IMG/VR virus record: IMGVR_UViG_3300010160_000037
Location: 1-64,000 of that record
DNA from: a virus
Length of the DNA: 64,000 bases
Strand: one strand, 5' to 3'
The notes under the pieces are model-generated. The model ran no database searches and had not been told where the DNA came from. It was given only the letters and a program-made list of their open reading frames with translations. The position numbers were made by a program, and so were the translations under genes. Within the stretch, counting starts at the first letter, position 1. Each line of letters begins with the position of its first letter. Positions 1 to 64,000 of the stretch are shown piece after piece.

Positions 1-25
1 GTTTTGAGTTGGTTGCTGGTATCAT
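1..25 (-). CDS. possible start of a further baseplate-operon gene (partial, runs off left edge)
   Basis: On the minus strand an ATG at 25-23 opens a frame (MIPATNSK...) that leaves the window. A late-promoter-like octamer AATAAATA lies at 57-50 on the same strand, about 24 nt upstream, a spacing like that of other genes here. No clear Shine-Dalgarno sequence is visible. Another ATG at 50-48 also opens a frame to the edge but overlaps the octamer. Only eight residues can be read, so no function is assigned. Confidence 0.3.
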
Positions 26-77
26 ATATGTTATGCCATTTGGATAACATATTTATTAGTAAAATAAACTACGTAGA

Positions 78-515
78 TTATTGTAGAGATAATCCGGCCT
101 GTTTGTCAAAGTTTAAGCGCATTACATCAACTTGGCTTGTGGCTACAAAGGTAAGAGTAACTTCTAAAACTAGACCAAAATCTGCTTCTGTAATAACAAC
201 TGACGTGACATTAACTCTCGGATCTGATGCTATGATTTTTTTAATATCTTCTTCTATCGCAGATCTAACTTCTTCTGTAAACGGGTCATATAATTTTTCC
301 CATATTATAGTACCCCAGCTAGGATTCATTACACGCTCGCCCTGACGTGTGTTAAAATAATTCAACAAGTCTTGTTTAACAACATCGAAATCGTACATCG
401 TTACAGTTCTTGCTAGGGGATCTTGTGTTGAAAATCCCACATAAAACTGAGACGATTGCTGGCGATTTTGTTCGCTGTAATTAGCAGGTTGGATTATGAT
501 ATTTTTATATGGCAT
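78..515 (-). CDS. 25: baseplate wedge protein, gp25-like
   Basis: A 145-residue protein of the gp25/GPW family, the small wedge component that is conserved in contractile-tail baseplates and in type VI secretion (TssE). The family core is visible: a helix followed by NTRQGERVMNPSWGT (residues 55-69), an EEVRSAIEEDI helix, then a DPRVNVTSV strand and a final beta hairpin. T4 gp25 is 132 residues, so the length is normal. In the baseplate it helps link the wedge to the sheath. It is the last complete gene of the leftward baseplate operon, starting 8 nt after the gp5 stop, so translation is probably coupled. Family identity is clear from the sequence. The T4 role is taken from family knowledge. 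Confidence 0.9.
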   Translation of the reverse strand: MPYKNIIIQPANYSEQNRQQSSQFYVGFSTQDPLARTVTMYDFDVVKQDLLNYFNTRQGERVMNPSWGTIIWEKLYDPFTEEVRSAIEEDIKKIIASDPRVNVTSVVITEADFGLVLEVTLTFVATSQVDVMRLNFDKQAGLSLQ

Positions 516-523
516 AGCAGTAT

Positions 524-2788
524 TTAAGCCGATATAGTTCCGCCGGCGGACTGGAATACCTGCGCACAGAACGCATAGGTCCTTGGACCATTTCCTTGTT
601 TAATTCTAGTAGCTGGCATACTTGTCCAACAGCTACCGCACTTGTCAATGGCTTTTTGCAGTTGACCTAACCGAACATAATTGTAAGCACCAAGTTGCTG
701 TAATAATAGTATTGCGGCTCTATCCTGATTACCCGGAGTAAATTTCTTACCTTCAAACTTAGGATCACTTTGCAAGGCTTTTACACAACCATCCCATGTA
801 GTTGTCAAAAACTGGTATGCGCCTGCCGCTGATGAACCCTGAGGAATAGCCGCATATTTGTTAACATATCTTGGGTGATCTGCATACCCTTGCATCTTAT
901 TGACCACAGGTCCAGATTTACCATCAATTGTTCCACTGGTTGAATCAACATACCAGGGAAATACTCCTGTTTTAGGATTAGGGCCGTTAATACAATCATA
1001 TCCTTTGATAGAAGTTGTGCCTTCACAAGCTCGAATCAACCATAAGAATGCCGCAACGTTATCGTCCTCTAGCACACCGGTCTTCTTAGGTGGCTCGCCG
1101 GCTGGGGGTTTATTGTAGATTATCTTGGCATTTGGAAACGTGTTTGTTGCTGTATTCAACGAGTCTGTTCCGGTTGGTCCAAATCTTACAGGATTCACGT
1201 TTTCGTGTTGATCCCACGGTTCATGAGTCGGAACGCGGGTCATGATTGAAACGATGTCCGGTGCTTTGTATTGGGCGCCATCACTCCATGATCCGGCTTC
1301 CCTATTAGGTAAATTAAATCTAGGAAGTTTGTCAGCCGTTGTAGGCATTGTTGCTGGATCAGGCACACCTGGTTTTGGCCCAGCTGTAGCCGGATTGCCA
1401 TTCAACTGAAGATCGGGAGATGTTAGATTTAGTGATTGACTTCCTAACACATTGATTGTCTTTGTAGCGGCAATTGAAATGTTTGCGTTGGCATTAAAAC
1501 TTAAAGAGCCTGCACTACCTAGATTTATCAAGGTACCACCATTAATGTTCATATCTTTAGTAGAACCTAACGACATATTACCGCTGGCTTTTATATTAAC
1601 ATTAGTGCCCGCAGTCATGTAGATATTGTCAGTTTCGGCTGAAATATGCATGTCAGAATTAGCACCAACATACATATCGGTGCCTCCTAATATATGTAGC
1701 GCCTGGCTTGTCTCTAATTTAAAATCATTTCGAACACCAACATAAAAGTTCATATCTGACTCTAAGTGTACTTCACCGTTTGCAACCATTTTTAAATCAC
1801 GGCCAGCTTCTATATTAAAATCACGATCGGCACGTAGGTTAAAATCTCCCTCGGCATGCAATGATATGGAGTCAGCGGCATAGGCGTCTATCTTACCTTG
1901 ACTGGTCAGTTCTATCCATGCCGTGCCTGAGGCATTGGCAATATAGATTAAATCACTACTATTGTGCAAAAGTATCTGGTGCCCTGTGCGAGTGCGAATT
2001 CTAACAAGCTCATTGAGATTATCTTTATCTCCGTCGTCCATGACAAACTGAGAGCCGCCTAGTCGACTTACATAAGCTGTAGATTTTGTATCAAACCCTA
2101 TTTGACCGGTTCTAGCTCCCTGAGATTGATCAATTGGGCCCGGTGTGCTAATGCCAAATACACTCGATGGATACTCTCTTCTTGCTGAACTAGACGTCAC
2201 ACCCCGTATATCATCTAATATAAGACCCTGCGCCAGCAATCGATCTGCAAAAGGATGAACTGGTTTAGTAAACTTATCAACGTCGGCGCCTGATAAATCT
2301 CTACTTCGTTTTAAAAATTCGCCAACTGGAAGATATGTGGTTCCGTATTTTCTTTCTTGTTCAGTAGTTAAGGCAACATTGCGACTGGCGGCTATTCCAG
2401 GTACCATGTGATTTTGATAGGTATCAGGAACACAGCCAATCCAATAGCCGGCGTTTGCCATCCCCCTGATAAAAATAACCATTACACAGGAACCAATATC
2501 TGGTGGTACCATCCACATGCCATAGGATTTTTGTACATCTTGAAAATTAGCTGAATTGTTTCCTTCAAATGCAACCGATGTTGTTCCCCAGAACGGGCTC
2601 ATATAGTAAACTGGGATAGTATTTGATTGCAAGTTTGAATCAGCAGTACCACCTTCGTATAATAATACTTCAAGGCCGCCCATAAGAGTAGAATCAAGAT
2701 GATTTACTACCCTAGCCAAGAAAGGGCCAGCGCCCATGACTTGGCCTGCAAGGTTGTTATGTGCTGATTCGGTTGAATTAATTGCCAT
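524..2788 (-). CDS. 5: baseplate central spike gp5-like protein with C-terminal GH104-type lysozyme
   Basis: A 754-residue spike protein. Residues about 20-150 look like the N-terminal OB-fold region (LARVVNHLDSTLMGGLEVLLYE, GCVPDTY). Residues about 290-460 form a long run of short alternating strands with polar turns (FNLRADRDFNIEAGRDLKMV type), as in the triple-stranded beta-helix needle of gp5 and VgrG. The C-terminal part (about 580-740) resembles the lambda endolysin R family (GH104): LIRACEGT with probable catalytic Glu589, GYDCINGP, DHPR, SSAAGAYQFLTTTWD and a distal helical region. It would pierce the outer membrane and locally digest peptidoglycan during injection. In T4 gp5 the lysozyme lies between OB fold and needle and belongs to another family; here it follows the needle. 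The gene lies between the hub candidate and gp25 with gaps of 5 and 8 nt. Confidence 0.85.
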   Translation of the reverse strand: MAINSTESAHNNLAGQVMGAGPFLARVVNHLDSTLMGGLEVLLYEGGTADSNLQSNTIPVYYMSPFWGTTSVAFEGNNSANFQDVQKSYGMWMVPPDIGSCVMVIFIRGMANAGYWIGCVPDTYQNHMVPGIAASRNVALTTEQERKYGTTYLPVGEFLKRSRDLSGADVDKFTKPVHPFADRLLAQGLILDDIRGVTSSSARREYPSSVFGISTPGPIDQSQGARTGQIGFDTKSTAYVSRLGGSQFVMDDGDKDNLNELVRIRTRTGHQILLHNSSDLIYIANASGTAWIELTSQGKIDAYAADSISLHAEGDFNLRADRDFNIEAGRDLKMVANGEVHLESDMNFYVGVRNDFKLETSQALHILGGTDMYVGANSDMHISAETDNIYMTAGTNVNIKASGNMSLGSTKDMNINGGTLINLGSAGSLSFNANANISIAATKTINVLGSQSLNLTSPDLQLNGNPATAGPKPGVPDPATMPTTADKLPRFNLPNREAGSWSDGAQYKAPDIVSIMTRVPTHEPWDQHENVNPVRFGPTGTDSLNTATNTFPNAKIIYNKPPAGEPPKKTGVLEDDNVAAFLWLIRACEGTTSIKGYDCINGPNPKTGVFPWYVDSTSGTIDGKSGPVVNKMQGYADHPRYVNKYAAIPQGSSAAGAYQFLTTTWDGCVKALQSDPKFEGKKFTPGNQDRAAILLLQQLGAYNYVRLGQLQKAIDKCGSCWTSMPATRIKQGNGPRTYAFCAQVFQSAGGTISA

Positions 2789-2793
2789 TTATT

Positions 2794-5700
2794 TTAGCTC
2801 TGTTTTGTTAGCATAAGTCGATCTAAAGGACTCAGTGTTCTTTGTGTTCCGTACAAACTATTTGCTGTATTTGCTTGTACGTAATATCCACCAATCCCCT
2901 GTACTGTTTGAATAGCATTAGCTTGATTAGACTCAACTGACCCTAGTCCCTGTATCGCTGGTTGTAATCCATTGATATTTAAACTTGCATTGTTTAGGGC
3001 GCTGGCACTACTGAATTTATCAATCTGCTGTGAGACAACTAAAGGATTACCGCCGCTGGTTCCCCCCGACTGTCCCCGTGATCCGCCAAACAACGCCAAG
3101 ACCGCGGCGACAGATGCGAATGATGCCGCGCCTGGCAGGTTTGCAATATTCCCGCCAGTTGCTAGAATTTTTTGTAAATCAGTTTGACTAACGTTGGCCA
3201 GTGGCGCCTTAGTCAATGCTTGCAATGCAGGTAAGTTAGCAATGCCTTTGCCTGTAATATTTTTTAAACTGAGTCCCAGTGCCTGGAATCCTTGAATATT
3301 AGCATCTATAGGAACAGATGACAATACTTTTTGTAGTCTTGATAGCAATGATGTTTGTTGATCTTTTGATAGTCCAGAAAATTGTGCAGGATCAATTCCT
3401 AATTGTGCGGCAATCGCTGTAGGGTCAGTAGGAATACCGTTTAGTGCGGCAATGGTTTTCTGGCCAACATTATTTAGATTAGAAGCATCAGAAGGATTAG
3501 TAATGTAATTTTTTCCGTCTGAGGTGATCACATTGTTTTTATAGTTTGTTTCCAACGTGTAAAGATTATTAGTATCCTGAACAAAGCTGGAAATAATATT
3601 TGACTGAGCATACTGGTTTGCTTGATTTTGTGCGGTACTGCTTGGTGCAGGGAGTGTAGTAGTTTGCAAAGGTATCCCGTTTGTATAGGGGTTATATCCT
3701 GTTAGGCTCTGTCCAACTGCCGGAGCACCTGGATCGTTTAATAGTGCATCTGCAACTGCAACTAGGCCACCAATTTGCATACCTACTGAAGCGATTGTCT
3801 GTAGGGGAGCAAGTAATCCCTGAACTGCTCCCAGTGTTTCTGCGGCGGCCGCATCTATTCTTGCAACCGAAGACTGCAAGGTATTTGTTGCTTTGTTAAA
3901 CAATCCATTTAGAGAATTCATTAGTCCGGCTGTTCCAAAGTTAGGAATTTGAGGATTTAAAATTTTGTTTAAATCTGCAACTGCTTTTTTAGCACCGTAC
4001 GTGTTAACTGATGCAGGCGCAGAATCTTTTGTTTGCTGTTGGCCTGGCTCCGGTATGGCTTTAAAAGGTATCGAAGGCGTCACCTTCTTAGAAGGTTGCT
4101 GGCCTGCTAATCTCCATAGATGTAACGTTTGTGTAAATTCGCCATCTCTAAAATGATGGTCTATAGATCGTACTCCAAATATTCCACTGAAATGATCTAT
4201 AGTTTCTCCACCAAAATCCATAAACCCGTCTGCACGATAATCTCTAGGATTTTTAAAATCAATGCTTATATAAATCTCACCATCCAACCACGGAGCTTCT
4301 CCGTTTTTATTTTGAGTTTCATTTTCAAACACAGGTTCAACATTGCTCATACCCGAGGTTACTAGGTAGTAAGGATCTCCAATAACTTTGCAGGTCATTC
4401 CTTGCATTTCGTTGTTATCAAGTAACTGATTTTGAATCGCTTGGGCTAATTGAAGGTACGGTGATATTTGTATTGGTTTTCCATCTAGTCCACTCTTACT
4501 TGTGTTGCCTGCGATTGCAGGAGCCGTGTTAACTACTACACTAGGATCTTTCGTCTGTTGATTGCCAGCTTTCACTTGCACCGTATTAGAAGGAGAAGCT
4601 CCCAGTGCTGTTGCAGACCTATCTTGCACACCTAATTTATAAGGCCGCTCCTGCAAATACAATGCATTAAAACTAATTCTAAAATCTAATAGGTCAACAT
4701 TTTTTCCAGTGTAGATGTAGTTGTATGTTCTAGATAGTGTTTTTCGTATTCCTTCAGGATCCCATGATCCAAATTCTTCAGGTAATCGTGAATAGTGTAT
4801 CCAGTACGGGCGAACCTCGTATGTAATAGTGTAGGCAGGGCGATCTTCTTTAGGATTTACTTTTTCTTTTAGTTTTGTAGTAACATAAACTCTATACCAA
4901 GGAACCTTTCCTTTATATTTGCCTTTCCATTTATCTTTGTTATCAATAAAATCTTTAGTGTATGCACTATCTCTGATAACAGCATCTATGATATCAAAAA
5001 TCTTAGTTCCTGCTCTAACAGAAATTGTTCCGCCTGCTGGGTCATACTTAACCGCAGTAACTTTATTATCTACAAATTTATAATTGTTTTTCTTTGTTGC
5101 ATCAGTTGGGGCCGCAAATTCAAACATGTTGTTTGCTCTTAGAAAATCATTAATTTCTTTATCTTCTATTGTAAAAGTTTCTGATGATCCGTCAGGTGCT
5201 TTTACTGGTAAGAATTTAATTTCGTATGAATTAAAAATCTTCGCTCCTTCAGAATCGTTACCTTTCTTCTTAGCGTCTTCTACTTCTTTTAACAGGCTTG
5301 TGAGCATGTCTCCAATTTTTTTGCCCTTCATCTTTAAAGTTACTGGAACGTCTGCATCCATGCCCAGTACGTTTGCATTCATATTAACAAACCCACATCT
5401 ATAGCTTGTTCCCCGCTCGTCGGAGGTAATTTGAACATTGTTTAAACCAACTGTCCAATATCTTTCAGACCTTGGTACTTTTTCAGCCTTACCAGTAGTG
5501 TCGTTCCAGCCCCAGAATTCTATCTTTAGACATAGCGGTACACCGACATGGGACTCATATCCTGCGGCAAGACAATTAACTCGTAACGACTCAAGGAACC
5601 CGCTCATACTAAGTGGTTCTATCACTGTCATTTGAATCTGTGTTACAACAGCACCCTCTGTTAATTTCCAAGGGCCGTTCATTTCAAGACTTTCTACAAA

Positions 5701-6066
5701 TAGGTCGTATCTACCTGTACCGTTCTTATTAAATTCATCTACTAATTGTTTTAACTCTTCATTTTTAGGTACTTTGTTACCATAGTATCCACCAGGTTGT
5801 GCGTCAGCATCTCTGCTTTCTGCAGGCGCACTACTGTAATCAAATAATTCTTTATCAGTAATTCCTTTAGTGCCTTTACCTGAAGTTTTAAAAATTACAT
5901 GTTCCAATTGGGGAGATTTTGCAAGATAAGAAGTGCTGTTGAATTGGTCTTGAGTTAGCACCGCAAGAGTAAACACATAATTGTACGAGCTGTAGTTGTT
6001 TAATGGGTTTGTTGCACCCACCGATGTAAACGTACTACCTGTGTTTAAATAAAACGTATCCGCCAT
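2794..6066 (-). CDS. very large baseplate hub candidate (gp27-type position)
   Basis: A 1090-residue virion protein upstream of gp5 in the baseplate operon. The N-terminal two thirds are beta-rich and contain a stretch typical of contractile-tail hub proteins: VTQIQMTVIEPLSMSGFLES, then a Cys/Gly region and CLKIEFWGWNDTTGK, which resembles the 'IEPYG...LxIxFxGYxD' pattern of tail hub domains. The C-terminal third (about 690-1090) is low-complexity and rich in Ala, Gln, Asn and Ser with predicted helices, unlike the hub body. T4 gp27 is 391 residues, so if this is the hub it carries a large extension. Position next to gp5, gp25 and gp53-like genes supports a baseplate role. Exact equivalence to gp27 is an inference; it could fuse hub and another baseplate function. 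Confidence 0.55.
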   Translation of the reverse strand: MADTFYLNTGSTFTSVGATNPLNNYSSYNYVFTLAVLTQDQFNSTSYLAKSPQLEHVIFKTSGKGTKGITDKELFDYSSAPAESRDADAQPGGYYGNKVPKNEELKQLVDEFNKNGTGRYDLFVESLEMNGPWKLTEGAVVTQIQMTVIEPLSMSGFLESLRVNCLAAGYESHVGVPLCLKIEFWGWNDTTGKAEKVPRSERYWTVGLNNVQITSDERGTSYRCGFVNMNANVLGMDADVPVTLKMKGKKIGDMLTSLLKEVEDAKKKGNDSEGAKIFNSYEIKFLPVKAPDGSSETFTIEDKEINDFLRANNMFEFAAPTDATKKNNYKFVDNKVTAVKYDPAGGTISVRAGTKIFDIIDAVIRDSAYTKDFIDNKDKWKGKYKGKVPWYRVYVTTKLKEKVNPKEDRPAYTITYEVRPYWIHYSRLPEEFGSWDPEGIRKTLSRTYNYIYTGKNVDLLDFRISFNALYLQERPYKLGVQDRSATALGASPSNTVQVKAGNQQTKDPSVVVNTAPAIAGNTSKSGLDGKPIQISPYLQLAQAIQNQLLDNNEMQGMTCKVIGDPYYLVTSGMSNVEPVFENETQNKNGEAPWLDGEIYISIDFKNPRDYRADGFMDFGGETIDHFSGIFGVRSIDHHFRDGEFTQTLHLWRLAGQQPSKKVTPSIPFKAIPEPGQQQTKDSAPASVNTYGAKKAVADLNKILNPQIPNFGTAGLMNSLNGLFNKATNTLQSSVARIDAAAAETLGAVQGLLAPLQTIASVGMQIGGLVAVADALLNDPGAPAVGQSLTGYNPYTNGIPLQTTTLPAPSSTAQNQANQYAQSNIISSFVQDTNNLYTLETNYKNNVITSDGKNYITNPSDASNLNNVGQKTIAALNGIPTDPTAIAAQLGIDPAQFSGLSKDQQTSLLSRLQKVLSSVPIDANIQGFQALGLSLKNITGKGIANLPALQALTKAPLANVSQTDLQKILATGGNIANLPGAASFASVAAVLALFGGSRGQSGGTSGGNPLVVSQQIDKFSSASALNNASLNINGLQPAIQGLGSVESNQANAIQTVQGIGGYYVQANTANSLYGTQRTLSPLDRLMLTKQS

Positions 6067-6067
6067 T

Positions 6068-6373
6068 TTACAATCCCAATGCTTTATTGATTGTTGAAAG
6101 TTGCGGAATAAAAATTTTAATACCAGGGATCATATCGTATACTGGATCTCTAACAACATCTTTATTACGCATAGCAAACACCCACCACAGTTGTTCATTC
6201 TGATATATATCAAATGCTAATAAATCCGGACGATGCTTGTACTGTGATGTTACTGTAAACAAGACATCATCTTTGAGTGCAGGAATATCTCGAATACTCA
6301 TTATGTCTAGATGATCGCCTTTTAAAGGAGTATTATAATAAGGACTTGCTTTGCTATAGGTAATATTTGCCAT
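6068..6373 (-). CDS. 53: baseplate wedge protein, gp53/LysM-like
   Basis: A 101-residue protein. The central part reads HRPDLLAFDIYQNEQLWWVF (47-66) followed by AMRN and a hydrophobic PGIKIFIP strand (83-90). This matches the pattern of T4 gp53 and tail protein X/LysM-like wedge proteins (RPxxLAxxxYGxxxLWWVLxxxN ... GxxLxIP). It lacks the long C-terminal part of T4 gp53 (196 residues), so it corresponds to the conserved core only. In the baseplate this family joins neighbouring wedges around the hub. It sits between the tube-initiator-like gene and the large hub gene with 1-nt gaps, indicating one polycistronic mRNA. Confidence 0.75.
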   Translation of the reverse strand: MANITYSKASPYYNTPLKGDHLDIMSIRDIPALKDDVLFTVTSQYKHRPDLLAFDIYQNEQLWWVFAMRNKDVVRDPVYDMIPGIKIFIPQLSTINKALGL

Positions 6374-6374
6374 T

Positions 6375-7136
6375 TTATAGATATCCTTTATCTGCTAATT
6401 TACCGTTTGCAAATTTATCAACTGAGTAGGCTAACTGTTGTGCTCTGCTGTATACGGGCAATAACTCTAGTGTAAGAGAACAGTTAACTGGAACAAAGTT
6501 TGTACCATAATCTGTAATGCCATCACCTACTTGAATATAATCAACGCTATCAGGATAATCAATTTTCCAACTTTGTACTACTACAGGCACTTTATGTAAC
6601 ATACTGTTACCGTAGGCTAATAATCTGCATACAGGCGGAGGAGAACCTGCACCGATGTCATCTCCCCAGCGCATTTTTGTTAGAGTTCTTAACAAATGCT
6701 GAACCGCTAATATTAACGACCCTTCATATTCATTTTGACAGGTAAATTTTCCTGTGATCTGTATTGCACCAGTTTGTGCATTTTTAAAAAAATAATTGTT
6801 GAAATTTGAATGTGTTGGTGCAAGATTAGTATATGATGCTTGATTAGTGTAGCTAATCGTTGGTGTAAAAGGAAATATAATTCCGCCAGGATGGCCGACG
6901 CCTTGGCCGCGAGAACCAGGGCCACCAATATCCTCGAAAGGTCTTTGACCTCTTAATGACGGGCCTCCACCTAGTGTACCGTAAGTATACATATCCGGAA
7001 CACATAGCTTTACTCTAATGTCCTGTACTTTGTTTCCGCTCCAGGCTACAGAAGCGGGGCCGGCTGGCACTGGCGACGCTAAGTCTTTACCTGCCATAGT
7101 TTTTACAAACACTTTTCCTTCGGTAGTTTCTGCCAT
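6375..7136 (-). CDS. probable tail-tube-like baseplate protein (tube initiator, gp48/gp54 type)
   Basis: A 253-residue protein and the first gene of the leftward baseplate operon. The N-terminus is Gly/Pro-rich and flexible (residues 60-95). Residues about 95-240 contain beta strands and a helix with the order seen in tail-tube folds: NAQTGAIQITGKFTCQNEYE, a helix LILAVQHLLRTLTKMRWG, PPPVCRLLAYGNSMLHKVPV, VQSWKIDYPDSVDYI and a final VPVNCSLTLELLPVYSR strand. This suggests a tube-fold protein that caps the hub and nucleates tube polymerisation, but I do not recognise it by direct similarity to T4 gp48 or gp54. The ATG is preceded by AAAGGAAAA and a late promoter octamer at 7163-7156. Confidence 0.5.
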   Translation of the reverse strand: MAETTEGKVFVKTMAGKDLASPVPAGPASVAWSGNKVQDIRVKLCVPDMYTYGTLGGGPSLRGQRPFEDIGGPGSRGQGVGHPGGIIFPFTPTISYTNQASYTNLAPTHSNFNNYFFKNAQTGAIQITGKFTCQNEYEGSLILAVQHLLRTLTKMRWGDDIGAGSPPPVCRLLAYGNSMLHKVPVVVQSWKIDYPDSVDYIQVGDGITDYGTNFVPVNCSLTLELLPVYSRAQQLAYSVDKFANGKLADKGYL

Positions 7137-7155
7137 ATGTTTTTCCTTTACCAGT

Positions 7156-7163
7156 TATTTACC
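7156..7163 (-). promoter_or_regulatory. late promoter octamer for the baseplate operon
   Basis: GGTAAATA on the minus strand ends 19 nt before the ATG of the tube-like gene. It resembles the T4 late promoter TATAAATA recognised by gp55. The leader left between a predicted start point about 6 nt downstream and the ATG still contains the AAAGGA ribosome site. Confidence 0.6.
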
Positions 7164-7165
7164 CT

Positions 7166-7173
7166 GATAAATA
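7166..7173 (+). promoter_or_regulatory. possible late promoter octamer upstream of gp55
   Basis: GATAAATA on the plus strand, back to back with the minus-strand octamer. It is 70 nt upstream of the gp55 ATG and could give late transcription of gp55, but the sigma70-like promoter nearer the gene looks more important. Confidence 0.35.
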
Positions 7174-7195
7174 ATATACGTAGATAATAAAAGTC

Positions 7196-7223
7196 TTGAC
7201 TTCTTACTTTTTTCTGCTATAAT
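7196..7223 (+). promoter_or_regulatory. sigma70-type promoter for gp55
   Basis: TTGACT (7196-7201) and a perfect TATAAT (7218-7223) are separated by 16 nt and lie just upstream of the ribosome site GGGAG and the gp55 ATG at 7244. This is a strong match to the host housekeeping promoter and fits early or middle synthesis of the late sigma factor. Confidence 0.75.
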
Positions 7224-7243
7224 AGTACTGGGAGATCCTATAC

Positions 7244-8167
7244 ATGACATCAATAATAACAACAAGAAAAGTCAAGTATCTAAACAATAGAGATTTATTG
7301 GCAGAGATACACAAAAGTAAAGTAAGTTTTTGCAGTTTTACAAAAGCAGAATATCATCAATATGATATCATACTTACAAACTTAGACAAAATTAATATTC
7401 GCACAGTAGCAGATGCTAAACGTGCAAGAGCAAAGCGACTTGGCATTGAAGCATTTAACGCATTAAGAATTTCAGGTGACAAGAAGACTAAACTTGCAGA
7501 AGTTACCCCAGATTACAAAACGATTCCTAAAGAAGATGTTGTCATACGCATTATGACATTTGAGCATATTCCATTAGCACCGGGTCGTAAAAAGACTACA
7601 AAGACCACAGCAGATAGTCACGACAAAGTTAACTTTCCTCCTTTCCAACATTGGAAATATGACGATCAAGGTAACTTAGAGTGTGTAGGCAAGAGTCACT
7701 GGAAGGGCGGAGTTAAGACCGGTAAGTTTAGCAAAGACCACGGTCGCATTACTGAGAACTTAGGCAAGATGTATATTAAACTAAGCGAACGGTACGCACA
7801 ACGTAGCAACTGGCGCGGGTATACTTACATTGACGAGATGAAGGGGCAAGCGATCCTACAGTTAAGTCAGATTGGATTGCAGTTTGATGAGAGCAAATCC
7901 GAAAACCCATTTGCTTACTATACTGCCGCAGTGACTAACAGTTTTACTCGTATCCTAAACATTGAAAAGAAGAATCAAAACATTCGAGACGATATGTTAG
8001 AAGAAAACGGTTTAACCCCTTCTATGACAAGACAGTACAGTCAAGAGTTTGCAGAAGAGATTGCTCGTCAAGCAGAACTATACAAAAATATGCGCATGCC
8101 AAAGAGCGAAGAAGATCCTATCGAAGAAGAGGAAGCAGAAACTACAAGTGGCAAAGAAATCACTTGA
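7244..8167 (+). CDS. 55: late-transcription sigma factor, gp55-like
   Basis: A 307-residue protein. Its second half contains the gp55 core: KMYIKLSERYAQRSNWRGYT (from about residue 173), then DEMKGQAILQLSQIG, SENPFAYYTAAVTNSFTRIL (about 218-238) and a basic NIEKKNQNIRDD tail. This is the gp55 version of sigma region 2, which contacts the polymerase clamp and the TATAAATA-like late promoter. T4 gp55 is 185 residues; this one has an extra basic N-terminal part with a Lys-rich linker (PLAPGRKKTTKTT) and ends in an acidic, flexible tail. It would redirect host RNA polymerase to the late octamers found across this window. The start has a good SD (GGGAG) and a sigma70-type promoter. Downstream come gp47 and gp46, as in the T4 order 55-47-46. 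Confidence 0.85.
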   Translation: MTSIITTRKVKYLNNRDLLAEIHKSKVSFCSFTKAEYHQYDIILTNLDKINIRTVADAKRARAKRLGIEAFNALRISGDKKTKLAEVTPDYKTIPKEDVVIRIMTFEHIPLAPGRKKTTKTTADSHDKVNFPPFQHWKYDDQGNLECVGKSHWKGGVKTGKFSKDHGRITENLGKMYIKLSERYAQRSNWRGYTYIDEMKGQAILQLSQIGLQFDESKSENPFAYYTAAVTNSFTRILNIEKKNQNIRDDMLEENGLTPSMTRQYSQEFAEEIARQAELYKNMRMPKSEEDPIEEEEAETTSGKEIT

Positions 8168-8192
8168 TTTACCACTGCTTTTTTGTTAAAAT
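8164..8192 (+). promoter_or_regulatory. sigma70-like promoter for gp47-gp46 operon
   Basis: TTGATT (8164-8169) and TAAAAT (8187-8192) are spaced by 17 nt, followed by the ribosome site AGGAGAT and the gp47 ATG at 8210. It overlaps the stop region of gp55. The boxes are near-consensus, so an early promoter is likely. Confidence 0.6.
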
Positions 8193-8209
8193 AAAAGATA
8201 GGAGATCGT

Positions 8210-9223
8210 ATGGGACTTTTTAAGAAAGTAGCGTGTTTCACTGACATCCATTTTGGGTTGAAGTCAAACTCTGCTACTCATAATCAGGATTGTGAAGAAT
8301 TTGTAGATTGGTTTATTGCAAAAGCCAAAGAGGAAGGTGCAGAAACCTGTATCTTCCTTGGAGACTGGCATCACAATAGAAACAGTATTAATCTAATTAC
8401 ACTAGATACGTCAATACGTTGCCTGGAAAAGCTAGGCGCCGCATTTGAACAGTTCTTTTGGTTTCCTGGAAACCACGACCTCTTTTATAAAGACAAACGT
8501 GAGATACACTCGAGTGCATTTGGTCGTCACATTCCGGGTGTTACAGTTGTAGACAGCATCACAACTATGGATGAGGTTACCCTTGTTCCGTGGCTGGTAG
8601 GCGACGAGTGGAAGACCATGCGAGAGCTAAAAAGCAAATATGTCTTTGGTCACTTTGAGCTTCCATTGTTCTATATGAACGCAATGGTACAGATGCCCGA
8701 CCACGGAGAGCTACGCAGGGAGGATTTCGCTGGGCCAGACTACGTGTTCAGTGGACACTTCCATAAGCGACAATCTAATAACAATATTGTCTACATTGGT
8801 AACGCATTTCCCCACAACTATTCAGATGCATGGGATGATGACAGAGGCATGATGATATTAGCATGGGGAGGCAAGCCCGAATATCACATCTGGGAAGACG
8901 CTCCTAAGTTTAGAACTATTAAATTATCAGATCTAATTGACCGTAAAGATGATGTTCTCAAGAGTAAGATGTATCTTAGAGTAAATCTTGACCTTCCGAT
9001 CACATTTGAAGAAGCGAATTTTATCAAAGAAGACTTTAGTAGCAATTACAACATACGAGAAATGAGTCTTATACAAGAAAAGACCACCATCGAAGGTGTG
9101 ATTGACGATTCAGCTGATGCAAAATTTGAATCAGTGGACCAAATTGTTACTGAGCAGTTGATTAATATCGAGTCTGATCAGTTTGAACAAAAACTATTGT
9201 TGGACATTTATCATAATCTATGA
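8210..9223 (+). CDS. 47: recombination endonuclease subunit gp47 (Mre11/SbcD family)
   Basis: A 337-residue metallophosphoesterase nuclease. All phosphodiesterase motifs are visible: TDIHFG (11-16), GDWHHNR (51-57), GNHD (87-90), FGHFE (146-150) and SGHFHKR (181-187). With gp46 it forms the Mre11-Rad50-type complex that resects double-strand ends and supports recombination-dependent replication and host DNA breakdown. Length matches T4 gp47 (339). Its stop overlaps the gp46 start by 4 nt (ATGA), indicating translational coupling. The start is supported by AGGAGAT 7-8 nt upstream. Confidence 0.95.
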   Translation: MGLFKKVACFTDIHFGLKSNSATHNQDCEEFVDWFIAKAKEEGAETCIFLGDWHHNRNSINLITLDTSIRCLEKLGAAFEQFFWFPGNHDLFYKDKREIHSSAFGRHIPGVTVVDSITTMDEVTLVPWLVGDEWKTMRELKSKYVFGHFELPLFYMNAMVQMPDHGELRREDFAGPDYVFSGHFHKRQSNNNIVYIGNAFPHNYSDAWDDDRGMMILAWGGKPEYHIWEDAPKFRTIKLSDLIDRKDDVLKSKMYLRVNLDLPITFEEANFIKEDFSSNYNIREMSLIQEKTTIEGVIDDSADAKFESVDQIVTEQLINIESDQFEQKLLLDIYHNL

Positions 9224-11007
9224 CATTTAAAATAAAAAACATCACAGTTAAAAACTTTCTTAGTGTAGGCAATCAAACGCAAGCAGTTGATTTTGATAAA
9301 GAGCACTTGACTCTAGTGTTAGGTGAGAACTTAGACCTAGGTGGAGACGACAGCGGAAGCCGTAACGGTACGGGTAAGACTACTATCGTTAACGCATTGT
9401 GCTATGCGCTCTACGGAAATGCACTAACTAACATCCGCAAAGAGAACTTGATTAATAAAACCAACGGCAAGGGCATGTTGGTTACTGTTGAGTTTGACGT
9501 AAATGGCATTTCTTATCGCATTGAGCGCGGTCGTAAGCCTAACATTTTAAAGTTTTACGTCAATGATCAGGAACAGAAATCAGAGGATGTCGAAGATGAT
9601 GCGCAGGGCGACAGCCGTGAAACGCAGAAACACATAGAACAATTACTAGGCATGAGCCCGCTAATGTTCAAGCATTTGGTGGCTTTGAACACATATACTG
9701 AACCTTTTTTGAGTCTTAAAGCGGCAGAACAACGTGAGATCATTGAGCAACTATTAGGCATAACTCTGCTTTCAGAGAAGGCAGAAAGCCTTAAAACTCA
9801 AATGAAAGACACAAAAGACGCTATTATTGCAGAGTCTGCAAAGATTGAAGCTACTAAGACTGCTAACGAAAACGTTCAAAAGAGCATCGATAGCCTAGGA
9901 ATTAAGAGTTCAGCATGGGAATCTAAGAAAGATAATGACTTAGAAGGACTAGGTAAGGCTATTGTACAATTAAGTTCTGTAGACATTGAATTAGAAATTA
10001 GCCTGCATGAGGAACTTAAATTGTGGACTGAAAACAATAACAAGATTAGAGATCTTAACAAACAACGTGCTACGTTAGAATCCGCAGTAGGGCAAGCTGA
10101 AAAAAGTGTAAAGAAGTACGCAGGTGAGCTAGAAAAACTTGCTAATAAAACTTGCCACGCTTGTGAACAAGAGCTCCATGATCACAAACACGGAGAAATG
10201 ACTGCTGAGGCTACTACGCACTTAGCTGAAGCCAACACATACTTTGATAAAGTTACTAAAGACTTTAACAAGATACAAAAAGAAATCAAAGCGATCGGTG
10301 AGTTAGATAAAAAGCCAACAACTTTTTATGAGACTTTACAGGAAGCACTTGGACACAAGAACAATCTTGCTAATTTAGAAAAAGCACTGGAAACTAAAGT
10401 AGTTGAGCCAAATCCCTACGTAGAACAAATTGAAGAACTAAAGCAAACTGCACTACAGGAACTCGATTGGAACTCTATTAATTCGTTAACTAAATTTAAA
10501 GATCATCAAGAATTCCTATACAAACTGTTAACAAACAAGGATTCGTTTATCCGTAAAAAGATTATTGATCAAAACTTAACCTTCTTGAACAAGCGCCTAG
10601 GGTACTATATCGATAAAATTGGTTTGCCACACGCTGTTGTATTCCAAAATGACCTAACTGTTGAAATTACACAGCTAGGGCAGGATCTGGACTTTGACAA
10701 CTTGAGCCGTGGTGAGCGCAATAGACTAATCTTAGGATTGAGTTGGGCGTTCCGTGATGTTTGGGAAAACTTGTACCAGCACGTAAACTTGTTGTTTATT
10801 GACGAACTTATCGATGCAGGCATGGATGCGGCAGGAGTTGAAGCAGGACTTGCAGTTCTTAAGAAGATGGCCCGTGAGCGCAATAAGAATATCTACTTGA
10901 TCAGTCATAAAGACGAGCTAATTGGGCGAGTTAACAACGTGCTTCATGTGATTAAAGAGAACGGATTTACCAGTTACTCAAACGATGTTGACTACGTAGA
11001 GGCATGA
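9220..11007 (+). CDS. 46: recombination endonuclease ATPase subunit gp46 (Rad50/SbcC family)
   Basis: A 595-residue SMC-like ATPase. The Walker A motif GSRNGTGKTT is at residues 46-55. Two coiled-coil arms flank a zinc hook CHAC (Cys312 and Cys315). The signature motif LSRGERNR lies near 495-502, and Walker B LLFIDELID near 524-532. It partners the gp47 nuclease; ATP binding opens and closes the arms around DNA ends. T4 gp46 is 560 residues, so the size is normal. It is coupled to gp47 upstream and to a small ORF downstream by ATGA overlaps. Confidence 0.95.
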   Translation: MTFKIKNITVKNFLSVGNQTQAVDFDKEHLTLVLGENLDLGGDDSGSRNGTGKTTIVNALCYALYGNALTNIRKENLINKTNGKGMLVTVEFDVNGISYRIERGRKPNILKFYVNDQEQKSEDVEDDAQGDSRETQKHIEQLLGMSPLMFKHLVALNTYTEPFLSLKAAEQREIIEQLLGITLLSEKAESLKTQMKDTKDAIIAESAKIEATKTANENVQKSIDSLGIKSSAWESKKDNDLEGLGKAIVQLSSVDIELEISLHEELKLWTENNNKIRDLNKQRATLESAVGQAEKSVKKYAGELEKLANKTCHACEQELHDHKHGEMTAEATTHLAEANTYFDKVTKDFNKIQKEIKAIGELDKKPTTFYETLQEALGHKNNLANLEKALETKVVEPNPYVEQIEELKQTALQELDWNSINSLTKFKDHQEFLYKLLTNKDSFIRKKIIDQNLTFLNKRLGYYIDKIGLPHAVVFQNDLTVEITQLGQDLDFDNLSRGERNRLILGLSWAFRDVWENLYQHVNLLFIDELIDAGMDAAGVEAGLAVLKKMARERNKNIYLISHKDELIGRVNNVLHVIKENGFTSYSNDVDYVEA

Positions 11008-11243
11008 AGCTAAATCAGTACATAGAACTACATGAAAGATATATTTCGTTGTTGGTAGACTATCACAACGCATATACGTCATGGGTTAGAAGTCAGTCGC
11101 TAGAAAAGACTACAGCATTGCGAAAGATTCTCAAAGAGATGCGTAAGGTACAACACGAAATGTGGGCTACCGCAAACGACGCTATGAAGGAATCCAAGCA
11201 ACGCAAGCGACAAAAATGGAACAGAGAACATAAGGAACAATAA
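11004..11243 (+). CDS. small basic helical protein, unknown function
   Basis: A 79-residue protein, translationally coupled to gp46 by a 4-nt ATGA overlap. It appears entirely alpha-helical, with a first helix rich in Tyr and hydrophobic residues (YIELHERYISLLVDYHNAY) and a strongly basic C-terminus (KQRKRQKWNREHKEQ). I do not recognise a family. The basic tail and position suggest contact with nucleic acid or with the gp46/47 complex, but this is only an inference. Confidence 0.75.
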   Translation: MKLNQYIELHERYISLLVDYHNAYTSWVRSQSLEKTTALRKILKEMRKVQHEMWATANDAMKESKQRKRQKWNREHKEQ

Positions 11244-11437
11244 TGTCAGATTCAATTCAATCAATTAAAGATGCTGTAACAGCATGGGAAGCAGAAGATA
11301 CAAAGTTTGAAAAAGGTAACAGCGCCGCTGGTACTCGTGCTCGCAAAGCTCTAGCAGAGTTAGGCAAGTTGATCAAAGCTCGCCGCAACGAAATCACAGC
11401 AGAAAAGAATGCCCGCAAAGAAGCTAAGGTAGCCTAA
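11243..11437 (+). CDS. histone H1/Hc1-like small protein
   Basis: A 64-residue protein. The sequence FEKGNSAAGTRARKALAELG (residues 23-42) followed by KLIKARRNEI and a Lys/Ala-rich end matches the pattern of the bacterial histone H1-like Hc1 family, which has small members in many phages. It is probably a DNA-associated protein, judged by family and charge. It overlaps the previous gene by one base (TAATG), so it belongs to the gp55/47/46 operon. Confidence 0.7.
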   Translation: MSDSIQSIKDAVTAWEAEDTKFEKGNSAAGTRARKALAELGKLIKARRNEITAEKNARKEAKVA

Positions 11438-11986
11438 ATGCGATTCAATTATTTTTTTGTAAAGGGATTTTACTCTCCGGATGAGGTCACTCGACTAAAA
11501 AATATACTAATTAAGAATCAAGATAAAAATCAACCAGACGTACCTGCTAAGAATGTTGTAAAAACAGCCGAAGTAGGTATTGTTCCAATCCTTGCATTGC
11601 AAGAACACGTTGGTGGTATCTTGAATCTAATTAAAAAAGTTAACAAAGAAAACTTTGGGTTTGATCTCTACGATTTTACTGAATATGATACTGTAAATTA
11701 TAATCAGTACAATTCAGATACCAACGGTGAGTACGGGTGGCATACAGATTTTCCTTTGAGTTTCTTTCATCAGATTAAACTTACTGTGTTAGTAAACCTA
11801 AGTACAGAAAGTTATGAAGGCGGAGACTTTGAGATTTTTCTAAACGGTCCTATTCCTATTCCTGATTTTAAGGAACCGGGAGGAGTATTAATTTTTCCAT
11901 CGTACATATCGCACAGAGTTACCCCAGTAACAAAAGGATCTAGATCATCTATGAGCTTGTTTGTTACAGGTCCACGTCTAAGGTAA
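11438..11986 (+). CDS. 2-oxoglutarate/Fe(II)-dependent oxygenase
   Basis: A 182-residue protein with the double-stranded beta-helix oxygenase signature. The iron ligands are WHTDF (His102, Asp104) and His159 in SYISHRV; Arg169 in KGSRSSMS would bind 2-oxoglutarate. GGVLIFPS is the strand before the distal His. The size and N-terminal FYSPDEV segment fit the small prolyl-4-hydroxylase-like enzymes common in aquatic T4-like phages. Substrate is unknown: protein, nucleic acid base or small molecule are all possible. The ATG follows the H1-like gene directly, so it is co-transcribed. Confidence 0.85.
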   Translation: MRFNYFFVKGFYSPDEVTRLKNILIKNQDKNQPDVPAKNVVKTAEVGIVPILALQEHVGGILNLIKKVNKENFGFDLYDFTEYDTVNYNQYNSDTNGEYGWHTDFPLSFFHQIKLTVLVNLSTESYEGGDFEIFLNGPIPIPDFKEPGGVLIFPSYISHRVTPVTKGSRSSMSLFVTGPRLR

Positions 11987-11987
11987 T

Positions 11988-12416
11988 ATGGATTGGATTT
12001 ATAATGGTATGGTAGTTTTAGAACTACCAGAGGATTGTGTCGGTTTTGTTTACATCATTACTAACAATCTTACAGGCAGAAAATATATAGGCAAAAAATT
12101 AGCGAAGTTTGCAAAGACGACCTACAAAACTGTAAAGTTAAAGAACGGCACTAAGAAGAAAAAGAAAATACGTAGTAAAATTGACAGCGACTGGCAAGAA
12201 TATTACGGATCTAACTTAGAATTAAACACAGACGTATTAAAATTAGGCAAAGAAAATTTCACGCGAGAGATACTTCACTATTGTAAATCAAAAGCAGTAT
12301 GCTCTTACATCGAGGCCCTTGAACAATTCAACCGCAAAGTATTAGAATCACAAGATTACTATAACGGACAAATCTCAGTCCGTGTCCATGGCTCTCACAT
12401 AATCAACAAAATTTAG
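11988..12416 (+). CDS. SegE-like GIY-YIG endonuclease domain protein
   Basis: A 142-residue protein. GFVYIITNNLTGRKYIGKK (residues 19-37) is the variant GIY-YIG motif (VYI...YIG). It is followed by a very basic stretch (KNGTKKKKKIRSK) and SDWQEYYGSN, with a conserved-looking Glu in YIEALEQF and an Asn in YYNGQ. This matches the SegE-type GIY-YIG family, free-standing phage endonucleases related to intron homing enzymes. It would nick or cut DNA at specific sites. No separate DNA-binding module is obvious. It starts 1 nt after the oxygenase stop and is followed by an unusual structured non-coding region, which is suggestive for a mobile-type nuclease. Confidence 0.75.
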   Translation: MDWIYNGMVVLELPEDCVGFVYIITNNLTGRKYIGKKLAKFAKTTYKTVKLKNGTKKKKKIRSKIDSDWQEYYGSNLELNTDVLKLGKENFTREILHYCKSKAVCSYIEALEQFNRKVLESQDYYNGQISVRVHGSHIINKI

Positions 12417-12868
12417 GCTCAGTCTTACAGGATATGCTCGCACCGGCTTAAATCGGGTGCCTAGCGACAACCGGATAATAACGGGGACGGAAGCCTCTGC
12501 GCTGTACAGAGCACTTATCAACCATCCTTAACAGGACGACGATCGTAATTGCCGCGATTTTGATATTTGAATAGAGTGAATAAGAGCTAAAAAGAGGGGA
12601 GAAAAACCCCGGATTAATGTGTATGTTAGCGTATGTACATTAATTACCGTCATAACAAGACGTAGCTAGGGGTACCGGATGACCGCCTCAGTAATGCTAC
12701 AACGCTAAGTGACTTGCGTACTCAGATAATGCCAAGTTTTTTCTTAACCCGTTTCTGGGTTAAGTGTGACCATTATATCTAGATAATACTTAAATCTTCT
12801 AAAGAAGATATAAATGCTCTGAGCGTTAGCGAAAGAGCAAGTGAACGTAGTTCACTTTTAACATTAAA
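12417..12868 (+). ncRNA. structured non-coding region, candidate RNA of unknown class
   Basis: About 450 nt without a gene but with many perfect inverted repeats: GCACC/GGTGC (12440-12444 / 12456-12460), CTCTG/CAGAG (12495-12499 / 12507-12511), GGGG/CCCC (12596-12599 / 12607-12610), ATTAATGT/ACATTAAT (12613-12620 / 12637-12644), CTTAACCC/GGGTTAAG (12743-12750 / 12757-12764), GCTCT/AGAGC (12816-12820 / 12834-12838) and AAGTGAAC/GTTCACTT (12839-12846 / 12850-12857). The first 100 nt are clearly more GC-rich than the genes around it. A long-range pair CCTAGC (12460-12465) with GCTAGG (12665-12670) is possible. Parts recall a group I intron core (GCCTAGCGAC; AAGACGTAG), but I could not build a convincing core, and no gene is split. 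The strand is assumed. Confidence 0.45.
12839..12859 (+). terminator. terminator-like hairpin
   Basis: AAGTGAAC-GTA-GTTCACTT forms an 8-bp stem followed by only two further T residues. It would end the structured region upstream of the late promoter of the next gene. The short T tract makes termination uncertain. Confidence 0.35.
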
Positions 12869-12876
12869 CATAAATA
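12869..12876 (+). promoter_or_regulatory. late promoter octamer
   Basis: CATAAATA, 21 nt before the ATG at 12898, with the ribosome site GGAG (12885-12888) between them. Same arrangement as other late genes in the window. Confidence 0.55.
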
Positions 12877-12897
12877 TCCTTGCTGGAGAATGCAAAA

Positions 12898-13629
12898 ATG
12901 AAAATAACTGAATTAGTAATGGAAAGCCGTAAAATTGATGAAGCTCCTATGGGCATGCTCAATAAACTTGGCAATAAGGTAATGAGTAAATTTGGTAGCG
13001 ATGCGTCTACTGGAAAGCTAAAGTCAGGTGAAGTAGCTAATAAATTATACTCATCATTCAATCAATACCTAGGTCAATCTGGACAAGAACCAACATGGCC
13101 TGTAGTTAAAAATTGGTTACAATCGAACAAGTATCCTACCAGTCGTGCAGAGAAAATTGTCAAGGCCGCAGGAGCTGCCTCTAGGATTCCAAAAGGTCCT
13201 GGCATGCTACAGAGAACTGGTGCTAAGATCAAGCAAGGATACGATGCCGCTAAACAAGGTGTAGGCAACGCTGTTACTAATGTTAAAAATAGAATGGACC
13301 AGGCGGCGTCTGATGCGGCTGGTGGACTTCCTGGTATGCGTGAAGGAAGGATCAACGAAGCTAATTCTCCTCCGTTAGATAAAAAGACTCTAGAAAAAGT
13401 ATTCCTAACTGCGGCCCAAGAAGCGGCTCAGGTTGTTCAGCAGAAGAAGCAGAACGGTGGACAACAAAATCAACGTCAAGGTAATAACGGCCAACAAAGT
13501 CAAAACGGATTAAGTGTACAGCAGGGCGGTAAGAGTCAAGGTGGGGATGCTAAGTTAGCGCAACGTGTTGATAATCTCGAAGCTGAAGTTGCCGCACTAA
13601 AAGGTTCTAGCAATAAAAACGCGGCTTAA
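12898..13629 (+). CDS. putative virion/internal head protein with N-terminal capsid-targeting-like peptide
   Basis: A 243-residue protein. I place the start at ATG 12898, with GGAG 9 nt upstream, rather than at an in-frame TTG at 12880. Its N-terminus MKITELVMESRKIDE-A resembles the cleaved leader of T4 internal head proteins, and the sites IDE (13-15) and INE (152-154) fit the gp21 protease consensus (L/I)xE. The middle is basic and Ala/Gly-rich. The region 175-220 is Gln/Asn/Gly low-complexity, and the C-terminus LAQRVDNLEAEVAALKG is a short coiled coil. A late promoter supports a virion role. No family was recognised; the internal-protein idea is an inference. Its stop overlaps the end of the opposing minus-strand frame by 4 nt. 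Confidence 0.7.
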   Translation: MKITELVMESRKIDEAPMGMLNKLGNKVMSKFGSDASTGKLKSGEVANKLYSSFNQYLGQSGQEPTWPVVKNWLQSNKYPTSRAEKIVKAAGAASRIPKGPGMLQRTGAKIKQGYDAAKQGVGNAVTNVKNRMDQAASDAAGGLPGMREGRINEANSPPLDKKTLEKVFLTAAQEAAQVVQQKKQNGGQQNQRQGNNGQQSQNGLSVQQGGKSQGGDAKLAQRVDNLEAEVAALKGSSNKNAA

Positions 13630-13856
13630 AAGAAAGGCAAGCCGCTTTCTTTGGTAGTTTCTAAGTTACCCTTAATAATACTACTGATAATAACTCTGTC
13701 GTTAGGCTCTAGTAGATACAACTGTTCAATTGTAATTCCGCCTCTCATATACCAACACATTTGATATAAGTTGTTTTTTAAGGCTTCTACCTCACGATCC
13801 ATTCTGTTAACATAGTCAAGGATCTCTTCGTTAGTTAAAGATAGAAGCCTTACCCG
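13626..13856 (-). CDS. -1 frame extension of the gp26-type protein (tail assembly chaperone-like)
   Basis: On the minus strand the -1 frame is open from 13856 to a TAA at 13628-13626, giving 76 residues after a shift. They read SLTNEEILDYVNRM, DREVEALKNNLYQMCWYMRG and end in ETTKESGLPFF. Coding-like sequence begins well before the only ATG (13802-13800, 58 residues), and no ATG, GTG or TTG lies between that ATG and the slippery site. This argues that it is translated as an extension of the upstream gene. A frameshift product would be about 366 residues. Lambda G/GT-type chaperones use this arrangement next to the tape measure gene. The function is inferred from that arrangement. Independent initiation at 13802 remains possible, although no good SD is seen there. 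Confidence 0.75.
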   Translation of the reverse strand, partial: RVRLLSLTNEEILDYVNRMDREVEALKNNLYQMCWYMRGGITIEQLYLLEPNDRVIISSIIKGNLETTKESGLPFF

Positions 13857-13862
13857 AAAAAA
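13779..13862 (-). promoter_or_regulatory. candidate programmed -1 ribosomal frameshift signal
   Basis: On the minus strand the last codons of the gp26-type gene are AAT TTT TTC GGG TAA. The heptamer T-TTT-TTC (13862-13856) is a canonical slippery site in the correct frame. Three nt later begins a stem: TAAGGCTTCTATCTT (13852-13838) pairs with GAGGTAGAAGCCTTA (13793-13779). This is 15 bp, of which 13 are Watson-Crick and two G-U, and the outer 11 are perfect. The 44-nt loop contains the only ATG of the -1 frame. Confidence 0.75.
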
Positions 13863-14725
13863 TTTGATTCGTCAAATGTAAATGGAACTTCAATAAACTC
13901 TGGAGCACCTTTTTCTAGCATTTCAGGAGTGCTGGCAATTGACAGGGGTTTAAGTTTATTAGCAGAGTTTAATAATCCCAATCTGTCTTTAATCTTTTCA
14001 AAGATTGCACTATCGCATTTTTCAATAAACTCTTGAATAAACTCAGCTTCTTCAACTACTCCGGCTGTACTTTCAATTTTATAAATTGCCTTACCAACAA
14101 TAGAAATTGTCTTTTGACTTAGTTTATTAAACGCAGACTTGAATGCAGTGAGTTTATCTTCTTCTGATAAGTTTTCATCTCTAACAAGTGCTACTAATCG
14201 TTGTGTATCAAATTCGCTTATCTGTGCTTCTGCTTGCGATTTGTAATTTAGAGGTTTAATATAAACAACTAACTCAGGAGTTATTTCAAATCGATCGTCC
14301 CATTGAGCTCCGTTCTGTAAAGAATCTAAAACGTTGTGTAGATCAACTTCGTATTCTGAAGGCTCGTCCATAGTCGGGTGTGTTATGTTTAATGACATTT
14401 TATTACCGTAGGTAGCTAATCGAATAGCACATAGCATACAGTCTAGGTCAATCTGTGGGATTTCCCAAGCATTGACAATATTAGGCATACAGCTTTGTAT
14501 GACATCTACAAGGGCTTGCCCGTTCATTAGTGCATCGGGCGTTTTAAATGTTAACTCATCTTTAGCAGTCATTGAGAATACAGGATATTCTCCGTTTATG
14601 CTAACATTAAGAGATCCCTCTGGATAGTATTTTCCACTGCTAGGTAGCTTGATATAGATCTTAGGCTGGCGCAAGATGCTTAACAGTGGGTTAATTTTTA
14701 CTGATTGTACAGTTGTTTCTGACAT
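13850..14725 (-). CDS. 26: T4 gp26-type baseplate/tail assembly protein
   Basis: A 291-residue protein of the T4 gp26 family. The conserved N-terminal half is clear: LRQPKIYIKLPSSGKYYPEG (18-37), VFSMTAKDELTFKTPDALMN, then VIQSCMPNI and DLDCMLCAIRLATYG. T4 gp26 is 208 residues and is annotated as a baseplate hub assembly protein. The second half here is helical. It is transcribed leftward, away from the tape measure gene, from a late octamer at 14772-14765, and has the SD CGGAG before its ATG. It ends at a slippery sequence that leads into a -1 frame, suggesting two products, as with lambda-type tail chaperones. Family identity is firm; the chaperone role is an inference. Confidence 0.85.
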   Translation of the reverse strand: MSETTVQSVKINPLLSILRQPKIYIKLPSSGKYYPEGSLNVSINGEYPVFSMTAKDELTFKTPDALMNGQALVDVIQSCMPNIVNAWEIPQIDLDCMLCAIRLATYGNKMSLNITHPTMDEPSEYEVDLHNVLDSLQNGAQWDDRFEITPELVVYIKPLNYKSQAEAQISEFDTQRLVALVRDENLSEEDKLTAFKSAFNKLSQKTISIVGKAIYKIESTAGVVEEAEFIQEFIEKCDSAIFEKIKDRLGLLNSANKLKPLSIASTPEMLEKGAPEFIEVPFTFDESNFFG

Positions 14726-14736
14726 GTTTACACTCC

Positions 14737-14744
14737 GATAAATA
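14737..14744 (+). promoter_or_regulatory. late promoter octamer for the tape measure gene
   Basis: GATAAATA on the plus strand, 55 nt upstream of the tape measure ATG at 14800. It overlaps in reach with the opposing minus-strand octamer at 14772-14765. Confidence 0.6.
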
Positions 14745-14764
14745 ATATGGCAATCTGATACACT

Positions 14765-14772
14765 TATTTATC
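14765..14772 (-). promoter_or_regulatory. late promoter octamer for the gp26-type gene
   Basis: GATAAATA on the minus strand, 39 nt upstream of the gp26-type ATG at 14725. It forms a divergent pair with the plus-strand octamer at 14737-14744; the two predicted start points lie within about 10 nt of each other. Confidence 0.6.
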
Positions 14773-14799
14773 TACGCACATAACCAGGAATTTTAAACC

Positions 14800-17229
14800 A
14801 TGGCCGGAAAAGAAACAGTCAAAGGTACATTTGGCAATGAACCAATAGAGTTAAACAATGCCGCGACGGAAACTACCTTATTCGCCCTGTTGAGACTTGC
14901 GCAGAAAGATAGTGCTGTCCTTGCAGAAATGGCCAAGAAGGCAGGTATCAGCAGTAAAAAAATTGAAGATGCTCTAGAAAAACAATCCGACGGTGGAGGT
15001 GGCAGTAAGGGAGGTGGCCTAGGATTTTTAGGTGGCGCCGCAAACCTAGCTGGCGGCTTCTTAATGGACATGGTCGGGGGTATCACAAAGACTATTGGCA
15101 ATCTAACCGCGTTTGGCGAATCGTTAATGGACGGAACTGCTCGAGCCAGTGATTTCTTTAAGGCATTCAAAGACTTACCCTTAGGGCTGGGGCTATTTGC
15201 ACAGCTACTGGGAGCCGCGCAAAAGTTCATGGAAAAGCAGATAGACACCTACAGGACTATAAGCCAAACAGGCGCTGGATTAACCAGCAGTCTTGGCGGA
15301 CTAAGAGTGCAGGCATTAGGTCTCGGTTTAAACATGGACGAGTTTGCCGCAATGTTTTCTAAAAATCAAGATGCATTGGCTCGATTAGGCGGTAGTGCAA
15401 GTGCAGGAGCAAAGAATTTAGTAGCAATTAATAACTCATTGATTAACAGTAAAATGGGCGGAACTTTAATGGGGCTAGGTTATAGCTTTAGTGAAATAAA
15501 TGGTCTAGTTGGAGACTATATTGCTACAACCGGCGACGGCCTTAAGGTAGGTAGAGATGTAACATCTGAGCAAAAACGACTTGCAAAAGCCGCAGGCGAG
15601 TATGGTAAAGAATTAGATTTCCTTTCAAGACTAACTGGTGAAAGCAGAGAAGCAATACAAAAGAAAATGCAAGCAGATGCCCAAGAAGCCAGTTGGAAAA
15701 TGTATCTAGCAGGTTTGCCAGAAGAACAACAAAGATTAGCTACACAAGCAGTTGAACGTGCAAGAATGATGGGCGGCAAAGGAGGAGTTGATGCAATCAA
15801 AGCGATGTTTATGGGTTTTGCAGGACCGTTTAGTCAAGAAGGTCAAACATTTATTTCAACAATGGCTGGGGGGACAAAATCATTACAAGACATGGTTGCC
15901 GCAGTTAAAAATAATAAAGATGCTACAAAAACAATTACTCAGTTAGATAATTTGTTTGCTAAGGGAATGGCTTCAAATATTAAAGATCTTGAAAAATTTA
16001 GAAGTAATATTATGGCTATGGGCCAAGGTAGTGAGGGAGGCGCAAAAGCACTTTTAGAAATTCAAGAAGCCGCTAACAATTACATTAGCCAAGGAATGAA
16101 AGAAGAAACTGCTATTAAAAAAGCGATTGTTGACGCTCGTAAAAAGCAAGAAACTGATGCCAAAGCCGCCGAAGCGCAGGCTAAAGTTGATCTTGCTATG
16201 AAACAGCTAGGTCAACGATTAGTAACAGCACTACTTCCTATAATAGAATCTCTAAATAAAATAGGACTACAACTTATTAAAAGATTTGAAGATTTAGTAA
16301 ATCATCACTTACCTGATATAAAAGACGCATTGAAAAAAGTAGCAGATTTTATTGAATACGCATTTAATGATCCTGAAGGAGCATGGAAGAAACTAAGTGG
16401 TTGGTTTAAAGGAATGTTAGCAAAAATGCTAGAAGCATTTAGTACAAGCTGGTTAGGTAGACAATTGTTTGGTGATGCGGCCGCAAGTTTAGGACGTCGA
16501 GCAAGGATTGAATCAATGCAAGGCATTGATTCCGTGCGTAGGCAAGAATTAATAGGTAAAGGAAACAACACTACAGACAAGGAAAAAGAAGAGTTAGCAG
16601 ACATAAACAAAACAATTAGAGAAGGGCGATTAGCTCTTGCGGAGGAAATACGCGAGAAGGCTAAGGGATTCTTAAACGGCGAAAAAATGTACGACGCTCA
16701 GATAGAAGCCATGGCAAAAAAATATGGAAAAACTCATGCAGAGATAATACAAGAAATAGGAAAAGCGAACAGCACTATGCAAAAGGAATTCCTAGATAAT
16801 AGCATCGAGATGGAGAAAGCGCAAAGACAAAAGCAGAAAGAAGCACTTGCACAGGCTAATCAAATTGAATTAGGTATTGGAGATTATGCGTCGATGCAAA
16901 GTATTAAAGAATTTAAAGTAAAAGAATTTGCGTCAGGTACAGCAGGCTCTGGAAAATTATTACAAGATTTTGGACGAGAAGAATTGGTAAAACTTCACGG
17001 TAAAGAAGCTGTGCTAACAGAAGAACAACTGACAAATTTAGCAAAAGGAATACAACAAGCATCAGCAGGTACAACAATTAAGGCAGAAATTGGACAGTCA
17101 GATTTAGTCGTAGAACATCTAATTACGTTAAATAGAGCTACAGCATTACAGAATAAGATACTCGGTACTATTGCCGAGAATCAGCGTACAATGATTAACC
17201 GGGCTACCGGAAACAGACTAATGGTATAA
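14800..17229 (+). CDS. tail tape measure protein
   Basis: An 809-residue, mostly helical protein. The N-terminal third has Gly/Ala-rich hydrophobic stretches (GGLGFLGGAANLAGGFLMDM near 70-90; LGLGLFAQLLGAA near 128-140). A long helical body and a second hydrophobic segment follow (LGQRLVTALLPIIESLNKIG near 470). The C-terminus carries the Gly- and His-containing tape-measure tail motif: FASGTAGSGKLLQDFGREEL, then VKLHGKEAVLTEEQ. It sets tail length and is ejected ahead of DNA. T4 gp29 is 590 residues, so a somewhat longer tail is possible if the scaling holds. The start ATG has AGGAA upstream. Next to the gp26-type gene, but on the opposite strand. Confidence 0.8.
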   Translation: MAGKETVKGTFGNEPIELNNAATETTLFALLRLAQKDSAVLAEMAKKAGISSKKIEDALEKQSDGGGGSKGGGLGFLGGAANLAGGFLMDMVGGITKTIGNLTAFGESLMDGTARASDFFKAFKDLPLGLGLFAQLLGAAQKFMEKQIDTYRTISQTGAGLTSSLGGLRVQALGLGLNMDEFAAMFSKNQDALARLGGSASAGAKNLVAINNSLINSKMGGTLMGLGYSFSEINGLVGDYIATTGDGLKVGRDVTSEQKRLAKAAGEYGKELDFLSRLTGESREAIQKKMQADAQEASWKMYLAGLPEEQQRLATQAVERARMMGGKGGVDAIKAMFMGFAGPFSQEGQTFISTMAGGTKSLQDMVAAVKNNKDATKTITQLDNLFAKGMASNIKDLEKFRSNIMAMGQGSEGGAKALLEIQEAANNYISQGMKEETAIKKAIVDARKKQETDAKAAEAQAKVDLAMKQLGQRLVTALLPIIESLNKIGLQLIKRFEDLVNHHLPDIKDALKKVADFIEYAFNDPEGAWKKLSGWFKGMLAKMLEAFSTSWLGRQLFGDAAASLGRRARIESMQGIDSVRRQELIGKGNNTTDKEKEELADINKTIREGRLALAEEIREKAKGFLNGEKMYDAQIEAMAKKYGKTHAEIIQEIGKANSTMQKEFLDNSIEMEKAQRQKQKEALAQANQIELGIGDYASMQSIKEFKVKEFASGTAGSGKLLQDFGREELVKLHGKEAVLTEEQLTNLAKGIQQASAGTTIKAEIGQSDLVVEHLITLNRATALQNKILGTIAENQRTMINRATGNRLMV

Positions 17230-17235
17230 CCACAT

Positions 17236-18975
17236 ATGAGTTGGAAAAAATATTTTACACCAGTTTCGACAGGCAACTTTGGTCCTATAAGCGGCCAGTC
17301 AGGTGCAAGTCCTCAACGTGCAAACTACAGCAGTTACTTGCCTGATGTTTACACTGGACATCCTAATAGACTAGAGCGTTACAGTCAGTACGACACAATG
17401 GACGGCGACTCAGAAGTCAACGCCGCCTTAGACATTCTAGCAGAATTTTGCTCGCAGATCAACGAAGAAAACGGAACACCGTTTGAACTTGACTTTAAAG
17501 ATCAAGCTACTCCTACAGAAATTAAAATCCTCAAAAAGTATCTACAGCAATGGACTAAACTTAATCTATTTCAGAAGCGTATCTTTAAAGTAGTACGCAA
17601 CGTATTCAAATATGGCGACAGCTTTTTTATTCGAGACCCAGAAACACAAGCATGGGTTTATGTGGATCCTGCTAAGGTTGATCGCATTATTGTTAATGAA
17701 TCAGAAGGTAAGAAACCCGAGCAGTATGTTATCCGTGACCTAAACATTAACCTACAATCATTAACAGCAACCAGTATTAATCCAAGCAATAGTCAAAATC
17801 AAGGACACGGCGGCTCATCTTTCAGCACATCCAATGCAGGTGGTTCACGCGGTATGGTAGGTGGTGCATCTCCAAATGCTGGTAACCGTTTCCAAATGAA
17901 TCAAAATCAACATCCTGTTGATGCAAAACACGTTATTCACATTAGTCTGTCAGAAGGCCTAGACAACAACTTTCCCTTTGGAAACAGCCTATTAGAGAGC
18001 ATTTTCAAGGTATATAAGCAGAAAGAACTGCTGGAAGATGCTATTATTATCTATCGTATACAACGAGCTCCAGAACGTCGTGTATTCTACATTGACGTAG
18101 GAAACATGCCAAGCCATTTGGCTATGGGCTTTGTTGAACGTGTTAAAAACGAAATTAACCAAAGACGTATTCCTAGCTTAACAGGTGGTGGTAGTAACTT
18201 AATTGATAGTAGTTACAACCCATTATCGATTAACGAAGACTACTTCTTTCCGCAGACAGCAGAAGGTCGTGGATCAAAAGTTGATGTATTACCGGGCGGC
18301 ACTAACCTCGGTGAGATCGACGACTTACGATATTTTACAAACAAACTGTTCCGCGCCTTACGTATTCCTAGTAGCTATTTGCCTACAGGATCAGACGATG
18401 GCGGTAGCAACTTTAATGACGGCCGTGTTGGAACAGCCTACATTCAAGAACTACGTTTTAACAAATACTGCGAGCGTTTGCAGAGTTTAATGAATAGCGC
18501 ATTTGATTCAGAGTTTAAAACTTACCTGTATTCAAAAGGCATTAACATTGACCCTAATCTGTTTGATGTTACATTTAATCCCCCACAAAACTTTGCAAGT
18601 TATCGCCAAGCAGAGATGGACGGTGTACGTATCAACACATTTGGTAGCATTGTTGCTCTACCCTTTATCAGCAAACGCTATGCACTAAAACGCTTCTTAG
18701 GACTTAAACAAGAAGAGATTGCAGAAAATCAAGAGATGTGGGAAGAAGAAAATCTTGACACAACTAAACCTATTAGTGCTTCTGCAGAACTGCGCTCAGC
18801 TGGTATTACAGCAGGTGGCATGGGCGATGATATGGATGGTTTAGGACAGTCAGATCTAGGAACTCCAGAGATGCAAGGAGCAGACGGCCCAGACGGAACA
18901 GGTAATGCCTCTATGGCACCAGCCGCTGGCGCGGAAAATGCAGGTAAAGGCGGAGCCCCACAAGGACCAATGTAA
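17236..18975 (+). CDS. 20: portal vertex protein gp20
   Basis: A 579-residue portal protein. Typical T4 portal segments are present: LERYSQYDTMDGDSEVNAAL (53-72), LDILAEFCSQ, FKVVRNVFKYGDSFF, HVIHISLSEGLDNNFPFG, SLLESIFKVYKQKELLEDA, RRVFYIDVGNMP and LPGGTNLGEIDDLRYFTNKL. It forms the dodecameric ring through which DNA is packaged and ejected and on which the prohead is assembled. T4 gp20 is 524 residues. Two Gly/Ser/Asn-rich stretches (about 180-230, 520-579) are low-complexity additions. It starts 6 nt after the tape measure stop, an unusual neighbour, since gp20 normally follows tail tube gp19. Confidence 0.95.
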   Translation: MSWKKYFTPVSTGNFGPISGQSGASPQRANYSSYLPDVYTGHPNRLERYSQYDTMDGDSEVNAALDILAEFCSQINEENGTPFELDFKDQATPTEIKILKKYLQQWTKLNLFQKRIFKVVRNVFKYGDSFFIRDPETQAWVYVDPAKVDRIIVNESEGKKPEQYVIRDLNINLQSLTATSINPSNSQNQGHGGSSFSTSNAGGSRGMVGGASPNAGNRFQMNQNQHPVDAKHVIHISLSEGLDNNFPFGNSLLESIFKVYKQKELLEDAIIIYRIQRAPERRVFYIDVGNMPSHLAMGFVERVKNEINQRRIPSLTGGGSNLIDSSYNPLSINEDYFFPQTAEGRGSKVDVLPGGTNLGEIDDLRYFTNKLFRALRIPSSYLPTGSDDGGSNFNDGRVGTAYIQELRFNKYCERLQSLMNSAFDSEFKTYLYSKGINIDPNLFDVTFNPPQNFASYRQAEMDGVRINTFGSIVALPFISKRYALKRFLGLKQEEIAENQEMWEEENLDTTKPISASAELRSAGITAGGMGDDMDGLGQSDLGTPEMQGADGPDGTGNASMAPAAGAENAGKGGAPQGPM

Positions 18976-18978
18976 TCT

Positions 18979-18986
18979 GGTAAATA
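18979..18986 (+). promoter_or_regulatory. late promoter octamer close to a start codon
   Basis: GGTAAATA ends only 5 nt before the ATG at 18992. With a T4-like geometry the transcript would begin at or near the start codon, so mRNA from this promoter would be leaderless or nearly so. Confidence 0.45.
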
Positions 18987-18991
18987 TAGAC

Positions 18992-19249
18992 ATGCTATTA
19001 AACGAATTCATTTATTTTAGTCCTGATCAAGAAGAAATGTCTGACAGAGGTCGGTACGATCCTTTAGATGATAAAACTTCAGTTCTACACGACAAAGACA
19101 CACGCAAGACTCGTTTGACACTACGCATAATAAACGATCTACGTAGAGCAAGCGAAGCTAGAGATCGTGAAACTAAAGAAAATTTAATAGTAGTACGCCA
19201 GATGTATGCGATGCCAACTGAAGAAGAAGGTGCCGCTCCGGCAATGTAA
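18992..19249 (+). CDS. small charged protein after the portal (gp67-position core protein candidate)
   Basis: An 85-residue protein. The frame continues upstream into gp20, but ATG 18992, 16 nt after the gp20 stop, is the sensible start. It is highly charged: DRGRYDPLDDKTSVLHDKDT, then RKTRLTLRIINDLRRASEAR in a helix, and an acidic end. Its place between gp20 and the acidic core gene corresponds to gene 67 in T4, a small prohead core protein of 80 residues. I see no decisive sequence match, so the role is inferred from position and size. No SD is visible; see the octamer just upstream. Confidence 0.7.
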   Translation: MLLNEFIYFSPDQEEMSDRGRYDPLDDKTSVLHDKDTRKTRLTLRIINDLRRASEARDRETKENLIVVRQMYAMPTEEEGAAPAM

Positions 19250-19451
19250 TAAACTTATAGTTTAATTCATAGAAATACAAGTTAAATATTTTAAACAAAT
19301 TCAATACAAACTTAGGAAGATCATAACTAAGTTTCGTCACCAAATGCCAAAAAGAGTCGTTTTTGGCCTATTTCCCATAATTAATATAGGTGAGCATTAA
19401 ATATGCTTATATATTATTCACCCCTTGACAAACCAACAGGAGAAACCCGCA
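19250..19451 (+). other. non-coding spacer with two strong hairpins before the core gene
   Basis: No gene. Two perfect inverted repeats: AAACTTAG/CTAAGTTT (19308-19315 / 19327-19334, 11-nt loop) and GCCAAAAA/TTTTTGGC (19346-19353 / 19360-19367, loop GAGTCG). Nearer the gene, GGTGA and TCACC flank a GCAT-TAAAT-ATGC hairpin. Octamer-like GTTAAATA (19281-19288) and ATTAAATA (19396-19403) may be weak late promoters. The last stem carries no strong T tail, so this looks like a structured leader or a leaky attenuator that could set core protein levels. Confidence 0.5.
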
Positions 19452-20381
19452 ATGAATAAATTCGAACAACTATTAGACTACATCGTAAACGAAGAAAAGG
19501 ACAAAGCTGAAGAGCTATTCCATGAGATCGTTGTAGAAAAGTCACGTGATATCTACGAAAACTTGATCGCTGAAGAAGCCGAAGAAGACGAAGATAAAGA
19601 CGAAGACAAAAAAGAAGAACAAGAAGATGACGACAGCGTAGAAGAAGCTTTTGGCATGGACGATGCTGAAGGTGGAGAAATGGGTGGCGATGCTACCGAT
19701 GATTTCAATGCTGACACAGCAGATACAGATGGCCCAGGCGCCGAAGACGGCGAAGAAGAGCCAGGCGATATTGATGGTGACGGTACTCCAGCAACTGCTG
19801 ATGATGTACAAGATCTAGCTGACGCCCTAGATGAATTAAAAGCAGAATTTGCTAAATTGATGGCGGGCGAAAAGCATGAAGAAGAAGAAGACCCAGATGT
19901 ACATGGCGGCGCACTAGACGACATGGATGCTGACGACAGCGAAGAAGACGAAGAAGACGAAGAAAGCGACGGAAATCCTTTTGAATCACGTCAACTAACA
20001 CGCGAATATCGCGAAACAGTAGCCAAGCCAAGCAATACAGAAGCTGGCGACGGAAAAGCTGGTCCGATTAATGCTAACCCAAAGAACCGTCCTAGTGGCG
20101 GCAACGTGAGCGCACATAACATTACTCAAGGCCAAACTGCAAGTGATTCAAATATCAAAGGCGGCGAAGGTCTAGTTGGTGGTATCAAAGGCAAGTTTAC
20201 AAGCCCAAATACACACAACGTTGACGGTGTTAAGTCCGGTATCAAAACAGTAACCAAGCAAGGTGCTGGTTATCCAGGTAACAACAAGACAGCAGGTCCA
20301 GTAGGATCTGGTACAGGCGACAAAGCTGGTCAAACATCAGTTGGTAGCCCTAAGTCAGTTGTTGACCACAAACAAGGTTAA
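19452..20381 (+). CDS. acidic prohead core protein (gp68-position)
   Basis: A 309-residue protein. I use ATG 19452, preceded by AGGAGAAA, rather than the in-frame TTG at 19425. The N-terminus is a helix (NKFEQLLDYIVNEEKDKAEE, LFHEIVVEKS). Residues about 40-175 are extremely Asp/Glu-rich with a coiled-coil segment (DVQDLADALDELKAEFAKLM). The C-terminal 120 residues are Gly/Asn/Lys-rich and disordered. A strongly acidic, helical, disordered protein just before the prohead protease fits a prohead core component. Similar N-termini are annotated as core proteins in marine T4-like phages (from memory of the family). No enzymatic motif is seen. Confidence 0.75.
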   Translation: MNKFEQLLDYIVNEEKDKAEELFHEIVVEKSRDIYENLIAEEAEEDEDKDEDKKEEQEDDDSVEEAFGMDDAEGGEMGGDATDDFNADTADTDGPGAEDGEEEPGDIDGDGTPATADDVQDLADALDELKAEFAKLMAGEKHEEEEDPDVHGGALDDMDADDSEEDEEDEESDGNPFESRQLTREYRETVAKPSNTEAGDGKAGPINANPKNRPSGGNVSAHNITQGQTASDSNIKGGEGLVGGIKGKFTSPNTHNVDGVKSGIKTVTKQGAGYPGNNKTAGPVGSGTGDKAGQTSVGSPKSVVDHKQG

Positions 20382-20400
20382 TAAGTAGGTGACTACTAGG

Positions 20401-21027
20401 ATGCAATTTTTACGAGAACACCTTAGCTTTGACCAAGCTAATGCGGTCGTAGAGAGCGACGACAAAGACGGCAAGAGCCTTTACCTAAAAGGCATTGCTA
20501 TCCAAGGCGGTATTCGCAATCAGAACCAGCGGGTTTATCCAGTCAAGGAAATCGAAATCGCTGTAAAGACTCTCAACGATCAAATTCAGAATGGTTATAG
20601 TGTTCTTGGAGAAGTTGATCATCCAGATGACCTTAAAGTAAATTTAGACCGTGTGTCCCATATGATCACTCAAATGTGGATGGAAGGTCCGAACGGATAT
20701 GGCAAAATGAAAATTTTACCAACTCCAATGGGACAACTAATTCGTGTCATGCTCGAAAGCGGAGTAAAACTAGGTGTTAGTTCGAGAGGCAGCGGCAACG
20801 TTGACGATCGTTCTGGCAACGTGTCCGAGTTTGAGATTATCACAGTTGATATAGTTGCTCAACCAAGCGCACCTGGTGCGTACCCAACACCCGTTTATGA
20901 GCATATCATGAACGCTCGTGGCGGATATCGTGCATTACAGGTAGCTAAAGAAGTGAAAGAAGATCCTAGGGCACAGAAGCATCTCCAACAGGTGATGTTG
21001 AGTATTATCAGTGGCCTTAAAGCCTAA
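20401..21027 (+). CDS. 21: prohead core protease gp21
   Basis: A 208-residue serine protease of the T4 gp21 family. I take ATG 20401 with TAGGTGA upstream; a GTG at 20389 is an alternative. Visible motifs: NRVYP-like QNQRVYPVKE, LGEVDHP with probable catalytic His74, MWMEGPNGYGK, GVKLGVSSRGSGNV containing the Ser nucleophile (Ser127 or Ser128), and VAQPSAPGAYPTP. It cleaves core and shell proteins at (L/I)xE sites during head maturation. T4 gp21 is 212 residues. It lies in the T4 order core-21-22-23. Confidence 0.93.
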   Translation: MQFLREHLSFDQANAVVESDDKDGKSLYLKGIAIQGGIRNQNQRVYPVKEIEIAVKTLNDQIQNGYSVLGEVDHPDDLKVNLDRVSHMITQMWMEGPNGYGKMKILPTPMGQLIRVMLESGVKLGVSSRGSGNVDDRSGNVSEFEIITVDIVAQPSAPGAYPTPVYEHIMNARGGYRALQVAKEVKEDPRAQKHLQQVMLSIISGLKA

Positions 21028-21037
21028 GGAGAAATAA

Positions 21038-22135
21038 ATGGACGCATTCAAACAGTTAGTAGAGAGCGGAGTGATTAGCGAAGAAATTCGTACTGATCTA
21101 GAATCTGCCTTCAACACTAAGATTCAAGAGAATCGCGACCAAGTAACCGCTCAACTAAGAGAAGAGTTTGCCCAACGCTATACACACGATAAAGGTGTGT
21201 TAGTAGAGTCAATCGACAAATTAGTAAGCGAACGCTTAGCCGCAGAGCTAGGTGAGTTTGCGCAAGATCGCAAAGCATTGGCAGAAACCAAAGCCGAGTA
21301 CAAGCGCAGAATGACAGCTGATTCCAAAACAATGGAATCTTTTGTTATGACTCAGTTAGCCAAAGAACTTGTGGAATTTCAAAACGACCGTACAAAGGTT
21401 AGTGAGAACTTCCAAAAGATGGAACAATTCGTTATCAACGCATTGGCCAAAGAGATTTCAGAATTTGCACAAGACAAGAAAGATATAGTTGAAGCGAAAG
21501 TTAAACTTGTCCGCGAAGCCAAGAGCAAGTTTGCAGAAGTCAAGAAAGAATTCATCAAGCGTAGTGCCGATCTTGTTAAAGAGACAGTTAGTCGTCAACT
21601 AACAACTGAGTTACATCAGTTGAAAGAAGATATCGAATCTGCTCGTACAAGCAATTTTGGTCGCCGTATTTTTGAAGCATTTGCACAGGAATTTCAACAT
21701 TCGTACCTTAACGAAAAGTCTGAAACAAGTAGATTGTTAAAGATTGTAGATAAGAAAGAACAAGAAATTGCCGAAGCACAGGAAGCCGTTGCTAAAGTAC
21801 AGGCCATTGCAGAATCCAAGGATCGCGAAATCCGCGTTACGAAAGATTTAATGGAACGTGCAAAAGTAATGAGCGAACTATTAGCACCTTTAAGTGCTGA
21901 GAAGAAGGGTGTAATGAGCGAATTGTTAGAGTCTGTACAGACTGGAAAATTAGCTAATACATTCGACAAATACCTACCCGCAGTAATGGAAGGCGAAAGT
22001 CGTAAACAAAAGCAAGTTATTGCCGAAAGCAAGACACAAACTACTGTTACTGGCGATCGTGAGGTAAAAAATCAGCCTGAGGTAGGCTTTGACAACATTG
22101 TAGACATCCGCAAGTTAGCGGGTCTAGCAAAGTAA
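21038..22135 (+). CDS. 22: prohead scaffold protein gp22
   Basis: A 365-residue, almost entirely helical and charged protein with repeating segments (AAELGEFAQDRKALAETKAE; AKELVEFQNDRTKVSE; AKEISEFAQDKKDIVEAK), giving three imperfect internal repeats of roughly 45-60 residues. The C-terminal motif MSELLAPLSAEKKGVMSELL and the final VDIRKLAGL resemble T4 gp22 (269 residues) and relatives. It forms the inner scaffold on which gp23 assembles and is degraded by gp21. SD AAGGAGAAA; it starts 10 nt after gp21. Confidence 0.9.
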   Translation: MDAFKQLVESGVISEEIRTDLESAFNTKIQENRDQVTAQLREEFAQRYTHDKGVLVESIDKLVSERLAAELGEFAQDRKALAETKAEYKRRMTADSKTMESFVMTQLAKELVEFQNDRTKVSENFQKMEQFVINALAKEISEFAQDKKDIVEAKVKLVREAKSKFAEVKKEFIKRSADLVKETVSRQLTTELHQLKEDIESARTSNFGRRIFEAFAQEFQHSYLNEKSETSRLLKIVDKKEQEIAEAQEAVAKVQAIAESKDREIRVTKDLMERAKVMSELLAPLSAEKKGVMSELLESVQTGKLANTFDKYLPAVMEGESRKQKQVIAESKTQTTVTGDREVKNQPEVGFDNIVDIRKLAGLAK

Positions 22136-22148
22136 AATTAAGGAGAAA

Positions 22149-23330
22149 ATGATGTCACAACTTCTGAACGAAAGATGGTCAGAAACCAAAGAAGCCCTAT
22201 TAGAAGGGTTACAAGGGAACCGTCGTGCCTCCATGCAAACATGCTTGGAAAATACACGCCGTCACCTAATTGAAAGTGCAACAGCAGGTGCTACATCTGC
22301 AGGTAACGTTGCAACACTTAACCGCGTAATCCTACCAGTGATTCGTCGTGTTATGCCTACAGTCATTGCTAACGAAATCGTTGGCGTACAACCAATGACT
22401 GGTCCAGTTGGTCAAATCCATACTCTACGTGTTCGTTACGCAGACAATGGTTCTGACGTTACAGCTGGTGAAGAAGCATTGAGCCCATTCAAAATTGCTC
22501 AAGCCTATTCAGGTAACAATGATGCATCATATCCAAAGGCGCAGACAACAGCGGCTATGGAAGGTACACCAGGTAAGCGCATGAGCATTCAAATCTTGAA
22601 GGCACCAGTCGAAGCCAAGTCACGCAAGCTATCAGCTCGTTGGACTTTCGAAGCCGCTCAAGATGCGCAAGCTCAACAAGGTATTGATATCGAAGCAGAA
22701 ATCATGGCCGCTTTAGCACAAGAAATTACTGCTGAAATCGACCAAGAAGTATTGGCTTCACTACGTAGTTTAGCAAGTGTCGAAGAAACATATGACCAGT
22801 CATTAGTTTCAGGTACAGCTACATTCGTTGGTGACGAACATGCCGCATTGGCAATTCAGATCAACCGTGTTGCTAACAAGATTGCTCAACGCACACGTCG
22901 TGGTGCTGGTAACTGGGCTGTTGTAAGTTCACAAGCACTTACAATTCTTCAGTCTGCTACAACAAGTGCTTTTGCACGTACCACAGAAGGTACATTTGAA
23001 GCTCCTACAAACACTAAGTTTGTTGGTACATTGAATGGTGCAATGCGCATTTATGTTGACGCATATCTAAGCGATACAGGTCAAGATGCAAACCAAGTTC
23101 TAATTGGTTATAAAGGTCCTAGCGAGGCAGATGCTGCCGCGTTCTATTGCCCTTATATTCCGTTGATGAGCTCTGGAGTTGTTCTAGATCCAGCAACATT
23201 TGAACCAGTAGTTGGCTTCTTAACACGCTACGGCTATGTTGAGTTGACAAATACAGCTTCATCATTGGGTAACGCCGCTGACTACCTAGGCAAAGTATCT
23301 ATTACTTCTGCCAACGTAAGCTTCAAGTAA
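22149..23330 (+). CDS. 23: major capsid protein gp23
   Basis: A 393-residue T4-type capsid protein (HK97 fold in this family). Recognisable stretches are LPVIRRVMPTVIANEIVGVQ (about 62-81), PMTGPVGQIHTLRVRY, KSRKLSARWTFEAAQD and IEAEIMAALAQEITAEID, plus the C-terminal CPYIPLMSSGVVLDPATFEP and VGFLTRYGYV. A gp21-type site LIE (residues 40-42) precedes SATAGATS, matching the cleavage position in T4 gp23. T4 gp23 is 521 residues; this shorter form lacks much of the middle insertion, as in more distant T4 relatives. SD AAGGAGAAAATG; the gene starts MM, and the second Met could equally be used. Confidence 0.95.
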   Translation: MMSQLLNERWSETKEALLEGLQGNRRASMQTCLENTRRHLIESATAGATSAGNVATLNRVILPVIRRVMPTVIANEIVGVQPMTGPVGQIHTLRVRYADNGSDVTAGEEALSPFKIAQAYSGNNDASYPKAQTTAAMEGTPGKRMSIQILKAPVEAKSRKLSARWTFEAAQDAQAQQGIDIEAEIMAALAQEITAEIDQEVLASLRSLASVEETYDQSLVSGTATFVGDEHAALAIQINRVANKIAQRTRRGAGNWAVVSSQALTILQSATTSAFARTTEGTFEAPTNTKFVGTLNGAMRIYVDAYLSDTGQDANQVLIGYKGPSEADAAAFYCPYIPLMSSGVVLDPATFEPVVGFLTRYGYVELTNTASSLGNAADYLGKVSITSANVSFK

Positions 23331-23350
23331 TCCAAGGCTTTAAAGCAAAT

Positions 23351-23376
23351 AAGAAGGGCTCTTAGGAGCCCTTCTT
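23351..23376 (+). terminator. hairpin terminator after gp23
   Basis: AAGAAGGGCTC-TTAG-GAGCCCTTCTT is a perfect 11-bp stem with a TTAG tetraloop, 20 nt after the gp23 stop. The T tract is weak (TTCTTG), so it may act partly as an mRNA end stabiliser. Confidence 0.7.
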
Positions 23377-23385
23377 GTTGACCAC

Positions 23386-23393
23386 AATAAATA
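23386..23393 (+). promoter_or_regulatory. late promoter octamer for the capsid-associated gene
   Basis: AATAAATA followed by TACTG, directly after the gp23 terminator and 76 nt before the next ATG. The leader contains a small GTCC/GGAC stem. Confidence 0.55.
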
Positions 23394-23469
23394 TACTGTC
23401 CAATCCGGACTTGTTGCGGTTCCCATCCGCGCAGTGGCTAGAACCCACATACATTAAGGAGAAATTAAA

Positions 23470-24021
23470 ATGGCAAAAGGTATGAAAATTTCAAGAGCAA
23501 ATGGCCAACAAGTAGGCCAAACAATCAGTCCAATTCAGTTTACGTATGCCGCCAGCACAACATCAAGTGCTACTGTATATCGTGGCGGTACAGGCGGATA
23601 CACATCAGGCACAACAAGTCTAGTAATCTCGACAACTTATAAAACAGCCGCCGCCGTGCAGAAAACAGACGGTCAAATTGTTAGACAGCGTGGAGCCTAT
23701 CAGTTCATGTGTCAAAGTGCCGCAGATACAGATCCAACAAAACCAACACTAACTACCTGCGTATTAGTTGGCGGTTCAAGCGCACCAACATTGGCCGCAA
23801 GTCAAATGTTCATTAAAGCAGTTACTCCAACTGGCGTATTGTTTTATGCGACACGCATTACTGATCGCTTTGTATGGAATGGAACAGCACGTTATCCGTA
23901 TATTCTAGGCACATCAGCCTCAATTAACTATGCCGATTCAACATCAACAACTGGCGTTGTACTTACAAATTCTGTAGGTGGAACAGCAGACGATGTCTAT
24001 GCAATGGTATTAGGCGCTTAA
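23470..24021 (+). CDS. probable capsid-associated (decoration-type) virion protein
   Basis: A 183-residue, beta-rich, Thr/Ser/Gly-rich protein with its own late promoter, a strong SD (AAGGAGAAA) and a terminator on each side, indicating high expression as a separate unit. After a flexible N-terminus come IVRQRGAYQFMCQS, TCVLVGG and FIKAVTPTGVLFYATRITDR, followed by FVWNG. Small proteins with this QxGxYxF...TxLV...A.tRIT pattern occur beside gp23 in aquatic T4-like phages, to my recollection. A capsid surface or head-stabilising role is inferred; a tail tube role is not supported. Confidence 0.6.
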   Translation: MAKGMKISRANGQQVGQTISPIQFTYAASTTSSATVYRGGTGGYTSGTTSLVISTTYKTAAAVQKTDGQIVRQRGAYQFMCQSAADTDPTKPTLTTCVLVGGSSAPTLAASQMFIKAVTPTGVLFYATRITDRFVWNGTARYPYILGTSASINYADSTSTTGVVLTNSVGGTADDVYAMVLGA

Positions 24022-24023
24022 TT

Positions 24024-24049
24024 AAAAGGACTCTTAGGAGTCCTTTTTT
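24024..24049 (+). terminator. rho-independent terminator
   Basis: AAAAGGACTC-TTAG-GAGTCCTTTT forms a 10-bp stem with a TTAG loop and two further T residues. It lies 3 nt after the stop of the capsid-associated gene. Same CTC-TTAG-GAG tip as the terminator after gp23. Confidence 0.85.
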
Positions 24050-24051
24050 GT

Positions 24052-24321
24052 ATGTTAGAAATAAAATCAAGTCTCGACTGGAATTCCGTAGAAACAGAAA
24101 TTAAACGTCTTGGTAAAATGCTACCAATGTTCCAGCACGATATTAAACGATTGTGTGATACTGTGCGTCCCGAAATCGCAAAACTAAGCAATTTAGAAGT
24201 AGATCACAGGCGAGCGCATAGCACAGCTACGCATAGATACTGCCAACAGCAAGTACAAAAAATCAACGAAACTCTAAAACTTTTTCAGAAATTCCATTTA
24301 ATGGCCTTACTTGCACAGTAG
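24052..24321 (+). CDS. small helical protein, unknown
   Basis: An 89-residue, alpha-helical protein starting directly after the terminator. It has alternating charged and hydrophobic residues (VETEIKRLGKMLPMFQHDIK) and several His/Cys (HRRAHSTATHRYC) without a clear metal site. The translation-initiation signal is poor, because the terminator lies directly upstream. No family recognised. It could be a chaperone or a small virion component of the following appendage genes. Confidence 0.6.
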   Translation: MLEIKSSLDWNSVETEIKRLGKMLPMFQHDIKRLCDTVRPEIAKLSNLEVDHRRAHSTATHRYCQQQVQKINETLKLFQKFHLMALLAQ

Positions 24322-24328
24322 GTAAATA
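24321..24328 (+). promoter_or_regulatory. late promoter octamer close to a start codon
   Basis: GGTAAATA followed by CTGGT and ATG 24334, only 5 nt after the octamer. Same geometry as at 18979, again suggesting a leaderless transcript. Confidence 0.45.
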
Positions 24329-24333
24329 CTGGT

Positions 24334-25008
24334 ATGCCAGAATTTTTCCATCCACGTTCAATAGTCCAATATGCAGAATATCCTGAGACGCACATCAGCT
24401 GGACTAACGATCAAAGCGATCATACAATAGTCGATAATCTAAATTATAATCTCAATAACCCAACGACTGGGTCTGGAAGTTATAATGTAATTGGCACAAC
24501 GAAACCCTTAACACATGTAGCAAACTCTACACGTGGTCCTAAATTAGACAAGACATATTACTTAAAATGCACTAATTTTAACATAGGAAATCTACCTAAC
24601 ACGATAACAGGTATAACGCTACACATTAGTAGTCAACGAAATCAAAAGATCATAGACGAAACAGTTTGTTTGATTTATGATGGTGAAATTATCAGCGATA
24701 ATAAAACAAATCTTTCAGCAGGGCACTACGGAGTTGAAGGACATATGAAGATTGAAAATGAAGCATCTTATGGAGGTCCTAAAGATTTATGGGGTGCTAC
24801 TATTACAAAAACCATGCTTCAAGATTCAAAATTTGGAGTATTGTTAAGATTTAGCAGTAATCCAATGCGTCCCCATAAAGAAGGGATGTCGATATATCAA
24901 ATCGTTCTCGAAGTAGGCCCTAACAATTATTTTGTTTTTGAAGAAAATTTTGATACCGAATTTGTTACAGAAGATGCAATAAACGAGTCAATTTTTGTCA
25001 ACGAGTAA
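24334..25008 (+). CDS. virion-associated beta-rich protein, unknown
   Basis: A 224-residue protein with no recognised family. It is beta-rich, with alternating hydrophobic strands (NTITGITLHISSQR, ETVCLIYDGEIIS, FGVLLRFSSNP, SIYQIVLEVG), suggesting a jelly-roll or similar sandwich. It ends in an acidic tail (FEENFDTEFVTEDAINE). It opens the appendage cluster, so a structural or adhesin role is likely by position. Confidence 0.65.
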   Translation: MPEFFHPRSIVQYAEYPETHISWTNDQSDHTIVDNLNYNLNNPTTGSGSYNVIGTTKPLTHVANSTRGPKLDKTYYLKCTNFNIGNLPNTITGITLHISSQRNQKIIDETVCLIYDGEIISDNKTNLSAGHYGVEGHMKIENEASYGGPKDLWGATITKTMLQDSKFGVLLRFSSNPMRPHKEGMSIYQIVLEVGPNNYFVFEENFDTEFVTEDAINESIFVNE

Positions 25009-25009
25009 A

Positions 25010-25017
25010 AATAAATA
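25010..25017 (+). promoter_or_regulatory. late promoter octamer for the first fibre-like gene
   Basis: AATAAATA, 20 nt before the ATG at 25038, with GGTAAAGGAA as ribosome site in between. Confidence 0.55.
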
Positions 25018-25037
25018 AAGGGTAAAGGAATAATCAT

Positions 25038-26063
25038 ATGACTACAAATGTCGTTCGCGTACCGGGCAACTATATAATTCAAGCGTCACCTACTATTACG
25101 CTAGATCCTAGCGGAGGCTTAGGCCTTAATACCGGCACCGTGGTTATTACTGGTAGTCTTAATGTATTAGGAAAAACAACAACTGTTGCATCTACTAATG
25201 CAGAAATTAGAGACAACGTGTTAATTTTAAACTCAGGCGAAACTAACTCGTATGTTACATTAGGTACCTCTGGATTGATTGTTGACCGAGGTAATGGTGC
25301 AAACTTATCAAACGCCGCTACGATGCTGTTTAATGACTCAGCAGGCCTTGACGGATTTACATGGCACACTTCGGATATTTCCGGAAGAGGTATTTTTGAA
25401 TTCAAAGCCGCAGGCGGCGTAAGTGCAATACGTATAAACGCAATCCGCATAGATGAAAATTCTGCTCCTCGAGTAGGCGGTTATCCAAGATTAAATATTT
25501 TTGGCAGTGATAATTCCGGTGCTGTTATCAGTGTAGCAGGAACAGCAAACTATGAAACTCGAGTTATTGACAAAGACGATATTCCAAACAAAGCATACGT
25601 CGATATTCAAATTGCGGCTAATCAATCATCTGTTGATAACATTAGAAAAATTAAACAAGGTCCTGCAGGATCTGAAACTTATGTACAGTTAAATGACATA
25701 AGTGTAACAGGACAACCTAGTAATATCGAATTAGGTATTAATCAATTGCCCGTTGCTACGATAAGTCAAGGATCAGTAGTATTTCCAGGATTGGCATTTA
25801 CCAATCAAACTATTACAGCATTGTCTGGTAGTGGAACGGCTGACTTATACTTAGAACCAACAGGCAGTGGATCTGTTATCTTACGTAAAGCATTGCGTAT
25901 TACAAATCAAAACCTGCCTCCAATATCAAACACAAACACAACTGCGATTTACACTACAGGAATCGTAGGACCAGGTGGCACAGGAATCTATTACTTAAAT
26001 AGTCTAGCATCGGGCGAATTCATATCTCGTAAACGTGCTATTATTTACGGATTAATATTTTAA
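25038..26063 (+). CDS. tail fibre-like structural protein
   Basis: A 341-residue beta-rich protein. The N-terminus TLDPSGGLGLNTGTVVITGS leads into a fibre module at about 35-110: STNAEIRDNVLILNSGETNS followed by LGTSGLIVDRG, then a TMLFND/W segment. The same module recurs in the giant fibre genes of this window. The C-terminus has two short repeat strands (GSGTADLYLEPTGSGSVILR) as in phage fibre shafts. It lacks a chaperone domain or lectin. It is probably a short fibre or adaptor in the appendage complex. Confidence 0.7.
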   Translation: MTTNVVRVPGNYIIQASPTITLDPSGGLGLNTGTVVITGSLNVLGKTTTVASTNAEIRDNVLILNSGETNSYVTLGTSGLIVDRGNGANLSNAATMLFNDSAGLDGFTWHTSDISGRGIFEFKAAGGVSAIRINAIRIDENSAPRVGGYPRLNIFGSDNSGAVISVAGTANYETRVIDKDDIPNKAYVDIQIAANQSSVDNIRKIKQGPAGSETYVQLNDISVTGQPSNIELGINQLPVATISQGSVVFPGLAFTNQTITALSGSGTADLYLEPTGSGSVILRKALRITNQNLPPISNTNTTAIYTTGIVGPGGTGIYYLNSLASGEFISRKRAIIYGLIF

Positions 26064-26072
26064 GGACAGGAC

Positions 26073-26402
26073 ATGGCAATAACAAGCAAACAAATAACAG
26101 TAGCGGGAAACCCTCCAACACAGGTATATCAATCAAGTGGTCAAAATGCAATCACTACTATGATTATCTGCAACACTTCAACAATCGTTAACACATTGAT
26201 TGATATATATGTAGTATCAGCAGTAAGTGGATTTGCTGTTGGCCCGCAGACTCAAATTATCAATCAAGTACCAGTTCCTGCTACAGAATCATTTGTAATG
26301 GATACTGAAAAATTTATCTTAGAAGATCAGGATATCATCAGCGTTAGATCAACTGCCGCTGGAGCAATTACTGTGACAATAAGTAGTGTGAGTACAGCCT
26401 AA
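26073..26402 (+). CDS. small beta-sandwich virion protein
   Basis: A 109-residue protein with strands typical of small phage accessory proteins: TQVYQSSGQNAITTMIICNT, VNTLIDIYVVS, IINQVPVPATESFVMDTEKF and DIISVRSTAAGAITVTISSV. A protein of similar design (128 residues, 37067-37453) precedes the second giant fibre gene. It is translationally coupled to the next gene (stop and start overlap). Likely a fibre-associated structural component. Function not known. Confidence 0.65.
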   Translation: MAITSKQITVAGNPPTQVYQSSGQNAITTMIICNTSTIVNTLIDIYVVSAVSGFAVGPQTQIINQVPVPATESFVMDTEKFILEDQDIISVRSTAAGAITVTISSVSTA

Positions 26403-27118
26403 TGAAATTCGTTAAACGTCTAGTCTTAAACAAATATCGTCCAGCAAGTCAAAATTTTGTCGTCGAAATTGATGGCAAAGTAGTCACCGATTCTAGCGCA
26501 GAATTGCAACTACCTTCTGGATCCACAGCTCAGCGAGCAGAGACTTTTAACAACGGCCAGATTAGATACAATAAAGATTTCAATGAAATTGAAGCATATA
26601 TAAACGGTACTTGGGAGTTTTTAAGAACTCGCAGACAAGGCAATGTACAATTCCAAACAGTTGGAATAGGCAACTATGTAGACTCAATATATGGTCCGTT
26701 AAGTACTAGAATTGATCCAACTAAGCCTCAAAATGTAATGTTGTATGTTGAAAATGTATTTCAAGTTCCTACAGTAAATTATACATTGGTAAACGACTTT
26801 GTGCAGACAAAGGCCACAGTCGGTGTAACAAATCCAGGAGTTACAAACATTACTCTTGTTGATAAAATTGACATACAAGTGGGGTCAGCAGTGGGCGGCG
26901 ATGTAGGTATTGCCCCAGGAACAACGGTTCTTAGTGTAAGCACAAATACCAACGCAGTACGCATTAGTTCTGCTACACTTGGTATTGTTAATGCTGGAGC
27001 ATTTTTAACATTTAATTTTTCAACAGGAACTTATGCTGTATTTTCTAGTCCTGTACCAGCTAAGCCTGTATATGCTCTCATTGGTTTCGATGGCTTCTAT
27101 CCTCCTTTTAATACTTAA
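26402..27118 (+). CDS. virion protein with fibre-type strands, unknown
   Basis: A 238-residue beta-rich protein that starts inside the stop codon of the preceding gene. The segment GQIRYNKDFNEIEAYINGTW (about 57-76) is a common tail fibre pattern in which a bound 'particle' label and Trp are followed by a shaft. A central VTNITLVDKIDIQVGSAVGG stretch and a hydrophobic C-terminal YALIGFDGFYPPF follow. It lies directly upstream of the first giant fibre gene. Specific role unknown. Confidence 0.65.
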   Translation: MKFVKRLVLNKYRPASQNFVVEIDGKVVTDSSAELQLPSGSTAQRAETFNNGQIRYNKDFNEIEAYINGTWEFLRTRRQGNVQFQTVGIGNYVDSIYGPLSTRIDPTKPQNVMLYVENVFQVPTVNYTLVNDFVQTKATVGVTNPGVTNITLVDKIDIQVGSAVGGDVGIAPGTTVLSVSTNTNAVRISSATLGIVNAGAFLTFNFSTGTYAVFSSPVPAKPVYALIGFDGFYPPFNT

Positions 27119-27119
27119 T

Positions 27120-27127
27120 GGTAAATA
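27120..27127 (+). promoter_or_regulatory. late promoter octamer for the 3278-codon gene
   Basis: GGTAAATA followed by TATGTG, 90 nt before the ATG at 27218. The leader contains a CCGTG-TAA-CACGG hairpin (27188-27200) and then the ribosome site GAGGAG. Confidence 0.5.
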
Positions 27128-27217
27128 TATGTGATGCTGATTACCAGCAGAACATACTGTGGTAAACCCGCAATGTAAGGTGGTTATCCGTGTAACACGG
27201 TGTATTGAGGAGCTTCT

Positions 27218-30200
27218 ATGGCCGTAGGTCGAATTACAGGCCCGTTACTTGCAAGTAATTTGCTACGTGACGGTGTAAACTTAGCAGTTGAAACCAACTT
27301 GCTCTATCTTGATGTGACAACAGGTCGCATCGGTATTAAGACGAACTCCCCACAATACGATTTAGATGTAAATGGAACAGCCAATGTTGGCAGTCTAATT
27401 GTTCTAAACACATCTACGCTTGGTCTACTAACAATCACAAAAACCGCAAGTAGCGGAACTATTGGATCTACACTTGGTCCCATCCATATAAAGCCTGCCA
27501 TAGGCAACGAAATTAAATTAGATGCTGACACTACGGTAGACGGTGACTTACACGCTACTGGTAACATTACAGCAGATGGAAACATTGTCTTAGGTAATCA
27601 ACTCGGTGTTGACACACTAACAGTTGGTGCTGAATTTCTTTCAAGCCTAATACCAAAAACACCAAACACTTACAATGTTGGCTCTCAAACTAACAACTGG
27701 AAGAACGGTTACTTCCAACAAGTTCAAGCCGGCAATTTAAAAGCCTATGGTAGCACAATTACTAATCTATTGGCCAGCCAAGGTATTGATATAGCACCAA
27801 AAGGCGGCCCATTAAATGTGCGTGGCGAAATTCGTGTGTGGGGTCAAAATCCTCTAGGTACTGCGCCAGTAACATCAAACGTTTTATACGTTAACGAAGA
27901 TGGTAGCGATACCAACGACGGCGGCGCAATGGATCCAAGTCGTGCATGTCGTACTGTAAGTGGAGCAACTAAGAGTCCTTTATATAAAGAAGGAACAAGT
28001 ATTAAAGTTGCACCAGGCCTTTATAGAGAAAATAATCCTATCCTGATGAAACAATACACATCAGTAATTGGTTCAGACTTACGTACAACACTTATTGAAC
28101 CGATGAATAAGACCCAAGACTTATTCCATGTTCAGTCAGGTTGCTATGTTGCACAGCTAATGATGTACAACGGTCGCTCAGGCCGATTTCCAGGTGGACC
28201 TGGTTATGCTCCGGGTACTAACAGAGGTGCGTATGCTACAGCATTTCCTCCGCAGGTTAACGGAACAAAGATTGACCTGTTCCACTCACCGTACATTCAA
28301 AACTGTACCAACCAATCAGGTCCTTGGTTATATGATGGTACAATGTTTGTACCTAACCAAACTATTCAAATACCAGAAGCAGTTGGCACAGCAACATATC
28401 CTTCAAACACAACAACATTTACTGTTACATTAAGTACAGGATCTGTTTATGTTGGCCAATCAATTAATGGCGGCCCTCCTAGTCCCGGATTCCAAAATGC
28501 TCGTACATTACTATTGGCAAATAAAGCATTTATACAAGAACAAACGATCGCGTATGTTAATCAAACATACGGCGGACCATTCCAATACAATTCTACTAAG
28601 TGCGCCCGCGATACTGGATTGATTGTAGACGGGTTAGGTTTAGACTTAATCTATCAAGGCACAAGTCAGTCAGTATTTTCCGGTCTTCAATACTGGAGCC
28701 AAGGTTCGTACACTGGACAGATTGCCAGTGAAGTAACAACAACTACAAATGCATTTAATTACATAAGTGGTCTTGCACAGCAGATTGTTAGAAACATTGT
28801 AATTGCGGCACCATATCAAAATACACTAACGCAAGTAACTAATCTTCCAGCAGGTGCAGTTATTGATGCTACTCGTGTCGGATCATTGTTTACTACTGTA
28901 ACTAATATTATCACCTACGGACCTGCAGGAATTACTGACAAGATTATTCCTAATGGTACTACTATTACTTCTAACACAAGTACTGTAGCCGCTTATAATT
29001 TACTACAGGCAAATAAAAACTTCCTAAAATCAGAAACTATTGCATGGATCAACGTTTTTAGTCCTGGTAGTTTTGTCTACGACAAAGACAAATGTAAACG
29101 TGATGTAGGATATATCATAGATTGTATATCTTTTGACTTATTAAGAGGCGGAAATAGACAAGCTATTCAAGCTGGTACAGTTTATTACGGATATAGTAAC
29201 ACCACAACTATTCCTAATGAAATTGAACAAACTACTATGGCTTATCAGTACATGAAATCTGTAATAAGTGCAGTAGTTCAAAGTCAACAATTAGTTTCAT
29301 TTTATCAAAGCGAAGTAACGCAAGTACTAGATTCAGTCAATCCTGGATCAGCCGCAGCCGCCACAACTATCAGTTCTAATATTGATCTTATCACTCGATT
29401 AATTACAGTAGGACCTGCTGGCGCCCCTAGCCTAGTACCTATTAGCCTAACACAAACGTCTACTGCTGGGTTGTTAAATGCTTATGCTTTATTAAATGCA
29501 AATAAGAATTTTATTAAAGCAGAAGTTATTGCTTACACAAACAGCTTGCCTAATTTTGTTTATAATCAAGAAAAATGCAAAAGAGATGTTGGCATTATTT
29601 TAGAAAACGTTAGTTTTGATGCACTTGTAGGCGGCAATGCTAAAGCTATTGAATCTGGACTTGCTTATTTTAACGGAGTAAATTCTGTTATTGCTGGCCA
29701 AGAAACACAAAGCGTCGGAGCCATTAACTATGTTAAATCGTTAACTAACTCAATTATTACTAACATGCAGGCCCCTAATTTATTAGGATCTACTGCAACA
29801 CAGCAACAAGTTATTAACTATTCATTTCCGGGCGGCATTGTAGCACAAGATTCTTTAAACAATGCATACGACACGATCACAACAATTATTACAAATGGTC
29901 CAAGTAGTGCTCCAACAAGTTTCTTAGGTTCTGCACCTGATCCTCATTACATGAGCGCAGAAATTCTACTACAGGCCAACAGATCATTTATACAAGAAGA
30001 AGTTGTTACATACTTGAATCAACAATTCTTAACGTTTCCATTTAACACAGCCAAGTGCCAACGTGATGGTGGATTAATTGTTGATTCTATTGCACTAGAT
30101 TTATTGTTCCCAACTGCAACAGACAGTCAAAGTAATTTTGCTGGTTTACAATATTGGTCACAAAGTAGCTATACAGGATTAATTGCTTCTGAAATAACTA

Positions 30201-33200
30201 CTACAACTAATTCTATTACCTATCTAAATAGCTTGGCTCAAAAGATTATTTTAAATGATACATCGGGCCCTCGCTATCAGTCAGCATCTATACAAGACAC
30301 AACAGTTGCACCTAGTACTGCTGAAGTTGCATCTTCTATTGGTACAAACTTTGATCTAATTTTAGATATCCTAAACAACGGTACTGTTGGAATAACTGAT
30401 AAAATAATTCCAAGCGGATTAGCAACAAACGATCCTAGAGTAGTTCATGCATACACACAATTACAAAATAATAAATCTTATATACAAGACGAAGTAGTTG
30501 CGTATGTTGAGTCAACTAAGACCGCTGATTTTGTTTACGATCAAACTAAATGCCGACGTGATGTTGGATACATGATCGACTCTATTAGCTTTGATTGTCT
30601 GTATGGCGGCAACCGCCAAAGTATTATGGCAGGAGTTGATTACTACAGTCATAGTGCAGTCACATCTGTGCAAACACCAGCAGAGACTACAGCAACTATT
30701 GCCGCATATACTCATTTAAGTGATATTATTGTAGGAATTATTACAGCAACACCTATAGCACGTACTGCCAATAATTTAATTGATCAGGTAATAGATCTTC
30801 CGCCAGCAACCAGCGCAGAAGTAACTTCTGCTAGAGCTAAGATTGCTAAGATATCTAATATTATTACCAACGGACCAAGCGTGGCTTCCGCACTGACTCC
30901 GATTAGCCTGACTCCAAGTACCAATGAAAATATTCAACGTGCCTATGCATTGCTAGAAGCCAACAGAGATTTTATTGCAAATGAAATGGTGCAGTATGCA
31001 CAAAACACCTACAATGGTGGTGGCTTCCAATACAATCAAGCCAAGTGCTCGCGCGATACTGGGCTGTTAGTTGACGGATTTATAACTGACTTAGGTTGGT
31101 CTGCTAACGGCTATACCAATACTAGATTTGCAGGATTACAATATTGGAATCAGTCAGGTTACACAGGTCAAATTGTTAACGAATTAACTACAACTACTGC
31201 CGCAATTAATTACGTAAAAACAATGGCTAAAGAAGCCATAGTGAATACTGTTGGGACACGTTATCAAAGTACAATTACTCAACAAATTAATTTACCTTCT
31301 GCTACATTGTCTGAAGCCAGTACGATAGATACTGAATTTAAAATAATAACAGATATTTTAACTACTGGTACTGTTGGTATAACAGATAAAGTTGTATCAA
31401 ACGGATTAGCTATAACTTCAGCCAATGCACAAAACGCTTATAATATATTACAGGCGAACAAAGCATATTTCCAAGCTGAAGCTATTGCGTTTGTTGAAAC
31501 TACTAAGACACAAAGTTTTGTTTACAATCAAGATAAATGTTTTAGAGATACAGGATTAATCGTAGACACTATTTGTCAAGATTTAATGTTTGCAACTACA
31601 AGCAGTCAATCTACTTTTGCTGGACTACAGTATTGGGCGCAAACATCAACATCTATTCCAGGCGAAGTTACAACAACAACTAATGCTATTAATTACGTAT
31701 CTGACCTGGCCCAAAAAATTATAGTTGGAAACAAATCTGGTACTAGATACCAATCAGCAGTTGCTCAAACAACCAGCACAAGTCTAGCATACGGTACAGC
31801 AGTTGAACAGTCTACACTTTCTTCTGAGTTCAATCTTATTACCGATATTATTACCAACGGTGTTGTTAATCTTACAAACAGAATTGTACCTAATGGATAT
31901 GTATCTAGCACAGTTGCTACTACATTAAATGCCTATAATTTATTAGTAGCCAACTTAACCTATTTGCAAGCAGAAGCGGTTGCTTACGTAGAGTCAACAA
32001 AGACAGCTGGATTCACATACGACCAAACCAAATGCCGTAGAGACATTGGCTATATGGTAACCAGCGTAGCCTTTGACTTACTATGGGGCGGCAACAAACA
32101 AGCTATTCAAAGCGGAGCATATTATTATAATTACTCAGCAAGTACTTCTACTATTCCAACAGAGAAACCACAAACGCTTGCGGCATACAATTATTTAAAA
32201 ACCCTAGTTGGAAATATTGTTACTAACACAGCGATTACTCCTAGTAAAGGTAATACTGCAATTCAGTATACAAATGCAGAACCGGCTACTGTTGCTGAAG
32301 TTACAGCGTTGCAAGCATCAATTTCTACAATTACTAACATTATAACAAATGGTCCAAGTGTTGCGGCAACAAAACTTCCAATATCACTAACACCTAGCAC
32401 AAATATTGCAGTTGGAAATGCAGTAGACTTGCTACAAGCAAATAGACAATTTATACAACAAGAACTTGTTGCATGGATTAATGAGAACTACGGCGACTTT
32501 ACATACGACTTGGCCAAATGCAAACGCGATGTTGGCTATATGATCGATTCTGTTAGTTATGATCTGTTGTGGGGCGGAAATAGACAAGCCATCACCAGCG
32601 GTGTTTACTACTATTCATTCAGTGGTCCTTCAAGCATTCCTGGAGAAAATCAACAAACTCTAGCGGCTTACCAACGCATGAGCGAAATCCTTGGAGACAT
32701 TATTACTAATTCTCCAATACAGGTTAGTTCAGGCAATGTAACACCTCAACAATTTAATAACTCTCCATCAACTATTGAGACAGCATCTGCACTAAACGCC
32801 ATGGTTGCGTTACTATTAGATATAATAAACAACGGACCAACTGCCGCAGGTACAAAACAACCAATTAGCTTAGAACGCAATACAGATCAAAATATCGTTA
32901 ATGCTCAAACATTATTAACCTTGAACAGACAGTTTATTAGAGATGAAGTTATTGCGTATGTTAACAGTTCGTTCCCTAACTATCAAGGCAATAATGGTTT
33001 TAATTACGATCAATCAAAGTGCTATCGTGATACCGGATTAATTATTGATGCTATCAGCCAAGATTTATTAGTAGGCGGCAATAGAAAAACTATTGAAGCT
33101 GGAGTAAGCTACTGGACTGGTGGCCGCAATGTTGTTTACGATGAGCTTCCTCAATTTAATGCCGCATTAACTTATATTAAAGATTTGTCAAGACAGATTG

Positions 33201-36200
33201 TACAAAATCAAACAGTAACAGCATTGGGCAATGCTCCTCAAACTATCAACACATACTTTGGTGGCGGCATTTATGCTATTGACAGTATCAATCGATTAAT
33301 AGATACATTTACAACTATTGTTACTAAGGGTCCTGCATTTAGTCCAATTGGGTACGAAGGTGCTGGTACATTCTCTGCATTATCTCCTACATCAGCAGAC
33401 TACACACAAGTAGCATCTACAGTATTACAGGCTGATCAGGTAGGTGTAAACGAATATCAAATTACATTAAATGTTCCTACGCAGGGTCCTGGCATTAATC
33501 AAACAATATATTTTGGTCAAACATCAGTTTATCCTTTACAAGATAAAGATGTTCCAGATATATATTCCGATCGAAAAGTTGATCCATGGGGTTCTATTGG
33601 CGGAAGTCTAGTAGACGGTGGCGTAATTAGCGATCGTTCACCAATCCAGTCTTTTGTTTACGATGCGTTTACTCAGGTCAACCAAGGTGGTATTGGTATC
33701 CATATCACAAACAACGGCTATGCACAGCTGGTGTCTGTGTTTACAATTTTCTGCGGTACTTCTGTGCTTGTAGAGAACGGCGGTATTTGTTCTATTACTA
33801 ACTCGAACGCCAACTTTGGCGACTACTGTCTAGTATCTAAAGGCTACGGTAAGCGCAGTTTCTTTGGTGAGATTACTAATCCGGCAGTCCTGCCTTACTA
33901 TCCAAACGGTTTCTTTCCACAGAATCAACAAGTCGAAGTATACTGTCCAGATCCTGCTGACCGTCCGCACATTGGACAGGTTATGGAAGTTGAAGTTCCG
34001 GAGACATATCGAAATGCGCAAGGCTTGCCCGGTTATCTTTCTGCTATTGTTAATACCAGCACACTAACCGCAGGCAGTATCAGTATTGACGGTATTGACA
34101 CTACTGGTGTTGTTATTGGTCAAAGCATATATGCACGTGACCAATTTGGTAGCTACAATGATCTATTTGGAAATCGATACATAACTGAAGGTACAGTGGT
34201 TACAGACGTTAACTTCCTGTCAATTTCGCTAAGTAGTCCTATTAATGCAGGTGGTGGAGATGTTGCTAATGCTAATTTCTTTACCATGTATGTAACAGGA
34301 AACGCCTATTATACTATTAGAGGAAGCACATTAGCACCAGATCCTTTCACTCCAGGAACCAAATTAATTGGTGCCAGTAGAACCGAACAAGGAAACGATC
34401 AAACGATTGAAGAGATCCAAGCAATTACCTATCTAAGTAGTTTAACAAATAGTGTTGTAACTAACAAGTTGATCAATGCGTTCCAATCAACAATAACACA
34501 ATTTACAAATATTGCTCTAGCAACAGGCGGCCAGTCGACCGTGAGAATGGGCCAATTGTTTACAACATTAGAAACTATAATTAACAATGGTCCAAGTTCA
34601 GCACCTACGGTTGCTAGAACAGGAATCGTAGCACCAGGTGCAAGCGATTCATCTTCGTTGTTAAGGTCAAACAAATTATTCTTACAAACTGAAATTGTTA
34701 ATTATATCAATAGTCTTTATTTTGTCTATGATCATGCTACTTGTAAGCGTGATCTAGGATACATCCTAGATAGCTTTGCATATGATGTTGCTTTCCAATC
34801 TAATTATCAAGCTATTAAGAGTGGCCAGGCATATAACAGAAATGTTGCAGGTAGCAAATATGTTTTAGAAAATGAAAAAACACAAACTACAGATGCAATT
34901 AGCAGGCTAGGTGCTATCACCAACCAATTAGCTGGTGTTAGTACAGTGACTTCGGCTATTAGTGTTATTAACTTAGATGCTATCTACATTCAAAATATTA
35001 TCAACAACGGTGACGGCGCAGGCCCTGCATACTCTATGCCTGCTCCTGCAGGATTAGATGCAGGCATTGTTGGTGCTATTAGTTTAATCAATAACAATAT
35101 TCAATTTATTACAGAAGAATTAATTGGATGGATCAACTATACATATCCAGTATTCACATATGATGCAGTTAAATGTAAGAGAGATATGGGTTACATTTTA
35201 GACGCTGTACATTGGGATGTACTATTAGGTACAAATTATCGTGCTGTAAAGGCGGGCCAAGCATATTATCTTGGCAATGCCGGTAATGTATTAACCTATG
35301 AAAAATCTGCAACGATTGCGGCATTTAATTTTATTAAAACAAATGCATTGTTATTACCTGCGGTAACCGTAAGTACTGTAGCAACAACTACGTTGAATAC
35401 TGATATTGCAACAATCAATGACATATTACAAAATGGCGTAAGTGTATCTCCAACAGTAACCTACACATTACCTTCAAATATTGCTTCTGGGTTTGATAGT
35501 GCAAGTTTATTATTACAAAATAATATTGCATTTATTCAAGCAGAAGTAGAAGCTTATGTATATACAACTTATACAGCTGGCGGTTTTATATATGATCGTA
35601 CAAAATGTAAACGTGATGTAGGATACTTGATGCAAGCACTCATATACGATATTACGTATGGTGGAAACTCTATGAGTGTTGACGCGGCCTTACAATATTT
35701 TGATAATTCTAATAACAATGTCAGTACTATTCCAAACGAAGAAACACAGACTGTTGCGGCTATTAACTACATCAATACTATTTGCCAGCGCATTATAGTT
35801 AACTTGTCTCCGTTAGTATCATATCAGACAGTTGGCATTATTACTCAATATAAAAACAGTTCTTATATAAACGGGGCCAACGCAGGCTCTACCGTGGCAT
35901 TATTGATCACAGAAATGAGTAATATTGTAGGTAATGGTCCTGGATCAGCACCTATAATTACAACTCCAAGTATTACTTGGGTAAACGCGACGACCCGTGC
36001 GGCCGGAATAGCAATTAACGCAAATGCAAATTCAATCGCAACTCAAGCTATTACTTTCATTGGACAAAATTTTGATGTATTCACATACGATCAAACTGCT
36101 TGTCGTAGAGATATAGGCTATATATTGCAGGCCCTGATATATGATTTAACCTACGGTGGTAACTGGCAAACTGTTGACTCTGGAAGATTATACTGGAACG

Positions 36201-37054
36201 GAACAACGTCATTGATTCCAAATGAACAAAAACAAACAATTGGCGCATGGAATCGCATGTTGTATCTACTAGGTCAGATAATTCAAAATCAAAATCCCGC
36301 GAATAGTTACCAGGCGACATATAGTCAATTCACCAATGGCTCGATAACTACCGGTGTAAATGCTTTACCTGCGTTAACTAACTCGATTGGAATATTAACC
36401 AGCATCATTCAAAATGGTCTCAGCTACGCTCCTGCTATTGTATATCCAAACATAACGCAAGCTTCTTCTGTGTTGCAGGGAATATACAACATTATCCAAA
36501 CACAAAAGACTTCTCTAGTTAATCAGGTAATTACATACATTGATGGAAAGTATAACGGATTTGAATACAATCAAGCACTATGTAAACGTGACGTTGGGTA
36601 TATCATTGATGCTGTAGCGGCTGACTTAGTAAGTGGCGGCAATTACAATACTGTATTAGCTGGTCAAAGTTACTATGCCCGTGCCGGAACACATCATTAT
36701 GTAGAATTAGAAGACAACATTACTGATGCAGGACTATTTTCAGATAAGGCACTGGTGAATTTCTATCAACGTTCATACATGTCAGCTTCTGGCTACTTGT
36801 TTGAGTATGTAGGTGCAGGTTCTAACTACGGTGCATTACCACAAATTGGTCGTGCAGATCCAATACAAGAAAGAGAAACTATACAGTTGAATAACGGTAA
36901 GGTATTCTTTACATCAACAGACCAAAACGGTGACTTCCGTATTGGCCCAGGATTGGTAATTAGCCAGGCAACTGGTGTGTTATCAGGACGTACATTTACT
37001 AAGTCATTGTTTGCTAATTTGACACCGTTCATCTTGGCAATTGAAGGAATATAA
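27218..37054 (+). CDS. giant fibre protein with beta-helix scaffold and 15 Cys-Arg-Asp repeat domains
   Basis: A 3278-residue structural protein. The N-terminus RITGPLLASNLLRDGVNLAV, then LYLDVTTGRIGIKTNSPQYD, is a typical aquatic T4-like fibre attachment start. Residues about 225-320 are a pectate-lyase-like beta-helix opening (VLYVNEDGSDTNDGG, IKVAPGLYRENNPI). Ten copies of a ~160-residue domain follow (about 430-2030), then beta-helix continuation (VFTIFCGTSVLVENGGICSI, GDYCLVSKGYG, about 2130-2210), five more copies (about 2470-3140) and a final NGKVFFTSTDQNGDFRIG segment. Each repeat contains the pattern (Y/F)(D/N)xxxCxRDxGYxxDxxxxDLxxGGN. The repeats look largely helical, unusual for a fibre shaft. 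No catalytic motif or C-terminal chaperone is seen. Recognition of host polysaccharide or use as a long spacer are possible roles. Confidence 0.85.
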   Translation: MAVGRITGPLLASNLLRDGVNLAVETNLLYLDVTTGRIGIKTNSPQYDLDVNGTANVGSLIVLNTSTLGLLTITKTASSGTIGSTLGPIHIKPAIGNEIKLDADTTVDGDLHATGNITADGNIVLGNQLGVDTLTVGAEFLSSLIPKTPNTYNVGSQTNNWKNGYFQQVQAGNLKAYGSTITNLLASQGIDIAPKGGPLNVRGEIRVWGQNPLGTAPVTSNVLYVNEDGSDTNDGGAMDPSRACRTVSGATKSPLYKEGTSIKVAPGLYRENNPILMKQYTSVIGSDLRTTLIEPMNKTQDLFHVQSGCYVAQLMMYNGRSGRFPGGPGYAPGTNRGAYATAFPPQVNGTKIDLFHSPYIQNCTNQSGPWLYDGTMFVPNQTIQIPEAVGTATYPSNTTTFTVTLSTGSVYVGQSINGGPPSPGFQNARTLLLANKAFIQEQTIAYVNQTYGGPFQYNSTKCARDTGLIVDGLGLDLIYQGTSQSVFSGLQYWSQGSYTGQIASEVTTTTNAFNYISGLAQQIVRNIVIAAPYQNTLTQVTNLPAGAVIDATRVGSLFTTVTNIITYGPAGITDKIIPNGTTITSNTSTVAAYNLLQANKNFLKSETIAWINVFSPGSFVYDKDKCKRDVGYIIDCISFDLLRGGNRQAIQAGTVYYGYSNTTTIPNEIEQTTMAYQYMKSVISAVVQSQQLVSFYQSEVTQVLDSVNPGSAAAATTISSNIDLITRLITVGPAGAPSLVPISLTQTSTAGLLNAYALLNANKNFIKAEVIAYTNSLPNFVYNQEKCKRDVGIILENVSFDALVGGNAKAIESGLAYFNGVNSVIAGQETQSVGAINYVKSLTNSIITNMQAPNLLGSTATQQQVINYSFPGGIVAQDSLNNAYDTITTIITNGPSSAPTSFLGSAPDPHYMSAEILLQANRSFIQEEVVTYLNQQFLTFPFNTAKCQRDGGLIVDSIALDLLFPTATDSQSNFAGLQYWSQSSYTGLIASEITTTTNSITYLNSLAQKIILNDTSGPRYQSASIQDTTVAPSTAEVASSIGTNFDLILDILNNGTVGITDKIIPSGLATNDPRVVHAYTQLQNNKSYIQDEVVAYVESTKTADFVYDQTKCRRDVGYMIDSISFDCLYGGNRQSIMAGVDYYSHSAVTSVQTPAETTATIAAYTHLSDIIVGIITATPIARTANNLIDQVIDLPPATSAEVTSARAKIAKISNIITNGPSVASALTPISLTPSTNENIQRAYALLEANRDFIANEMVQYAQNTYNGGGFQYNQAKCSRDTGLLVDGFITDLGWSANGYTNTRFAGLQYWNQSGYTGQIVNELTTTTAAINYVKTMAKEAIVNTVGTRYQSTITQQINLPSATLSEASTIDTEFKIITDILTTGTVGITDKVVSNGLAITSANAQNAYNILQANKAYFQAEAIAFVETTKTQSFVYNQDKCFRDTGLIVDTICQDLMFATTSSQSTFAGLQYWAQTSTSIPGEVTTTTNAINYVSDLAQKIIVGNKSGTRYQSAVAQTTSTSLAYGTAVEQSTLSSEFNLITDIITNGVVNLTNRIVPNGYVSSTVATTLNAYNLLVANLTYLQAEAVAYVESTKTAGFTYDQTKCRRDIGYMVTSVAFDLLWGGNKQAIQSGAYYYNYSASTSTIPTEKPQTLAAYNYLKTLVGNIVTNTAITPSKGNTAIQYTNAEPATVAEVTALQASISTITNIITNGPSVAATKLPISLTPSTNIAVGNAVDLLQANRQFIQQELVAWINENYGDFTYDLAKCKRDVGYMIDSVSYDLLWGGNRQAITSGVYYYSFSGPSSIPGENQQTLAAYQRMSEILGDIITNSPIQVSSGNVTPQQFNNSPSTIETASALNAMVALLLDIINNGPTAAGTKQPISLERNTDQNIVNAQTLLTLNRQFIRDEVIAYVNSSFPNYQGNNGFNYDQSKCYRDTGLIIDAISQDLLVGGNRKTIEAGVSYWTGGRNVVYDELPQFNAALTYIKDLSRQIVQNQTVTALGNAPQTINTYFGGGIYAIDSINRLIDTFTTIVTKGPAFSPIGYEGAGTFSALSPTSADYTQVASTVLQADQVGVNEYQITLNVPTQGPGINQTIYFGQTSVYPLQDKDVPDIYSDRKVDPWGSIGGSLVDGGVISDRSPIQSFVYDAFTQVNQGGIGIHITNNGYAQLVSVFTIFCGTSVLVENGGICSITNSNANFGDYCLVSKGYGKRSFFGEITNPAVLPYYPNGFFPQNQQVEVYCPDPADRPHIGQVMEVEVPETYRNAQGLPGYLSAIVNTSTLTAGSISIDGIDTTGVVIGQSIYARDQFGSYNDLFGNRYITEGTVVTDVNFLSISLSSPINAGGGDVANANFFTMYVTGNAYYTIRGSTLAPDPFTPGTKLIGASRTEQGNDQTIEEIQAITYLSSLTNSVVTNKLINAFQSTITQFTNIALATGGQSTVRMGQLFTTLETIINNGPSSAPTVARTGIVAPGASDSSSLLRSNKLFLQTEIVNYINSLYFVYDHATCKRDLGYILDSFAYDVAFQSNYQAIKSGQAYNRNVAGSKYVLENEKTQTTDAISRLGAITNQLAGVSTVTSAISVINLDAIYIQNIINNGDGAGPAYSMPAPAGLDAGIVGAISLINNNIQFITEELIGWINYTYPVFTYDAVKCKRDMGYILDAVHWDVLLGTNYRAVKAGQAYYLGNAGNVLTYEKSATIAAFNFIKTNALLLPAVTVSTVATTTLNTDIATINDILQNGVSVSPTVTYTLPSNIASGFDSASLLLQNNIAFIQAEVEAYVYTTYTAGGFIYDRTKCKRDVGYLMQALIYDITYGGNSMSVDAALQYFDNSNNNVSTIPNEETQTVAAINYINTICQRIIVNLSPLVSYQTVGIITQYKNSSYINGANAGSTVALLITEMSNIVGNGPGSAPIITTPSITWVNATTRAAGIAINANANSIATQAITFIGQNFDVFTYDQTACRRDIGYILQALIYDLTYGGNWQTVDSGRLYWNGTTSLIPNEQKQTIGAWNRMLYLLGQIIQNQNPANSYQATYSQFTNGSITTGVNALPALTNSIGILTSIIQNGLSYAPAIVYPNITQASSVLQGIYNIIQTQKTSLVNQVITYIDGKYNGFEYNQALCKRDVGYIIDAVAADLVSGGNYNTVLAGQSYYARAGTHHYVELEDNITDAGLFSDKALVNFYQRSYMSASGYLFEYVGAGSNYGALPQIGRADPIQERETIQLNNGKVFFTSTDQNGDFRIGPGLVISQATGVLSGRTFTKSLFANLTPFILAIEGI
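28497..33310 (+). repeat. block of ten ~160-codon Cys-Arg-Asp repeats
   Basis: The CxRDxG core recurs near protein residues 460, 624, 786, 945, 1110, 1275, 1439, 1604, 1766 and 1933. Two subtypes occur. One has CKRDVGY and GGNRQAI followed by a Tyr-Tyr-Tyr segment. The other has CxRDTGL and FAGLQYWSQSxYTG. They alternate irregularly, suggesting duplication followed by shuffling. Confidence 0.85.
34640..36660 (+). repeat. block of five further Cys-Arg-Asp repeats
   Basis: CxRDxGY cores near residues 2507, 2651, 2796, 2960 and 3120, with SNYQAIKSGQAY, TNYRAVKAGQAYY, GGNSMSVDAALQYF, GGNWQTVDSGRLYW and GGNYNTVLAGQSYY. These five are more divergent and are separated from the first ten by beta-helix-like sequence. 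Confidence 0.8.
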
Positions 37055-37066
37055 GGATAAAATAAC

Positions 37067-37453
37067 ATGGCATTAATTCCATTAAACGTATTCAAGACAA
37101 AAACTTTTGTCTTGACCACACAAACAAATACATTTGTTTATACAGCACCTGTTGGAGTTACATCAATCGTATTGATGGCAAACGTATCCAACGTAACAAC
37201 AGCAACTACAGCGGCAGTAACTTTTGCGCACCATAGGAATCTTCCGGTCTTGCCGGATGCACAGGGCAACGGAGGGCAGGCGGCAAACGTAACTACAGAA
37301 ATTGTTTCAGGATTTCAGATACCTCCGCAAGATGCTTCAAACATGTTGCCCGGTAAAATGATTATCGAGAGTTTAGACAGCGTAGTGGCATACGCAGACA
37401 CTGTTAGCTCATTAAAATTAACTCTAAGTATCTTAGAAACAGCCAACGCATAA
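37067..37453 (+). CDS. small beta-sandwich virion protein (second copy type)
   Basis: A 128-residue protein: FVLTTQTNTFVYTAPVGVTS, IVLMANVSNVT and AAVTFAHHRN, followed by a polar loop and IIESLDSVVAYADTVSSLKL. This is the common small accessory design, 'T..YT.P.G..SI.L...VSN', seen near tail fibres. It resembles the 26073-26402 protein in layout and lies in the same position relative to a giant fibre gene. It starts 12 nt after the 3278-codon gene, so the same mRNA is likely. Role: fibre-associated structural protein, inferred. Confidence 0.65.
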   Translation: MALIPLNVFKTKTFVLTTQTNTFVYTAPVGVTSIVLMANVSNVTTATTAAVTFAHHRNLPVLPDAQGNGGQAANVTTEIVSGFQIPPQDASNMLPGKMIIESLDSVVAYADTVSSLKLTLSILETANA

Positions 37454-37465
37454 TAGGAATCAACG

Positions 37466-40400
37466 ATGCCATCATTACTAAGCGGTCGTGTAAAATTAAT
37501 TAGTCCAGGCACTAATTACACGGTAATCAACAACTATATCAGTCTAGGCCAAGCACAGGCTGGTTTGGGTGCCTCACCTACGACAAACACTGGTTACACC
37601 TTAGTAATTGGACCTAATGGTCAGGCAACATATACAAACACACTTGGTCAAATTGCGTTTAGTACAGGTACTATTACTTCACAAGCACCAACTGGTGACC
37701 TAACTCTTAATCCAAGCGGCACAGGTACGATTACACTTAACGGTCCTGTTAACATTCCTCAAGGTATTCAAGGTAGTGGATTTAAAACAGAAGCCAAACG
37801 TGCTACTACTGGAAATATTTTACTTAACGAATCAACATCAACAGTAACATATGACGGGTATCATGTAGATTACCTAGATCGTATCTTGGTCAGAGCACAA
37901 ACTGATGCAAGAGATAATGGTATCTATTATGTTTATACATCAACATTTGCTACAAATGTAGTTACAACACAGATAAACTACACACAAAATAGTTTCACAG
38001 CTACAACCTACAACATCGGTGATGCAAATAGTCTAGTTGCAGGTAGCACACTTACCAGTTTGTTTGTTGGCAACAACACGACCATTGTTCAAATACTAGA
38101 CAGCTCAACGTTCTTGATGAGTAATCCTGGATTAGGAACCATCACTGGTGCAGTTTCTACAGCATCAAGTAAAGGCTTAACTAACTCCGTAGTGCTATCA
38201 AGAAGTACTGACGCAGTTAACACCAACGGTTTAAAACATATTGTTGTTCCTATCGTAGGCGGAACCTATGAAGGTAGATTATTCTTCACATCATTCCTGG
38301 CAACACAGGTAGTTGGGGTTGACCCAATTAATTGGTATGAGATCGTTGATAGTACATCTTACCAAACTGTCTATAGCAAATATTTAGAAAATGTAACAGT
38401 TGGTCAATATCTCCCAAATGCCGGTCAATTTACTTTATTCACGGCTACTAACACAGCAACATTTGCCAACCCAACTGACTCAACAGCAACTACAAACGGT
38501 GCTGTGGTAGTAACTGGCGGCGTTGGAATCCAGAAGAGCTTATTTGTCGGAGGTGCAACAAACATACAAGGTAGTTTGAATGTAAACAGTCAGGCAAATA
38601 TCAGTCCAGCTGATGCAACAGTATTCATCCAGCCGACTGGACTAGGAACAGTTACGATTAATCCATCTACCAAAGGTACCATTAACAACATGGACGTTGG
38701 TAACAGTATTCCTAAGAATGGTACATTTGTTAATCTTACTGCAAACAATCAATTATTAGTAACTTCAACCTCAGAATCTACAAGTACAACAACAGGTGCT
38801 GTTCAAGTTGCGGGCGGTGTTGGCATTGGCGGCAACCTAGTTCTAGGTGGTCAGTTAATATTCAGCGGACTTGCGGACGAGTTTGTTGTTAATAATTTCC
38901 GTGCAAAAGGACAAGTACTGTTTACTACAAGTACAAATTCAACGTCAACAACAACAGGTGGACTTGTTGTAAGTGGTGGAGTCGGCATCGGACAAGATCT
39001 AGTATTAGGTGGCAAACTAATATTCCAAGGGTCGGGTACAAACTTATCTTTAAGTACGCTATCAGTTACATCTAGTTCACAGTCAACCAGCACTACTACC
39101 GGTGCGTTAACTGTAGTCGGTGGAGTTGGTGTAGGTGGAAACTTAACCCTAGGCGGTCAACTAATATTCAGTGGCGCAGCCGGCGATTTAAAAGTAGCAA
39201 CGTTAGCAGTTACATCAACTACCAATTCAACCAGCACAACTACAGGAGCATTTACTGTTACTGGCGGTGTCGGTATTGGACAAGATTTGGTATTAGGCGG
39301 AAGTCTAATATTCACAAACGCCAGCGGTACTATCAGAGCAGAACAGATCCACATCCTTGGAACACAAACTTCAGTAAGTACAGAAACAGGTGCTCTAGTT
39401 GTTGACGGTGGCGTAGGTGTTGCTAAAGATGTTGTAGTTGGTGGCAACTTGGACCTAGGTGGTCAGCTAACATTTAACAAATCATTCACCGCAACATTCG
39501 TTGCATTGCATATCACCAGCACAGCAAGTGATGTAGCTACATTTAGCAATAATGCAATTTATGTTGAAGGCGGCCAGGCTGTTAAGAAAGACCTAAGTGT
39601 ATATGGCAACACAGTCCTATACGGTAATCTAACTGTAGCTGGTACACAAACAATCGTTGATTCGCAGAACACTTATATTATTGATCCAGTGATTGACATT
39701 GGTACCGGTATTGATAACACTCCGTTGTTAGTTAATGACGGATACGATCGTGGTATGTTGTTACATTACAGCACCGGTAACGGCCCTCAATTTGACAATC
39801 ATGCATTTGTTGGGCGTGATGTAACTACCGGATTTTTAACTTATAAAGTTAACGTTTATCCAGGTGGCTACGAAACTTTCCCAGCGCAATTTGCGAATAC
39901 TGGTAGTTTTGGTACAGCACAATTTGGTGGCTTACGACTAAGCGGCGGAGCGGTTGCACTGAGCACAAATACAGGTGACCTGCAAGTACTAGGTGGCATT
40001 GGCGTTACTGGCGGAAGCTATTTTGGCGGTACATTAACATTAGGTAGTCCGTTAGCAAATACAACGCAAACTATAAATCATGCATTAGTAGTATCTAGTG
40101 GCGGTATTGGGGTAGCGGGCGCCAGCTTTTTTGCAGGACAAGTTAAGTTTTCAAATGCTCAAGCATCAACAGATCCATCATCTGGAGCAGTGGTTCTTTC
40201 GGGTGGCCTGGGAGTAGGTGGCTCAATCTTTACAGCCGGACCAATGCGCATAAGAAACAGCACAGAGTCTGTAAGTACTGGCACAGGCGCTCTAGTTGTT
40301 TCAGGTGGTGCAGGATTTAACGGTGACATCTATGCACACAACATCTATACAGATGCAGGCCTAACACAGTTAGCAAACTTCAACGGTGGACGTATTAGCG

Positions 40401-43400
40401 ATCCGTTGTTGATTGATAATACTACAAGTGCATACAGCACAATGACAGGTGCGCTACAAGTACGGGGCGGCGTTGGTATTAGTGGTGCATTATGGGTTGG
40501 CGGTACTGCAAACGTCAGCAACTTGTTTGTAAATGGTGCGGCAGTATTAACTACATCAAGTCCAACAGGATTCAACGGCGGTACAATTATATATCCATTG
40601 CAAATTGGATACAGTACTTCCACACTAAACACAGCTGGCCTAACAGTCAACTCAGACGTTAACTCTGTATCAACAGATAGTGGAGCAATCGTAACTATTG
40701 GCGGCGTGGGAATTGCACAAGATCTGCATGTTGGTGGAACAATTTATCGCGAAGGCGATATTACAACTGCCAACTGGGGACAGACCGGTATCGCAGTTAA
40801 CTTAGCCAGTGCTGTCTATACAGATAATCAAGCATCTGGTTCGTTTACGAATACAAACAACGTTTATGTCGGCCAGCCAATTATTAATTCAAGATACGGC
40901 TCTGCATACGCACAAGCAAACACAATCTATATTGAAGATGCTCCTAAAGTCAAGACAACCGCAACTACAAGCATTGCAGATTCATACGCAGTATGGGTTA
41001 ACAACGGCAAAGTACACATTAATAGCACAGCGTCTAGCGCAACAAACTATCTAAACAATGCTCTAAGTGTTGCAGGTGGTATTGGTATTGCAGGAGCAAT
41101 TCAAGCAAGCGGCCCATTAAATGCTCCACAGGTATTTGACAACGGAAATCGTGTTGTTACATTTGTTGACATTATTGACGGTCCAGGTATTTCATCAAGT
41201 CCTGATAAATCAGGTGGCTCAACCGCTACTATCACAATCAACAATACTGGCGTTCTAACAGCAAATGCTGGTACTGGTATTGTCGTTGATAGAGCAACTG
41301 GTGATGTCACAATCAGCAACGTTGGCGTAACCAAGATTGAAACAGGTCCTGGCATTAGTGCTTCGACCAGCACTGGTACTGTGTCACTTGTAAACACAGG
41401 TGTCCTAAGTCTAACAGCAGGAACTGACACAGCAGTATCATTTACAACTGGCAACATTACAGTTTACAGCACAGCTACATTGGCTTCTGTAACCAGCAGA
41501 GGTGCAACAACAACCAGCACTATCCGTTTAACTAATACACAAACTGGTCTAGTTGTTGGCGGCGATGCTATATTCTCTGGAACTGTTGCAGTTACTGGAA
41601 CATTAAACATTGGTGGTGCAAGTATCAGTGGTGGCAACGCTACATTTACATCATTACAAGCAGGCGATACACTGATTACTGGACAACTAACAGTATCAGG
41701 AACATCGACATTTATCAACAGCCAACAATTAACAGTTGTTGATCCTGTTATTGATGTAGGAACAAATATTAATAACGTACCGTTATTAGTAAATGACGGA
41801 TTTGATAGAGGTGTGTTAATACATTATAACACTACTCTTTCAAATAACATTGCATATGATGCTCACGCATTCTTAGGACGTGATAACGTATCAGGCAAGT
41901 TAACTTATAGAACCAACATTTGGCCAGGCGGTGTAACCGATGTTCCAAATCCTTTTAATTCAACAGGCACACTGGGTTATGCGGTATTTGCTGGATTGAA
42001 CTTAGAAGGCGGAATTGCTTCTACAAGTCCAACATCAGGTGACCTACAGGTCGTAGGTGGTATTGGTGTTGGCGGCGCAAGTTATATCGCCGGTCAAGCA
42101 AGATTTGGTAGCCAACTAAATGCTAATGCTACAGCAACTGGTGCAGTTATTGTTGACGGTGGCCAGTCTATTACTAAAGATCTGTACATTGGCGGAAACG
42201 TTATTGTACGTGGATATGTTCTAACTACAGCAACAGCATATAACGGTGGCGAAGTATTCAATCCTGTTATTGTAACAAATGGTACAAGTGCTACAAGCAC
42301 ACTAACCGGTGCATTGATTGTACATGACGGTGGCGCTGGTATTGGCGGAGATGTTTGGATTGGTGGCGCCCTTAATGCTAAATCAGTCCTAGTTGACGGG
42401 CGAGCAATTACAACTGACATCCATTTAGTTACTGGTCCGGGCTTAGTCGGTGATGTAACAACATCATCAGGCGGTGTAACCATCACAATGACCAACACAG
42501 GTATCTTGAACTTAGATGCAGGTCCTGGTATTAGTCTTGCAAACACCGGTACCAGTGGCATAACAACTATCACCAACACTGGTGTAGTGTCGATAGCAAT
42601 TAACGGTCTAGGCCTAAAAGCCAGTACATCAACCGGTTCTGTTGTACTAACAAACATTGGTGTAACCGCGGCAACAGCAGGGGCGGGTATAAGTGTAAAT
42701 CAAACTACTGGTTCAATCATTATTACCAACGTTGGTGTACAAAGTATTGGTACTATCGGCGGCGGCATTACAGTTACTACCAGTACTGGATCTGTGTTCT
42801 TATTAAACTCAGGTGTAACGAGTCTTACAGCAGGCACAGATACTAACGTAACTGCAATATCAGGTGATATTACAATTTGGGATATCAGTACACTACAATC
42901 GGTAACTGGTCGTGGTAATATTACAACTCGAGATATAATAATTGATAGTACAACACCAACTTCTAATACAGCCAGCGGAGCATTGGCAGTTACTGGTGGT
43001 GTTGCAGTTGGACAAAACTTGTATGCAGGCGGCCAGATTTATGCACTTGGCGGCTACTTGGGATTAAATCCTCCTGCGATCTTTGTTAATAATACAAACG
43101 TTACTGTAACTGATAATGTAAATGAGCACAAGGTTTCTGTTGCGATCAACGGAACTACTACAACTACATTTGATATCGTTGGGGAACACATACTTTCTAC
43201 AACAAATTCAACAAGCACTACTACTGGTGCATTGATAGTTGATGGCGGAATTGGCCTTGCTAAGAATATATATGTTGGTGGAAGTGCTACAGTTGCAAAT
43301 ACTCTAACGGTACTAAGCACATCAACAATGGGTTCTATATTGCCTCTAGCAGGTGGATATTATAATCTAGGAAGTCCAACACAGCGTTGGGGTACGTTAT

Positions 43401-44359
43401 ACATCAATTCCGCAACTATTGACATGGGCGGATTGACATTAACATCTATCAACAGCGTATTACAACTTCCTGCAACCAACGTCTACGGTACCCAAACAAG
43501 CACAAGCACTATCACAGGTGCGCTGACTCTGCAAGGCGGACTGGGACTCACAGGTGATATATTTGCCGCTAAATCGATCAACGGTGCAAACATTACATCA
43601 ACTGGAACTATATATCGTTCAGGAAATGTAACTAGAAGCGCATGGGGTAATAATGGTGTTGCATTAGACATTGCGCAGGCAACATTTACTGACAATAGCA
43701 GTAACGGTACTGTTGCCCAAACTAATGTTACGCATTTCCACACTCCTACAATTAGTGCTACTGGCGGAACAGTAAGCTATACTAATGCGGCCACGGTCTA
43801 TATTGGAAATGCACCGATAGCAGGTAATGGCAGTACAACAATTAACAATGCATGGGCATTGCAGATCAACAGCGGCAAGACCAAGCTAAATGACAGTTCA
43901 GCGGCTAACAGCACACAAAGCGGTGCGCTACAGGTTGTAGGCGGTGTTGGTATTGGTGGCGATCTGTATGTCCAAAATACGCTAAACGTCATTGGTAATA
44001 CTGCAAATATTGGTAACAGTGAAATATTCACATTTACAAGCCCTGCGCTGTCAACAAGTAATAAGATTAATCTTGATACTTTTGCAGTCGAAAGCTATCA
44101 ATCTGCCAAATATTTCATACAGGTTGTTGATAATACTGCGCTTGGACAGCCCAATAAGATGTATGTTACTGAGCTGATTGTATACCATGATAGTATAGGT
44201 GGAGTTTACATATCAGAATACGGCATGGCCAGCAACTTTGGTGATTTAGGAACATTTGATGCTGTGATAAGCGGGCTAAGTGTTCAGCTAACATGGCAAC
44301 CAAACTACGTTCCTGTGTCAATGGTCGTTAAAGTACATAGAACCACACTCAGTAGATAA
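37466..44359 (+). CDS. giant repeat-built tail fibre (2297 residues)
   Basis: A long fibre made largely of the module (S/T)xSTSTTTGALxVxGGVGIGGNL followed by LGGQLIF, with five near-tandem copies at about residues 435-670. Each is a short strand-turn unit of the kind that trimerises into a beta-helical shaft. Near the N-terminus (about 105-300) is a domain with YDGYHVDYLDRILVRAQTDA, then ARDNGIYYVYTST. Two copies of the module DPVID(I/V)GT...LLVNDG(Y/F)DRG occur near 735 and 1425. NTGVL/NVGV strand repeats lie near 1265-1350 and 1665-1800. The C-terminus (about 2185-2297; YQSAKYFIQVVDN, TELIVYHDS) is a frequent terminal fibre domain in aquatic T4-like phages. There is no S74 chaperone. Gene order suggests one part of a composite long fibre. 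Confidence 0.85.
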   Translation: MPSLLSGRVKLISPGTNYTVINNYISLGQAQAGLGASPTTNTGYTLVIGPNGQATYTNTLGQIAFSTGTITSQAPTGDLTLNPSGTGTITLNGPVNIPQGIQGSGFKTEAKRATTGNILLNESTSTVTYDGYHVDYLDRILVRAQTDARDNGIYYVYTSTFATNVVTTQINYTQNSFTATTYNIGDANSLVAGSTLTSLFVGNNTTIVQILDSSTFLMSNPGLGTITGAVSTASSKGLTNSVVLSRSTDAVNTNGLKHIVVPIVGGTYEGRLFFTSFLATQVVGVDPINWYEIVDSTSYQTVYSKYLENVTVGQYLPNAGQFTLFTATNTATFANPTDSTATTNGAVVVTGGVGIQKSLFVGGATNIQGSLNVNSQANISPADATVFIQPTGLGTVTINPSTKGTINNMDVGNSIPKNGTFVNLTANNQLLVTSTSESTSTTTGAVQVAGGVGIGGNLVLGGQLIFSGLADEFVVNNFRAKGQVLFTTSTNSTSTTTGGLVVSGGVGIGQDLVLGGKLIFQGSGTNLSLSTLSVTSSSQSTSTTTGALTVVGGVGVGGNLTLGGQLIFSGAAGDLKVATLAVTSTTNSTSTTTGAFTVTGGVGIGQDLVLGGSLIFTNASGTIRAEQIHILGTQTSVSTETGALVVDGGVGVAKDVVVGGNLDLGGQLTFNKSFTATFVALHITSTASDVATFSNNAIYVEGGQAVKKDLSVYGNTVLYGNLTVAGTQTIVDSQNTYIIDPVIDIGTGIDNTPLLVNDGYDRGMLLHYSTGNGPQFDNHAFVGRDVTTGFLTYKVNVYPGGYETFPAQFANTGSFGTAQFGGLRLSGGAVALSTNTGDLQVLGGIGVTGGSYFGGTLTLGSPLANTTQTINHALVVSSGGIGVAGASFFAGQVKFSNAQASTDPSSGAVVLSGGLGVGGSIFTAGPMRIRNSTESVSTGTGALVVSGGAGFNGDIYAHNIYTDAGLTQLANFNGGRISDPLLIDNTTSAYSTMTGALQVRGGVGISGALWVGGTANVSNLFVNGAAVLTTSSPTGFNGGTIIYPLQIGYSTSTLNTAGLTVNSDVNSVSTDSGAIVTIGGVGIAQDLHVGGTIYREGDITTANWGQTGIAVNLASAVYTDNQASGSFTNTNNVYVGQPIINSRYGSAYAQANTIYIEDAPKVKTTATTSIADSYAVWVNNGKVHINSTASSATNYLNNALSVAGGIGIAGAIQASGPLNAPQVFDNGNRVVTFVDIIDGPGISSSPDKSGGSTATITINNTGVLTANAGTGIVVDRATGDVTISNVGVTKIETGPGISASTSTGTVSLVNTGVLSLTAGTDTAVSFTTGNITVYSTATLASVTSRGATTTSTIRLTNTQTGLVVGGDAIFSGTVAVTGTLNIGGASISGGNATFTSLQAGDTLITGQLTVSGTSTFINSQQLTVVDPVIDVGTNINNVPLLVNDGFDRGVLIHYNTTLSNNIAYDAHAFLGRDNVSGKLTYRTNIWPGGVTDVPNPFNSTGTLGYAVFAGLNLEGGIASTSPTSGDLQVVGGIGVGGASYIAGQARFGSQLNANATATGAVIVDGGQSITKDLYIGGNVIVRGYVLTTATAYNGGEVFNPVIVTNGTSATSTLTGALIVHDGGAGIGGDVWIGGALNAKSVLVDGRAITTDIHLVTGPGLVGDVTTSSGGVTITMTNTGILNLDAGPGISLANTGTSGITTITNTGVVSIAINGLGLKASTSTGSVVLTNIGVTAATAGAGISVNQTTGSIIITNVGVQSIGTIGGGITVTTSTGSVFLLNSGVTSLTAGTDTNVTAISGDITIWDISTLQSVTGRGNITTRDIIIDSTTPTSNTASGALAVTGGVAVGQNLYAGGQIYALGGYLGLNPPAIFVNNTNVTVTDNVNEHKVSVAINGTTTTTFDIVGEHILSTTNSTSTTTGALIVDGGIGLAKNIYVGGSATVANTLTVLSTSTMGSILPLAGGYYNLGSPTQRWGTLYINSATIDMGGLTLTSINSVLQLPATNVYGTQTSTSTITGALTLQGGLGLTGDIFAAKSINGANITSTGTIYRSGNVTRSAWGNNGVALDIAQATFTDNSSNGTVAQTNVTHFHTPTISATGGTVSYTNAATVYIGNAPIAGNGSTTINNAWALQINSGKTKLNDSSAANSTQSGALQVVGGVGIGGDLYVQNTLNVIGNTANIGNSEIFTFTSPALSTSNKINLDTFAVESYQSAKYFIQVVDNTALGQPNKMYVTELIVYHDSIGGVYISEYGMASNFGDLGTFDAVISGLSVQLTWQPNYVPVSMVVKVHRTTLSR
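38760..39475 (+). repeat. five near-tandem fibre repeats
   Basis: The nucleotide sequence encoding TSTTTGA(L/V)xVxGGVGIG followed by LVLGGQLIF recurs at about 38777, 38945, 39083, 39230 and 39378, a period of about 135-170 nt. The copies are diverged at synonymous sites, but the segments for GGTGTTGGTATTGG-like sequence are almost identical and could recombine. Confidence 0.75.
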
Positions 44360-44366
44360 AACCTGT

Positions 44367-44430
44367 AGTTTCTCTCTCTTTGGTAAATAGTCGTATAAGC
44401 AAATTTTTGCCAGACGTGGAGAGGGAAACT
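44367..44430 (+). promoter_or_regulatory. possible ribosome-site sequestering hairpin around a late promoter
   Basis: AGTTTCTCTCTC (44367-44378) can pair over 12 positions (one G-U) with GAGAGGGAAACT (44419-44430), which contains the ribosome site of the gene at 44432. The late octamer GGTAAATA (44382-44389) lies between the two arms. A transcript starting at the octamer lacks the first arm and leaves the ribosome site free; read-through mRNA from upstream could fold and block it. Confidence 0.5.
44382..44389 (+). promoter_or_regulatory. late promoter octamer for the 4531-codon gene
   Basis: GGTAAATA followed by GTCGTA, 42 nt before the ATG at 44432. The ribosome site is GTGGAGAGGG. Confidence 0.55.
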
Positions 44431-44431
44431 A

Positions 44432-47400
44432 ATGGCTACTAATGACGATTTCATAGTCAAAAATGGTCTTGTGGTTCGTGCCGCAAGCTCAGAATATCAA
44501 TCAACAAGCACCCAAACTGGTGCAATCGTAACGCCCGGCGGATTAGGCATTGGCCAAAATGCGACCATCGGCGGACAACTAAATGTATTAAGTACTTCAA
44601 GTTTTGCAAGTCAATTGCAAGTCAGCAGTATAACAAAAATACTCTCTACAGCAGTAAACACAGCAACAGTTACTCCAGACGGTAATGCCTTACAGGTCAC
44701 TGGTGGCATTTACGCACAGAATATCAATATCGGCGGCATTGGTTTAATCAAGGGCTCGCAGATCCTAACTCAAGCAGATGGTTTCAAAGGCGGTATCATT
44801 ACCGATCCTTTAACGATCAACACAAATACTCAATCAACCAGCACATATTCAGGAGCATTAACAAGCCCTGGCGGTATTGGTATCGGCGGCAACTTAAACG
44901 TTGGCGGGTATGCACAAATTACAGGAACAACATACCTGTTTGGCGATGCTTACGGTAATGGACAACATCTATTAACAAATCTAGTAGCAAGCCCCGGTCC
45001 TGGCATAGCTTCAAAAGTAACCTTTAACGGTTATACTGCAACAATTATTACAACCAACACTGGTGTAATATCTGTAACAGGCGGCACAGGTATCAGTGTA
45101 GATAGTCCCAACGGTAACGTTACAGTTAGCAACGTTGGTGTTACATATATTCAAGCTGGTACAGATATCACTGTTGATTTCAACACCGGTACCGTTACAA
45201 TCAATGACGGTAGCACACTACAATCGTTATTATTACGCGGTAATTCAACTGACCAAACCATTAATATTAATAACGGTGCTATCAGTAATGATCCTACACT
45301 AAACAACGCATTAAATGTATTAGGTAGTATCGGAGCCACACAATTAACAGTGGCAAACACCAGTTATATTGGTGGCGCGATTGTTGTTACTACCAGCAAC
45401 ATTAACAGATACGTTGGTGGTATTATTACCAATACTCTACGTGTTCAAAATACAACAAGCTCAATAAGCACAACAACAGGTGCTCTAGTTGTTGATGGTG
45501 GTGTAGGTGTTGGCGAAAACGTAAACATCGGTGGTAGTCTTTTTGTTCAAGGCGGAATAACTGTATTAGGTAGCTACACTACAGTTACAATTAACTCAAC
45601 TAATACGGTATTCATCGATCCTGTTATCGATCTAGGATCAGGATATGACAATAGAGCGTTAGCGATCAATGACGGTTTAGATAGAGGTCTTCTACTACAT
45701 TATAACACCGGGTCAAATACTACGTTTGACAATCATGCTTTCTTGGGTCGTCAAGCAAGTACTGGTGCTCTAGTTTACTTAACAGACGTAGCACCCGGCG
45801 GTAGCACACAAGATGTTCCTAATCCTTTTGTGGGCGAATGGGGAACATTTAAAACTGGCCAACTTGTCTTAACAAGTCCGACTGCCAGTACCAGTACTAC
45901 TACTGGTGCGTTAACTGCGGTTGGTGGTATTGCTACTCGAGGCAATTTAAATGCCCAAGCAGTATATGATGCTGGCAATCGAGTAGTTACCAACGTAAAT
46001 CTTACATCTACTCTAATATCATTAAACGACCCTGGATCTGGTATCGCAGTTGTATCAACAGTAGTGACAGGTTCGTATGTAACAGTAAACCTGACCAACA
46101 CAGGTATCGTTGGTTTGTTACCTGGTGCAGGTATTGGTATTGCAGGAGCAGGTGGCTTTACAGCAACCAACGGTATGATGGTTGGCGTTCCAAATATCTA
46201 CAATAGAGGTGTACTAACAGTTAGCGTAACAGGTGACCTAAACGTTACATGGAACGGTCAATCATATTACACCGGTGATATTGTTCTAAGCAATTTATCT
46301 ACATTACAAACTGTAACAGATCGCGGTAATACTACAACCAATCAAGTAGTAATTTTAAATCAAACAACCAGCACAACACTTACCGCAACAAATGCGCTAC
46401 AAGTGCTAGGCGGCATCAGTGCCAAGACACTATTAATTACAGATTCTGGTTATATCAACGGCGCACAGATTGTTACATCATCAACGATTAACAGCTTCTC
46501 CGGCGGTACGATTAACAATTCATTGTTTATCGCAAGTACAGAAACATCAACCGGATCCACTACTGGTGCATTGCGAGTGTCGGGTGGTGTTGGCTTTGCA
46601 ACTACATTAAATGTTGGAGGATTAGGTTCTTTCCTTAATACCGGAACAGCATTGTCTGTTACAGGCGATGCACGATTCAGTAGCACAATTTATGTTAACA
46701 CAGTTTCTGCACTGACACTGGGATTAGATCTAGTAAGTATAGGAACGGGCACAGTTAACGCCAACGGAGTTGATTTATTAAGTCATCCAACTAACGTAAA
46801 ATACGTAAGTGCGACCAGCGGTAAAAATACTAACGATGGATTCCGTCTAAATAGCGCATACGCTACTCTTGCCTATGCATTGACTCAGGCCACTACTGGC
46901 ACGACAGTTTATCTTGCGGCTGGCACCTACACTGAAGTATTTCCTTTAACTATACCAGCAGGCGTTACTGTGCAGGGCGCCGGCATCCGTTCAACTATCG
47001 TTCAACCAACGTCTGGCTCAAATACCAACAATGGTTTCCTACTAAACGGCGAAGTATTAGTCAGCGACTTAACGATTGCCAATTTCTATAAACCAGGTTC
47101 GGGATTTGCATTTACATCAGGCGCGAAGATCACTACAAAGTCTCCTTACATACAACGTGTAAGTGTTATTACAAAAGGCTCAGTGACCAGTGCAAGTGAT
47201 CCGTTTGGATTCAACCAAACTGATGCTGGTAACGGTGCAAAACTAGATGCAAGTTTATTAGATGCTACCAGCTTGGAACCAGCGGTGTTGTTTAACGAAG
47301 CAACGTTTATCGTTCCAAATGCGGTTGGTATATACATGACCAACGGTGCTCGTGCAGAATTACTAAACGGCTTTACATATTTTGCCAGCAAGTCAATTCA

Positions 47401-50400
47401 GGCCGAAGCAGGCGCAACAGGTTTTGCAGGTACAGGTAAGACAAGATTAAAACTTTCTGGCATAACAGGCTCATTTGGTGCTGGTGACATAATCACCTAT
47501 AAAGATCCAAGCGGCAATACAAAAGCACAAGGTACTATTGCCAGCACTGACGGAACATACGTTTATCTAACAGGTCCAGTTTGGGGCTTTGAAACAATCA
47601 CAGATCGCGCTGCCAAGACAGTTACTGCCTATGGCAATGCTAAACAAAGTACAGTTCAAAAGAAATTTGGAACCAGCTCTTATGTAGGTGACGGTTCAGG
47701 CGACTATCTAGAAGTACTAAGCGATAGTGATTTCCAATTTGGTAGCCTAGGTAGCTATACCGTAGAGGCATGGATTTATCTAAACAGTCTAGGAAAGGCT
47801 CAACGGATTTTTTACAAAGGTACAAATTTAGGTACAAGTATTAGATTTAGTGTAACTTCAGGTAACGTGTTATATGCCTTTCATGCTGGCGCAAGTATCA
47901 CTGGTATTACTGCCTTAACTACGGGTGTATGGTACCATGTTGCTTTTGTTAGAAATGCAGCCTTGGGAACATTTAGAATATATCTAAACGGTACACTTGA
48001 CGCCTACACAACCGGAGTAACCGGAAATGTAAACAATACTGATCCGGTAAGTATCGGCGGTATTGTGGCAACCGCGGGAGAGAGTCTCGACGGTTATATT
48101 GACGATTTTAGAATCAGCAATGTTGCAAGATATACTGCCGGAACATATACGGTTCCGACTTCTGCACAAACATCAGATGTTGCAACACTATTAATGTTGA
48201 ACTTCAATGGTGGAAATCTGTCAACTGCGTTTGTTGATTCTGCTAATGGCACACAAAATATTATATCAAATGCGGCCGCAAGTGCGACACGTATTACGTT
48301 AGCTGATTATCATCAGTTTGGCGCAGAACTACGCTGTATTGGATCTGCATCAGTTTACGGTACACAAGGTGTTGTTGCTAACGGTACTGGTACAGACTTA
48401 AAATTAATTGCCTACAATATGAGTCATATTGGCTCAGGCAAAGATTTTTCAAATGACGATAGCCTTGCTGTCCAAGCAAACGAAGTTATTCAAACTAACG
48501 GCGGTCTTGTATACTTCCAAACTGTTGACCAAGGCGGCAACTTCCGTGTTGGCACCAGCTTCTTAATAAATGAACAAACAGGTAATGTAAGTTTTGGTAA
48601 TGCTAACGTTAATCTGTCTAGCTTAAATCAATTACAGATCACTGATGGAAGCAATTATGCAACTATTCTTCCAACAAGTATCAGTGTTGGTAATTTAAGT
48701 ATTTCTGGAAATAGCCTATCAGCGTTAAGCGGTGGAATTTCTATTACTCCGTCAGGTGGCATTGTTTCGATTAACAGTAGCGCAACCATTGGCGGCGGCC
48801 TAACAATTAGCGGATCATTTGCTGTTCCTGCATTAACTGACTCAACAAGCACAAATACAGGTGCTCTAACAGTTGGTGGTGGCCTGGGTGTTGGACTACA
48901 AGTTCAAGCTGGTAGTACAATTACAACATACAGCGCGGCTGGATCAACAAGTTCTATACTAAACAATGCGGTAACTGTTCCTAACGGTGGTATTGGTGCA
49001 AATACACTATACCTAACAGGTAAAGGTTATTCAGCAGGTAACGAGATTGTTACAACTGCTACTATTGGATCAAGCCTAGGTGGATTTGTTCCAAATGCAC
49101 TACGTATTACAAGCCTTGCACAGAGCACAAGTACAAACACCGGCGCCTTAGTTGTTGATGGTGGTGTTGGTATTGGCGGCAACTTAACGATAGGTGGCTC
49201 CTTAAATCTACTAGGCGGTGGTAGTGTTTTAACAAACGTTACAGCTACAACTGATGCATATATTGGTGCAAGCGTAACTAAAACTGGTACTACTGCAACA
49301 ATTAATATTGTTAACCTAGGTGTTCAAACAGTATCGGCTGGGTCAGGAATTTTTGTATCTGCTAATACAGGTACAGTGACAATCAGTAATACAGATACTC
49401 TAGATACGGTACTTGCTCGTGGAAGTTCAACGGCTCAAGCAATTACAATGACTGATGTTGAGTACAGCACATCAACAATCGCAGGCAATGCGTTAGCAGT
49501 CACTGGCGGTGTTGGCGCACGTTCTTTATACCTAAGTACAGAAGGTTGGATAGCAGGTGCACAGATTGTTACTTCAAGCACAATTGGTTCATTTGTTGGT
49601 GGACAGGCAGTTACAAGTCCGTTGCAAATTACCAGCACAGCTACCTATGCACTAAACATTCAAAACGGCGGCGCCTATATCGGCGGTACTGTTGTAATTG
49701 GCGGTAGCCTACAAGTTGCAGGAACTGTTACAAGTATCAACAGTACCAGCGTTGATATTGGTAACAAGTTAATTTTCTTAAGCACCTTAACAGGTAGTGC
49801 TATACAGTCAGCAGAGTCTGGTATCGTTGTTGGTAAAGATGATGGCATTGAAAATGATCGTTGGGCAAGTTTATTATTTGATGGCGGAGCAGGCGCCGCA
49901 GGAAATTGGGTCAGCAAGGGCGGATTAAATCCATTTGCAGACAGCACATATGGAATTGGTACTGTTGCACTACAATGGAACAGCGCATATATTAAAAATA
50001 TAAATGCAAGTTCTGTAATAACAACAAGCTCAGTATACAACACAGGAACTATCGGCGGCAACGCATTACAAGTTACTGGCGGAATTGGCGCCAGAAGCAT
50101 TTACTTAACTGACAAGAGTTACATCGGCGTTAATGAAATTATTACCACTGGTAACTTGGCAAACTTTGCAGGTACATATGATGGTCAAACACCACTACAC
50201 TATCCTGTACAGATCGTAAACACAAGTACTTCGACATCTGTAAATTCTGGGGCGCTACAAGTATCAGGTGGCGCAGGAATCGTAGGGGACTTATATGTAG
50301 GCGGTTCGGCTCGTGTTGCCAACAGATTATATGTAACTAACACAGCAACTATTGGTTCTGGGGTATTATCTACAACTCCAACTAATGGTAGCCTAGTAGT

Positions 50401-53400
50401 TACTGGCGGTATCGGTGTACAAGGCAACATGATCGTCAATGGTACTATACAAAGTTATAGTGACATTACTGCTTCAAATTATTACTCAAGCGGCGGCGAA
50501 ATTAGATTGCTTGCGCCATTCAATCAAATAACTGCATTAAATGGTCCGTTAGAAATAGCATCTACAGGATTAATAGATATTGTTAGTTTTAATAATATTA
50601 AATTAAGCCCGATAGCATTAGTAACTGTTGATAGTGCATTAACTGTTACTGGTGTTTCAAACTTTGATGGTCAGGCAGTTTACAGATATAATCAGTTAAC
50701 AATATCAACAATAACTGGTGCTATCGTTGCAGTTGGTGGTATTGCTACAGGCGACAGCGTCTATGCTGGTAATAATATTACTGCCAACAACATTATTTCT
50801 TCAACTGCGGTTGCAATTAGTTCAAGCACTATTGCAGGCAATGCGATCACCGCCCCAGATGGCGGACTTGGAGCAAGAAGCCTATATCTAACAGACCAAG
50901 GTTATATCAATGGTGCATTGATTGTTACAACAGCAACACTAAATCAATACACTGGCGGCCAGATTGGTAACACACTAAACTTATCTAATACTACAAACTC
51001 ACTGAGCACAAACACAGGTGCGCTAACAGTAGCAGGTGGTGTTGGTATTGGCAAAGATGTTGTAGTCGGTGGATCAGTATACTTGAGTGGCGACTTATAT
51101 GTTAACGGCGCTCAAACTATAGTCAACTCAAGCAGTATCCAAACAGGCGATAAAATTATATATGTTAGCACCAGCGCACCATCGGCTATATTGGCCAGTG
51201 GTTCTGGTATCGCTGTCGGTAAGCCAGGAACAGTACGAGCAAGTTTATTATTTGATGGCGTAAGCAGTTGGAGCTCAAACGCAGGTATTAATCCAAGTGG
51301 ACTAGGCATTGGACTAGGTACAGGATCAAATGCATGGAGTTATGGTTTCTTCAACACTATTAAAGTGCTTGGCAATACTTCATCAACAAATACATTAACC
51401 GGTAGCTTACAAGTTACTGGCGGCATTAGTGCAAGTGAAAACTTATACCTAGGTACAAATCGTACCAGCACATTAACAAATACATACAATGCATTAACAA
51501 CGCTAGGCGGAGCCTACATTGGCGGCCAATTAACTGTTAGTGGACCAGATGCATGGGTCAACGGTAGTCCAATTGTTACAGCAACTGACAGCAAACAAAT
51601 TGCTTTCACTAACACAACTGATGCAACCAACACACAAACAGCGGCATTTACTGTAGCTGGTGGAGTTGGCATTGGTAGCACATTGATTGTTGGCGGCCAG
51701 CAGTATATTACCAGCTTATTAGAATCAACAGTAACCAACACAGACAACGCATTAGTAGTATCTGGCGGTATATATGCCGACATGTTGATGGTTAACCAAA
51801 TTGCAACTGTTAACGGCGGTGTTGTAATTACAACAGCAACTATCAATCAGTTCGCGTTCAACGGTGGAACCATTACCAAACAGATTATCATTAATAGTTC
51901 TACACAGGCAACAAGTACTATTACTGGTGCATTCCAGATTACTAACGGTGGTGCTGGCATCGGTGGCAACGTATACATTGGTGGCGAGTTGCGTGTTCAA
52001 GCTAACTCCTCAACATTCAAAGTAATCAATGCTGGTACAGCTACGATCACAACAGCTACAATTAGCTCAAGCATATTCAACACAGCGACCCAAGCAGGTA
52101 ATGCTTTACAGGTAGTCGGTGGTGGTAGCTTTGGATACTTGCGTGTACAGAACCAAGCATGGGTAGGCGGCTATCCTGTCATTACATCACAGAACATCAA
52201 CAGTTATTCCGGCGGTACAATTAATAACCCGTTGGTTATCAATAACGGTACACAGGCAACATCAACAACAACCGGCGCCCTACAAGTTACTAATGGTGGC
52301 CTGGGCGTAGGCGGCAATATTTGGTCAGGCGGATACTATGAGTTCGTTGATCCGTTTAATATTTCACCTACATATGACGGCTACTTTGGTATTAATGCAA
52401 CATTAGATGCAGTCAACATTGGTTCCGGAGATACTGCGATTCCGTTGGCGTTTATACAAAACAAAAATGAAATAGGCAGAATTACAACTTATAATCCAAA
52501 CGGAAGCGCAATTGGCGCAGTATTAGGTGTTGGTGTAACTGCTCCGCAATACGGTATACATCTATCAGGAAGCTCAGCAGGTACATTTGGTTGGATACAA
52601 AATGCCAACACAATGACTAACCTAGTAAGTCTCAACAACACACTACACAGTTCGTTGTTTGGGGGCGATACTTCTAAGATTGCTATTGCCGCGTTTTCAG
52701 GTGATAACGGTGCAACATTTGAACATTGGATTGCATCTGGTGGTACAAGTGCCGGCAGTCAAGTACCGTTGGTATTTGCGGGCGGAGCATGGGATAACAA
52801 CCTTGGTACAAATACAACAGCTGAGTGGGCAAGATTTACCAGCACTGGTAACTTTGCGGCCAAGAACAATATTATTACAACAGCCGCAGGCTTCAGTACT
52901 GCGACCATTGCCAGTAACGCAATGCAGGTCAGTGGTGGCGGTTGGTTTGGTAACTTAAACGTAACCGGGGCGGCATGGGTAGGCAACAGTAAAGTTGTTA
53001 CAGCGGCCACCATTGGTTCATACTCATTCAACGGTGGTACAATTACTACTGCATTGTATGTAAACACAACTACACAGGCAATAAGCAACTCGAGTGGTGC
53101 TATCCGAACAGCTGGTGGTATATCGGCAGTTGGTAACATCTACGCTGGTACTAACTTCTACGGTAATTTAATCGCTACTAACGTAACAGCAACTACAATC
53201 AACTCAGCAGGAAGCCCATTATCAATTGGCGGTGCTTTAACACTAAGCACAGCGACTGATCAGACAGGCGCAGGCACAGGTGCGTTGGCCGTAACTGGTG
53301 GCGCAAGCATTACCAAGAGCTTGTATGTTGGAAGCAATTTAAGCAGTACATCGACTGTTGGCGGAAATGCTCTGCAAGTTGTGGGTGGTATTGGTGCAAG

Positions 53401-56400
53401 TACATTGTACCTAAGCACAGATGGCTGGATTGGAAATGCACAGATCGTTACGAGTGCTAACATCAACAGCTTCTCTGGCGGTACGATTAACAACGCATTA
53501 ACTATTGCCAACACAACAGATTCGATTAACACACAAACTGGCGCATTCGTTGTAACCGGTGGTGTTGGTATTGGCAAGAATTTATGGGTTGGTGGCAATG
53601 CAAACGTATTAGGTAGCATGTACCTAACAGGCGATCTGTACGTAGACGGTACACAAACTATTATTGACAGTACACGTATTCAGACTGGTGATAAAGGGAT
53701 CTATCTAAGCACATCATCAAGTAATGCATCTCTTGCAATTAACTCTGGTTTATACATTGGTAACACTACAGCACCTTATGCTTCCATGTTGTTCGATGGT
53801 ATCAACGCTTGGGTAAGTCAAGGAAATATTATTCCTTCTACATCAGGTGGTTGGAGTCTTGGAAATAACACAACACCGTGGAATACATTATATTCTATAA
53901 CTGCTCGGTTCTCAGGAGCAGTTGAATCAACAACTACACAAACAGGTAGCCTACAAGTTGTCGGCGGAGCAGGTGTTGGTAAGAGTTTAACTGTTGGCAA
54001 TACTGCAACAGTACAAAGCACCTTATTCAACTTAACCGCCGCAACTGGCAATGCAATTTACACACCTGGTGGTATTGGTGCCAAATATCTAAGCATTGAT
54101 ACAAACGGTTATATCAACGGTAGCCCAATTGTTACTGTTGCCAACATTGGCGCATACGCATACAACGGTGGATATGTAGCAAATGCTATCATTATCAATT
54201 CAACTACAAATGCAACAGCCGCACTGAACACAGGTTCGTTAGTGAACTACGGCGGAGCCGCAATTACTAAAGATGTCTACGTTGGTGGAATTGTTAACAT
54301 TGCCAGTGTTGCCGCAAATACAACTACTATTGCTAATAATGCATTAAGTGTAGCAGGTGGTATTGGTGCTAACACATTATATATTGCCACAGCAGGTTAC
54401 ATTGGTACAAGCCCGATTATTACTGCGGCAAATATCAACAGCTTCTCAGGCGGCACGATTAATGCGGCCTTGACAATCAACAATGCCACACAATCAGTTA
54501 GCACAACAACTGGTGCATTGATTGTACAGAATGGCGGTCTTGGTCTAGGCGGAAATATATATACAGGCGGCTATGCGGCTATTGGTATAAACTACGCTCA
54601 AGCAGGTACACTAGGTAACACAGCGACTGGTAGCCTACAGGTATTTGGTGGTGCTGGTATCAACGGCAACTTGACAGTTGCAAGCCAAGGTTACTTTGGC
54701 GGCAACGTAGGTATTAATACAGCCCTTCCAGGCCAAGCACTTGAAGTTAACGGTAACATTGTTGCCGGATCATATAATAGCTCACGTGTACAGATCACAA
54801 ACGCAGGCGGCTCACAGGCAATTTACGAAATTAAATTAACTGAAGCAAGTCCACGTTGGCAAGCTGGTCGTGATTTATTTGGATTAGATACTTCAGGTAT
54901 TGCGTTCATGAACGCAAATCAAACCTTTGCCGCTGGCGGTGCTGGTATTGGTGCCACAAGTGGTAACAACGGCTACCTAGGTTTATATACAACCAATGGC
55001 ACTTCACAAGCTCTACGTGTTACTATTGACGGTGGCGCACAAGGCGGTAACTTAGGTATTGGCGCAAGCAATAACCTACAAGGTAAGTTACATATCAACG
55101 GTGCAAGTGCAAGTGGTTATGGTATCTATGCTACTGGCAATAACGATCACCTATTAAGATCAGGAGCATCAGGATCATACGTTGATTTACAAATTACCAG
55201 AACTGGTGTTGGATCAAATGCAGACTGGAGATTAGGCGTAGCAGGAGCCGCAAGTAACTTTATTGCTACTGCGGCCGCAGGTGACGCTGTAATGACTTAC
55301 GGTAGTAACTTGATATTTGCCAATGCCGCCAACTACGAAATGGCACGTTTTGGTAATGGTGCATTTACTATTGCAACAGCTACTCAAGCAATTAGTACTC
55401 AGAGCGGAAGTATTGTAACTTACGGTGGTGCAGGTATTGGTGGTAACTTGTTTGTTGGTGGCACAGCCAACATTACAGGCACAACATTTATCAGTTCTGC
55501 TATTGCAAGTACAAGTACTATTGCTGGTAACGCACTACAAGTTACTGGTGGTATTGGTGCTCAGAGCATCTACTTAACTAACAACAGCTGGATCAACGGT
55601 TATCAGATCGTTACAACACAAAACGTTGGATCGTTTACTGGTGCGTTTAACGGTGGTACAATTACTAATCCGTTGTTTATACAGAACGGAACCAATGCCG
55701 CAGGTACTGGTTCAGGTGCATTGTACACAACTGGTGGCATTGGCATAACACAAGACTTATATGTAGGTGGTCAAACAACTCATGTAGGTATTACTAACCT
55801 AAGCGGCCTAGTAACAGTTATCAATGCAACGAACGCAAGTTCAACAACAACAGCCGCAGTAAAAATTACTAACGGTGGACTAGGCGTAGGCGGCAATATT
55901 TGGACTGGTGGTAACATCAACTTTAATACCGCAGTTAACAAAATTCGTTGGCAGACTACACAAATTGCAGTCGGCGACGACGGCGGCGCTGGTCAAGGTT
56001 CAATATTCTTTAACAGTAACAATGCCGGTTATCCATCTTCAACAAGTTCAGTACAAAGCGTTGTAATTGGTGCCTATGCTGGCCCAGCATTAAGTGGTGC
56101 CCAGACTACCCTAGTTGGTAACAATGCAGGTTTCACATTAACCAGTGGTGTAGGCAATACATTAATTGGTTACAATGCCGGTAATTTAATTGCCGCTGGC
56201 ACATATAATACCTATGTAGGTAATAGTGCAGGTGCAGGTAACAATTCAACATTAAGCGCAGGAGTCGGAGTTGGTTATCAAGCTCTACAAGTTGCAACAG
56301 GAAATCAAAACGTTGGTCTAGGTTACCAAGCAGGTAAGTCAATTACCAGCGGTGCCTACAACGTGGTAATTGGTGGTATTGATGGCTCAACTATTGCCGC

Positions 56401-58027
56401 ATCGAGCAATAATATACTACTTGCAGATGGCCAAGGTAACCTACGTGCTTCGTGGGACAGCGCAGGTATACAAACACATCCTGGACAAATTAAAGTTACC
56501 AACGTTACCAGTGCCACAAGCACTATAACCGGTGCTGTAATTATTTCCGGCGGCCTAGGAGTTGCTGGCGACATTTATGCTCGTAACATCTACGCTAACG
56601 GTTCTCTAGTTGGTACAGGTAGCGGAGGCGGATCAGGCGGATCATCAACTTCTACACCGTACATTGCAGTTACAAGTGCAACAGTATCTATTTCAACAGT
56701 AACAGGTGCAGAGATCGTAACTGGTGGTGTTGGTATTGGTAAAGACTTGTTTGTCGGTGGTCCAGTATCAATTGGATTGAATACATTCCTAAACAGCGGC
56801 GCTAACTTACAATTATCTGGCAATCAAATTTCAAGTGGTGCTAACGTTGCACAAGGATTGTATGCACAAGGCGGCAACGCATTAGTATACAGCAATGATT
56901 GGTCAGTAGGTAACTGGAGTAAGTTAAACGCAACATACCAAGCAGGTAGCACATACAGCCCAGACGGAACATTAAATGCCACTAAACTTGTTGAAACAAG
57001 TGCCAACGGTAATCACTACTTCCAGCAGACTATCAGTCAAACTGGTCCAATTACAGTTAGCGTGTTTATGCAATCCGCTGATCGTACATACGGTGCAGTT
57101 AACATCACTATCGCAGGACAAGCACATACAGCATGGTTTAACTTGTCAACAGGCGCAGTAGCAAATACAGCAGGAGCATTGTATCCTGTACAAGGACGTT
57201 GCGAATTTGTTCCATACGTTGGTACAGGTAACTGGTATCGTTGCTCATTAACAGTTTGGGCACCAACAAGTGTAACATCAACAGCATTTGGTATCTACAC
57301 AGCGATTGGTAGTGGTACAGTTATCAACGATAGCTTGACATCGTACACAGGTACAGCAGGATTTGGTATCTATATATTTGGTGCGCAGGTAGAGTCTGGT
57401 TATATCGCAGGATACTACACACCTTCAACAAGCGCGGCGATTGCTTCAACTACAAATAACTTGTACTCCGGTGGTAGCTTGTATGTAGCAAGCACAGCAA
57501 CAGTTGGTGGTAGTGCAGTAATTACTGCGGCTACATTGATGAGCAGTATTAACGGCTCTATGAGTGTTGGAAATACTTTAAGAATTACCAACACAACCAA
57601 TGCTACAGCAACAGCTACAGGTGCATTGATTGTTGACGGCGGTGTTGGCATTGCAGGTAACGTATACATCGGTGGTACACTATACGCAACAGCTAAGAGC
57701 TTCTTAATTGACCACCCAACTAAGCCGGGACAGAAATTACAATACGGTTCGTTAGAAGGACCAGAGAACGGAGTTTATGTACGTGGACGTTGCACAAGTG
57801 GTGTAATTGAACTACCTGATTATTGGACTACATTAGTAGATGAAGGTTCAATAACAGTTGATATAACACCAATTGGTACGCATCAGAAACTGTATGTAGA
57901 CCGTATTGAAAACAACAAAGTTTATATTGGTAATGAAAACATCATGAGTAAGAAAATCAACTGTTTCTATACAGTATGGGCCGAACGTAAAGACGTTGGC
58001 AAACTAGACGTAGAAGGAGGAAAATAA
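44432..58027 (+). CDS. giant multidomain tail fibre (4531 residues) with LamG-like, beta-helix and carbohydrate-binding-like domains
   Basis: The largest gene in the window. The shaft is built from the same STSTxTGALxVxGGxGIG repeats as the preceding fibre, with INS/VDP(V)IDxG modules near residues 390, 1770, 2230 and 3070. Residues about 787-900 open a pectate-lyase-like beta-helix (VKYVSATSGKNTNDG, YLAAGTYTEVFPLTIPAGVT). At about 1070-1265 a LamG/concanavalin-type domain follows (SYTVEAWIYLNSLGK, GVWYHVAFVRNA, GYIDDFRISNVARY). The scaffold then resumes with VYFQTVDQGGNFRVG (about 1370). Residues 3853-3990 carry YadA-head-like repeats (NTLIGYNAG, VGLGYQAG). Residues 4149-4330 resemble a carbohydrate-binding module (SNDWSVGNWSKL, YFQQTISQTG, NWYRCSLTVW). 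The end (SFLIDHPTKPGQKLQYGSLE...) is a conserved terminal fibre domain. Likely a main host-binding fibre. Confidence 0.88.
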   Translation: MATNDDFIVKNGLVVRAASSEYQSTSTQTGAIVTPGGLGIGQNATIGGQLNVLSTSSFASQLQVSSITKILSTAVNTATVTPDGNALQVTGGIYAQNINIGGIGLIKGSQILTQADGFKGGIITDPLTINTNTQSTSTYSGALTSPGGIGIGGNLNVGGYAQITGTTYLFGDAYGNGQHLLTNLVASPGPGIASKVTFNGYTATIITTNTGVISVTGGTGISVDSPNGNVTVSNVGVTYIQAGTDITVDFNTGTVTINDGSTLQSLLLRGNSTDQTININNGAISNDPTLNNALNVLGSIGATQLTVANTSYIGGAIVVTTSNINRYVGGIITNTLRVQNTTSSISTTTGALVVDGGVGVGENVNIGGSLFVQGGITVLGSYTTVTINSTNTVFIDPVIDLGSGYDNRALAINDGLDRGLLLHYNTGSNTTFDNHAFLGRQASTGALVYLTDVAPGGSTQDVPNPFVGEWGTFKTGQLVLTSPTASTSTTTGALTAVGGIATRGNLNAQAVYDAGNRVVTNVNLTSTLISLNDPGSGIAVVSTVVTGSYVTVNLTNTGIVGLLPGAGIGIAGAGGFTATNGMMVGVPNIYNRGVLTVSVTGDLNVTWNGQSYYTGDIVLSNLSTLQTVTDRGNTTTNQVVILNQTTSTTLTATNALQVLGGISAKTLLITDSGYINGAQIVTSSTINSFSGGTINNSLFIASTETSTGSTTGALRVSGGVGFATTLNVGGLGSFLNTGTALSVTGDARFSSTIYVNTVSALTLGLDLVSIGTGTVNANGVDLLSHPTNVKYVSATSGKNTNDGFRLNSAYATLAYALTQATTGTTVYLAAGTYTEVFPLTIPAGVTVQGAGIRSTIVQPTSGSNTNNGFLLNGEVLVSDLTIANFYKPGSGFAFTSGAKITTKSPYIQRVSVITKGSVTSASDPFGFNQTDAGNGAKLDASLLDATSLEPAVLFNEATFIVPNAVGIYMTNGARAELLNGFTYFASKSIQAEAGATGFAGTGKTRLKLSGITGSFGAGDIITYKDPSGNTKAQGTIASTDGTYVYLTGPVWGFETITDRAAKTVTAYGNAKQSTVQKKFGTSSYVGDGSGDYLEVLSDSDFQFGSLGSYTVEAWIYLNSLGKAQRIFYKGTNLGTSIRFSVTSGNVLYAFHAGASITGITALTTGVWYHVAFVRNAALGTFRIYLNGTLDAYTTGVTGNVNNTDPVSIGGIVATAGESLDGYIDDFRISNVARYTAGTYTVPTSAQTSDVATLLMLNFNGGNLSTAFVDSANGTQNIISNAAASATRITLADYHQFGAELRCIGSASVYGTQGVVANGTGTDLKLIAYNMSHIGSGKDFSNDDSLAVQANEVIQTNGGLVYFQTVDQGGNFRVGTSFLINEQTGNVSFGNANVNLSSLNQLQITDGSNYATILPTSISVGNLSISGNSLSALSGGISITPSGGIVSINSSATIGGGLTISGSFAVPALTDSTSTNTGALTVGGGLGVGLQVQAGSTITTYSAAGSTSSILNNAVTVPNGGIGANTLYLTGKGYSAGNEIVTTATIGSSLGGFVPNALRITSLAQSTSTNTGALVVDGGVGIGGNLTIGGSLNLLGGGSVLTNVTATTDAYIGASVTKTGTTATINIVNLGVQTVSAGSGIFVSANTGTVTISNTDTLDTVLARGSSTAQAITMTDVEYSTSTIAGNALAVTGGVGARSLYLSTEGWIAGAQIVTSSTIGSFVGGQAVTSPLQITSTATYALNIQNGGAYIGGTVVIGGSLQVAGTVTSINSTSVDIGNKLIFLSTLTGSAIQSAESGIVVGKDDGIENDRWASLLFDGGAGAAGNWVSKGGLNPFADSTYGIGTVALQWNSAYIKNINASSVITTSSVYNTGTIGGNALQVTGGIGARSIYLTDKSYIGVNEIITTGNLANFAGTYDGQTPLHYPVQIVNTSTSTSVNSGALQVSGGAGIVGDLYVGGSARVANRLYVTNTATIGSGVLSTTPTNGSLVVTGGIGVQGNMIVNGTIQSYSDITASNYYSSGGEIRLLAPFNQITALNGPLEIASTGLIDIVSFNNIKLSPIALVTVDSALTVTGVSNFDGQAVYRYNQLTISTITGAIVAVGGIATGDSVYAGNNITANNIISSTAVAISSSTIAGNAITAPDGGLGARSLYLTDQGYINGALIVTTATLNQYTGGQIGNTLNLSNTTNSLSTNTGALTVAGGVGIGKDVVVGGSVYLSGDLYVNGAQTIVNSSSIQTGDKIIYVSTSAPSAILASGSGIAVGKPGTVRASLLFDGVSSWSSNAGINPSGLGIGLGTGSNAWSYGFFNTIKVLGNTSSTNTLTGSLQVTGGISASENLYLGTNRTSTLTNTYNALTTLGGAYIGGQLTVSGPDAWVNGSPIVTATDSKQIAFTNTTDATNTQTAAFTVAGGVGIGSTLIVGGQQYITSLLESTVTNTDNALVVSGGIYADMLMVNQIATVNGGVVITTATINQFAFNGGTITKQIIINSSTQATSTITGAFQITNGGAGIGGNVYIGGELRVQANSSTFKVINAGTATITTATISSSIFNTATQAGNALQVVGGGSFGYLRVQNQAWVGGYPVITSQNINSYSGGTINNPLVINNGTQATSTTTGALQVTNGGLGVGGNIWSGGYYEFVDPFNISPTYDGYFGINATLDAVNIGSGDTAIPLAFIQNKNEIGRITTYNPNGSAIGAVLGVGVTAPQYGIHLSGSSAGTFGWIQNANTMTNLVSLNNTLHSSLFGGDTSKIAIAAFSGDNGATFEHWIASGGTSAGSQVPLVFAGGAWDNNLGTNTTAEWARFTSTGNFAAKNNIITTAAGFSTATIASNAMQVSGGGWFGNLNVTGAAWVGNSKVVTAATIGSYSFNGGTITTALYVNTTTQAISNSSGAIRTAGGISAVGNIYAGTNFYGNLIATNVTATTINSAGSPLSIGGALTLSTATDQTGAGTGALAVTGGASITKSLYVGSNLSSTSTVGGNALQVVGGIGASTLYLSTDGWIGNAQIVTSANINSFSGGTINNALTIANTTDSINTQTGAFVVTGGVGIGKNLWVGGNANVLGSMYLTGDLYVDGTQTIIDSTRIQTGDKGIYLSTSSSNASLAINSGLYIGNTTAPYASMLFDGINAWVSQGNIIPSTSGGWSLGNNTTPWNTLYSITARFSGAVESTTTQTGSLQVVGGAGVGKSLTVGNTATVQSTLFNLTAATGNAIYTPGGIGAKYLSIDTNGYINGSPIVTVANIGAYAYNGGYVANAIIINSTTNATAALNTGSLVNYGGAAITKDVYVGGIVNIASVAANTTTIANNALSVAGGIGANTLYIATAGYIGTSPIITAANINSFSGGTINAALTINNATQSVSTTTGALIVQNGGLGLGGNIYTGGYAAIGINYAQAGTLGNTATGSLQVFGGAGINGNLTVASQGYFGGNVGINTALPGQALEVNGNIVAGSYNSSRVQITNAGGSQAIYEIKLTEASPRWQAGRDLFGLDTSGIAFMNANQTFAAGGAGIGATSGNNGYLGLYTTNGTSQALRVTIDGGAQGGNLGIGASNNLQGKLHINGASASGYGIYATGNNDHLLRSGASGSYVDLQITRTGVGSNADWRLGVAGAASNFIATAAAGDAVMTYGSNLIFANAANYEMARFGNGAFTIATATQAISTQSGSIVTYGGAGIGGNLFVGGTANITGTTFISSAIASTSTIAGNALQVTGGIGAQSIYLTNNSWINGYQIVTTQNVGSFTGAFNGGTITNPLFIQNGTNAAGTGSGALYTTGGIGITQDLYVGGQTTHVGITNLSGLVTVINATNASSTTTAAVKITNGGLGVGGNIWTGGNINFNTAVNKIRWQTTQIAVGDDGGAGQGSIFFNSNNAGYPSSTSSVQSVVIGAYAGPALSGAQTTLVGNNAGFTLTSGVGNTLIGYNAGNLIAAGTYNTYVGNSAGAGNNSTLSAGVGVGYQALQVATGNQNVGLGYQAGKSITSGAYNVVIGGIDGSTIAASSNNILLADGQGNLRASWDSAGIQTHPGQIKVTNVTSATSTITGAVIISGGLGVAGDIYARNIYANGSLVGTGSGGGSGGSSTSTPYIAVTSATVSISTVTGAEIVTGGVGIGKDLFVGGPVSIGLNTFLNSGANLQLSGNQISSGANVAQGLYAQGGNALVYSNDWSVGNWSKLNATYQAGSTYSPDGTLNATKLVETSANGNHYFQQTISQTGPITVSVFMQSADRTYGAVNITIAGQAHTAWFNLSTGAVANTAGALYPVQGRCEFVPYVGTGNWYRCSLTVWAPTSVTSTAFGIYTAIGSGTVINDSLTSYTGTAGFGIYIFGAQVESGYIAGYYTPSTSAAIASTTNNLYSGGSLYVASTATVGGSAVITAATLMSSINGSMSVGNTLRITNTTNATATATGALIVDGGVGIAGNVYIGGTLYATAKSFLIDHPTKPGQKLQYGSLEGPENGVYVRGRCTSGVIELPDYWTTLVDEGSITVDITPIGTHQKLYVDRIENNKVYIGNENIMSKKINCFYTVWAERKDVGKLDVEGGK

Positions 58028-58028
58028 T

Positions 58029-58682
58029 ATGTCAGTAGCAATAGGACCTTTTATTCCTCTTTCAGGATTGGCGTTCATGGCTGATCCACGTAACACAAAA
58101 TGTTATCCAGGCACAGGTACAGCCGCATTTAATCAAATAGATAATCAGGGGCTAACACTGAGCTCTGCAAGTGCATGGTCGGGTAACTACTTTACCCCAG
58201 GCGCGGCATTTACTATCGCCAGTAATAACTCCTATTCACTAAGCATGACTTCGGGTTATACTGTAATCCAGTTTATGAATTTAATAAGCCGGGCAGGCGG
58301 AACATTTGGTTATACTTCTGGTTCAAATACCGCCAACTTGTACATGGGTAATGCGACAAATATGCGTTGGCAAACTTACCTAACAGGTGGCGACTTGACT
58401 TCAAATTCAACAGTACCACTGAATACATGGCATTGCTGGGCAGGAAGTTTTAGCGGAACGGGCTCTGCAGGCGGAACAGCAACAAGCAAACTTTACTATA
58501 ACGGAGTACTAGATGCTCAAAACAACGTAGCAGGATCTGCAAGTATAGCTGGTAACTTCCAGATATTTTACAGCGGCCCACCTAACGGTAGCATTGGACC
58601 CACATTATTTTACAACAGAGTACTAAGTGACCTTGAAGTAAAAACATGCTTCCAAGCATATCGAGCAAGTTTTGGAATTTAA
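58029..58682 (+). CDS. concanavalin/LamG-like adhesin protein
   Basis: A 217-residue protein, mostly one beta-sandwich: LAFMADPRNTKCYPG, ITLSSASAWSGNYF-like loop, a central WHCWAGSFSGTG strand, SKLYYNGVLDAQNNVAGS and a terminal FYNRVLSDLEVKTCFQAYRA. The strand order and the 'LYYNGxLDAQ...FYNRxLSxxEV' ending are typical of concanavalin A-like LamG domains used by phage proteins to bind glycans. It begins 1 nt after the 4531-codon gene, so it probably serves as a separate tip or accessory adhesin of that fibre. Pairing with that fibre is an inference. Confidence 0.75.
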   Translation: MSVAIGPFIPLSGLAFMADPRNTKCYPGTGTAAFNQIDNQGLTLSSASAWSGNYFTPGAAFTIASNNSYSLSMTSGYTVIQFMNLISRAGGTFGYTSGSNTANLYMGNATNMRWQTYLTGGDLTSNSTVPLNTWHCWAGSFSGTGSAGGTATSKLYYNGVLDAQNNVAGSASIAGNFQIFYSGPPNGSIGPTLFYNRVLSDLEVKTCFQAYRASFGI

Positions 58683-58688
58683 TAGACC

Positions 58689-58696
58689 GATAAATA
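58689..58696 (+). promoter_or_regulatory. late promoter octamer for the 838-codon fibre gene
   Basis: GATAAATA followed by TAGG, 20 nt before ATG 58717; TAAGAG serves as a weak ribosome site. Confidence 0.55.
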
Positions 58697-58716
58697 TAGG
58701 AACAATGGAATAAGAG

Positions 58717-61233
58717 ATGGCATATACTGATCGTAATATTTTAATAACGCCAAACATTGGTTCAAGTACAGCTGAGCCGATAATAAGGTTCATCGGCGGT
58801 GGCTCAGCCAGCTCTGCATCTACATATATCCGTGTACTAGATAACGGCACACAAGCATGGGAAGGTACGAACGGACAATTAAAAAGTGTAATTGACAGCA
58901 TGGCTGGACAGTTGTTTACAGTTACTGATAAGAGCGGTATACCTAGCGTTATTGTACAAGACACTGGTGTAGTTAATATTGCACCTTACAACGGTATTAC
59001 ATATATTGGCGCATCAACGAGCCCAATCCAATCTACAAATACACAAACTGGTAGCCTACAAGTATTTGGTGGCGCAGGTATTAGTGGAAACTTAAACATT
59101 GGCGGCTCGTTCGCCATGAACGCCAACTTGGGTGTTGGTGGTGCAGGATCTACCTACGGTATTACAGTTTCAACAACAACAAACGTTGCAGGATACTTTT
59201 ATGACAATGCATCATTAAGAGCAGTTGCAATACAGGTCGGTAACAGCACATTTCCGTTAGGTCTAGGCCTAAACTCATATAACGTAGCAGGTACAACTTA
59301 TGTAAGTGGCACAGGATTTAATGCACAAGTTCAATTAACGTCTGGAAATTTAAACTTTCTAGTATCAAGTGCCAGTCAATCAGCTGGTGCCATTGCTACA
59401 CAGTTAAACGGATTAACAGTTTCAGCAACTGGTATTTTAGTACCACTATCAACAGCAATTACGGTTGCATCTGGTGTCGCAACAACGGGCACTGGTGCTA
59501 TAGTTACCTACGGTGGTATATCAGCAGGCGGTGGCCTTGTAACCGGTGCTGATGCCTTCCACAGCGGAGTGCGTATTGGTACAGGTAACTCAAATATTGC
59601 AACAAACTTAGTACTAGGTACAGGTGCAGGAGCCGCACTATTAACAGGTGGTACGAACGCATTAATTGGTTATCAAGCAGGTAATGCTCTAACAAGTTCT
59701 GCAGGTAATACTGCGATTGGCTATCAATCACTATTGGCACAAACAGCAACAGGCGGTAATAATACTGCGATCGGTTATCAGGCCATGTACACAGCCAACA
59801 ATACTGCTATGCAAAATAACGTTGCTATTGGGTATCGTGCGCTAGGTACAGGTAACGGTGGCTTCTACAACAACACGGCAATCGGATATCAAGCTGGTTT
59901 CCAGATGGCAGGTGGCTATCAAAATACCTTAATTGGCTACAATGCAGGTAACGCACTAACCAGCGGAGCAAGTAATACCCTGATTGGATTTGGTGCTGGT
60001 ACAAGCATCGGAGCCGCGATCAACAACGCAGTTATTATCGGTGGTAATGCTGGTGGTACGATTGTTGCCAACGGTATTATTATTTCTGACGGTGCAGGCA
60101 ATATTAGATTAATTGCCAACGGCAGTGGTGACTTTACAGTTAACTCAACTACTGCGGCTAACGGTACAGCAGGTACAGGTGCATTCGCAATAGCAGGCGG
60201 AGCAAGCATTGCGAGTGGTCTAACACTAGGCGGAGCACTATACATTGGTGGATCTGCAGGAACAAGTGGTTATGCACTAACATCAACTGGTACTGGTCTT
60301 GCATGGGCACAGACTGGTGTTACTGTCGCAAACATTACAACCAACGCTACCTATTATCCAACATTTACAAACTCAGTAAGTGGTGCTATCACAACGCTAA
60401 ACGTTAATAGCGCATCACTAACTTATAATCCAGGTACTACTACATTATCTTGCCCAACACACATTGCTACAACAACATTCCAGGGACCAATTGGTTCAGG
60501 TGTTACAGCATACTCAGGTAACTTTACAACCATTAACGGGTCAGGTCAGCTTACTGTTAGCGCAACTGGTGTTACACATACTATCACTGGTGCGGCATCA
60601 GGTGCATTGACTCTAAACAACAACTCAGCGGCAGTAGGCGGCGGCGTATGTTTACAGGTTAATGGTTCGGGCGATATTAACGTCACAAGCGGTGGTAGTT
60701 TATTCTTTGGTACCTACAATTACGGTACTGGTACGTATTTGCGTGGTAATGGTGGCGGCGAATGGTATCTGTATCGTTCGGGAAACAACACACTACAATC
60801 TAGCGGTACTGGCGCAATACAGGTTAACGGTTTACTATATGTGACCAGCGACCTTTACACTAATACTTCTGATATTAGGTTAAAAACAGTTCTTGCTCCT
60901 TTAACCAGTGCAAGTGCAAAACTTAAAACGCTCGATACATTTATCTATGTAAACAACGAGCTGGCTCTTAGCCTAGGACAAAAATCCACCCGTGAACAAG
61001 TTGGTGTGAACGCGGCACAGGTACAGGCAGTACAACCACAAGCTGTGGGAATAGCACCATTAGATGTAGACGAAAACGGTCTATCTAAGTCCGGAGAAAA
61101 CTATCTAACTGTACAATACGAAAAATTAGTACCGTTAGTAATAGCAGGACACAACGAACATTCAGACGAAATTGCGCAGTTAAAAGAAGAAATTGCGCAG
61201 TTAAAAGCATTAGTAGCAGGGCTACTTAAATAA
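58717..61233 (+). CDS. tail fibre with YadA-like repeats and C-terminal S74 intramolecular chaperone
   Basis: An 838-residue fibre. The N-terminal domain (RNILITPNIGSSTAEPIIRF, 6-25) starts the shaft. Residues about 295-445 contain repeated NTAIGYQAG/NNVAIGYRALG units as in trimeric autotransporter heads. The C-terminal S74 peptidase/chaperone domain begins with SDIRLK (Ser718 and Lys723 form the expected Ser/Lys dyad), followed by FIYVNNELALSLG, VGVNAAQVQAVQPQAVG and LTVQYEKLVPLVIAGHNEHS. It ends in a coiled coil with an exact repeat of EEIAQLK. S74 domains guide trimer folding and are released by self-cleavage before the Ser. It is the only fibre here with this chaperone, so it must be trimeric and self-processing if the family rule holds. 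Confidence 0.9.
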   Translation: MAYTDRNILITPNIGSSTAEPIIRFIGGGSASSASTYIRVLDNGTQAWEGTNGQLKSVIDSMAGQLFTVTDKSGIPSVIVQDTGVVNIAPYNGITYIGASTSPIQSTNTQTGSLQVFGGAGISGNLNIGGSFAMNANLGVGGAGSTYGITVSTTTNVAGYFYDNASLRAVAIQVGNSTFPLGLGLNSYNVAGTTYVSGTGFNAQVQLTSGNLNFLVSSASQSAGAIATQLNGLTVSATGILVPLSTAITVASGVATTGTGAIVTYGGISAGGGLVTGADAFHSGVRIGTGNSNIATNLVLGTGAGAALLTGGTNALIGYQAGNALTSSAGNTAIGYQSLLAQTATGGNNTAIGYQAMYTANNTAMQNNVAIGYRALGTGNGGFYNNTAIGYQAGFQMAGGYQNTLIGYNAGNALTSGASNTLIGFGAGTSIGAAINNAVIIGGNAGGTIVANGIIISDGAGNIRLIANGSGDFTVNSTTAANGTAGTGAFAIAGGASIASGLTLGGALYIGGSAGTSGYALTSTGTGLAWAQTGVTVANITTNATYYPTFTNSVSGAITTLNVNSASLTYNPGTTTLSCPTHIATTTFQGPIGSGVTAYSGNFTTINGSGQLTVSATGVTHTITGAASGALTLNNNSAAVGGGVCLQVNGSGDINVTSGGSLFFGTYNYGTGTYLRGNGGGEWYLYRSGNNTLQSSGTGAIQVNGLLYVTSDLYTNTSDIRLKTVLAPLTSASAKLKTLDTFIYVNNELALSLGQKSTREQVGVNAAQVQAVQPQAVGIAPLDVDENGLSKSGENYLTVQYEKLVPLVIAGHNEHSDEIAQLKEEIAQLKALVAGLLK

Positions 61234-61236
61234 ATA
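61229..61236 (+). promoter_or_regulatory. late promoter octamer
   Basis: AATAAATA spans the stop of the 838-codon gene and lies 22 nt before ATG 61259; the ribosome site is AGAGGA. Confidence 0.5.
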
Positions 61237-61258
61237 ATAGTAACAAGAGGACACTAAC

Positions 61259-62380
61259 ATGGCATTATACATTGGTAACACTAACATTATTCCGGGCATT
61301 TATCCGCTACCCAGCTCGGATACTTACTGTCGCGGAGCAACCTTAGTAACTGACGGAACCAACGCATTCTGGACTTATCCAGGTAGCCCATCGGGTAATC
61401 CACAAGCAGGTTATAGATACCGTAGTGTCCTAACACACGGATTTAGTGCGGCTGGATACAAGGGCGGTAATGCATGGCGTGCTCTTAACAAGACATGGCA
61501 TTCAACAGACATTACCTACTATTGCGGTGAGCAGTTGATGTACACCGGCGACTACATGGACGGTTTCTTTAGTGATTACAATGGTTACTCTTTAGGTACA
61601 AACAACGGCTTCGGCGGCGCAAACAGCCACACTGACAGTTTTAACCTGTACACAGGTTTGAATCGCAGTAAGACAGGCGGAACATTTAGTCCTTATTCAT
61701 TCGGTTATGTAGGTGACGATCCGCAAGCAGTTATGGGCTATGGTACTGTGGGCGGCTGGGACATGTCAGTTGCACGTCGAGCTCAGGGAGCAACAAGCGC
61801 GGCAACTTATCAATATGGATATTGCACAGGCGGTGGCCCAAGCTCAACAGAAAAAATGCACTTTCCATCAGAAGTTATGTATACTACTACTGGTAACAAT
61901 CGTGGAGGTGGCCCAACTTCTGGTTGTGGCGGTCAAGAAATTTCTTGGTTCTCAATCGGTGGCGGTTCGTCAGGCATTTATCATTCAAATGACAGCTGGT
62001 TTGGTTCTCCAACACAGTTTACTCCAGACGGATTTATGAAATTGTTAAGCACCAAGTATGGCTGGCATTACAGCGGTACAGGTAACAACGTACAGCAAGG
62101 TCGTGTGCAGTTTAACGAAACGTCTGGTTCAGCTATTGCTTACTTCTCACAGATATCAGCATATGGAGAAGACGTTATGATGGCAGGACAAGATTGGGGT
62201 TATATGACTGGTAACTATGACGGTCAGCAGAATAACAAGTGCGATAAGACAACTTATAACAACAACGCACAAACACGTATGCCAGCGGCAACACGTAATA
62301 AAGGGCACTATGGTGCAAGTTCAGGTCACGCAGTTTCTGCGGCGGCAACGGTAGCAAGTTCAGGACGTCCAGGAGTTTAA
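61259..62380 (+). CDS. Gly/Tyr/Asn-rich virion protein, probable fibre-associated adhesin
   Basis: A 373-residue protein with no recognised family, very rich in Gly, Tyr, Trp, Asn and Ser. It has many aromatic turns (FFSDYNGYSLGTNNGFGG, YFSQISAYGEDVMMAGQDWG) and several Cys. Periodic 'GY/GG..W' turns suggest a propeller or compact beta structure for surface binding. It is the last of the fibre cluster and has its own late promoter. Adhesin function is inferred from position and composition. It could also be a head fibre or tail-tip protein. Confidence 0.6.
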   Translation: MALYIGNTNIIPGIYPLPSSDTYCRGATLVTDGTNAFWTYPGSPSGNPQAGYRYRSVLTHGFSAAGYKGGNAWRALNKTWHSTDITYYCGEQLMYTGDYMDGFFSDYNGYSLGTNNGFGGANSHTDSFNLYTGLNRSKTGGTFSPYSFGYVGDDPQAVMGYGTVGGWDMSVARRAQGATSAATYQYGYCTGGGPSSTEKMHFPSEVMYTTTGNNRGGGPTSGCGGQEISWFSIGGGSSGIYHSNDSWFGSPTQFTPDGFMKLLSTKYGWHYSGTGNNVQQGRVQFNETSGSAIAYFSQISAYGEDVMMAGQDWGYMTGNYDGQQNNKCDKTTYNNNAQTRMPAATRNKGHYGASSGHAVSAAATVASSGRPGV

Positions 62381-62381
62381 T

Positions 62382-63347
62382 ATGCCAGATAACAATCCAA
62401 ATAATCGAGAAGTAGAGTATTCAGTAGACTTTTGGGATGTATCAGTATATCCAAACGTAGAAGCATTACCACCGGCATTGTACAGCGGCGATCCAACGTA
62501 TGATGTAAATCCTTTTGTGAATACCGAAATAATATACATGATAGTAGGAGATCATGTATTACCTAACTCATTGTTTGAAAGCATCCACAACGATCCTGCA
62601 ATGTATTGCGAAGAATTATATTCATTGTTCAATGTACAATGTGTAGCAATGAGCAAGCATTTGTATGATACGCTACATTATACCTGGCCTAGAGCAAAAA
62701 TTAATTTTATCTCTGAAAGTATGGCTCGAAATGGAAAACAATTCTTTGCAGACTATCGAGCCGCAGGTAAAGTTTGGATCTCAAATACAGAAGATAGAGC
62801 ACACGGACCGGATGGTATTTCTCCAACACAAAACTTAGATGCGGGATTCAAACTAGAAGTAGCAATCACAGATGATATCGTAAAAGATGTTCGAGATTTT
62901 ATGTTCTTGTTTGCAAAAGAAACTGTTGAAGATGAGTTTGAGCGCAGATACATGACAATGGCTCCGAGCGGTAAATTAGAGCAAGCATCATGGGAAACAC
63001 AAAAACACGAAGCCCGTGAATGGTTGACTAACCGAGGTCAAAACGGATCACGTACACCGTTTTTAGATTATCTAGCAACTTCACATAACCGTGATAAAAC
63101 AGCATTAGCAAATAAAATTTTAGAAAAAGCAGAAGTATATGAGGATCAGCTATCTGATTTGCTCGTAGCACAACAAAGAGTCATAGCCGATTTCAAAGCG
63201 GCCCAAACTGTGTGGGATATAAATATTCAATACGAAAGGTACTTCGGATTGGCTGTTCCTATTAAACAAGCACAAGAAATGGGATGGACTGAAGGACCTG
63301 ATAATACAATAAGAAAAACACAGGTGCCACATGGATTCCAATTCTAA
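62382..63347 (+). CDS. hypothetical protein, virion-linked
   Basis: A 321-residue protein that starts 1 nt after the previous stop. The N-terminal half is mixed alpha/beta (INFISESMARNGKQFFADYR); the C-terminal half is helical (NKILEKAEVYEDQLSDLLVA, QQRVIADFKAAQTVWDINIQ). No conserved family was recognised. As the gene lies at the end of the fibre operon, it could be a fibre chaperone or neck/terminase-associated protein. Function unknown. Confidence 0.6.
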   Translation: MPDNNPNNREVEYSVDFWDVSVYPNVEALPPALYSGDPTYDVNPFVNTEIIYMIVGDHVLPNSLFESIHNDPAMYCEELYSLFNVQCVAMSKHLYDTLHYTWPRAKINFISESMARNGKQFFADYRAAGKVWISNTEDRAHGPDGISPTQNLDAGFKLEVAITDDIVKDVRDFMFLFAKETVEDEFERRYMTMAPSGKLEQASWETQKHEAREWLTNRGQNGSRTPFLDYLATSHNRDKTALANKILEKAEVYEDQLSDLLVAQQRVIADFKAAQTVWDINIQYERYFGLAVPIKQAQEMGWTEGPDNTIRKTQVPHGFQF

Positions 63348-64000
63348 AAAAACAAACACATACATCAAAAACATAGAAAATATCGTAGCTTCGGATGTAA
63401 ATGAAATACATATCGATGATGATTTTCTAAAAAGGTACGACATGGGCGATTTCGAAAAAGAAATCATGACCTATGCCGTACATTCAAACATGGGCATGAC
63501 TGCCTATCAATGCCAAAACTTTGTAGCCCGCAGTCAACTTACCCCATGGCGTCAAGTTCGACAAGCCTATATGGAGCTCGAATCACGCTATCACGCTTAC
63601 CAAGAAATTAAAGCAAGCCTTCGAAAAGCAGAATTGCTACGAAAAAAGTGGGTACGCGACCAAGCTGAAGCGGTAGATGAAATTGCTAAAGAAATGTTAC
63701 AAGTAGATATTGATAAAAATGACTATGATATCACTATTTGGAAACGTAAAATGTTGCAAGCAGAACGTGAAATTAATGCGTTCCTAGAGATTGTTAAATT
63801 CTATGCAAAGACTGAGGAAGATCTTGAATGGTTTGCCGCAGAAAATGCAGAAGAAGAACGCAAGTATTGGATCGCACGTATGGGTAAACAGGCCGCAATG
63901 GATATTATAAGTTACGGTCGAGTTGCATCTGGTAATATGGACAGTATTGCTATGATGCCAGAAGGCGATCAAATCGAAGCTCTACAAATGGCCACAAAGT
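63331..64000 (+). CDS. hypothetical protein, partial (runs off right edge)
   Basis: A frame opens at ATG 63331 within the end of the preceding gene (17-nt overlap, different frame) and is open for 223 codons to the window edge. The N-terminus is polar (DSNSKKTNTYIKNIENIVAS). Residues about 40-80 read like a helix-turn-helix candidate (MTAYQCQNFVARSQLTPWRQ). A long helical region follows (REINAFLEIVKFYAKTEEDL, RKYWIARMGKQAAMDIISYG). Size class, helical character and placement next to virion genes make a small terminase or DNA-binding role thinkable, but nothing decisive is seen. Confidence 0.7.
   Translation, partial: MDSNSKKTNTYIKNIENIVASDVNEIHIDDDFLKRYDMGDFEKEIMTYAVHSNMGMTAYQCQNFVARSQLTPWRQVRQAYMELESRYHAYQEIKASLRKAELLRKKWVRDQAEAVDEIAKEMLQVDIDKNDYDITIWKRKMLQAEREINAFLEIVKFYAKTEEDLEWFAAENAEEERKYWIARMGKQAAMDIISYGRVASGNMDSIAMMPEGDQIEALQMATK

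Follow-up and report, generated by a model that had tools for sequence, protein, structure and literature searches.

Phage lambda has two tail chaperones, gpG and gpGT; both bind its tape measure protein, and the tube protein is bound through the T part (PMC5009743). Long-tailed phages widely share the G-T frameshift, with the exception of T4 (Atkins et al. 2016, PMC5009743). The T4 proteins gp26 and gp51 are both classed as chaperones of hub assembly. Assembly of T4 requires gp51, which the particle itself lacks; gp26 belongs to the hub of the virion according to some, including some genetic work (PMC3004832). For T4-like phages, Vladimirov, Gautam and Davidson (2022, Virology 566:9-15) are cited in the PRFect paper (PMC10885494) for the presence of two TAC genes, a short and a long one, and in a 2025 paper (PMC12846349) for -1 signals of the poly-T type in TAC-N genes. 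As represented by these two citing papers, that work overtakes the statement, made in an earlier note on the DNA analysed here, that its author knew of no described frameshift in T4-type gp26 proteins. The phage Adele (Vandenendeviridae/Andersonviridae) has a poly-T -1 frameshift in its TAC-N gene, assigned by comparison, and is similar in this respect to the locus described below. It differs in its GTTTTT motif, its lineage and the position of its extension, which is directly upstream of the tape measure gene (PMC12846349).

The stretch of DNA analysed here (the window, 64,000 nucleotides) comes from a virus contig of 76,146 bases (IMGVR_UViG_3300010160_000037). The window contains T4-type portal and gp23 major capsid genes and is therefore from a T4-like phage. 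The gene of interest is on the minus strand (13850..14725), and its 291-residue product, the predicted short form (TAC-N / gpG-like), matches Pfam PF12322 (T4_baseplate, the gp26/gp51 family) with 34.9 bits against a cut-off of 24.5 (E 1.7e-8). It also matches phrog_150 (baseplate hub, E 5.9e-13). By tblastn, the gene is found in 90 named-phage records, mostly jumbo T4-like phages, including 121Q, PBECO4, RaK2, PA5oct, CBB, GAP32, Munch, Atu_ph07, Phosso and Vibrio 2.275. The AlphaFold model of this main part, like that of the extension described below, was built from an alignment of IMG/VR rows only. It has a pLDDT of 89.0, and its top named Foldseek matches are T4-like baseplate hub assembly proteins. 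A profile search of the PDB with the main part returned nothing credible. The whole predicted fusion has no significant hhalign match to gp51, and the family link of the main part thus stands on PF12322.

Other genes in the window include a SegE-like GIY-YIG endonuclease (11988-12416; PF19835, E 2e-31) near gp46/gp47-type genes. A 3278-residue ORF (27218-37054) has a whole-protein match to the Pfam family Phycobilisome (E 3.9e-10), which is odd for a phage protein here; no single stretch passes alone, and the best is 1890-2014. Two further giant ORFs are without a Pfam match (37466-44359, 2297 residues; 44432-58027, 4531 residues). Next comes an 838-residue ORF that has a Peptidase_S74 chaperone domain at its C-terminus.

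The minus-strand ORF 14725-13850 (291 codons) ends in GAA TCA AAT TTT TTC GGG TAA. The slippery heptamer T_TTT_TTC occupies 13862-13856 on the minus strand, with TTT at 13861-13859 and TTC at 13858-13856. It is one sense codon ahead of the zero-frame stop TAA (13850..13852), which lies at the foot of the downstream stem. The heptamer has the X_XXY_YYZ form of a -1 frameshift site in the zero frame, and the frame is the one given in the earlier note.

Two scans of IMG/VR gave 160 loci. The set used for a strict check consists of 127 distinct relatives with the gene end, made up of IMG/VR loci and six named jumbo phages, and all 127 contain T_TTT_TTC in the zero frame. Homologues without the heptamer, which the earlier note had named as evidence against a frameshift, are thus absent from this set, and the conserved heptamer and -1 extension that it proposed to look for are found in every locus. 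PA5oct, 121Q and Serratia BF share the same heptamer. In the gapless alignment A1, TTTTTTCG is invariant across 82 non-redundant sequences. The position of the zero-frame stop is more variable: it is 9 to 39 nt past the start of the TTT codon in the relatives, up to 30 nt further on than in the window, and the heptamer is unmoved. The heptamer is therefore retained whatever the position of the stop. TTT accounts for 80% of the Phe codons in these genes, and 58% of the codons used for the residue before the heptamer have T as their last letter. From this codon use the heptamer is expected in about 9% of cases per locus, and it is observed in 102 of 102 non-redundant loci. Because the loci are related, multiplying these per-locus figures would not give a meaningful probability, but the contrast remains clear. 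Measured against codon use, conservation of the heptamer is far beyond chance.

After a -1 slip, the reading continues as F-F-R-V-R-L-L-S-L-T... for 78 residues, counting both Phe, and ends at a stop at 13628-13626. This -1 extension (13626..13862, minus strand) is the predicted C-terminal part of the long form (TAC-NC / gpGT-like). Its translation agrees with the 76 open codons past the heptamer counted earlier. The stop overlaps that of a convergent ORF (12880-13629, plus strand, 249 residues) in a shared TTAA at 13626-13629. The extension is in the -1 frame in every distinct locus having both parts, with a length of 73-79 residues (127 loci). It has 85 tblastn relatives in IMG/VR, and among the matches listed most align from residue 1. 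Eight residues are invariant in alignment A5 (F1, F2, R3, R5, W37, R40, G41 and N66). The motif FFRxRLL is conserved and begins at the slip site, which bears out the earlier description of this frame as coding-like from its beginning. As judged from these alignments, conservation of the extension as a coding sequence begins at the slip site. It has no match in Pfam or NCBIfam, no credible match in PHROGs, no credible PDB relative and no match among viral folds. Its AlphaFold model is all-helical with a pLDDT of 90.6.

The slip site is a homopolymer, and one relative, L239, reads both parts in a single frame. Both observations are compatible with a sequencing or assembly indel in the T run of a continuous gene, or with a decayed gene. 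Against this, 127 distinct loci and also complete genomes show the same frame relation while the position of the stop varies, and the in-frame join of L239 uses different codons rather than a one-base change. This explanation has almost negligible probability, and a sequencing indel is refuted by conservation over the 127 distinct loci.

A second alternative treats the -1 frame as a small gene in its own right, which ribosomes would translate by reinitiating or by using a start codon of its own at the overlap. Separate small ORFs are annotated here in 121Q, BF, Phosso and Vibrio 2.275, and the first nearby start codon is ATG in 28 and TTG in 61 of 126 loci. Other evidence counts against such a gene. 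ATG, GTG and TTG are all absent near the junction in 37 of 126 complete loci. In the window, the extension has no start codon before codon 21 (13802-13800), the in-frame ATG that the earlier note had correctly placed, as the sole one, in the loop of the stem. In PA5oct, no gene is annotated in the second frame and no start codon exists. The conserved FFRxR residues are at or ahead of the annotated small-ORF starts, the heptamer is kept, and its invariance exceeds what codon use explains. A separate second-frame gene with its own start, the other case that the earlier note set against a frameshift, is thus seen in appearance only, since the heptamer and FFRxRLL are kept and 37 of 126 loci are without a nearby start. 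A separate gene is very improbable and was rejected: many relatives have no start codon, and coding is conserved from the slip site. A programmed -1 frameshift at the end of the gene, predicted from comparison of these loci, is close to certain.

Downstream of the heptamer, the minus strand contains a predicted stimulatory stem, identified by folding and compensatory changes, with its 5' arm at 13838..13852 and its 3' arm at 13779..13793. RNA folding recovers the 15-bp stem of the earlier note as the minimum-energy structure of the window sequence, at -25.7 kcal/mol. Dinucleotide shuffles give -13.55 +/- 2.58 (z = -4.7), and none of 200 shuffles is as good. The start at 3 nt past the heptamer, also given in that note, does not hold for the family-conserved part of the stem (GGCTTTTG), which begins at 6 nt; of the three outermost pairs in the window, two are poorly conserved. 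A spacing of 6 nt is usual for -1 stimulators. The conserved core from 6 nt, together with its covariation, agrees with a stimulatory structure about 5-9 nt downstream.

Across 82 sequences, 85% of cells in the 15-pair stem are paired, compared with 27-56% in slid registers. The covariation score of the stem is 0.264, compared with 0.145 +/- 0.006 for shuffles and 0.05-0.09 for slides. Double-sided (compensatory) changes are present in 9 of the 15 pairs; for example, they occur in 13 sequences at pair 21-74, in 36 at pair 22-73 and in 26 at pair 23-72. RNAalifold of the whole alignment gives the same helix, but with little net energy. A marine subgroup and PA5oct have a different fold at this position, with a hairpin in another register.

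The gene next to this locus is divergent from it, on the plus strand (14800..17229, 809 aa). The earlier note had identified this neighbour as the tape measure gene. Its divergent placement is confirmed, as in all 141 loci a relative of the neighbour lies next to gp26 in divergent orientation. Its identity as a tape measure protein is probable, as inferred from position and variable length (complete relatives are 565-963 aa), with no profile match: searches of Pfam, PHROGs, NCBIfam and T4 gp29 gave none, and the PDB hits resemble helical-bundle noise. In PA5oct, the positional counterpart of the neighbour is a virion protein by ESI-MS/MS, according to the PA5oct annotation.

The site, the frame and the stem are present in the window and conserved in its relatives. 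The arrangement is similar to that of lambda gpG/gpGT in having a -1 frameshift close to where the short frame ends, a long form with a small extra domain, and a position beside a probable tape measure gene. It is different in having a T_TTT_TTC site and a long conserved downstream stem; the lambda slippery site is G_GGA_AAG. The window gene is also divergent from its neighbour, whereas the lambda gene is upstream; the two systems are compared here by their layout. With these qualifications the earlier comparison to a tail-chaperone fusion holds up, and a short and a long form with a common N-terminal part are predicted. The gene is in all likelihood the TAC gene of a T4-like phage, in which stem-aided -1 slippage on U_UUU_UUC would give the long form.

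We infer that ribosomes slip here, how often they do so, and that the products act as chaperones. The majority of ribosomes would terminate at the TAA and produce the 291-residue short form. A minority would slip -1 on U_UUU_UUC, aided by the stem 3-6 nt downstream, and produce a long form of roughly 366 residues that gains a helical domain at its C-terminus. If the products act as lambda gpG/gpGT do, the tape measure protein would be coated by many short forms, and a few long forms would recruit tube subunits and start tube assembly.

Alternatively, the frameshift is real and its products are structural proteins of the baseplate hub, present in a controlled ratio, rather than chaperones of the lambda type. 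In favour of this, T4 gp26 carries the annotation baseplate hub protein, and PF12322 is named for the baseplate. The genetic work that puts T4 gp26 in the virion hub counts against a chaperone, since one of the lambda type would not sit there. The counterpart of the long form, T4 gp51, is essential for assembly and absent from the particle, which argues for a chaperone. So do the place of the window gene next to a gene for a long protein of variable length, which is also the layout of lambda-type TAC loci, and the published TAC assignment for T4-like phages, as cited in PMC10885494 and PMC12846349. Structural hub proteins are an unlikely identity for the two products. The tail-chaperone reading is probably right, and it is not new in kind.

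The T4 proteins belong to the same family, PF12322. T4 contains two PF12322 genes, and no poly-T heptamer is present at the end of its gp26 gene. Both gp26 and gp51 score above the PF12322 cut-off, with a BLASTP E of 2e-6 between them, and their family profiles match by hhalign with an E of 1.9e-20, as paralogues. A single PF12322 gene is found in each of P-SSM2, S-PM2, HTVC008M, Cr30, phiM12, PAU, Vibrio 2.275 and PA5oct. In the first five of these (sampled cyanophages, a pelagiphage, Cr30 and phiM12), as in the window, the gene has T_TTT_TTC or T_TTT_TTT near its stop, followed by a -1 extension. These five differ from the window in the length of the extension (about 60-67 aa), which is clearly gp51-like in the cyanophage group, and in their hairpin, which is shorter than the stem of the window and close to the stop. 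In PAU, no site of the T_TTT_TT(C/T) type was seen near the stop.

Among distinct P-SSM2-like (cyanophage-like) loci, 69 of 70 contain TTTTTTC, with the stop 9 nt past the start of the TTT codon. The cyanophage -1 extension is homologous to the C-terminus of gp51 (E 2e-10). The extension of the window clade aligns with the gp51 C-terminus in the right place, but the match is weak (E 0.0017 with gp51, 0.00066 with a combined profile). The paralogy of gp26 and gp51, together with the match of the cyanophage extension to the gp51 C-terminus, points to T4 gp26 as the counterpart of the short form and T4 gp51 as that of the long form. T4 thus appears, from these sequence relationships, to encode its short chaperone in gene 26 and its long one in the paralogous gene 51. 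This is different from the window, as the two T4 genes are divergent and without the poly-T heptamer.

Gene order also varies. In the Klebsiella phage KP15 (Slopekvirus; locus L169, 1501-2795), genes 51, 26 and 25 are in tandem on one strand, and genes 51 and 26 of CfP1 are likewise in tandem on one strand; T4 genes 51 and 26 are divergent. L239 (IMGVR_UViG_3300049043_000112, 236 kb) contains, around 1480, a cyanophage-like gp26 gene without the heptamer. In this gene SFWLGM replaces SFFRISM and both parts are in one frame; the search of the contig gave only a single PF12322 gene. L239 is a possible case of independent loss of the frameshift.

The result is useful for annotation, well supported and only moderately surprising. 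In the annotations of public genomes, among them PA5oct, 121Q, Atu_ph07 and Phosso, the C-terminal part of the long form is a separate hypothetical protein, a truncated ORF or absent. The comparison suggests that the sampled T4 relatives outside the Straboviridae keep the frameshift, and that gp26 and gp51 are its two forms unlinked into two genes. A wider proposal, to which we give somewhat less than an even chance, is that a single gene with the frameshift represents the general, and probably the ancestral, chaperone state of the T4 superfamily (jumbo, freshwater, cyanophage and alpha-proteobacterial phages), with a previously undescribed long covarying stem in the jumbo/freshwater clade, and that it was lost in T4-type phages by duplication into 26 and 51. 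T4 is the cited exception to the conserved tail-chaperone frameshift (PMC5009743), and its gp26 and gp51 are puzzling hub assembly proteins. The comparison raises the question of whether the short-to-long ratio in T4 is the same as the one that frameshifting would fix in its relatives.
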